DNA of 33,153 nucleotides from Muribaculaceae bacterium. Lineage in GTDB: Bacteria > Bacteroidota > Bacteroidia > Bacteroidales > Muribaculaceae. Of this stretch, positions 1 to 33,153 are shown in pieces. How positions within the stretch are numbered: the stretch's first letter is position 1; every line of letters begins with the position of its first letter. A model generated the notes under the pieces. The model did not search any database, had not been told where the DNA came from, and worked only from the letters and a program-made list of their open reading frames with translations. The position numbers and the translations under genes were made by a program. Location: contig JAFZPB010000180.1 in the NCBI GenBank assembly GCA_017552595.1, positions 1 through 33,153 of the forward strand. Reading direction: 5' to 3'.

Positions 1-2
1 TC

Positions 3-345
3 CCCAACTCCGTCACTTCGATTGGCATGAGTGCTTTCAATGGTTGCAGCGGTTTGACTTCTATTGAAATCTCCAACTCCATTGCTTCCATTGAATCTAA
101 CACCTTCACGGGTTGCAGTGGCTTGACATCCGTCACAATCCCCAATTCCGTCACTTCGATTGGCCGGGCCGCTTTCGGCAATTGCACCGGCTTAACATCA
201 ATGACTATCCCCAATTCCGTCACTTCGATTGGCGATTATGCTTTTTATAATTGCAGCGGATTAACATCAATGACTTTCCCCAACTCCGTCACTTCGATTG
301 GCGATTATGCTTTTTATAATTGCAGCGGATTGACCGACGTGTGGA
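3..345 (+). repeat. 69-bp tandem repeats encoding LRR units
   Basis: The phrase cccaa(c/t)tccgtcacttcg starts at 3, 141, 210 and 279, and a diverged copy at 72, giving an exact 69-base period (23 codons). The last two units are almost identical in DNA as well as protein, including ggcgattatgctttttataa at 231 and 300, which indicates recent duplication or gene conversion. Confidence 0.9.
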
Positions 346-1160
346 ATTATTCCCAGACGCCCCAATCGATTGGAAACAAAACATTCACGGTATTTAATAA
401 ACTCCATGTGCCGAAGTCGGCTGTCGGCGCATATACGGCTGCCGATGTTTGGAAGAAATTCGAAGTCATCGGCTTCGACCCCTACGGAGAAACTCTTACT
501 TTCGACAAAGACGCTCCGACGCACGATGCTGTAGTTATAGGTTTCGACAATTCTACACCTGACGTTATTATCCCCGAAACCATCACTGTCGATGGCGTTG
601 AATACGAAGTGACCGGCGTGGCCGACGAAGCATTCCGTAACTGCGACAATCTCAAGAGCGTTGAAATCCCAGCAACCGTCAGAGAGGTCGGCGAATCGGC
701 GTTCCGAGGATGTTCTTCTCTTGAACGAGTCGTGCTTCCCGATTTGAGCGCTCCTGCTGCCACACTCAAGCATCTGAGCACAAAAGCAGCAAGTACAAAC
801 ATTCTGATAATCGGCGATTATGCATTTGCCGACTGTTCTGCGTTGAACGAAGTTCGCAACAACAGCCTTGCGCCGCAAGCGGTAAACGAGACTGTTTTCT
901 CAGGCGTTAACGTGTCAAATTGCAAACTATATGTGCCCGAGCAAAGCATGAACTTGTATAAAGAAGCCGCCATTTGGAAAGACTTCATTATCGAGGGCTT
1001 TGTCGGCGTTGAGGACATCTTCATCGACAGCCCGTCAATTGAAAAGACTGTGGTTGGCTACTACGACCTCCGCGGCATCCGCCACGACGAACCCGTTCGC
1101 GGTCAAATCAACATCGTCCGCTTCTCCGACGGCACTGCGAAGAAAGTTATCGTTAGATAA
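3..1160 (+). CDS. BspA-type leucine-rich repeat surface protein (5' partial)
   Basis: The reading frame is open to the window edge, so the start and any signal peptide lie outside. The N-terminal part visible here is built of 23-residue BspA/LRR_5 repeats with the pattern CSGLTSVTIPNSVTSIGxxAF. A cap-like segment follows (QTPQSIGNKTF, then a KLHVPKSAVGAYTAADVWKKF-like stretch), then a divergent second repeat block around residues 190-260, then a second copy of the cap (APQAVNETVF, YVPEQSMNLYKEAAIWKDF). The tail has GYYDLRGIRHDEPVRGQ and ends in KKVIVR, the kind of short C-terminal module common on secreted Bacteroidales proteins. Such proteins are usually exported and bind host or matrix proteins; the ligand here cannot be inferred. 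The next feature downstream is a terminator, so this is the end of its transcript. Family assignment is firm, function is not. Confidence 0.9.
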   Translation, partial: PNSVTSIGMSAFNGCSGLTSIEISNSIASIESNTFTGCSGLTSVTIPNSVTSIGRAAFGNCTGLTSMTIPNSVTSIGDYAFYNCSGLTSMTFPNSVTSIGDYAFYNCSGLTDVWNYSQTPQSIGNKTFTVFNKLHVPKSAVGAYTAADVWKKFEVIGFDPYGETLTFDKDAPTHDAVVIGFDNSTPDVIIPETITVDGVEYEVTGVADEAFRNCDNLKSVEIPATVREVGESAFRGCSSLERVVLPDLSAPAATLKHLSTKAASTNILIIGDYAFADCSALNEVRNNSLAPQAVNETVFSGVNVSNCKLYVPEQSMNLYKEAAIWKDFIIEGFVGVEDIFIDSPSIEKTVVGYYDLRGIRHDEPVRGQINIVRFSDGTAKKVIVR

Positions 1161-1189
1161 CTCATTCACAATGCATAGTGCATAATGGG

Positions 1190-1223
1190 GATGCTCGGCA
1201 CAATGTCGGGCATCTCTTTTTAT
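1190..1223 (+). terminator. Rho-independent terminator of the LRR gene
   Basis: GATGCTCGGCA (1190-1200) pairs with TGTCGGGCATC (1204-1214) across a CAA loop. The stem is 11 bp with two G-T wobbles and is followed by a T-rich run at 1215-1222. The T-run is on the plus side only, which fits termination of the LRR transcript. Confidence 0.85.
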
Positions 1224-1290
1224 GTCTTTATTGAGTAAAGGGAGAAGAAAAAAATATAAATAATCCATAAATTTGATTTATTTGTAAAAA

Positions 1291-1395
1291 TTGGGTCGAG
1301 TGCCGATGGCTTGCCACCACGGGCTGCCTTTCAGACAACACCCGCTTCGGCATCTCCCCGAGCACTTCGTGGTTCCCACCAGCGGGCAAGCCCTC
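1291..1395 (-). other. GC-rich, possibly structured intergenic element downstream of umuC
   Basis: This block is GC-rich and sits between AT-rich flanks, 30 bases beyond the umuC stop. GGCTTGCC (1308-1315) pairs with GGCAAGCC (1385-1392), and ACCACG (1316-1321) pairs with CGTGGT (1368-1373), leaving an 11-base bulge on one side. No reading frame fits it convincingly. It could be a 3' UTR structure or small RNA at the end of the umuC transcript, or a dispersed repeat. The strand is a guess based on the umuC operon. Confidence 0.4.
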
Positions 1396-1424
1396 TTTAA
1401 ACTTTCAACTCTCCTCTTTCAACT

Positions 1425-2687
1425 TTATTCCGCTTTGATTTCGATGATGTCGGAAAGGCGGGTTGAGAAACGGCGGGAACGATGTTCGCTTTTGACGATT
1501 TGGTTATTGCCGGCGGCGGCCACCTTGACGGGCGTTTTTTCGCCAATCGTGGAATTGATGTCATCGACGACTGTCATAAGGTTGCCACGCCGTATTCGTT
1601 CTGCTTCGGGAATAAACAACGAGTACTGCGACTGCTCAACGTCGGCAATGCGCGTGATTGTCACACCCGCTTTCTTGTAGTCAGGTCCGCTGCGGAAAAT
1701 CGACCGCAATGCCAAAATGGCATACGAGGCAATTGTCATCGTGTCGGATGTCGGTTCGGGAAGCGTCAGTTCGGCAAACGAGCCGTGCCCAAGCCCCCGA
1801 TTGTCGCCACGAGGATAGATGAAAACCGCTATCGACATCGCGTTGCTATGTTGTGCCCGCAATTTTGAGGCACACAACGAGGCGAACTGTGCCACATACT
1901 CCGACAGTTGCTGAAGGCTCGCCGTCGTCCTCGCAAACGACCGCGATGTGGTGATTTGCTCCTTAGTCCGCGATATCGGTTCGGACACGACTGCCGGTTG
2001 TCCGTTAAGTTCCATCCATGTGCGCTGTCCGATGACATTAAACCGCCGTTTGATTTCTTCGGAGGTCATCGACGCGAGTTCGTATGCCGTAGTGATGCCA
2101 TCTGCCTCGAAACGAGCCGAGGTGCGCCGTCCTATTCCCCACACGTCGCCTATCGCCGTCAATCGCAGGGCCTTTTCCGCTTTTTCGGCGGAATCGATGA
2201 CGCAAGCACCCCCATAGCCTTTGTAGCGTTTGGCAAACCGTGCCGCCACTTTCGCAAGAGTTTTCGTCGGCGCTATTCCCACCGATGTCGGTATTCCCGT
2301 CGATTTCAGAATTCGCCGCATTATCTCCTTTCCCCGAGAGTGGAGAGTGTCGGTGTCGGCATCATCGAGACTGAAAAAAGCCTCGTCGATAGAATAAACC
2401 TCTATAGACGGCACCATCTCAGCCACAATCGACATCACCCGCGACGACATATCACCATAGAGCGGAAAATTACACGACATCACTTCAACGTCATGCCGTC
2501 GGATGATTTCCTTCACTTGGAAAATCGGCACTCCGCGTGTAATGCCCAAAGCCTTCGCCTCCTGCGACATAGCCACGGCACAACCGTCGTTGCTACTCAT
2601 AACCACCACAGGGCGGCCAAGCAGTCGCGGATTGAACACGCGCTCACAAGAAACGTAGAAATTATTGCAATCGACAAGTCCTATCAT
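1425..2687 (-). CDS. umuC: Y-family DNA polymerase V catalytic subunit UmuC
   Basis: This is a translesion DNA polymerase, error-prone and acting at stalled replication forks together with processed UmuD. The 420 residues match the usual UmuC length. The N-terminus has the catalytic DCNNFYVSCERVF motif (D6) and the YSIDEAFF motif supplies the second acidic pair, D101 and E102. The helix-hairpin-helix stretch AIGDVWGIGRRTSARFEADGI and the little-finger domain follow. The start ATG lies 19 bases after the umuD stop, so the two genes form the usual umuDC pair. It is the last gene of a long minus-strand run that begins with DUF4290 and rimM. I see no TAnnTTTG box just upstream, so expression may depend on that operon or on an SOS promoter I cannot recognise. 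Confidence 0.96.
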   Translation of the reverse strand: MIGLVDCNNFYVSCERVFNPRLLGRPVVVMSSNDGCAVAMSQEAKALGITRGVPIFQVKEIIRRHDVEVMSCNFPLYGDMSSRVMSIVAEMVPSIEVYSIDEAFFSLDDADTDTLHSRGKEIMRRILKSTGIPTSVGIAPTKTLAKVAARFAKRYKGYGGACVIDSAEKAEKALRLTAIGDVWGIGRRTSARFEADGITTAYELASMTSEEIKRRFNVIGQRTWMELNGQPAVVSEPISRTKEQITTSRSFARTTASLQQLSEYVAQFASLCASKLRAQHSNAMSIAVFIYPRGDNRGLGHGSFAELTLPEPTSDTMTIASYAILALRSIFRSGPDYKKAGVTITRIADVEQSQYSLFIPEAERIRRGNLMTVVDDINSTIGEKTPVKVAAAGNNQIVKSEHRSRRFSTRLSDIIEIKAE

Positions 2688-2706
2688 GGCGGTCGATGTT
2701 GCCGGA

Positions 2707-3156
2707 TTATCGTGGACGGCGGTTACGCTTGATGGTATAGGTAACGATGCCCCAAATCATGAACTGGTTTTCTTCAGTAACGACAATCGGCTGATAGTTG
2801 GGCGATGACGGCATCAGCAAAACCCTGTCCTTCTGGATATTGAGGCGTTTGAGAGTAAATTCCCCGTCGACTTGGCACACGGCGAGGTCGCCGTTGGCGG
2901 GTTCGAGCGATTTGTCGATGACGAGGATATCGCCCTCCTCGATGCCCTCTCCCGACATCGAATCGCCAATCACGCGGCCGTAAAATGTGGCTGCCGGATG
3001 GGCTATCAATTCGGTGTTGAGGTCGATAGATTCGGAAATGTAGTCCTGTGCCGGCGACGGAAAACCTGCGCGTATGCCCCCTTCGGCAAACGGAAGCGGC
3101 ATCTGCGATGAGGTGTCGGGCAGATGGATTTCAACGTGTGTTTCTCTTGTTACCAT
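2707..3156 (-). CDS. umuD: UmuD, S24-family self-cleaving polymerase V subunit
   Basis: This is a LexA-like S24 peptidase domain protein of 149 residues. Known UmuD proteins cleave themselves when RecA filaments form and then activate UmuC. The cleavage-site dipeptide is A30-G31 in RAGFPSPA. The nucleophile is S66 in VIGDSM and the general base is K103 in FTLKRLN. The Ser-Lys spacing of 37 residues equals that of E. coli UmuD (S60/K97). It has no N-terminal DNA-binding domain, so it is not LexA. It starts 4 bases after the stop of the GT2 glycosyltransferase gene and is 19 bases ahead of umuC, which suggests cotranscription with both. Confidence 0.95.
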   Translation of the reverse strand: MVTRETHVEIHLPDTSSQMPLPFAEGGIRAGFPSPAQDYISESIDLNTELIAHPAATFYGRVIGDSMSGEGIEEGDILVIDKSLEPANGDLAVCQVDGEFTLKRLNIQKDRVLLMPSSPNYQPIVVTEENQFMIWGIVTYTIKRNRRPR

Positions 3157-3160
3157 AGTG

Positions 3161-4111
3161 TCAGTCGATTAGACGTTCTTCGATGTTATAGCGCGGTCGC
3201 TGTTTGACTTCAATAAATATTTTGCCCACATACTCTCCCACCATACCGATAGCGATGAGGATAAGGCTGCCGAGAAACCAGACGGAAAGCATCAAGGAAG
3301 GCCAGCCCGATTCGATGTCGCGGGTAAAGTAGGAAATGAGCACATAGACGGCCACAATCACGTCGAGCAGCAGGAAAGTCAGTCCCGTCAAAAAAATCAG
3401 GCGCATGGGGCGAGCCGAGAACGACGTGATTCCGTCAATCGAAAGGCTCAACATCTTGCTGAGCGGGTATTTCGATTCGCCGGCGAGGCGTTCCTTACGC
3501 TCATAGGTGACGATTGACGACTTCAGCCCGATTTGCGGCACTATTCCGCGCAGGAAGAGATTCGACTCCTTGTAGCCCGCAAGGATGTCAAGGGCGCGGC
3601 GACTCATCAGGCGGAAGTCGGCATGGTCGTAGATTGTCTCAAGGCCCATCGACTTTTGAAGTTTGTAGAAAGCGTGGGCGGTGGTGCGCTTAAACCACGA
3701 GTCGGTGGCTCGCTTGCTGCGGACGCCATAGACGATTTCATTGCCCTCGTTGAAAGATTTCACCATTTCGACAATGGCGGCTGTGTCGTCCTGAAGGTCT
3801 GCGTCAATCGACACAGCGGCGTCCGACATCTCCTTGGCTTCCATAAGACCAGAAAGCAGAGCATATTGGTGGCCACGGTTATGGGCAAGTTTGATGCCCT
3901 TCACGCGCGATTCCTTGGCATGCCAATCGGCGATGATTTGCCACGTCGTGTCGCGGCTTCCGTCATCGACGCAAAGGACGTGGCTTGCCTTATCGACAAG
4001 CCCTGCCCCGACCATTTCGTCGAGGAGAGCGAGAATCTTCTCAAGAGTGATTGGTAGCACTTCCTGCTCGTTGTAGCAGGGCATAACAATCGATAAGATG
4101 GGTTGTGACAT
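3161..4111 (-). CDS. GT2 glycosyltransferase, DPM1/GtrB-like membrane protein
   Basis: This is a family 2 glycosyltransferase of the dolichol/undecaprenyl-phosphate type, which moves a sugar from a nucleotide donor to a lipid carrier at the inner membrane. The N-terminal GT-A domain has SIVMPCYNEQ, DDGS (49-52) and the metal-binding DADLQDD stretch (from 103). Two hydrophobic segments follow at about 237-262 and 271-295, then the QRPRYNIEERL tail typical of GtrB-like proteins. The 316 residues are normal for the family. It lies 21 bases after proS and 4 bases before umuD, on the same strand. The sugar and acceptor are not determinable from sequence. A role in O-antigen or lipid modification is inference. 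Confidence 0.88.
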   Translation of the reverse strand: MSQPILSIVMPCYNEQEVLPITLEKILALLDEMVGAGLVDKASHVLCVDDGSRDTTWQIIADWHAKESRVKGIKLAHNRGHQYALLSGLMEAKEMSDAAVSIDADLQDDTAAIVEMVKSFNEGNEIVYGVRSKRATDSWFKRTTAHAFYKLQKSMGLETIYDHADFRLMSRRALDILAGYKESNLFLRGIVPQIGLKSSIVTYERKERLAGESKYPLSKMLSLSIDGITSFSARPMRLIFLTGLTFLLLDVIVAVYVLISYFTRDIESGWPSLMLSVWFLGSLILIAIGMVGEYVGKIFIEVKQRPRYNIEERLID

Positions 4112-4132
4112 CGTCGTGGGCGGAATAAGCGA

Positions 4133-5614
4133 TTAGTAATTTCGGGCAAAGATTACGCGGCGAGCGGAAGGACGGCCGGTGAAGATACATGTTCCGGGCG
4201 TGGTGTCGCCGTCGAGAGGGATACAGCGGATAGTGGCTTTCGTTTCCTCTTTGACGCGCTCCTCGGTTTCGGTCGTTCCGTCCCAGTGGGCGAGAACGAA
4301 ACCGCCCTGCTCGATAAGTTGCTTGAACTCGTCGTAGGAATTTGCGACAAAAGTCTTCGATTCGCGGTGACGAAGCGCCTTTTGGAAGATGTTGTCCTGG
4401 ATTTCGTCAAGCAACGCCACAACGCGGTCGGCGATGCCTTCGAGTTGTTCGACACTCTTTTCGAGGGTGTCGCGGCGCATGACTTCTATAGTGCCGTTTT
4501 CAATGTCGCGGGCACCGAGAACGAGACGGACGGGCACGCCTTTGAGTTCGTAGTCGGCGAACTTAAAGCCGGGACGCTTGTTGTCGGCATTGTCGTATTT
4601 CACGCTGATGCCACGCTCTTTAAGCAGTGCCACAATAGGCTCGACTTTTTCGTTGATGATGGCGAGTTGTTCGTCATTCTTGAAAATCGGCACGATGACC
4701 ACCTGAATCGGAGCCAAGCGCGGAGGCAACACGAGGCCGTTGTCGTCGGAGTGCGTCATAATGAGCGCGCCCATAAGTCGCGTCGAAACGCCCCACGAGG
4801 TCGCCCAGACGTATTCGAGTTCGTTCTGGCGGTTGATGAATTTGACGTCGAACGCTTTGGCGAAGTTTTGTCCGAGGAAGTGGGATGTACCCGATTGGAG
4901 AGCCTTTCCGTCCTGCATCATCGCTTCGATGGTGAAGGTTTCGAGAGCGCCGGCGAAACGCTCGTTGGCCGATTTCACGCCCTTGATTACAGGCACTGCC
5001 ATAAACTTCTCGGCGAAGTCGGCATAGACGTTGAGCATCTTGACGGCTTCTTCGAGAGCCTCTTCTTTGGTGGCGTGGGCTGTGTGGCCCTCCTGCCAAA
5101 GGAATTCGGCGGTGCGGAGGAACATGCGCGTGCGCATTTCCCATCGGAACACGTTAGCCCATTGGTTGCAGAGAATAGGCAGGTCGCGATAACTCTGAAT
5201 CCAGTTTTTATAGGTGTTCCAAATGATGGTTTCGGATGTCGGACGGATAATAAGTTCCTCTTCGAGACGCGCTTCGGGGTCAACGACCACGCCCTGTCCG
5301 TCGGGTGCGTTCTTAAGGCGGTAGTGGGTAACTACGGCACATTCCTTAGCAAAACCTTCCACGTGGTCGGCTTCACGGCTGAGGAACGATTTGGGGATAA
5401 GCAACGGGAAATAAGCATTGACGTGGCCCGTTTCCTTAAACATACGGTCCAATTCGTGCTGCATCTTTTCCCAGATTGCATAGCCATACGGTTTGATTAC
5501 CATACAACCTCTGACGGCAGATTGCTCGGCGAGGTCGGCCTTGACCACTAAGTCGTTATACCATTGCGAATAATTTTCGGCTCTTTTCGTTAAATCTTTC
5601 AGTTCTATTGCCAT
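4133..5614 (-). CDS. proS: Prolyl-tRNA synthetase, archaeal/eukaryotic-like type
   Basis: This class II aminoacyl-tRNA synthetase charges tRNA-Pro. The length of 493 residues and the lack of the large bacterial INS editing insertion mark it as the short archaeal/eukaryotic-like ProRS found in Bacteroidetes. Class II signatures include the RPTSETIIW motif and [20 protein letters not shown] (motif 2 region). An anticodon-binding domain follows ([10 protein letters not shown], then [20 protein letters not shown]), and the protein ends in the zinc-binding-like C-terminal domain of this type, with a terminal ARNY. It starts 12 bases after the OmpA-like gene and precedes the GT2 gene by 21 bases. 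A long open frame on the opposite strand is a codon-bias shadow. Confidence 0.96.
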
Positions 5615-5626
5615 ATTGAACGGATA

Positions 5627-6292
5627 TTATTTTAGTTTGTTTTCTTTTGCCAATTTAATCATTTTTTCGCCCGGAATGAGATAAATCTCAAGCCGGCGGT
5701 TCTTTGCGCGGTTTTCCATCGAATTGTTGGGATAAAGAGGAGCGACACCGCCGATGCCGTAAGGAACGAGTTCTTCGGGGTGGTCGGATTTGTCGTAAAG
5801 CCAATCATAGACCGCATCCACGCGCGCAACCGTCAGTTTGCGAAGGTATTTCGGACTGCCGGTGTTGTCGCTGTGCATCACAAGAAGCACTTTCCACATT
5901 CCGAAGTCCTTCATAAAATGGGCGAAAGGCTTGATGATTGGTTGTGCCGATGCTCGCATGAGTGTGTCATTCGGCAAAAAAAGGCGGTCGGCGACGATAG
6001 TGGCAACGATTACGAGCCCTTCACGAAGCGACGACATTTCGTAGCCTTTCTCAATCAATTCTTTGGCTTGCCGCTTTTGGAAATCCGCAATCACGGCTTT
6101 CTGCCCCGAGCCCACTTTCGGCGACAAGATGTTCTGCTCTATCGTCTTGTCGAAGATATCGTTATTATCGTCGGAGGTCACTGTCGGAATCTCTTTCGAC
6201 GCAGGGATTTTGCTGTCGCGTGCCAATGCCGTCGTCGCAAAGGCGAAAACAGCGAACAAAGCCACGACAATGATATTATTTCTTATTTTCAT
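5627..6292 (-). CDS. OmpA C-terminal-domain-like exported protein
   Basis: I chose the ATG at 6292 because the protein then opens with a standard signal peptide (MKIRNNIIVVALFAVFAFAT, cleavage after TALA), and because it lies 7 bases after the stop of the upstream gene. A more upstream ATG at 6322 would add ten residues and overlap that gene. The mature part carries an OmpA/MotB-like peptidoglycan-binding domain at about residues 80-205. Visible in it are HSDNTGSPKYLRKLTVARVDAV, a divergent form of the TDxxG...LSxxRA motif, and NRAKNRRLEIYLIP near the end. It has no beta-barrel, so it is probably periplasmic or a soluble peptidoglycan anchor. It sits in the operon between an acidic hypothetical protein and proS. 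Confidence 0.8.
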   Translation of the reverse strand: MKIRNNIIVVALFAVFAFATTALARDSKIPASKEIPTVTSDDNNDIFDKTIEQNILSPKVGSGQKAVIADFQKRQAKELIEKGYEMSSLREGLVIVATIVADRLFLPNDTLMRASAQPIIKPFAHFMKDFGMWKVLLVMHSDNTGSPKYLRKLTVARVDAVYDWLYDKSDHPEELVPYGIGGVAPLYPNNSMENRAKNRRLEIYLIPGEKMIKLAKENKLK

Positions 6293-6299
6293 ATTTTTC

Positions 6300-6608
6300 T
6301 CAATTGAAACATTCTTCTTCATATTTTAGTTCAGCGACAACAAGCGGCTCGACATCGTTGAGGTCGATGCGGCTCAGTTTGTCTCGGCGAATCATCTTCT
6401 TGGCATAGTCGACGACATCGTTCACATCAATAACATCATCGTCGTCTTCCAAATCAATGTCAAGCAGGCCGTTGATTTCGTAATAGTCGAAAATGCAGTC
6501 GATGACGTCGATAATGTCATCATCGGAATATTTTGCGCTGATTTCTTCGCCCACATTCTGGCGAATGAAGGCAATCGCCTTCTCTTCATCGTAATCGAAA
6601 GGTTCCAT
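6300..6608 (-). CDS. Small acidic hypothetical protein
   Basis: This is a 102-residue, strongly acidic protein with several Asp/Glu runs (SDDDIIDVIDCIFDYYEING, then a LEDDDDVIDVNDVVDYAKKM stretch). It has no signal peptide or membrane segment, so it is probably cytoplasmic. I do not recognise the family. It is a supported gene because it lies 4 bases after rimM and 7 bases before the OmpA-like gene in a compact same-strand operon and has the same base composition as its neighbours. The predicted fold is mainly helical. No function can be assigned. Confidence 0.75.
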   Translation of the reverse strand: MEPFDYDEEKAIAFIRQNVGEEISAKYSDDDIIDVIDCIFDYYEINGLLDIDLEDDDDVIDVNDVVDYAKKMIRRDKLSRIDLNDVEPLVVAELKYEEECFN

Positions 6609-6612
6609 ATCT

Positions 6613-7161
6613 TTAGTCGTTAATGTTTAACAATCCTTCGGGAAGTGTCATTGTGATAATATGTCGGTCATGGTCGATATCGTCGAAAAATTCGTCGGCT
6701 ACAGGAATAAGAATCTCCCCGCCCTCAGTGTTTTCAACAATCAGCAGCACGTTGGCGGTAGAGTCGTTGATGTCGGCGACTTTCCCTACCTCAGCACCGT
6801 TCGCCACCACCGTGTAGCCCATGATGTTGTCGTCGCCAAGGCCTTCGGCATCATCGACAAGGCGGTCGAAAACGTCGCGGTCGAGCCACACGTCTTTGCC
6901 GGCCATTTCGTCGATGTCGCGGGCCGCAAGATGCGAAAACGTGGCTTCGAATATGTCGTAGTCGCCTTTTGAGTTTACATAGTCAATACTGTCGGCGAAA
7001 AAGGGCACGAAGATGCCGTCGATTTCGACTATAAGCGGAAGCGAGGCAGGGTCGTCGACGTTCATCGGCGGCAGGGATATCGTTGCGAAAGCCTTGTCGT
7101 CGCGTGAGGCGTTGATTTTCTGTATTCTGCCCGCTTTGACTATGTCCTCTTCACGAATCAT
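6613..7161 (-). CDS. rimM: Ribosome maturation factor RimM
   Basis: RimM helps 16S rRNA processing and 30S head assembly, binding ribosomal protein S19. The 182-residue protein has the family plan. An N-terminal RimM barrel contains VKAGRIQK and LPLIVEIDGIFVPFF, and a C-terminal PRC-barrel-like domain contains IMGYTVV, GKVADI, EILIPVADEFFDDID and TMTLPEGLLNI. The last of these is a very typical RimM C-terminus. The start ATG overlaps the stop of the DUF4290 gene by four bases (ATGA), indicating translational coupling. In related genomes I recall murA between these two genes; here they are fused directly. That comparison is from memory. Confidence 0.9.
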   Translation of the reverse strand: MIREEDIVKAGRIQKINASRDDKAFATISLPPMNVDDPASLPLIVEIDGIFVPFFADSIDYVNSKGDYDIFEATFSHLAARDIDEMAGKDVWLDRDVFDRLVDDAEGLGDDNIMGYTVVANGAEVGKVADINDSTANVLLIVENTEGGEILIPVADEFFDDIDHDRHIITMTLPEGLLNIND

Positions 7162-7745
7162 TTTTTCTTTTTCTTCTTCCCTGTTGCAGGTTGGACCATC
7201 TTGAACTCGTGGAGGCGGTAACTGTCGGCCGACATGAGAATTTCGCCATGGGTGTATTCGGCGAAGTCGCTGAAAATTTTCTCGTCGTCGACACCTTCGG
7301 CGTTGATGGCTAGTTGAAGTTTCTTCATGTGATTGGCGAGGAGCGAAATAAGATAGTCCTTCTCCCGTCCGCCCTCCATAACGCGCACTTTCTCAATCAT
7401 CTGCTCAAGGCAGCGGCCATAGTGGCGATAGCGCATATTAGGACGGCTATAGTCTATACGATTGGGTACGGCGTTGACATTCTCCTTGGCGATGATTTCG
7501 CAGGGATAGTCAACGTCGAGTTCGAAATTCGACATGATTGCGAGGTGGTCCCACAGTTTGCTCTCGTAGTCCTCGACATCCTTCAAGTCGGGCGTGAGGC
7601 TTGCCATCGTCTTGATAATCGTGCGAGCGCAGGCGTTGCGTTCTTCGCGGTCGGCGATGGTCATACAGTAGTCCACCATTTTCTGGACATTCCTCCCGTA
7701 TTCGGGTAGAATCAGTTTCTTTAATTGGGTGTTATAACTAAGCAT
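7158..7745 (-). CDS. DUF4290 family protein
   Basis: This is a 195-residue cytoplasmic protein that begins MLSYNTQLKKLILPEYGRNV and continues QKMVDYCMTIADREERNACA, the recognisable start of the Bacteroidetes-specific DUF4290 family. It is mostly helical. It ends in a lysine run (GKKKKKK) encoded by an A-rich stretch that reaches into the rimM start codon. It is the first gene of the long minus-strand operon, with a good promoter 25 bases upstream of the ATG. The molecular function of the family is unknown to me; the constant link with rimM suggests a ribosome-related role, which is inference. Confidence 0.88.
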   Translation of the reverse strand: MLSYNTQLKKLILPEYGRNVQKMVDYCMTIADREERNACARTIIKTMASLTPDLKDVEDYESKLWDHLAIMSNFELDVDYPCEIIAKENVNAVPNRIDYSRPNMRYRHYGRCLEQMIEKVRVMEGGREKDYLISLLANHMKKLQLAINAEGVDDEKIFSDFAEYTHGEILMSADSYRLHEFKMVQPATGKKKKKK

Positions 7746-7769
7746 AGTAGTAATTTCTGTTTCAATCTA

Positions 7770-7801
7770 CAAAGTTAAGTTTTTTTCGTGAGTTTTACAA
7801 A
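7770..7801 (-). promoter_or_regulatory. Bacteroidetes promoter of the DUF4290-rimM-proS-umuDC operon
   Basis: On the minus strand TTTG (7801-7798) is followed after 20 bases by TAACTTTG (7777-7770). The -7 box ends 24 bases before the DUF4290 start codon. This matches TTTG-N19..22-TAnnTTTG. Confidence 0.8.
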
Positions 7802-8295
7802 TGATAGTTACCCAATGCACAATTCATACATAATTGACGACGGGAAAAGCAGACAACAAAGGAAAACTAAACAATATGAGTTTTACATAAATTTCCATGA
7901 ATTAGATTACCCATGAATAATTCATAATAATTATATGTTTATCTCTGTGTGTCCCGCGTCCCATGAACAGTTGGACAGTCAACCGAATTCAGTTATTTAC
8001 CCAACCATCTATACAACAATCATTTAAGTTGTTTATGCTGTCTAAAGTTGTTTTCGTTGTCTGCCTTTTTGTGTCCGCACTTGGGACAGTGGGACACGGG
8101 ACAGTCAACTTTTTTAAGGCATCATAAAGTATAAAGATGAAAGTTTATAGTTTAAAGGTGGTTGTTTTTCGTTGTTCGTGTTGTTTTCTTTTTAATAAAC
8201 TTTTGGATTTAAAACGGATGTTTTTCGGTTTTTTGATGATTTTTTTTCGTTTTTGCTGCAACCTTTTTGCAACTTGCAACGTCAATTAAGCAGAA

Positions 8296-8312
8296 ACGAT
8301 AAAAAATATCGT
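8296..8312. promoter_or_regulatory. Operator-like inverted repeat at the sigma-operon promoter
   Basis: ACGATA (8296-8301) and TATCGT (8307-8312) form a perfect 6-bp inverted repeat around AAAAA. Its last base is the first base of the -7 box TAACTTTG, so a bound regulator would touch the promoter. The assignment as an operator is inference. Confidence 0.4.
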
Positions 8313-8319
8313 AACTTTG
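8312..8319 (+). promoter_or_regulatory. -7 box of the DUF6249-sigma factor operon
   Basis: TAACTTTG matches TAnnTTTG exactly. There is no TTTG at the right distance upstream, so the promoter may need an activator or an alternative sigma factor. The start codon is 90 bases downstream. Confidence 0.55.
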
Positions 8320-8329
8320 TAAAATAATG

Positions 8330-8397
8330 ACGAGTCTCGTCGGAGGAATTAAAAAGGGTTCTGACCTCTATGCGGCTCTAAACAACAACCAGAACCC
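8330..8397 (+). promoter_or_regulatory. Structured 5' leader with two hairpins
   Basis: ACGAG-T-CTCGT (8330-8340) is a tight palindrome. GGGTTCTG (8356-8363) pairs perfectly with CAGAACCC (8390-8397), closing 12 bases before the ATG at 8410. A GGAGG run at 8342-8346 can pair partly with CCTC at 8365-8368. A regulatory leader is plausible but unproven. Confidence 0.45.
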
Positions 8398-8409
8398 GAC
8401 AGACATAAA

Positions 8410-9042
8410 ATGAAAAGTATCGTAAAAATCTTGACAATGGCGCTGGTGATGATGGCTATGGCAACCGCCACTTCTTTCGCCCAAAATGCCCAAAATCCGA
8501 AGGACTCGAAAGCCGAAACCGAACTTGCAACCGCTCTCACAGCCGAGGCCGACAGCACCGCTGTAGAAGCAATCGAATCAGCCAAAGACTTTGAAGGCGA
8601 CCTCCCTGGAAAATTATCAGAAATAGTCAACGACGGAACAAAAAGTGTGGTCGTATGGATTCCAATTATTGGCATTGTCTTTTCTATCGGTGGTCCGATT
8701 CTGCTCGTGATTCTGATTTTCTACTTCTCCTACCGCAACAAACGCAACCGCTTCAAAGTGATTGAAAAAGCCATCGAGCACGGAGTGGCTAACGAACAAC
8801 TCGAAAAACTCTTCGAAGAACAAAAGAGTCACCGCCGCTCCCCCATCTTCTCCGGAATGGCATGCTTTATGGCAGGTGTGGGATGTTTCGCCGCCACATG
8901 GATGTTCTCTGGCGGAAAAATACTCGGAATCATCGGTCTGATTGCCATGACGGTAGGTCTCGGAACGATTATCGCCTACAACATCGAGAAGAAAGACAAA
9001 GAGAAAGAATCGGAAAAAAAGAATTCCGACGACGCCGAATAA
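8410..9042 (+). CDS. DUF6249-like membrane protein
   Basis: This is a 210-residue protein. It has a signal peptide (about residues 1-24, ending TSFAQ) and an extracytoplasmic Ala/Glu-rich stretch. One strong membrane segment lies at about 83-109 (from WIPIIGIVF to FYFSYR), followed by a charged linker. Two more hydrophobic segments lie at about 145-165 and 177-195, and the tail is Lys/Glu-rich. The arrangement of a WIPI...G-rich helix followed by a basic segment resembles the DUF6249 family of Bacteroidetes membrane proteins. It is first in a three-gene operon, 3 bases ahead of an ECF sigma gene, so it may sense or respond to envelope state. That role is inference. Confidence 0.75.
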   Translation: MKSIVKILTMALVMMAMATATSFAQNAQNPKDSKAETELATALTAEADSTAVEAIESAKDFEGDLPGKLSEIVNDGTKSVVVWIPIIGIVFSIGGPILLVILIFYFSYRNKRNRFKVIEKAIEHGVANEQLEKLFEEQKSHRRSPIFSGMACFMAGVGCFAATWMFSGGKILGIIGLIAMTVGLGTIIAYNIEKKDKEKESEKKNSDDAE

Positions 9043-9045
9043 GCA

Positions 9046-9576
9046 ATGAAACCGCTTAGCCGAATAGCAGAGGCTCAACTGATAGCCCGATGCGTCGTGG
9101 CCGATGACCGCGACGCCTTCGGGCGTCTGGTGGAAAACTATCAGCCCGGACTTCGGCGATTTCTACTCAATCTCGCCGGCGACGCCGACCTTGCCGACGA
9201 CCTCGCTCAAGACTCGTTCATAAAGGCATATCTGTCGATTCGGTCGTTCCGCGGAGTGTCGATGTTCAAGACATGGTTATGGCGAATCGCCTACAACGAA
9301 TTTCTCAACTATACGAGGAAGATGCACGATGTCCGCGCCGATTTCGACGAAAATCCCGTGGAATCCGACATCACCGACACGGCGGCATCGTTGGAAGCGA
9401 AAATGGACGTGACGACCCTGCTGGAATCACTTCCGGTCAACCAACGAACTGCGGTTTTGCTTTTCTACTTGGATGACCGTCCCATCAAAGAAATAGCGAA
9501 AATAATGCAAGTGGAGGAAGGCACGGTCAAATCCCTTCTCTCGCGAGCACGTCAGAAAATGAAAGAAATTGATTAA
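9046..9576 (+). CDS. ECF-type RNA polymerase sigma factor
   Basis: This 176-residue sigma-70 family protein has only regions 2 and 4. Region 2 includes LAQDSFIKAYLSIRSFRG and the FKTWLWRIAYNEFLNYTRK segment that melts and contacts the -10 element. Region 4 has the helix-turn-helix IKEIAKIMQVEEGTVKSLLS, followed by RARQKMKE. It starts 3 bases after the DUF6249-like gene and is followed after 16 bases by a small two-TM protein that may act as its membrane anti-sigma partner. The target promoters are unknown. The unusual leader and inverted repeat at 8296-8397 could reflect autoregulation. Confidence 0.93.
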   Translation: MKPLSRIAEAQLIARCVVADDRDAFGRLVENYQPGLRRFLLNLAGDADLADDLAQDSFIKAYLSIRSFRGVSMFKTWLWRIAYNEFLNYTRKMHDVRADFDENPVESDITDTAASLEAKMDVTTLLESLPVNQRTAVLLFYLDDRPIKEIAKIMQVEEGTVKSLLSRARQKMKEID

Positions 9577-9592
9577 ACAACCAGTTTAGATT

Positions 9593-9889
9593 ATGACTGA
9601 TAACGAATTGAAAAATAAATTGCAAGCCGGATGTCGCCGCCCAGCCGACGACCCGTTCTTCACCCGCAAAGTGATGAATCGAATTCCCGAGCGTCAGCAC
9701 TCAAAAGCGCGTAGGGTTTTGGCTATAACCTACGCTTTGGCGGCACTCGTCGTCGTTGGATGGTGGATTTATATGTGCGGCAATTTCGACATGGAGAAAA
9801 TCCTGTCGCCGATGGGATGGCTGTCCGTAATGGCGATGTCGGCAGTGTCGTCGGTGGTTTTTGTCAAGGCCGCTAAATACGCGATGTAG
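9593..9889 (+). CDS. Small two-TM protein, possible anti-sigma factor
   Basis: This is a 98-residue protein. The soluble N-terminus (NELKNKLQAGCRRPADDPFF, then TRKVMNRIPER) has a pattern resembling the DUF5056-like and anti-sigma-like proteins that follow ECF genes in Bacteroidales. Two hydrophobic segments follow at about 41-62 and 70-95. There is no zinc-binding HxxxCxxC motif, so it is not a ZAS-type anti-sigma factor. Its position as last gene of the sigma operon supports an inhibitory or membrane-tethering role, but this is inference from context. The stop is only 3 bases from the convergent stop of the permease gene. Confidence 0.65.
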   Translation: MTDNELKNKLQAGCRRPADDPFFTRKVMNRIPERQHSKARRVLAITYALAALVVVGWWIYMCGNFDMEKILSPMGWLSVMAMSAVSSVVFVKAAKYAM

Positions 9890-9892
9890 CCG

Positions 9893-11122
9893 TTACTCGT
9901 AGCGGATTGTTTCAGCCGGCGACATCTTCGAAATCATCTGTGCCGGCAATATGAGCGTCACATACGAGAGCGCGACAAACACCAAATTTATGGCTAAGAT
10001 GTGCCACAGATTGATATCCGTCGGCACGAAGGTCAAATAATACGAATCCGGGTCGAGTGGAATAATATGCGTGAATTTCTGCAGGAAAAGCACACCGAGG
10101 GCTATGACGTTGCCTATCGCCAAACCGATAAGCACCAGTCGGATAGCCATCAAAATGAAAATGCGTTTTATCTGCTTGTTGGTCGAACCGAGGGCCTTCA
10201 AAATGCCGATGGTATTAACACGCTCAAGAATGATGATAATAAGGCTTGAAATCAACGTGAAAAGCGACACTATAGCCATCAGTACCAATACCACAACCAC
10301 ATTCATATTCAGCAAGTCAAGCCAGTTGAAATAGAGCGCACCGATTTTGTGGACGTTCTCAATAGCCATTCCCGACGAGCGTTCTCCACGGATACATTCC
10401 GCCAATATAATCTGCTCGAGTTGAGCGGCTTTGGCATCGATATCGGCATTGCCGACGTTGATTTCTATCCTGTTGGATTGGCCTGGCTCAAGCGAATTGA
10501 CATCTTGGGCGACACTGAGCGGCAGATAGGCGAACGATTTGTCGTAGTCGGTGAAATGGCTGTCGTAGATGCCTGAAATCGGCAATCGGCGGGCCTTGAT
10601 GGTGTTGTCAATGAAGAAGTATAGAAATACGCGGTCGCCCACCTTCAGCCGCATTTTGTCGGCATTCAGCGCCGAAATCAGCACGCCGTCGGTGTCGGTG
10701 GGCAATTTGCCCTCCTTCAGATTCGAGGAGAGAAATTCGGTGTCGTAGTCCTTGCCGATACCACGGAAAACGAGACCACAGAAATCGTCGTCGGTCTTAA
10801 GTATGCCCGACTGTTGCACGACGGAAGCCACGCTCTTCGGCTCGATGCCGGAAATGAGATTTCGCACCGAATCAGTCAGATTTAGCCAATCGGGCTGTTC
10901 GTCGATATAATCGGAAGCGCTGACAAGGGCGATGTGGGGGTTAAAACCCATGATTCGGTTTGTGATTTCTTTTTTGAAGCCCACGACAATCGACACCGAC
11001 AGGAGCATGACTATGAGCGACACGGCCACACCCGCCACCGCGATTACAATGCTGGGCGAAAGCGTCGATTGATTGCCCGAACGATACTTCAGGCGGCGCG
11101 AAAAGAACAATTCAAACTTCAT
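9893..11122 (-). CDS. FtsX/LolC-E-like ABC transporter permease
   Basis: This is a membrane subunit of the MacB/LolC-E superfamily of ABC transporters; members release lipoproteins from the inner membrane or act as mechanotransmitters. The start is the ATG at 11122 (MKFELFFSRRL). An upstream TTG is possible, but it overlaps the promoter box. A first membrane helix lies at about 25-50. A large extracytoplasmic domain follows, then the FtsX domain with three helices at about 270-300, 320-345 and 375-400, including LERVNTIGILKALGSTNKQI, the coupling-helix signature. The protein is 409 residues long, as in LolC/LolE. No ATPase gene (LolD-like) is adjacent, so the partner must be elsewhere. Calling it lolC or lolE would be a guess. 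Confidence 0.85.
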   Translation of the reverse strand: MKFELFFSRRLKYRSGNQSTLSPSIVIAVAGVAVSLIVMLLSVSIVVGFKKEITNRIMGFNPHIALVSASDYIDEQPDWLNLTDSVRNLISGIEPKSVASVVQQSGILKTDDDFCGLVFRGIGKDYDTEFLSSNLKEGKLPTDTDGVLISALNADKMRLKVGDRVFLYFFIDNTIKARRLPISGIYDSHFTDYDKSFAYLPLSVAQDVNSLEPGQSNRIEINVGNADIDAKAAQLEQIILAECIRGERSSGMAIENVHKIGALYFNWLDLLNMNVVVVLVLMAIVSLFTLISSLIIIILERVNTIGILKALGSTNKQIKRIFILMAIRLVLIGLAIGNVIALGVLFLQKFTHIIPLDPDSYYLTFVPTDINLWHILAINLVFVALSYVTLILPAQMISKMSPAETIRYE

Positions 11123-11128
11123 CAGCCA

Positions 11129-11136
11129 CAAAATTA
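11129..11136 (-). promoter_or_regulatory. -7 box just upstream of the permease gene
   Basis: TAATTTTG on the minus strand ends only 6 bases before the ATG at 11122. No clear TTTG lies about 19 bases upstream. If used, the mRNA would have almost no leader. Confidence 0.55.
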
Positions 11137-11172
11137 CTAAAAAACTTCTTTTTCTCCCCTATTTTAGAGAAA

Positions 11173-11208
11173 TAAAAAAAGGAGTCGCCCAAGAGAGCGA
11201 CTTCCTTT
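11173..11208 (-). terminator. Rho-independent terminator of the glycogen operon
   Basis: On the minus strand AGGAAGTCGC (11206-11197) pairs with GCGACTCCT (11188-11180), with one bulged base and an 8-base loop. Seven T's follow (11180-11174). It lies 22 bases beyond the glycogen phosphorylase stop. Confidence 0.85.
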
Positions 11209-11230
11209 CAAATATATTACCTTTTGGAAA

Positions 11231-13789
11231 TTAAATCCAGTGGAGATAAGCGAAGTCCTGACGGTGAGGCAGATGGTCATTCTTCGGGAAGATACGGTAT
11301 CCCACACGGAACACACCTGCATCTTTCGCTTTCGTCTTGAGTTGATAAGTCAGAATACTGCCTTCCTCTTTAATCACCTTGAATTCACAGGTCTTCCAGT
11401 GGCGTTCTTCGCCGTCTTCCGAACGGAAGATGACTTGCTCTAAGCCGAGGTCGCGGCCAAGACCGTTGGTGTCGACAACGACGGTGACTTCGTAAGCGTC
11501 GCCTGCAGCAGAGTTTCCGTTAGCGAAAATGTCGGGTGCGTGGAAGTCGAGTACTTTTATGCCATCCCACGCTTCCACGATGCGCTCTTTCCACGCGACG
11601 ATTTCGCGGGCGCGGGCATAGTTTTTAGCGCGGAGTTTCTTCGCACGGTCGGCCTCTTTCACATAGAAACGTTCGATGTAGTCGTTAATCATGCGAGTCA
11701 TCGTGTAATGAGGAGCGATTTGTGCGATAGAATTCTTGATGTACTGAATCAACTCGGGTGAATATCCTTTCGAGTTCTTGGCGAAGTAGAGAGGAATGAT
11801 TTCGTTTTCAAGCATCGAGTAGATGGTGACTGCGTCGAGGCGGTCCTGTTGGGCCTGGTCGGTAAACGTACGTTTGTCGGTAAGGGCCCAGCCGGCACCC
11901 GGACGGTAACCTTCATACCACCAGCCGTCAAGAACTGAGAAGTTAAGCACACCGTTCATTTCGGCCTTTTCGCCTGAAGTACCGGAGGCTTCCAAAGGAC
12001 GTGTCGGAGTGTTGAGCCAAATATCAACGCCGGAAATCAAGCGCTTCGAAACCACCATGTCGTAGTTCTCAAGGAAGATAATCTTGCCGAGGAACTGCGG
12101 CATACGCGAAATTTCGACAATTCGTTTGATAAGACCCTGACCAGCACCGTCGGCGGGGTGAGCCTTGCCGGAGAACACGAACTGTACGGGGAACTGCTCG
12201 TTGTTGACGATGCGTTCGAGGCGTTCAAGGTCGGAGAAGAGCAGGTGGGCACGTTTGTAAGTGGCGAAACGGCGGGCGAAACCGATGATGAGTGCATCGG
12301 GGTTGATACGTTCGACAATCGACATGATTCGCGACGGGTCGCCTTGGTTTTTAAGCCATTTTTCGCGGAAATCGCGGCGTACGAAGTTGATAAACTTATT
12401 CTTCAGGCGCATACGCATTTCCCAAATTTCCTCGTCGGGGACATCATAGATGCGTTCCCAAACCTTCGGGTCGCTCTGATGTTGCATATAGTCCTTTCCG
12501 AGAGCCTTTTCGTAATATTCTTTCCATTCCGAAGCGGCCCATGTCGGCATGTGGACACCGTTGGTGACGTATCCCACGTGGGATTCTTCCCATGTGTAAC
12601 CGTTCCAAATTTCGGCGAACATTTTCTTCGACACTTCGCCGTGGAGCCAACTGACACCGTTTGCCTCTTGACAGGTGTTGAGGGCAAACACCGACATTGA
12701 GAAGCGGTCGGCTGAATCGGGATGTTCGCGACCCATATTCATGAGGTCGGGCCAACTGATGCCCAAGCGCGCGGGGAATTCGCCGAGATACTTGCCTATA
12801 AGGCCTTCGTCGAAGTAGTCGTGGCCTGCAGGCACGGGAGTGTGGACAGTATAAAGACCAGTTGAGCGAACCATCTCAAGGGCAGTGTTGAAATCGAGGC
12901 CTTCGCCTTCGACGTAATCAACAAGGCGTTGGAGGTTAAGAAGAGCGGCGTGGCCTTCGTTGCAGTGATAGATGTCGGCCTTGATACCAAGTTTTTTGAG
13001 CATCAAAATGCCGCCAATACCGAGAAGATATTCCTGCTTGATACGGTTTTCCCAATCGCCACCGTAGAGTTGGTGGGTAATCGAGCGGTCGTATTCGCTG
13101 TTCATGTCGAAGTCGGTGTCGAGAAGATACAACTTCATGCGACCGACGTTAACACGCCAAATGTGGGAATAGATAGTGCGACCGGGGTAAGGCACCGAAA
13201 GGATGGCGGGATGACCGTCCTTGTCCATTACCTGCTCGATAGGAAGTTGGTTGAAGTTTTGAGGTTCGTAGTTTGCAATCTGCTGTCCATCGACAGAGAG
13301 AGTTTGGGTGAAATATCCATAACGATAAAGGAAACCTACGGCAGTCATATCCACGCGGCTGTCCGACGCTTCTTTGATATAGTCGCCGGCAAGCACACCC
13401 AGGCCACCCGAATAAATCTTCAGTGCATTGCAAAGGCCGTATTCCATCGAGAAGTAAGCCACCGAAGGAATGTCCTTACGCATGGGGGTCTTCACATATT
13501 CCTTGAAATGGGCGTGAATGGTTTCGATGCGAGCCATCATAGTGGCATCGTTCATGATTTCGTTCATGCGCTCTGAACTGAGACGCTGAAGCACCATCAC
13601 GGGATTTTCGCCAGTGGCACGCCACAAATCGGGATTAAGTTCGCGGAAGAGGGTTTTCGCTTCGCTGTTCCAAGCCCACCAAAGATTTTTGGCGATTTCA
13701 TCCAGCGGTTTGAGTTTTGAAGGTAATTCCGACTTAACGGTAACGTCGCGCCATGTCGGAGCGTTAGTGTTGCTGACTTTAATTTTCAT
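11231..13789 (-). CDS. glgP: Alpha-glucan (glycogen) phosphorylase, GT35
   Basis: This enzyme releases glucose-1-phosphate from glycogen or maltodextrin using pyridoxal phosphate. The 852-residue protein belongs to the shorter-type bacterial phosphorylases with an N-terminal DUF3417 segment ([20 protein letters not shown]). Catalytic-core signatures are [59 protein letters not shown] and [21 protein letters not shown]608 in the last is the expected PLP-binding lysine. The start codon overlaps the glycogen synthase stop by four bases (ATGA), so synthesis and breakdown enzymes are translationally coupled. A strong terminator follows. Confidence 0.95.
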
Positions 13790-15471
13790 TGTTTATCGTT
13801 TTGTCTTTGATTTTTACGAGAAATTGCTAATTGGTAAGCCTCATGATAGTAGAGGATAAATTTCTGCCACGAAGCCAAATTGGATGTCGAGAAAGCCACA
13901 CGGCGGATGCGGTGGAGGGCCTTGTCGGGGCAGTTGATGAGGAAGGCGAGACTTTTGGCTATTGATTCCACAACACGGAAATAATTGGAGTCGGTGCGCT
14001 CAACCACTTCCACCCCACTCTTTTCGAATCCGGCGATTCCCGACGATGAAATCCAACGGCCGAAACCTGACAGCGACGTGGTGATTGTCGGCACCGAGAA
14101 GGCGATGCTCTCAAGCGGAGTGTAACCCCACGGCTCATAATACGACGGGAACACCGTAGCATCCATTCCGACAAGCAGGTCGTAGTAGTTCATGTTAAAG
14201 ATGCCGTCGTCGCCATTTAGATAGCACGGCACATAGACCACGTTCACGTTGGAGATTCTGTCGTTATGGAAGCCCAATTGAAGTATTCGTTGGTTGATGG
14301 GGTCGCTATCGAAATTGTGGAGCCAATGTGTCAAATGGCGGTTTTCGAGCCTTTCGTAAATCGACGACGACATCGCGGCGACCAAATCCTTGCGGGCTTC
14401 GCTGACCCATGCGGGCACAAGCACGAGGGCGAGAATCTTGTTGTTGCTCGTCAAAGTGCGGAGACGTGCCACTGAATCAAGGAAAACATCTATGCCTTTG
14501 TTGCGGTATTCGCAACGGCCCGAAGTCCCGAGAATGAACACATCTTCGTCGAGTTTGTAACCGAACAAATTCGACACTACCTCAAGAATTCGTACGCGCG
14601 CCTGCTCGCGTTTGTGCGCGTAGCGGGCCTTGATGGGCACAAGACGACGTTCAAAGCCGTTGGGCGTTATCACGTCGGGGTATTTTTCAAGCAACTTACC
14701 ACATTCCGATGCGGTAATTTGGCTGACAGTCGTAAAGCAATCGGCATTGTGGGCAACCGACTTTTCAAGCGAGTGCTTCGAATCGATATTGAGTTCGCTC
14801 GCCATCTGGTCGCCGTTGTAACCGTCCATGTAGTCGTAGAGTTGTTTTCCGTTGCCGCAAATGCTTCGGCCGATGCTCGTCGCGTGTGTTGTGAAGACTG
14901 TGGCGATATCGGGGTTTAACTCCTTGAGATAGAGCAGTCCCATGCCAGATGTCCATTCATCGAAATGTGCGACGATATCACGGTAGTTTGAGCGATAAAA
15001 ACGGGCGATGCTATCAATCACTATAGCCGAGGCTATTGCAAATGTGCAGCCTTCGTCGTAGTCGCCATAGCCATGAAGCGAATCCACATGGTAGCGCTCC
15101 CACATCTTCGTATAAACTTCATACTTAATGCGGTAAGCACCTTCAAAGTTAATCAAAACGGCGATAGGTTTGCCGGGGATTGCCCAACGTCCCACTCTGA
15201 CAGTGATGCCGTAGGGAAGTTCGGTCTTTGCAAGCCAATCCTTCAACGACGAACGGTTCTCGATAAAAAACGGCGAGGGCTTCTCGGCTGTCCATACGTC
15301 GGGGCCTATAAAAACAATATCGTCCTTGAATACTTGCTGAAGCGTTTTCGCTTTAGAACTCAGGACGGTATATATGCCCCCCACTTTGTTGCACACTTCC
15401 CAACTTGTTTCGAAAAGCAAGGCAGGGGAAAGCGGCTCAGAGGCATTCTCTTGGTTAGTTTTCTTATTCAT
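13786..15471 (-). CDS. Glycogen synthase, GT3 (eukaryotic-like) family
   Basis: This enzyme elongates glycogen from a nucleotide-glucose donor. The sequence is of the GT3 type. The N-terminus has [20 protein letters not shown], and [11 protein letters not shown] and [16 protein letters not shown] follow. The C-terminal donor site has [20 protein letters not shown] and [11 protein letters not shown] prefer the ATG at 15471 ([20 protein letters not shown]) because a TAATTTTG box sits 5 bases before it. An ATG at 15510 in the same frame would add 13 residues upstream of that box. From 15471 the protein has 561 residues. GT3 rather than the bacterial GlgA (GT5) type is usual in Bacteroidetes. It is the first gene of the pair with the phosphorylase. 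Confidence 0.9.
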
Positions 15472-15476
15472 CACTG

Positions 15477-15484
15477 CAAAATTA
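15477..15484 (-). promoter_or_regulatory. -7 box of the glycogen operon
   Basis: TAATTTTG on the minus strand lies 5 bases before the ATG at 15471. I see no good -33 TTTG at the usual spacing. Confidence 0.55.
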
Positions 15485-15577
15485 CTACTTATTTTTTCAT
15501 TATTTGTCATTTTAACAATATTTTGCTTTCGTTGGCAAATTTTTATACTTCAACCCCCAACTTTACCCACTTCAGGT

Positions 15578-15608
15578 TTTGCCATTAACGCAATTTTTCG
15601 TAAATTTG
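15578..15608 (+). promoter_or_regulatory. prfA promoter
   Basis: TTTG (15578-15581), 19 bases, then TAAATTTG (15601-15608) is a full match to the Bacteroidetes consensus. The ATG of prfA is at 15638. Confidence 0.85.
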
Positions 15609-15637
15609 CAACGCATTTTAACGCCATATTACAATTT

Positions 15638-16747
15638 ATGACCAACGACTCATTGATTTCCCGACTTAACGATATCGAAGCCCGCTATCAAGAAGTGAGC
15701 ACCCTCATCGCCGACCCCGACGTTATCGCCGACATGCAACGCTATGTCAGGTTGACAAAAGAATACAAGGACCTTGAGAGGCTTACCGCCGTGTCGCGCC
15801 GATATCGCGCGCTCATCGCCACAATCGACGAAGCGAAGGAAATTCTCGACAACGAAAAGGACCCCGATATGCGAGAAATGGCGAAGGAAGAACTCGACAA
15901 TGCCACCGAGGAGCGTCCTCGCCTTGAGGAGGAAATCAAACTGCTGCTTATCCCGGCCGACCCTGAAGACGGCAAAAACGCCATTGTCGAAATCCGCGGC
16001 GGAACAGGTGGCGACGAAGCCGCCATTTTTGCCGGCGACCTCTTCAAGATGTATTCGAAATATTGCGAATCGAAGGGATGGAATGTTGCCGTGACGAGTT
16101 TCAACGAGGGAACGGCAGGCGGATTCAAGGAAATTGTCTTCGCCGTATCGGGCGACAATGTTTATGGCACACTGAAATATGAAAGCGGCGTACATCGCGT
16201 GCAGCGAGTCCCTGCCACCGAGACTCAGGGCCGAGTGCACACATCGGCAGCCACAGTGGCCGTACTTCCCGAAGCCGAGGAATTCGATGTCGAAATCAAC
16301 GAAGGCGAAATCAAATGGGACACATTCCGCAGCGGCGGCGCCGGCGGCCAGAACGTCAACAAGGTTGAATCGGGCGTACGCCTACGCTATATGTGGCGCA
16401 ACCCCAACACGGGCGTTTCAGAGGAAATCCTTATCGAATGTACGGAAACCCGCGACCAGCCCAAAAACAAAGAACGTGCGCTCTCCCGCCTTCGCACTTT
16501 TATCTACGACCGCGAACATCAAAAATACCTCGATGACATCGCTTCTCGTCGCAAAACGATGGTATCAACCGGCGACCGCTCAGCGAAAATCCGCACATAC
16601 AACTATCCGCAGGGCCGCATCACCGACCATCGCATCAACTACACCATCTACAATCTGCAAGCCTTCATGAACGGCGACATCCAAGACTGCATCGACCACC
16701 TCATCATCGCCGAAAACGCCGAGCGCCTAAAAGAGACAGAACTATAA
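15638..16747 (+). CDS. prfA: Peptide chain release factor 1
   Basis: RF1 recognises UAA and UAG stop codons and triggers peptide release on the ribosome. The tripeptide anticodon is PAT in HRVQRVPATETQGRVHTSAA, which identifies RF1 rather than RF2. The catalytic GGQ is in RSGGAGGQNVNKVESGVRLR. The protein has 369 residues from the ATG at 15638 (MTNDSLISRLNDIEARYQEV). The frame is open further upstream, but that extension would run through the promoter. The gene is divergent from the glycogen operon and convergent with the 186-residue hypothetical gene, 36 bases away. Confidence 0.97.
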   Translation: MTNDSLISRLNDIEARYQEVSTLIADPDVIADMQRYVRLTKEYKDLERLTAVSRRYRALIATIDEAKEILDNEKDPDMREMAKEELDNATEERPRLEEEIKLLLIPADPEDGKNAIVEIRGGTGGDEAAIFAGDLFKMYSKYCESKGWNVAVTSFNEGTAGGFKEIVFAVSGDNVYGTLKYESGVHRVQRVPATETQGRVHTSAATVAVLPEAEEFDVEINEGEIKWDTFRSGGAGGQNVNKVESGVRLRYMWRNPNTGVSEEILIECTETRDQPKNKERALSRLRTFIYDREHQKYLDDIASRRKTMVSTGDRSAKIRTYNYPQGRITDHRINYTIYNLQAFMNGDIQDCIDHLIIAENAERLKETEL

Positions 16748-16783
16748 GGAACGACCGAAATCGGCCAGCGAAACCGTTCGCAA

Positions 16784-17344
16784 TCAAACCCGCTCGAACA
16801 TCACGCCTGAAATTTTGCCGCAGACGTAGGCTATCGGCGGTCGGTCGGCCTGCCGCAAATTGTCTAAATATAGCGGCTCTCCCTCAACAATCACACTCAT
16901 CTGGAACGTGTCGCCCTCTCGGAGACGAGTGTTGACCGATGCGACGACGCGGAATTTCAAATCGCCAAGATACACCACATCGCATACCCGTTCAGGCTGC
17001 CACAACAGCCTGACAATGTCGCCCACTAAAAGGTCGTCGCCTACGCTTAATCGCCGCCCGAAAACAGGGATGCTGGGCGGTTCGCAATTAGCCGGTGAGC
17101 CATCGTGCTTTGCGACAAATTCTTCCCACCCAGAATATCCCACAAATCGCGATAGAATGTCGAGAGTCGTTCGGCTAGGACGGACATTTTCAGAGATATA
17201 CCCCCAAAGCCGCATGAGGGTTGTGCGGCTCACGTATGCCCTGTTGCGTTTGAGTACGCAATCGCTCAAATAATCGAAATCGGAGGGTATTGCCAATTTC
17301 TTTCCTACGGCATTCTCAATTTCATTTATAAGTTTATTTTTCAT
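16784..17344 (-). CDS. Unrecognised protein with a helical N-terminal domain
   Basis: This is a 186-residue cytoplasmic protein. The N-terminal part (about residues 1-75) contains VSRTTLMRLWGYISENVRPS followed by TLDILSRFVGYSGWEEF. The pattern S-x-TTL-x-RLWGY...TLD-x-L-x-x-F-x-GY-x-x-W recurs in Bacteroidetes proteins and looks like a small helical, possibly DNA-binding domain. The C-terminal part (about 95-186) is beta-rich and ends in AYVCGKISGV. I do not recognise a named family. It follows the Ser/Thr kinase gene by 32 bases on the same strand, so it could be that kinase's substrate or output; this is inference from position only. Confidence 0.7.
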   Translation of the reverse strand: MKNKLINEIENAVGKKLAIPSDFDYLSDCVLKRNRAYVSRTTLMRLWGYISENVRPSRTTLDILSRFVGYSGWEEFVAKHDGSPANCEPPSIPVFGRRLSVGDDLLVGDIVRLLWQPERVCDVVYLGDLKFRVVASVNTRLREGDTFQMSVIVEGEPLYLDNLRQADRPPIAYVCGKISGVMFERV

Positions 17345-17376
17345 TTTGATAAGATTTCAATAATAACTAATTGGGA

Positions 17377-18711
17377 TTAACGATTTCGGCGATTCGACAA
17401 CTTGATTGTTTTTTCACCTTGAGGACCAAGATATTTTTCATTTAAATATACCGTGATTGCCAAATCAATATTGACATTTTCTTCGGCAGAAAATTTCGGT
17501 GATAAACGTTTCCCGTATGCGGTCTTTTCCTCAGCGACCTTAGTGAGGAACTCGTTGTTGTTCAGATACCTGTTGTCAGAAAGAGTGTCGATAAAATGAA
17601 GAAATTTAGTTTCGCGGGCTAATTTATCCACTAGTCGGCAACCGTCGTAGATTGCCTTGTCAACGTCCTTTTGATGGGCGGATTTTGCGTCACGTTCTGC
17701 AAGCAAGTCATTGACTGATTGGTTCGACTCTTCCAAGAGTGCTTGTAGAGAATCGTTCCTATGTGACAGCACTTCGCGCGTGAAAGAATTTTCAGTCGCA
17801 AGGCTGTCGCGGAGAGCCTGTTGTCTCAATGCGAAATCGGCCTTCAGTTGCTCAACATCCTCTCCGCCAATCACTGCGGGCCGCATGTTTCTCGCAAACA
17901 AGAAAGAGCCGACAGCCACAACCGCCAAAACGACAACGCCTAAAGCTGTACGCAAAAGGAATTTTCGTCGGTTTTCCCGTTTCAGAATGTCGCTCCGCAC
18001 AGAAGCGACACTCTCGTAGCCTCCAGCGGCTGGACGCTGACAGCGGCGGGCAACCGATTCACACACACCTCCCAAATCCATTCTCATGGCAAGCACACCA
18101 AGGCTGAAGATGTCGTTGCGGACATCGGCAACCGACGCCGTAGATTGTTCATCCGACATATAATCCGACGTGCCTGCCGGCTGCTTAAGAACAGCATAGT
18201 CGTCGGCGTCCGACAAGCCGAAATCAATCAATTTGGCGTGACTTGCATTGCGTGTGACAATAATATTTGTGGGCTTAATGTCGCGGTGGACAACGCCCTG
18301 CGCGTGGGCATAATCAATCGCATCGAGAATCTCGCCAAAGATGCGGCGACGGTCAGTCCGGTTGAGCCCACCCTCGTCGAGAGCTTCACGGAGAGTCATT
18401 CCGTCGATCCACTCCATTACGATGCACGGGCCAAGGCCTTCGACATCTTCCATGCCGCTTGTGGCCACAATGTTCTGATGCTGGAGACGAATCATCAGTT
18501 CAAACTCCTTACGCAGACGCATTTCGGCCGACGCACGACCAGCCGCGTCCTTTGGCACCCCTTTCAGAAGCCACCATCGACCATAACGCTTCGCACGGGC
18601 GATGACGTTGATTTCCGTCACACGAAAAACGTCTATCTCCGTGAACGACGAACCGATTCCCTCGAAAGAGTCGGACAAATATCCCGATGCTATCGAATCT
18701 GTTTCATTCAT
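17377..18711 (-). CDS. Membrane-anchored eukaryotic-like Ser/Thr protein kinase
   Basis: From the ATG at 18711 the protein has 444 residues. An ATG at 18798 would lie upstream of the TATCTTTG promoter box, so I reject it. The kinase domain covers about residues 20-245. K50 (WWLLKG) is the ATP-anchoring lysine and E69 the likely helix-C partner. The catalytic loop is VHRDIKPTNIIV (D144, N149) and the metal site LIDFGLSD (D163). A glycine-rich loop is not obvious in the N-lobe. One membrane helix lies at about 251-273. A coiled-coil-like stretch (about 283-350) and a small C-terminal extracytoplasmic domain follow. It probably phosphorylates cytoplasmic targets in response to an envelope signal. 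The next gene codes for an unrecognised small protein. Confidence 0.88.
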   Translation of the reverse strand: MNETDSIASGYLSDSFEGIGSSFTEIDVFRVTEINVIARAKRYGRWWLLKGVPKDAAGRASAEMRLRKEFELMIRLQHQNIVATSGMEDVEGLGPCIVMEWIDGMTLREALDEGGLNRTDRRRIFGEILDAIDYAHAQGVVHRDIKPTNIIVTRNASHAKLIDFGLSDADDYAVLKQPAGTSDYMSDEQSTASVADVRNDIFSLGVLAMRMDLGGVCESVARRCQRPAAGGYESVASVRSDILKRENRRKFLLRTALGVVVLAVVAVGSFLFARNMRPAVIGGEDVEQLKADFALRQQALRDSLATENSFTREVLSHRNDSLQALLEESNQSVNDLLAERDAKSAHQKDVDKAIYDGCRLVDKLARETKFLHFIDTLSDNRYLNNNEFLTKVAEEKTAYGKRLSPKFSAEENVNIDLAITVYLNEKYLGPQGEKTIKLSNRRNR

Positions 18712-18719
18712 TTCATTCG

Positions 18720-18727
18720 CAAAGATA
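18720..18727 (-). promoter_or_regulatory. -7 box of the kinase gene
   Basis: TATCTTTG on the minus strand ends 8 bases before the ATG at 18711. No TTTG at the usual spacing is visible. Its position decides the start codon. Confidence 0.5.
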
Positions 18728-18774
18728 CTACATTTTCCTAAGTTACACCATAAAACGGAAAATCTATCTCGCAT

Positions 18775-18805
18775 TTTGTAAATAAAAGAATCTTTCATAT
18801 ATTTG
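18775..18805 (+). promoter_or_regulatory. Promoter of the DUF3828-like gene
   Basis: TTTG (18775-18778), 19 bases, then TATATTTG (18798-18805) is a perfect consensus match. The ATG at 18875 leaves a leader of roughly 60 bases. Confidence 0.85.
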
Positions 18806-18874
18806 CAGTGTCATTACATCTAATTGACACTCAAATATAATTTAACATTGTCCAATCCATAAAAAACTCCAATT

Positions 18875-19363
18875 ATGCTTAAGGTAACATTTCGGGCACT
18901 CCTCTGTTCATTATTGATTATGGTAATTACTTTCGGTTCGGCTAACGCCACATCAGTAGTCTATCCCAAAGTGGCGAAAAAGGCAGCAGTTGTGCCACCA
19001 AGAGACGGGTTCAACAATCAAGAAGCAGTTAAGATGTTGAAAACGTTCTACAACAAAGTAATAAGGAACGGTTGCTCCAGCAAATATAGCCACGTCAAAG
19101 CGGCCACCACTTCAAAAATGTTGCAGAAGATAAAGAACAAAGAGGCAATCATTGATTGCAACTATTTCACAGGCGCTGGCGGAGAAATGTGCGACGACAG
19201 TATTGTTTCCGTTAAATCCATAGGAAACCATAAATTCAAAGTGGTTATTCGCGGGCATTACGGCGGTGAGCCAAAGAACTCTCCCAACTACCGCTACACA
19301 ACATCCAAGACAGTCACAGTCGTCAAATCCGACGGCAAGTACCTAATCGACGACGTAAAATAG
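18875..19363 (+). CDS. Secreted DUF3828-like protein
   Basis: This is a 162-residue protein with a signal peptide (about residues 1-25, hydrophobic core LLCSLLIMVITFGSANA). The mature part begins with a basic/proline stretch and then NNQEAVKMLKTFYNKVI. Further on are ATTSKMLQKIKNKEAIIDCN, YFTG and a closing SDGKYLIDDVK. The pattern of an N-terminal helix followed by strands that end in a K-DGKYLIDDV motif fits DUF3828/NTF2-like exported proteins. Two cysteines (in IIDCNYF and GEMCDD) could form a disulfide in the periplasm. It has its own promoter, is divergent from the kinase, and its stop is 14 bases from the convergent rlmD stop. Function is unknown. Confidence 0.75.
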   Translation: MLKVTFRALLCSLLIMVITFGSANATSVVYPKVAKKAAVVPPRDGFNNQEAVKMLKTFYNKVIRNGCSSKYSHVKAATTSKMLQKIKNKEAIIDCNYFTGAGGEMCDDSIVSVKSIGNHKFKVVIRGHYGGEPKNSPNYRYTTSKTVTVVKSDGKYLIDDVK

Positions 19364-19377
19364 TTAGTTATTTCAAG

Positions 19378-20805
19378 TCAATTTATAGCGTCGCCGCTTC
19401 GCAAAACGAGGCTAGCGACGTTTTCTACGTGTTGTGTATGGGGAAACATGTCGACTGGCTGGATGGCGGTAACGTCGTAGCGAGCATGGAGTAATTGCAA
19501 GTCGCGTGCCTGTGTAGCGGGGTTGCAACTGACATATACAATCCTCTGTGGCAACGCGTTGAGTATGGTATCGACGACGCTCTGATGCATGCCAGCACGC
19601 GGCGGGTCGACTATCATCACGTCGGGACGGCCATGCTCTGCGATGAAATCGTCGGTCAAGACATCCTTCATATCGCCAGCGAAGAATTCGATGTTGTCGA
19701 TACCGTTAACTTCCGAGTTGATACGAGCATTGACAATTGCCTCCTCAACATACTCGATGCCGATGACACGGCGACATTTGCGGGCTACAAAGTTGGCAAT
19801 TGTGCCCGAACCGGTATAGAGGTCGTAAACGAGTTCGTCGCCTTTGAGGTCAGCAAAATCGCGAGCCACTTTATAAAGTTCGTAGGCTTGGCGGGAATTG
19901 GTTTGATAGAACGACTTCACCCCCACCCTAAACCTCAAGCCTTCCATCTCTTCCTCTATGAAGTCGCGACCTTTGAAAGCGATGATTTCTTGGTCGCCGA
20001 TAGTGTCGTTGAGTTTGGTATTAATTAAGTATAGTAGGGACGAGATTTCGGGGAAATTATTGACCACTTCCTCGAGCAACGCCTTGATGGCTTCAGGCTG
20101 GTCCTCGCCGAAACTGATGACAACCATAATCTCGCCAGTCGAGGAGATTCGAACCATCATCGTCCGCAACAGTCCGTGGTTCTCGCGAAGGTCGTAGAAC
20201 GAGAGTCCATGAGCCTTGCCATAGTCACGGACAAACAGTCGGATGCGATTGGAGATGTCATCCTGCAAATGGCAACAGTCGATATCAAGCACTTTGTCGA
20301 ACGCCCCGGGAATATGAAAGCCGCATGCGTCGCGGTCGGTAAATTCCTCGCCGCTCTGCAACTGCTCCCACGTTAGCCATCGCTTATTGGAGAACGTGTA
20401 CTCCATCTTATTGCGATACGCCCAAATGTCGGCTGAGCCCAAAATCGGTCGCACTTCCGGAATGGGAATTTTTGCGATACGCTCCATTGCATCGACCACT
20501 TGCTGACGTTTACAACGCAACTGAAATTCGTAAGGCAGATGCTGCCAACGGCAACCGCCGCAAATCGTGAAGTGGCCACATAGCGGCTCCTCTCGTATTT
20601 CCGACGGCTTCACAAGACGCTCGATTCTACCTTCCGAGTAACTTTTCTTGCTCTTGAGGATTTTCACGTCAGCGATATCGCCAGGTGCTCCGAAAGGAAT
20701 AAAAACCACCTTTTCGTTGACTCGCGCAACGGCATTTCCTTCCGCGGCGACATCAGTTATCTCTACGCCCTCAATGACGGGCTGCTCTTTTTTCTTCCGT
20801 GACAA
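19378..20805 (-). CDS. rlmD: 23S rRNA (uracil-5-)-methyltransferase RlmD/RumA family
   Basis: This SAM-dependent enzyme makes 5-methyluridine in 23S rRNA. An N-terminal TRAM domain is followed by an iron-sulfur cluster motif (CGHFTICGGCRW, plus a later CC pair in DIDCCHLQ). The Rossmann methyltransferase domain has YDLYTGSGTIANFVA and DPPRAGM, and the catalytic cysteine is in VSCNPATQARD. The start is TTG at 20805 (reads LSRKKKEQPVIEGVEITDV), because as I recall Bacteroides homologues begin M-x-RKKK at this point. There is no in-frame ATG nearby, and an upstream TTG at 20835 overlaps the -7 box. From there the protein has 475 residues. Whether U1939 or another site is the target is not decidable here. 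Confidence 0.92.
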   Translation of the reverse strand: MSRKKKEQPVIEGVEITDVAAEGNAVARVNEKVVFIPFGAPGDIADVKILKSKKSYSEGRIERLVKPSEIREEPLCGHFTICGGCRWQHLPYEFQLRCKRQQVVDAMERIAKIPIPEVRPILGSADIWAYRNKMEYTFSNKRWLTWEQLQSGEEFTDRDACGFHIPGAFDKVLDIDCCHLQDDISNRIRLFVRDYGKAHGLSFYDLRENHGLLRTMMVRISSTGEIMVVISFGEDQPEAIKALLEEVVNNFPEISSLLYLINTKLNDTIGDQEIIAFKGRDFIEEEMEGLRFRVGVKSFYQTNSRQAYELYKVARDFADLKGDELVYDLYTGSGTIANFVARKCRRVIGIEYVEEAIVNARINSEVNGIDNIEFFAGDMKDVLTDDFIAEHGRPDVMIVDPPRAGMHQSVVDTILNALPQRIVYVSCNPATQARDLQLLHARYDVTAIQPVDMFPHTQHVENVASLVLRSGDAIN

Positions 20806-20832
20806 AACTTTGTTCTTTTTAAATTTCGCAAA

Positions 20833-20840
20833 CAAAAATA
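20833..20840 (-). promoter_or_regulatory. -7 box of rlmD
   Basis: TATTTTTG on the minus strand overlaps the alternative TTG at 20835, so a transcript from here can only start translation further in, at TTG 20805. The -33 box is not clear. Confidence 0.45.
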
Positions 20841-20903
20841 CTCATTTTTTGCGGAAAAAAGCATTTTTATATCGAAAATCCAAGCGGCATCGGTTTTTTT
20901 TCG

Positions 20904-20911
20904 TAATTTTG
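20904..20911 (+). promoter_or_regulatory. -7 box of the polyprenyl synthase-tatD operon
   Basis: TAATTTTG lies 36 bases before the ATG at 20948. No TTTG is found 19-22 bases upstream. Confidence 0.5.
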
Positions 20912-20947
20912 AGAAATGTAACAATTACCGACTTAACACTACTTGTC

Positions 20948-21904
20948 ATGGCATTACTCGACGAAATCGGCGATTTCATCAACACGGAAATAGAATCAAT
21001 CGCATATCCTGAAAAGCCAGCCGGCCTTTACGACCCTATCCGTTACACCCTCGAAGGAGGCGGCAAACGCCTGCGCCCCACCCTGCTCCTCGCCTCTTGC
21101 CACGCATTCTGCGGCGACTATCGCCGTGCCGTCAAGCAGGCCGTAGGCATTGAGATGTACCACAATTTCACGCTCCTCCACGACGATGTGATGGACCGCT
21201 CCGCAATGCGACGCGGGAAGCCCACCGTTCACGTCAAGTGGAACGAAGCGACGGCAATCCTTTCGGGCGACACCATGCTGACAATGGCTTCTCAATTGAT
21301 AGCGGAAAACGCCAAAGACAAAACGGCAAACGTAGTCGACATTTTCAATCGTATGGGAATTGAAGTCGCTGAAGGGCAACAATTCGATATGGACTTCGAA
21401 AAACGCGACGACGTCACTCTTGACGAATACCTTGAAATGATTCGCCTGAAAACCTCAGTGCTGCTCGGTTGCGCCTGCGAAATCGGGGCTATCATGGGCG
21501 ACGCATCGCCCGAAGACGCAGCCCGACTGCGCGATATGGCCATCGACATGGGTATAGCGTTCCAACTTCAAGACGACTATCTCGACACCTTCGGCAACCC
21601 CGCCACATTCGGCAAACGCATCGGCGGCGACATCCTAAACGCGAAGAAAACCGCTTTGCTCATCATCGCGACAAGCCGCGACGCATCGCTGCATTCTATT
21701 ATTAAAAGCGACATTCCTGACGATGATAAAATTCGAAAAGTCAGCGATATCTACGTCGCTACTGGAGCCACCGACGAATGTCGCAGATTGATTGGTCACT
21801 ATTCCGAAAAGGCAGTAAAACGCCTTGACGAAATCGCCATTTCATCCGAGTCAAAAGCCATCTTCCGAAGCATTATTCAGAAATCAGCCGTCCGCAACGT
21901 ATAG
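20948..21904 (+). CDS. Polyprenyl diphosphate synthase
   Basis: This trans-prenyltransferase condenses isopentenyl diphosphate onto an allylic diphosphate. The first Asp-rich motif is DDVMD (79-83) within FTLLHDDVMDRSAMRRGKPT. The second is DDYLD (209-213) within AFQLQDDYLDTFGNPATFGK. EGGGKRLRP (36-44) binds the diphosphate. I chose the ATG at 20948 (MALLDEIGDF), giving 318 residues. The frame runs on upstream into the rlmD promoter region. The product is likely short chain (C15-C20), but chain length cannot be read safely from sequence. tatD follows after 4 bases. The residue before the first motif (F74, T75) is where chain length is usually set. Confidence 0.92.
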   Translation: MALLDEIGDFINTEIESIAYPEKPAGLYDPIRYTLEGGGKRLRPTLLLASCHAFCGDYRRAVKQAVGIEMYHNFTLLHDDVMDRSAMRRGKPTVHVKWNEATAILSGDTMLTMASQLIAENAKDKTANVVDIFNRMGIEVAEGQQFDMDFEKRDDVTLDEYLEMIRLKTSVLLGCACEIGAIMGDASPEDAARLRDMAIDMGIAFQLQDDYLDTFGNPATFGKRIGGDILNAKKTALLIIATSRDASLHSIIKSDIPDDDKIRKVSDIYVATGATDECRRLIGHYSEKAVKRLDEIAISSESKAIFRSIIQKSAVRNV

Positions 21905-21908
21905 CGCC

Positions 21909-22682
21909 ATGCTAATCGATACCCACACCCATCTCTACCTTGAAGAGTTTCAGCCGTCGCCCGAAGACGCCGTTCAACGTGCCTTCGATGCCGGCGTGGG
22001 CCATCTCGTTTTTCCCAACGTGGATTTGACCACAATTGAGCCGATGCTCGCTCTTCATGAGAAATTTCCCATCCAAACATCCGTAGCGATGGGTTTGCAT
22101 CCCACCGAAATCCACGAAGGCTGGCAAAACGACCTCGACAAAATCAAAGCGGTTTTCGACAAAGGTGGCTATGTTGCCGTCGGCGAAGTGGGCATCGACC
22201 TTTATTGGGACAAAACTTTCGGAAAAGAGCAGGCGGAAGTCTTTGATGCTCAACTCGGTTGGGCATTCGATACCGACCTCCCTGTTATTATCCATTGCCG
22301 CGAAGGACTTGACGCGATACTCGACGTTTTCGAGGGCAGAAAAGGGCATATTCCGCAGAGCGTGTTCCACAGTTTCGGTGGCACCATAGAAGACGTGGCA
22401 CACATTCGCCGCTACGGCGACCACTACTTCGGCATCAACGGCATTGTCACTTTCAAAAACTCACGTCTTCGCGAAGTGCTCCCTGCAATCGGAATCGACC
22501 GAATTCTGCTCGAAACCGACTCGCCCTATCTCGCGCCCGTTCCACATCGTGGACACCGCAACGAATCGGCATTCCTCATCCACACGGCCGCCCATGTTGC
22601 CCAATCTTTAGGAATTGAAATTGCTGAAGTAGAGAGCATTACCACGGCTTCGGCACGCCGCTTTTTCGGGATAAAAACATAG
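21909..22682 (+). CDS. tatD: TatD-family metal-dependent deoxyribonuclease
   Basis: This is a TIM-barrel hydrolase of the TatD/YcfH family: divalent-metal 3'-5' exonuclease-type DNases linked to DNA repair and fragmentation. The first metal ligands are H6 and H8 in MLIDTHTHLYLEE. The bridging glutamate is in AVGEVGIDLYWD. Later His residues are in VIIHCREGLDA and VFHSFGG. The last Asp is in LLETDSPYLAPVPHRGHRNE, the family signature. From the ATG at 21909 the protein has 257 residues, the usual size. The start is 4 bases after the prenyl synthase stop, so the two are cotranscribed. Confidence 0.94.
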   Translation: MLIDTHTHLYLEEFQPSPEDAVQRAFDAGVGHLVFPNVDLTTIEPMLALHEKFPIQTSVAMGLHPTEIHEGWQNDLDKIKAVFDKGGYVAVGEVGIDLYWDKTFGKEQAEVFDAQLGWAFDTDLPVIIHCREGLDAILDVFEGRKGHIPQSVFHSFGGTIEDVAHIRRYGDHYFGINGIVTFKNSRLREVLPAIGIDRILLETDSPYLAPVPHRGHRNESAFLIHTAAHVAQSLGIEIAEVESITTASARRFFGIKT

Positions 22683-22708
22683 CCGACACGAATTTTACTC
22701 GTCAATAA

Positions 22709-22739
22709 TTTGACAAAACAGAAATTCTTGCTAATTTTG
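22709..22739 (+). promoter_or_regulatory. Promoter of the DUF4332 gene
   Basis: TTTG (22709-22712), 19 bases, then TAATTTTG (22732-22739) matches the consensus fully. The ATG is at 22780. Confidence 0.85.
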
Positions 22740-22779
22740 TAAAAATTACTTTCATCATTAACTTTAAATCAACCCTAAC

Positions 22780-23187
22780 ATGGATTACAAAATCATTGAC
22801 ATCGAAGGCGTAGGCGACGTTTATGCTGAAAAACTCATCGCCGCAGGTATTAACAAAGTGAGCGAACTCCTCGAAAAATGCGCCGCTCCCGAAGGCCGCA
22901 AAGCCCTCGCCGAAGCCACAGGAATCAGCCCCAAACTCATCCTAAAATGGACCAACCATGCCGACCTTTTCCGCATCGACGGCGTAGGACCGCAATTTGC
23001 CGAACTTCTCGAAGCAGCCGGCGTTGACACTGTCAAAGAATTCCGCCACCGCCTGGCAGAAAACCTCGTGCCGAAATTGGAAGAAGTCAATGCAGCCAAA
23101 AACATCTGCAACCGCGTTCCTTCCGTTAAAGAAGTGCAGAAAATGATTGACCAAGCCAAAGAACTCGAGCCGAAAGTAACTTACTAA
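22780..23187 (+). CDS. DUF4332 helix-hairpin-helix protein
   Basis: This 135-residue protein is built of two helix-hairpin-helix-like repeats, IDIEGVGDVYAEKLIAAGIN and FRIDGVGPQFAELLEAAGVD. The GVG turns are typical of non-specific nucleic-acid binding. The architecture is that of DUF4332. It has no signal peptide or membrane segment, so it should be cytoplasmic and may bind DNA or RNA. The C-terminal part is helical (VPKLEEVNAAKNICNRVP). It has its own strong promoter and its own terminator, so it is a monocistronic gene, possibly well expressed. Its role is unknown. Confidence 0.88.
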   Translation: MDYKIIDIEGVGDVYAEKLIAAGINKVSELLEKCAAPEGRKALAEATGISPKLILKWTNHADLFRIDGVGPQFAELLEAAGVDTVKEFRHRLAENLVPKLEEVNAAKNICNRVPSVKEVQKMIDQAKELEPKVTY

Positions 23188-23211
23188 TCGTCGATTTTTT
23201 CTTATCATCAC

Positions 23212-23248
23212 ATCGGGGCCGACTCTGACGTCGCCCCGATTTTGTTTT
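23212..23248 (+). terminator. Rho-independent terminator of the DUF4332 gene
   Basis: ATCGGGGC (23212-23219) pairs with GCCCCGAT (23233-23240), with an inner GAC/GTC extension after one bulged C. TTTGTTTT follows. The last bases of this T-run are also the -33 box of mltG. Confidence 0.88.
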
Positions 23249-23276
23249 GCGATATAACGGAATTTTCCTACCTTTG
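23246..23276 (+). promoter_or_regulatory. mltG promoter
   Basis: TTTG (23246-23249), 19 bases, then TACCTTTG (23269-23276) is a perfect match. The ATG at 23292 is 15 bases downstream, so a longer frame opening at 23247 can be ruled out as the start. Confidence 0.85.
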
Positions 23277-23291
23277 CAAAAACATTCCGCC

Positions 23292-24386
23292 ATGCCCAAA
23301 AGCCGAAAATCCAATAATCCACGTCGCAAACGCGGCTCTCGCAAGAAAATGTCGTTCCGGGCGCTCTTCGAAAAGCGTAACCGAAAGAAACTCATAGTCC
23401 TCGCCAGCGCCGCACTCGTCACGATTGTCATCGCCGTGATTATCCTCGCCTACGCTTTCAAGTCGTACCACGGCGAAGGAACGGTCATCTACTTCCCTGC
23501 CGACGCGACAAAAGAAGCAGTCGGCGACACTCTCCACAACCGGCTTGGCGAATTCGGCGACCGCACTTTCTCGTTGTGGAAAAAACTCGGCGGAAAACCC
23601 GACAGGGCTTTCGGCGCGTATCGCGTGTCAGACGGGCAAAGTGCCGCCAAACTGGCACGACGAATCTGCACCGCCACACAATCGCCCGTAAAAGTCACAT
23701 TCAATAACGTACGCACACTCGACAATCTCGCTGACCGCCTCGCCCGACAAATGGCATTCTCTCGCGAAGATTTCCTCGCCGCTGCCGACTCCGTTCTCTC
23801 CGCCGAAGGCTACAAACCTGAAGAATACCCCGCGATATTCCTCCCCGATACATACGAATTCTATTGGACAATCTCCGCTACAACTTTCGTCAATAAGATG
23901 CTCGACCAGTTCCATAGTTTTTGGAACGACGAACGCACTGCCAAAGCCAAAGTATTAGGCTTGACGCCCGTAGAAGTTTCTTCATTGGCGGCAATCGTTG
24001 AAAGCGAGTCGGCAAAACTCGACGAACGGCCAAAAATCGCACGGCTTTATCTCAACCGCCTCAAAATCGGCATGCGACTGCAGGCCGACCCGACCGTCAA
24101 ATTCGCTCTCGGCGACTTCGGCTTACGCCGACTTATGGGACGACATCTCCAAGTGGAATCACCTTACAACACGTATCGTCACGCCGGACTGACACCAGGG
24201 CCCATTAGAATACCATCAAAGCGTACTCTCGACGACGTTTTGAACGCACCGCAGCACGATTATCTTTATATGTGCGCCAAGGAAGACTTCTCTGGCTATC
24301 ACAACTTCGCCGTTGACTACCCCACTCACATGGCAAACGCCCGCCGCTACCAAGCCGAACTCAACCGCCGCGGAATATTCAAGTAA
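23292..24386 (+). CDS. mltG: Endolytic murein transglycosylase MltG (YceG family)
   Basis: This inner-membrane lytic transglycosylase cuts nascent glycan strands and is thought to set their length. The 364-residue protein has a short basic cytoplasmic N-terminus and one membrane helix at about 34-56. A LysM-like region follows (RVSDGQSAAKLARRI), then the YceG catalytic domain. The catalytic glutamate should be E237 in SLAAIVESESAKLDERPKIA. Other family motifs are LYLNRLKIGMRLQADPTVKF, YNTYRHAGLTPGPIRIPS and HNFAVDYPTHMANARRYQAEL near the C-terminus. The start was chosen from the promoter position. It is convergent with mcrC, 88 bases away. Confidence 0.94.
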   Translation: MPKSRKSNNPRRKRGSRKKMSFRALFEKRNRKKLIVLASAALVTIVIAVIILAYAFKSYHGEGTVIYFPADATKEAVGDTLHNRLGEFGDRTFSLWKKLGGKPDRAFGAYRVSDGQSAAKLARRICTATQSPVKVTFNNVRTLDNLADRLARQMAFSREDFLAAADSVLSAEGYKPEEYPAIFLPDTYEFYWTISATTFVNKMLDQFHSFWNDERTAKAKVLGLTPVEVSSLAAIVESESAKLDERPKIARLYLNRLKIGMRLQADPTVKFALGDFGLRRLMGRHLQVESPYNTYRHAGLTPGPIRIPSKRTLDDVLNAPQHDYLYMCAKEDFSGYHNFAVDYPTHMANARRYQAELNRRGIFK

Positions 24387-24474
24387 AGAGGAAAGGGGAT
24401 AGTTGAAAGATTTTTGGTCTAGTTCCTGACGGCGGTTGACTGTTCCGCGTTCCATGGTGGTACGGTCGCGATTA

Positions 24475-25515
24475 TTAGAACGAAACAAAACTATCCAATC
24501 GATTTGTAATTGTCTTAAAATCCGTATTCAAATCCAAAGTTCGTATATACAGTGTGTAACCATCTCGATGGGTTATTTGGGCATCCTCAAAATCATCTTC
24601 TTTCGTCTTGGCATATAGTAACATACCATCGACATTGTGCATGTGCTCCCTGTCGTATTCATCCACATATGTTCGAATTTGGTAAAGGTGGCTGCTTCGC
24701 AAGGTTTCTTTACGATATTGTTCCTGCAAAATTTTGGCATAGTACTTAGTGTCTATTATTAGCGTACGCCCTCTATTAGTCAAGAGTATATCTGTCTGCA
24801 TAGTAGGTAGAATAGTAGCATCTGTTGCTTCTTCAATGACGTTCCAGCCTATTTGTGCGGCGCAGGCTTTTAATGCTGGGTGTTGTTTTTTGTAATACTC
24901 CAAGACAAACCTCTCGAAGAGCCTACACATATGGTCCTCAGAAAACTCTCGCATCTTCATTTTGCCCTCTTCAGTTGTCATGAGCCATTCGCTTACAATG
25001 AAGTAACAAAGATATGTCAACATGCGATAGTTTCTATTATTACAATCAAATCGCAAAGAGTTCCAACGTATTGTATGAAGGTTTATTGGATTCACATTTT
25101 GAAAGAATAGCATCAATTGTTTCAGTTTTGCCTTTCTATCTTTCTTTACATCGGAATGCCTAATTAGTATTGTCACTGTAGTCAGAAGGATTTTGTTGTA
25201 TACATTATCTTCAGACAATTCATCATAGTCGCATACTATCTGCCGATTATTGCGCATTCTATTAGTAATGGTACCTCTGATATCTATCTTCCCCCTGACT
25301 GTCTGCATCGAATCGTTTTTTTCCACATACTCACGATAAAGGCCCTGTTTCAGCTGATAGGAAATCCCTCTTGCCAATATCTCTGCGAATAGATCATATA
25401 TGTCATCAAACTTCTCGCCCTCTATTTCTGCATAGTTATTCTGTCTAAGCTCTTGAAAAGCATAAGACAACATATAGTAAATGTTGCGAATCAGTATACC
25501 TTTATCTTCTGTCAT
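24475..25515 (-). CDS. mcrC: McrC-like nuclease subunit of a type IV restriction system
   Basis: McrC is the nuclease partner that stimulates McrB nucleotide hydrolysis and cuts DNA carrying modified bases. The 346-residue protein starts with the McrC-type N-terminal region (IRNIYYMLSYAFQELRQNNY). The central part has TVRGKIDIRGTITNR. The C-terminal PD-(D/E)xK nuclease site has D242 in MQTDILLTNRG and D255-x-K257 in LIIDTKYYAKI, with E201 in the preceding helix (LFERFVLEYY). It starts on the ATGA overlap with the mcrB stop, so the two are coupled. The base composition is visibly AT-richer than the flanking genes, indicating transfer. It is convergent with mltG. The residue assignments are by motif, not by structure. 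Confidence 0.92.
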   Translation of the reverse strand: MTEDKGILIRNIYYMLSYAFQELRQNNYAEIEGEKFDDIYDLFAEILARGISYQLKQGLYREYVEKNDSMQTVRGKIDIRGTITNRMRNNRQIVCDYDELSEDNVYNKILLTTVTILIRHSDVKKDRKAKLKQLMLFFQNVNPINLHTIRWNSLRFDCNNRNYRMLTYLCYFIVSEWLMTTEEGKMKMREFSEDHMCRLFERFVLEYYKKQHPALKACAAQIGWNVIEEATDATILPTMQTDILLTNRGRTLIIDTKYYAKILQEQYRKETLRSSHLYQIRTYVDEYDREHMHNVDGMLLYAKTKEDDFEDAQITHRDGYTLYIRTLDLNTDFKTITNRLDSFVSF

Positions 25516-28028
25516 TTGATAGCATCTCTCAGTTTTTGTGCTTCCTGATCAAACTTGCTATTATTGTCAAACCAGTATTCTCTAAGCATTGGAATAATGT
25601 CGTATTCTACGATATTCTCTAGTTTGTAGTGATGTCTCAGATTGCATAAATAACTATGGCCAATGCAGAATCCTGAGCCAAGAGAGTCATCACTCTCAAT
25701 TACCTTATTCAGTTCAACAATAGCTTTTACGAGTTTTTCAAGACTCGGGTCCCCCAATTTCTTTATTTCTTCCTTAAAGCCAATTGTATCGAAGCCCGGT
25801 TTCATTTCAAAGAAACTGAATCTACGACGGAGAGCATAATCTATCATTGCTAAAGAACGGTCAGCTGTGTTCATCATGCCTATAATATAAAGGTTTGCAG
25901 GGACAGCAAACATTTCGTCTCTATATGACAATCTTATTGGATTATCACGATAGTCGTTCTCTATCAGCATCAGCAACTCACCAAACACCTTACTCAGATT
26001 ACCACGATTGATTTCGTCAATAATGAAAAAGTACTTATGTTCTCTGTCAGCCGCTGCCTGTTTGCAGAAACGATAGAAAACACCCTTCTTCAACTCAAAA
26101 CCGCCTTCTTCATTGGGTTTATAGCCCATCACAAAATCCTCATAACTATAGTTCTGGTGGAATTGGACTTGCATCACCCGATTGTCATCCTTCTCGCCCA
26201 TCAAGGCATATGCCAATCGTTTGGCAGCAAACGTCTTTCCAATGCCAGGCGCACCTTGTAGAATCAGATTTTTCTTTCTAAGCAACAAACTTTCAAGTCG
26301 TTCATAGTCAATGTGATTAACAAAAACATCGCGAAGAAATTGATTTCTATCATAAGCTTCTTTTTTACCTTTTTTACCTTTTTTAGACAATGGATTTTCA
26401 CTACGAATCAACTCCATAATAATATCATATTCATTAGCAAGGAGCTTATAGAAAGAACCTTGTTGATTCTTCATATATTCCATATTTTCAAGTCCTGGCG
26501 TTCTCCTTATGGTATTGAAACTTATAGTCTCTGACAACGCCTCTGTTTTCTTAAATACAATAGTTTTACCATCATTAGCTTTTGAGACCACTAATAACGC
26601 AACAATTTGTTGAGAAGGTGAGGACTCATAACCAACAACGGCATCCCCTTCTTTAGCATTAAGGAAATGCTGGAATATTCTGCGTTTATGTCCCTCTTCA
26701 TTGTATAAACTATATGATTGTTCCTCACCAACATTTAGATTTGAGAGACTCCAAATCTTCGGATTTGCCACCAGCCACCAATACTGTTTATCCGTTGATA
26801 TCCCAAGTTCTGTATTTTCCTTTCTATCTATTAGGATGTTAAGTCGTTTCACATAATCACTATATTGTGTGACATTGGTTAAAGTTTTCATCGCGTGCTT
26901 ATCATCAGTTGACCATTCTCCAATATTTGTCCATTTGACTTTCCTTTTGTGCTTAAAATTCGGAAAGTTATCATCAAATAAATAATCTGATTCTACTACA
27001 CCACGTCCTACAATTTTAGTCATTCCCTTCTTAGCGAACACAATGTCTCCATGCTTCATCTCATTTGCAAACTGCCATACAGCTAATGAGTCATTCTTTG
27101 CATTGCCTTCGGTAGGATAATTTTTCTTTATTTCAATTCTCATGTCTTCTCGAGATGCATATCGAGACAAATCACCTAAAGCATCCCAACCTATGCACAT
27201 GATTCCTTCATTTATACAGAGTTCCCATTTTGAGGCCTTCTCTCCTGGAGAATATGTCCAATATACTTTAGCAGAATCTGAGGAATTTGTAGTTGTCTGA
27301 CCTGGTAAATCTCTTGTGCTCGCACCATCGTTTTCGGCATAAGCATCAAATGAAAAATCTACAAAGTTTGTGCAACTTGGAATTGATCCCATCTGAATCA
27401 ATTTATTTAGATTCTGCATAATACTATCGTATTCTATAAAAGGAACAAACCTTCCTTTAAAAGAAGCAATGCCCAATGAAGTCAATTTTTCTCTGTTATT
27501 GCCGTCTAAAGCAAGATATTTATCTGGTCGTATCCAAAATAATCCAAATGTTATATTATATCTGATAATATACTGGCCATTAAGGGCATCATAATCATTA
27601 TGAATATCCTTATCGAGTGCCGCATCTTCAAATACCATCCATAGTCTTTCAATATCACCTTCTTTTCTATCATTTCCATAGCCAATAAAGCTACTAAGCA
27701 TATTATTCATTTCAGGAACGCCATGAAAATCACTTGGAATATCTGAATCAATATCTAAAAAACTTTTAAACTTAGCACATATATCGATTTTCTTGTTGTA
27801 AGTAATTTGGCGATTAATGATGGCCAATACAGTAAACGGGTCTAAATCAGGAAGTCTTTTACCATCTGGTGCATCTTTTAGATGGGTAATGTGCCCCTGT
27901 AAATTACTATATATCCAATCAACTAACGGTGTCCTATTACTTCTATACTTCAAGAGTTTCCGTGAGAATTCTTTATAAAATGGGATCCATGTAAATTTCA
28001 TATCATTCATCAGTTCCGTTATTATCAT
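25512..28028 (-). CDS. mcrB: McrB-like AAA+ NTPase with a long N-terminal region and two EVE/PUA-like domains
   Basis: McrB forms an NTP-driven ring that recognises modified DNA and recruits McrC. This 838-residue protein is about twice the size of E. coli McrB. Residues 1-235 form a domain seen in front of McrB-like ATPases (FTWIPFYKEFSRKLLKY and FGLFWIRPDKYLALD). Residues about 255-400 look like a PUA/EVE-type reader (GDIVFAKKGMTKIVGRGVV). Residues about 415-542 look like a second EVE domain (QYWWLVANPKIWSL, GDAVVGYESS). After a lysine-rich linker (548-556) comes the AAA+ module: Walker A GAPGIGKT (592-599), Walker B FFIIDE (667-672), the McrB signature MNTADRS (719-725) and an RRRF arginine finger. 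The composition is AT-rich. The EVE calls are by pattern only. Type IV function is inferred from the family. Confidence 0.92.
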   Translation of the reverse strand: MIITELMNDMKFTWIPFYKEFSRKLLKYRSNRTPLVDWIYSNLQGHITHLKDAPDGKRLPDLDPFTVLAIINRQITYNKKIDICAKFKSFLDIDSDIPSDFHGVPEMNNMLSSFIGYGNDRKEGDIERLWMVFEDAALDKDIHNDYDALNGQYIIRYNITFGLFWIRPDKYLALDGNNREKLTSLGIASFKGRFVPFIEYDSIMQNLNKLIQMGSIPSCTNFVDFSFDAYAENDGASTRDLPGQTTTNSSDSAKVYWTYSPGEKASKWELCINEGIMCIGWDALGDLSRYASREDMRIEIKKNYPTEGNAKNDSLAVWQFANEMKHGDIVFAKKGMTKIVGRGVVESDYLFDDNFPNFKHKRKVKWTNIGEWSTDDKHAMKTLTNVTQYSDYVKRLNILIDRKENTELGISTDKQYWWLVANPKIWSLSNLNVGEEQSYSLYNEEGHKRRIFQHFLNAKEGDAVVGYESSPSQQIVALLVVSKANDGKTIVFKKTEALSETISFNTIRRTPGLENMEYMKNQQGSFYKLLANEYDIIMELIRSENPLSKKGKKGKKEAYDRNQFLRDVFVNHIDYERLESLLLRKKNLILQGAPGIGKTFAAKRLAYALMGEKDDNRVMQVQFHQNYSYEDFVMGYKPNEEGGFELKKGVFYRFCKQAAADREHKYFFIIDEINRGNLSKVFGELLMLIENDYRDNPIRLSYRDEMFAVPANLYIIGMMNTADRSLAMIDYALRRRFSFFEMKPGFDTIGFKEEIKKLGDPSLEKLVKAIVELNKVIESDDSLGSGFCIGHSYLCNLRHHYKLENIVEYDIIPMLREYWFDNNSKFDQEAQKLRDAIK
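26361..26384 (-). repeat. 9-bp repeat with three T6 runs inside mcrB
   Basis: Runs of six T's lie at 26361, 26370 and 26379, with a period of 9 (TTTTTTACC twice, then TTTTTTAGA). On the coding strand they are A6 runs encoding the KKGKKGKK linker between the second EVE domain and the AAA+ module. Confidence 0.9.
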
Positions 28029-28127
28029 TTTGTGGTAATTATCAATAATCTTTACCCATTAATCACCAATATGTAATTGTAATGCTCAAATAAACTTAAA
28101 ATTTATATTCAATATGGCAGGTATTTC

Positions 28128-29306
28128 CTATTTGGGGTTGTACGGTGGTGGAGTGGCGGTAGTTTCGGTGTCCGATGCTGTTTCAGGGGAGGATTCGGAT
28201 TTTTCTTTCTCTTTTTCGCCGATCACATATTTGTTGTAGTACGACAGTAAAAGGGTGGTCATCGGCAGGGCGATGATTAGTCCGATGAAGCCGAGCAAAT
28301 AGCCCCAAATCGACAACGACAACAAGATTATCACTGGATTCAATCCCATTGCCTTGCCCATTATCTTAGGCACGAGGAAGAAGTCCTGAATAATCTGTAT
28401 GACGATGTAAACGAGCATCGCCTCGCCGAACATTATCCAGAACGAACCGCCGGTGTCGACAGAATAAACCACGCAGAGAATCAACGTGGGAATGATTGAA
28501 ATCAGTTGGAGATACGGCACGAGATTGAGGAACCCGATGAAGATGCCGAGGGCAATCGCCATGGGCATGCCGATAATCCAAAAGCCGATGCAGAACAATA
28601 TGCCGACAATGAAGGCTACAATCGCCTGCCCACGGAAATATTGGTTCATGCTATCACGTACGTCGGATGTAATTTTCATCACCGCACCGCGATATTTCTT
28701 CGGGACGAGACTGCGAAGCCACCCGAAGAATCGATTGAAATCAATCATGATGAAGATGAGGTAAATCATGATGAAGAACCAACCGATAATGCCCATTATG
28801 ACGCTTATTCCAACGGAAATCACGCCGATGGTGGTTGCGAAGAACGACTTCACGATTTCCCACCATTCGTTTCCGGTGAACATATTCTTAAAGTAGTCAA
28901 GGTCGATATAATCGGCAATGAAGTCTTTGATGGCATTGATTAACGGTCCGTCGGCTGCCGACGACATATACCGTCCCAACAGCGACAATATTTCACGGAA
29001 TTCGCTGAACAACAACGGAATCAAAACCACAAGCAAAAGGATTACCACCGCCGTGGATTCAAGCAACGTAAGAAACACGGCCCCTACCCTGCCTTTCTCG
29101 TGAGTTATGCGCCTGTTTAGTTGAACTAGCGGTTCAAGCATATAGGCGATGAAGCATGCGAGAATGAACGGCCATAGCACTCCGCGAAGGATATACACCA
29201 GCCATATAATCAGCACCGTAAGGAAGAAACCGCCGACGGCACGGAAGATGCGTGTCAAAGTGTCGGGGCGTTCAGCATTATCTTGAGGTAATTTGTTATC
29301 TGCCAT
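28128..29306 (-). CDS. AI-2E transporter family (PerM/YdiK-like) membrane protein
   Basis: This is a multi-pass inner-membrane protein of the AI-2E/PerM family; members export small molecules or act as ion antiporters, and the substrate here is unknown. From the ATG at 29306 (MADNKLPQDNAERPDTLTRI) it has 392 residues. The frame runs further upstream through the promoter, which I exclude. Hydrophobic stretches include FLTVLIIWLVYILRGVLWPF, SVIMGIIGWFFIMIYLIFIM and FIGFLNLVPYLQLISIIPTL. The conserved GFLNLVPYLQ and PKIMGKAMGLNPVIILLSL segments are typical of the family. The Pro/Thr-rich charged tail is cytoplasmic. It lies on the same strand as mcrB but is separated by 100 bases. Confidence 0.9.
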   Translation of the reverse strand: MADNKLPQDNAERPDTLTRIFRAVGGFFLTVLIIWLVYILRGVLWPFILACFIAYMLEPLVQLNRRITHEKGRVGAVFLTLLESTAVVILLLVVLIPLLFSEFREILSLLGRYMSSAADGPLINAIKDFIADYIDLDYFKNMFTGNEWWEIVKSFFATTIGVISVGISVIMGIIGWFFIMIYLIFIMIDFNRFFGWLRSLVPKKYRGAVMKITSDVRDSMNQYFRGQAIVAFIVGILFCIGFWIIGMPMAIALGIFIGFLNLVPYLQLISIIPTLILCVVYSVDTGGSFWIMFGEAMLVYIVIQIIQDFFLVPKIMGKAMGLNPVIILLSLSIWGYLLGFIGLIIALPMTTLLLSYYNKYVIGEKEKEKSESSPETASDTETTATPPPYNPK

Positions 29307-29335
29307 AGATTCAATAAAATTTATCTTTTCAGCCA

Positions 29336-29369
29336 CGAAATTAGCAAAAAAATTTTTAATTGCGTCAAA
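29336..29369 (-). promoter_or_regulatory. Promoter of the AI-2E-family gene
   Basis: On the minus strand TTTG (29369-29366), 22 bases, then TAATTTCG (29343-29336), one mismatch from TAnnTTTG. The ATG at 29306 is 29 bases downstream. Confidence 0.55.
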
Positions 29370-29383
29370 AATTACTACCTTTG
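29353..29383 (+). promoter_or_regulatory. Promoter of the MFS transporter gene
   Basis: TACCTTTG (29376-29383) is a full -7 match. The expected -33 position holds TTTT (29353-29356), one base off. It overlaps the divergent promoter on the other strand. The ATG is at 29438. Confidence 0.6.
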
Positions 29384-29437
29384 TGTGATAAAATTGCAAC
29401 ATTAACAGAATTATTAACTAAAAAGACTATTATATCT

Positions 29438-30820
29438 ATGACAGAACAACTTTCTAAAGCATTAAACGATAAGGCGTGGGCAAGATGGACCGCCCTAATT
29501 CTTATCGCTTTGGCAATGTTTTTTGCCTACATGTTTGTCGATGTGATGTCGCCGCTGCAGTCTTTGGTAGAAAAGACTCACGGCTGGAAAGGCACATCAT
29601 TCGGCACCTACGCCGCATCGGAATACATCCTCAACGTGTGCGGCTTCCTGATTCTTGCCGGCATCATTCTCGACAAGATGGGAGTGCGCTTTACGGGTAT
29701 CCTATCCACAGCGATGATGGTAATCGGTGCGGGTATAAAGTATATCGGCGTAAGCGATTGGTTCCAAGCCACCAGCCTTTGCGCATGGCTTGATTCGTGG
29801 TGGGTGGATTTCCCCGGCACAGCAAAGATGGCGGCCCTTGGCTTCATGATTTTCGGCTGCGGCTGCGAAATGGCGGGTATCACCGTTTCGAAAGCCATTG
29901 CCCGTTGGTTTGAAGGCAAGGAAATGGCTCTCGCGATGGGTCTTGAAATGGCCATAGCGCGTTTGGGCGTGTTCGCCGTTCTTTCGATTTCGCCGCGCAT
30001 CGCCAACATGTATGGCGGTTCAGTTTCCGCTCCTATCGCATTCTGCACAGTCCTCCTCCTCATCGGGTTGATTAACTTCTGTGTATTCTCCGTAATGGAC
30101 AAGCGACTCGACCGCGACTTGGGCAAGGACCTCTCGAAGGAAGACGAATTCAAGGCTTCCGACATCATGATTATCTTCCGCACGAAGATGTTCTGGATTG
30201 TCGCACTGCTTTGCGTTCTCTATTATTCGGCAATCTTCCCGTTCCAACGTTATGCCACCAACTTCCTTGAATCGACACTCAACGTTCCGAATAAAGAAGC
30301 CGCCGACCTGTTCCGCTGGTTCCCCATCCTCGCGATGGTACTTACCCCATTCCTCGGTTACTTCCTTGACAAAATCGGCAAAGGCGCGTCTATGCTGATG
30401 CTCGGCTCGTTCATCATGATTGGATGCCACTTGAGTTACGCATTCCTCTTGCCGCTATTCCCGTCGAAAGTGCTTGCGCTTGTTATCACCGTCGTACTTG
30501 GCGTGTCGTTCTCGCTCGTGCCTGCGGCATTGTGGCCAAGCGTGCCGAAAATCATCAACAAGAAGATTCTCGGCAGTGCATATTCACTCATTTTCTGGAT
30601 TCAGAACGTGGGCCTTTGCTTCGTACCGCTCTTGATTGGCTACGTTTTCGAAAAGTCGGGCGGATACTTCTATCCGTTGCTGATTTTCTCGTCGTTCGGC
30701 ATTCTCGCCTTGATTTTCACCATCTTCCTCAAGATTGAAGACAAGAAAAAGAAATATGGCCTCGAACTTCCGAACATTAAAAACAAGCAGAAGGAGCAAG
30801 AAGTCGAAATCGCTGAATAA
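29438..30820 (+). CDS. MFS transporter, MFSD1/nitrate-lactate-like
   Basis: This is a 12-helix major facilitator protein of 460 residues from the ATG at 29438 (MTEQLSKALNDKAWARWTAL). Both halves are recognisable: FFAYMFVDVMSPLQSLVEKT in helix 1, the AGIILDKMGVRFTG loop between helices 2 and 3 (MFS motif A-like), and GYFLDKIGKGASMLM, the matching loop in the second half. The Lys/Glu-rich C-terminal tail is cytoplasmic. This type of Bacteroidetes MFS protein is annotated variously as MFSD1-like or nitrate/lactate transporter; the substrate cannot be read off. Being followed by a PfkB sugar kinase makes a sugar or sugar derivative likely, by context only. A hairpin separates the two genes. Confidence 0.88.
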   Translation: MTEQLSKALNDKAWARWTALILIALAMFFAYMFVDVMSPLQSLVEKTHGWKGTSFGTYAASEYILNVCGFLILAGIILDKMGVRFTGILSTAMMVIGAGIKYIGVSDWFQATSLCAWLDSWWVDFPGTAKMAALGFMIFGCGCEMAGITVSKAIARWFEGKEMALAMGLEMAIARLGVFAVLSISPRIANMYGGSVSAPIAFCTVLLLIGLINFCVFSVMDKRLDRDLGKDLSKEDEFKASDIMIIFRTKMFWIVALLCVLYYSAIFPFQRYATNFLESTLNVPNKEAADLFRWFPILAMVLTPFLGYFLDKIGKGASMLMLGSFIMIGCHLSYAFLLPLFPSKVLALVITVVLGVSFSLVPAALWPSVPKIINKKILGSAYSLIFWIQNVGLCFVPLLIGYVFEKSGGYFYPLLIFSSFGILALIFTIFLKIEDKKKKYGLELPNIKNKQKEQEVEIAE

Positions 30821-30832
30821 AACAATTAAATC

Positions 30833-30867
30833 AATAAAACGGCACTCAATTCGAGTGTCGTTTTATT
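30833..30867 (+). terminator. Terminator or attenuator between the transporter and pfkB genes
   Basis: AATAAAACGGCACTC (30833-30847) pairs along its full length with GAGTGTCGTTTTATT (30853-30867) across AATTC, with one G-T wobble. The ends are A-rich and T-rich, so it could work on both strands. The kinase ATG is 27 bases further on, and I see no separate TAnnTTTG box for it. Confidence 0.8.
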
Positions 30868-30894
30868 GACAAATAACCCTTTCAGTTAACTCAA

Positions 30895-31779
30895 ATGGAA
30901 TTGTCGGACACCACAAAAACGACTTTTGGGGACAAAAAGCATATTGTCGGAATCGGAGAAGTCCTTTGGGATATGCTACCGTCGGGGCGTAGAGCCGGCG
31001 GTGCTCCTGCGAATTTCGCATATTTCGCCTCACAACTTGGGCATGACGGCATAATTGTAAGCGCCGTCGGGAACGACCATGCCGGACACGACCTGCTCAA
31101 ATGTATCATCGATTCGGGTTTGACCTCAAAGGTGATGATAAGTTGCTGTTATCCGACAGGCAAAGTAGATATCGACGTCGATGACAAAGGAGTGCCAACC
31201 TACTCCATCTTGAACGATACCGCCTACGACTACATTTTCTACACGAAAGATATTGACCGTGTGGCTGTTTCGGCCGATGCCGTATGTTTTGGCACCCTTG
31301 CCCAACGCTCGGCGGCAAGTCGTGCCACAATCAGACATTTTCTCGAGCGCACAAGTCCAGAATGTATTCGCGTTTTCGACGTTAACTTCAGGGAACATTT
31401 CTATTCGCGGGAAGTTGTCGAGGAGTCGCTAAAACTCTGCGACATCTTGAAAATCAACGCCGACGAAGAGGAGGAAATCAAGCGGCTCATTGGCATATCC
31501 GCCGATGAAATCTTCGAGAAATACGGATTAACGCATCTCATCGTCACTTATGGCGAAAATGGAAGCCGCGTCAAGGATATCAGTGGCGAGTCGCGTCTTC
31601 CCACGCCGAAAGTGAATGTTGTCGATACAGTCGGCGCAGGCGACTCCTTCACGGCGGCATTCGTCGTCGCTCTGCTTGAAGGTCGCACAACTGCCGAAGC
31701 ACATCATTTTGCCGCCGATTTTTCCGCTCAGACATGCACAAGAGCCGGAGCCATTTCAGTTTCCAAGGCTTCGAAATAA
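30895..31779 (+). CDS. PfkB-family carbohydrate kinase (fructokinase-like)
   Basis: This ribokinase/PfkB sugar kinase phosphorylates a sugar with ATP. PfkB signature 1 is present as RRAGGAPANFAYFASQLG and signature 2 as DTVGAGDSFTAAFVVALLEG, with the catalytic Asp in GAGD. The N-terminus has HIVGIGEVLWDMLPSG, typical of the fructokinase branch. The mid-region has VFDVNFREHFYSREVVEESL and the ATP site LIVTYGENGSRV. The 294 residues are normal. The upstream MFS transporter suggests uptake followed by phosphorylation of one sugar. Fructose is the default guess for this branch, but specificity is not proven. Transcription may depend on read-through of the hairpin at 30833-30867. Confidence 0.93.
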   Translation: MELSDTTKTTFGDKKHIVGIGEVLWDMLPSGRRAGGAPANFAYFASQLGHDGIIVSAVGNDHAGHDLLKCIIDSGLTSKVMISCCYPTGKVDIDVDDKGVPTYSILNDTAYDYIFYTKDIDRVAVSADAVCFGTLAQRSAASRATIRHFLERTSPECIRVFDVNFREHFYSREVVEESLKLCDILKINADEEEEIKRLIGISADEIFEKYGLTHLIVTYGENGSRVKDISGESRLPTPKVNVVDTVGAGDSFTAAFVVALLEGRTTAEAHHFAADFSAQTCTRAGAISVSKASK

Positions 31780-31851
31780 GCGATAATTATAAAAACATGT
31801 CCGACAAATGACAATGTAAATCGAATGACGGATTGGGAAATGTCTTCTACT

Positions 31852-31883
31852 TTTGGTGGATAGCAGAGAATTTTGTAATTTCG
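31852..31883 (+). promoter_or_regulatory. Promoter of the secreted protein-DsbD operon
   Basis: TTTG (31852-31855), 20 bases, then TAATTTCG (31876-31883), one mismatch from consensus. The ATG at 31907 is 23 bases downstream. An in-frame alternative start at 31853 overlaps this promoter and is rejected. Confidence 0.65.
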
Positions 31884-31906
31884 CAAAATATTATAACAAA
31901 GATTTC

Positions 31907-32461
31907 ATGAACAGAATTTTTTTATCATCAACTATTCTCTTGTGTTTGGGGCTTGGCCTATTTGCCCATGACTTAAATAATAATGAGAAAACAGATGAGT
32001 ATTTTTTTCAACGTAAAAGACTATCCGAACTGATATCAGATAATCAGTTAGCAGACAGTTTAAATGGAAAAGCATATTGTGGCTATTATAACTCAAACCA
32101 CTACATAGGCTCATGGGTTATTGTCTCATTAGAAAATAATTGTTATAAAGTTTATTATCACCGGAATCTTGATGATGTTATGTATTATTCAAAAACATTT
32201 TCACTACAAGATGAAAAGTTGAATGCTCTTTTTTCTTTTGGAAATGACCATAACTCCTATGACAGAAGAATAGATAACACATATACGCCTTTTTGTTTTT
32301 ATTTTGCCATTTTTGATGCTGAACATAATTTAAGATTTGAATGGAATCAAAGCACAATGACATTAAAAAAGGCCACTGAAGATCCTGCCAAAGTTTTCGT
32401 TCCAATATGTTGGGAAATTTTACTTCCAGAATATTTTTCCGACAAAGATTCTAATAAATGA
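31907..32461 (+). CDS. AT-rich secreted protein of unknown function
   Basis: This is a 184-residue protein with a signal peptide (MNRIFLSSTILLCLGLGLFA, mature from about H21). The mature part has many Asn, Tyr and Asp residues, for example GKAYCGYYNSNHYIGSWVIV. Further on are YYHRNLDDVMYYSKTFSL and a C-terminal VPICWEILLPEYFSDKD. Two cysteines may pair in the periplasm. I recognise no family. The gene is visibly AT-richer than its neighbours, which suggests recent acquisition. Its stop overlaps the start of the DsbD-domain gene (ATGA), so it is translationally coupled to a thiol-redox operon. It might be a client of that operon, but this is inference. Confidence 0.72.
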   Translation: MNRIFLSSTILLCLGLGLFAHDLNNNEKTDEYFFQRKRLSELISDNQLADSLNGKAYCGYYNSNHYIGSWVIVSLENNCYKVYYHRNLDDVMYYSKTFSLQDEKLNALFSFGNDHNSYDRRIDNTYTPFCFYFAIFDAEHNLRFEWNQSTMTLKKATEDPAKVFVPICWEILLPEYFSDKDSNK

Positions 32462-32952
32462 AACATTTTTTGACTATACTCACCTCTATAATATTTGCTT
32501 TGGCGATGTCGGCGCAATTCAACACCTCGTCGCCGCTCGGCAATCAATCTGCGGCGCCTGTCGCTGTCAATTGGAAAGCGTCGATGAAAATGACATCTTC
32601 CACCGTTGGCATCATTACATTAACCGCCGATATCCAACAGGGATGGCACATCTACGGCACCAAAGCCGTTAAATCAGGTCCGATTGCAACGCAATTCTCA
32701 TTTGACAAACTCAACAACGTGGTGCTCGTCGGCAAAACGAAATCGTCGAAAAAAGCGTCGAGCCATTTCGACAAGACCTTCGACGCGAAAGTGTCGTGGT
32801 GGGAAGGCAAAGTCGTTTTCACCCAAAAATTCAAAGTGACAAACCCGTCAGCGCCCTACTCCATTGGCGGCAACGTCAAATACATGAGTTGCAACGAGGA
32901 TAAGCAGAAGTGCAATCCGCCCAAAGCATTCGAATTTTCATTCAAAAAATAA
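32458..32952 (+). CDS. Periplasmic DsbD N-terminal-domain protein
   Basis: This is a 164-residue exported protein with a signal peptide (MKHFLTILTSIIFALAMSAQ). The mature domain resembles the N-terminal immunoglobulin-like domain of DsbD: VNWKASMKMTSSTVGIITLT, then DIQQGWHIYGTK, then MSCNEDKQKCNPPKAFEFSF. The cysteine pair CNEDKQKC near the C-terminus is in the place of the active pair of DsbD-alpha. It lacks the membrane and thioredoxin domains of full DsbD, so it is probably a soluble thiol-disulfide partner. It starts on the stop of the upstream gene and is followed after 12 bases by a second gene with the same domain. Confidence 0.87.
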   Translation: MKHFLTILTSIIFALAMSAQFNTSSPLGNQSAAPVAVNWKASMKMTSSTVGIITLTADIQQGWHIYGTKAVKSGPIATQFSFDKLNNVVLVGKTKSSKKASSHFDKTFDAKVSWWEGKVVFTQKFKVTNPSAPYSIGGNVKYMSCNEDKQKCNPPKAFEFSFKK

Positions 32953-32964
32953 CGCCATTAGTCT

Positions 32965-33153
32965 ATGCTGAAACGCCTATATACAATCGCCATTGTTGCC
33001 GTTATCGCCGCGCTTTCGTCGTCGGCGCAAATCGTCAACCCCGTCGAATGGACAAAATCGATAAAACTGAGCGACGACAAATCCTCAGGTCAAATCACCT
33101 TCGTGGCAAACATCAAATCAGGTTGGCACCTCTATGGCATGAAAATGCCTCAA
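32965..33153 (+). CDS. DsbD-like protein, start only (3' partial)
   Basis: The ATG at 32965 opens a frame that runs to the window edge (63 codons). It has a signal peptide (MLKRLYTIAIVAVIAALSSS, then AQ) and then VNPVEWTKSIKLSDD and VANIKSGWHLYGMKMPQ, which align with the start of the DsbD N-terminal domain of the gene just upstream. This is most likely the full-length thiol-disulfide interchange protein DsbD, with membrane and thioredoxin domains beyond the window, but those parts are not visible. It lies 12 bases after the previous gene in the same operon. Confidence 0.78.
   Translation, partial: MLKRLYTIAIVAVIAALSSSAQIVNPVEWTKSIKLSDDKSSGQITFVANIKSGWHLYGMKMPQ

Follow-up and report, generated by a model that had tools for sequence, protein, structure and literature searches.

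A single McrB chain in which three putative sensor modules precede the motor raises the question of what such a protein could recognize and whether its readers act alone or together, a question for which three reader classes per chain and readers that recombine separately provide a natural series. The chain is encoded in a stretch of 33,153 nucleotides from a gut-type bacterium of the Muribaculaceae (contig JAFZPB010000180.1 of assembly GCA_017552595.1), called the window below. The reading that we favor, with a probability of roughly 0.65, is that of a type IV (modification-dependent) McrBC system that was acquired laterally and whose three different readers per McrB chain act largely independently. 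The locus resembles a rack of interchangeable sensors for modified phage DNA, and the reader modules of type IV systems set which modified phages a bacterium resists.

The McrB and McrC Genes

The pair lies on the minus strand and consists of mcrB (25512-28028, 838 aa), which joins an N-terminal module, a YTH-like reader, an EVE reader and the McrB GTPase, and mcrC (24475-25515, 346 aa), which encodes the PD-(D/E)xK nuclease subunit. Both ORFs, together with the ATGA of translational coupling (25512..25515, minus strand) in which the mcrB stop overlaps the mcrC start, agree with the McrBC pair of the original prediction, which had also held the nuclease to be intact. Pattern searches bore this out for motor and nuclease alike: the AAA+ GTPase (residues 556-838; 25515..26363, minus strand) contains Walker A (GAPGIGKT, 592), Walker B (FFIIDE, 667) and NxxD (MNTAD, 719) motifs, and McrC contains the D...DxK-type motifs of the nuclease (TDI at 241, DTK at 255). 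These GTPase motifs and the presence of a PD-(D/E)xK McrC in the same operon are features of McrBC type IV restriction, for which cleavage of DNA in response to its modification would be a further hallmark.

Profile comparisons point the same way. McrC scores above the cut-off of the NCBIfam McrC equivalog NF007277 (351.5 vs 338 bits), and the NCBIfam McrB model matches mcrB residues 529-833 (E = 1.3e-84) with 284.6 bits, below the model cut-off of 637 as is expected from an N-terminus that differs. E. coli McrB structures match the GTPase region at 4e-82, and the meaningful Pfam matches of mcrB are EVE (415-540) and AAA_5. Promoter and terminator scans returned counts at chance level.

Two Different Candidate Readers of the PUA Class

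Each region of mcrB was aligned with relatives translated from their loci, and two structure models were predicted. The model of residues 245-550 (pLDDT 92.5, pTM 0.61) contains two confident domains whose mutual orientation is loose. The second one (residues 412-545; 26394..26795, minus strand) matches Pfam EVE (PF01878) with 28.5 bits, above the curated cut-off of 23, and its modeled fold resembles 2ar1 (Z 18.5, rmsd 2.3), THYN1 with 5mC DNA (5j3e, Z 16.1) and VcaM4I (6yex, Z 12.1). The first one (residues 252-408; 26805..27275, minus strand) is closest in fold to YTHDF2 (Z 11.2, rmsd 2.8, 119 residues aligned), matches PADLOC PDC-S02 and conserves W257, W268, W281, Y349 and W366, which could supply the aromatic cage of an N6-methyladenine reader. 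Pfam EVE did not match this first domain in the window's protein and did so in one of 38 relatives (E 0.048), and a search of PDB sequences with the YTH-like profile gave no match. In prokaryotes the YTH-like and EVE domains are hard to separate by sequence, according to the main text of PMC7641849.

The original prediction had described a double EVE sensor. Two PUA-class folds are indeed seen in the models, so the expectation of more than one such fold survived; only the second is an EVE domain and, because the two halves of the model match different families, the sensor is relabeled as YTH-like plus EVE. Judging from these models, residues 252-408 are YTH-like and the true EVE domain is the one at residues 412-545; the two belong to different families of the PUA superfamily. 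A recent tandem duplication of one EVE domain was considered and rejected, since the YTH-like and EVE profiles align over 12 columns only and the folds match different families.

Relatives, Reader Exchange and a Proposed Mode of Action

A scan of genome contigs yielded 80 relatives. The order N-YTH-EVE-GTPase was found by HMM or BLAST in 13 loci besides the window, mostly in Prevotella from rumen and gut or in other Bacteroidales, and once in a Chloracidobacterium MAG (L033). The double reader, put forward as a possible novelty, is therefore not one: the same order stands in these 13 public loci and a tandem-EVE protein, PcdA, is published (PMC10602043). Among the other relatives the commonest arrangement (dozens, mostly in Bacillota) is N-YTH-GTPase without EVE; YTH-EVE-GTPase, EVE-GTPase with other N-termini, and YTH-GTPase alone, about 475 aa long (L065, L071), also occur; modules have been gained and lost. 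None of the plasmid and phage records searched covers 80% of the full sensor.

The modules also differ in their histories. Pairwise identities among the 13 full-architecture proteins showed that the window's pair resembles that of locus L018 closely in the YTH-like domain (79%), the GTPase (72%) and McrC (84%), with 52% in the N module and 46% in EVE, while the comparison with L025 gave 48% for YTH, 67% for EVE and 86% for McrC. In the N tree the window groups with L026 (support 98/96), a clade rejected by motor plus McrC (p 1.5e-4); in the YTH tree it groups with L018 (96/94), a clade rejected by the N module (p 2.8e-32); and the motor plus McrC tree unites L018 with L025 (95/92), a clade that YTH rejects (p 2.8e-122). 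These p-values are optimistic, because the clades were picked after the identity table had been seen, but the conflict itself is clear. Since the trees of the individual readers disagree among themselves and also with that of motor and nuclease, the readers have, on the evidence of their sequences, been exchanged between relatives as cassettes.

An intact motor, an intact nuclease and exchangeable readers together favor type IV restriction with independent readers. In such a system the EVE domain would flip out 5-methyl- or 5-hydroxymethylcytosine, as the EVE domain of VcaM4I does in flipping and binding 5mC/5hmC (PMC7897488). The YTH-like domain would flip out a modified base of another kind, for which N6-methyladenine is the precedent: the YTH domain of Thermococcus gammatolerans McrB binds 6mA DNA, as stated in the main text of PMC7641849. 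The glycosylase-like N-terminal domain would be one more module, for probing bases or bending DNA. A single reader of any kind, once bound, would load the McrB GTPase ring, McrC would stimulate GTP-driven translocation, and the McrC nuclease would then cut, with the readers acting as exchangeable and largely independent cassettes.

The readers might instead bind together, so that restriction would require two marks on the DNA or a mark on each of its strands. In favor of joint binding, the YTH-like domain adjoins EVE in the chain, and the YTH-like reader is retained at most loci that have an EVE reader. On the other hand, natural relatives carry either reader alone, down to the short YTH-GTPase proteins, and the conflicting trees give the readers different histories. 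Relatives with N-YTH, with YTH-EVE, with EVE behind other N-termini and with YTH alone indicate that no reader needs the others. Joint binding is therefore the less likely of the two modes and we regard it as improbable, although it fares best among the alternatives to independent readers.

The N-Terminal Module

The original prediction had placed a separate N-terminal domain beside the two PUA-class readers, and residues 1-235 (27324..28028, minus strand) do fold confidently in the model as an all-helical domain (residues 1-241, pLDDT 92.7, pTM 0.90). The profile search proposed for this region was run against Pfam and no family matched, PF00730 included; PDB sequences gave no relative and viral structures no significant match. 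In Foldseek searches HhH-GPD DNA glycosylases dominated the top matches with insignificant E-values, and upon re-alignment they made up all 24 entries with a Z of at least 2 among the matches listed. The best of them, TmOgg, reached Z 6.3 (155 of 209 residues, rmsd 4.1), which is middling for a helical domain, and at this size helical domains can match in a general way.

Sequence comparisons gave no more than a hint of similarity, short of significance: hhalign with the N profile, an underpowered test, returned P values of 0.049 (EndoIII) and 0.071 (OGG2), the true pair EndoIII-OGG2 itself reaching only 0.009, and in a profile HMM search with decoys glycosylases ranked 6, 9 and 23 among 650 non-N ORFs, which is not significant. 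An aspartate (D175) is conserved in 50 of the 54 N-module members and directly precedes helix 176-184, a helix-start position that we take to be the place of the catalytic Asp in the HhH-GPD fold. A hairpin-like motif, GNGNSK, lies 17 residues before D175 in most Bacillota members and is absent from the window's clade. Taken on its predicted structure, the module probably has an HhH-GPD glycosylase-like fold, a judgment only slightly less firm than that on the system as a whole.

A more far-reaching proposal is that the module works as a DNA glycosylase and excises a modified base, which would combine base excision with McrBC cleavage. The modeled fold and the conserved aspartate at a helix start speak for it, as do the anti-phage glycosylases of the uracil-glycosylase superfamily (PMC11078745; PMC13160076). 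Against it, no sequence test confirms glycosylase homology, the GNGNSK motif of the Bacillota members has been lost in the window's clade, and the catalytic role of D175 is presumed. We consider enzymatic activity unlikely, somewhat more so than joint binding by the readers.

Outside McrB, the N module is found fused to an FRG domain (L016), and plasmid pR997 carries it in an McrB/McrC pair that adjoins type I restriction genes. The evidence is evenly balanced on whether there is a large and widespread branch of McrB motors in which a module derived from HhH-GPD glycosylases stands before a YTH or EVE reader, where it would sense phage base modifications by base flipping or even act on them as an enzyme, and in which readers are swapped as cassettes. 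No relevant paper in the literature searched joins McrB to HhH-GPD, and the main texts of the two McrB/EVE surveys are silent on glycosylases, supplements aside. If the relationship is true, a repurposed repair-glycosylase fold would constitute a reader class absent from the McrB papers searched.

Insertion Site and Probable Lateral Acquisition

Returning to the favored reading of a laterally acquired restriction system, the pair lies in an inserted stretch of 3741 bp (24387..28127) between yceG (mltG; 23247..24386, plus strand; Pfam YceG, 6.8e-68) and a gene for an AI-2E family transporter (28128..29402, minus strand; PF01594, 7.9e-46). In 16 family genomes these two genes are convergent neighbors 27-363 bp apart, according to gap coordinates for all 16 and the sequence itself in eleven, and the empty site for which the original prediction had proposed to look was thus found. 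That prediction would have been undermined if all related genomes had the pair, but the sensor region is recognizable in only eight of the 198 family genomes searched, the window's own included, and in differing combinations; the full set is confined to the window's copy and the seven others hold parts. In the only other member of the genus that was compared, a CorA-like membrane protein and Cas13b (NF038190, E 5e-146) are found beside yceG; the junction on the other side is presumed here, because the AI-2E gene is cut off where a different contig ends.

The empty site, the sparse presence of the sensor and the Cas13b beside yceG in this sister genome support lateral acquisition of the pair. 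The original prediction had also spoken of a defense island. The gap between yceG and the AI-2E gene appears to be a hot spot where defense genes insert, a description that fits better, with a single system inserted in the window. Two longer gaps between the same genes (G094, G025) were considered as further defense insertions and were not counted, as they hold ordinary-looking genes; in G094, for instance, inspection by eye suggests ORFs that resemble dihydroorotase and lipid-A-disaccharide synthase. No integrase or transposase was found among the window genes scanned, and the repeats are weak and chance-like.

The claim that the pair is AT-richer than both flanks was confirmed, with a GC content of 36.5% (mcrB 36.0%, mcrC 37.7%) vs 50.0% for the window's left part and 45.7% for its right part; the sole major ORF of the window with a lower GC content lies at 31853-32461 (30.4%). 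Taken by itself, AT-richness argues only weakly for transfer, since most relatives' copies are AT-rich too, and the same composition (about 34-43% GC in most other Bacteroidales hosts) would be compatible with a locus that has long been inherited vertically and simply is AT-rich, with no recent acquisition. The empty sites, the scattered and variable sensor parts and the sister species' Cas13b make such inheritance very improbable.

Comparison with Known Systems

EVE-McrB fusions, YTH-McrB fusions and a tandem-EVE protein of the McrB family are already known. The literature searched yielded no account of the N-YTH-EVE combination, of module swapping or of a glycosylase-like N module. The N module may share with OGG2, EndoIII and MutY its predicted overall fold and its conserved Asp where a helix begins; it differs from these HhH-GPD glycosylases in having no significant sequence similarity to them and in being fused to McrB.

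PcdA of Staphylococcus (PMC10602043) is likewise an McrB-family AAA+ protein with two PUA-class domains in tandem, but it has two EVE domains, a degenerate P-loop NTPase and no linked McrC, and it acts in cell division; a comparable co-option of the window's pair for housekeeping is the least probable explanation of all, since Walker A and McrC are intact here and relatives lack the pair. CoCoNuTs (PMC11090510) are also derived from McrBC and have multi-domain McrB proteins, some with a YTH-like domain, but their GTPases have NxD, and the NxxD of the window's McrB sets it apart from them.

According to the main text of Bell et al. (2020; PMC7641849), EVE-McrB fusions are commonest in Firmicutes and Bacteroidetes and often have additional domains; they share with the window an EVE domain immediately before the McrB GTPase, and the order N, YTH-like and EVE is not named in that main text, supplements aside. 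McrB of T. gammatolerans (PMC7641849, main text; PMC7897488) has a YTH-class reader fused to McrB as its one reader, whereas in the window the YTH-like domain is the middle one of three. McrBC of E. coli K-12 has the same mcrB-mcrC operon order, an McrB GTPase with NxxD and an McrC partner, and where its McrB carries a single small DUF3578 (ADAM) reader, the window's McrB, which has no DUF3578 match, carries three other modules.

Further loci in the sister genome and in the window

In the sister genome G029, the DNA adjoining yceG carries, where the window has McrBC, a gene for a CorA-like membrane protein of 493 aa together with a Cas13b gene (positions 3-4640 of the fetched locus L102, contig C10), the latter being incomplete as it is truncated by the contig end. 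The possibility of a CorA-like partner for Cas13b may merit a separate study. G029 does have an McrBC of its own, located at a site different from that of the window's pair (locus L101, positions 10287-14095); its N-terminus is unrelated, and the EVE (50%), GTPase (69%) and McrC core are the same. In the window itself, a 202-aa ORF on the forward strand (31853-32461) has the lowest GC content of the major ORFs (30.4%), overlaps an ORF with a DsbD_N domain and gave zero matches in a Pfam search.

Other arrangements and mobile relatives

The N module is also found fused to an FRG domain, which replaces McrB as its partner, at ~26% identity (locus L016, positions 538-2064). A 986-aa McrB with four candidate readers (locus L027, positions 5016-7973) comprises the N module, an extra weak YTH-like copy, a YTH-like module, EVE and the GTPase. 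The human-gut phage NatCom_35866 (PV036449.1; locus L143, positions 3444-7362) encodes a 952-aa EVE-McrB (EVE 53%, GTPase 57%) and a 356-aa McrC (47%), both annotated as "hypothetical" and located two genes after a DNA methyltransferase. Plasmid pR997 of Proteus mirabilis harbors an N-module McrB with McrC (locus L142, positions 5518-9697), carried by a mobilizable element, where a BstXI-family gene and the genes of a type I restriction system lie upstream of the pair.
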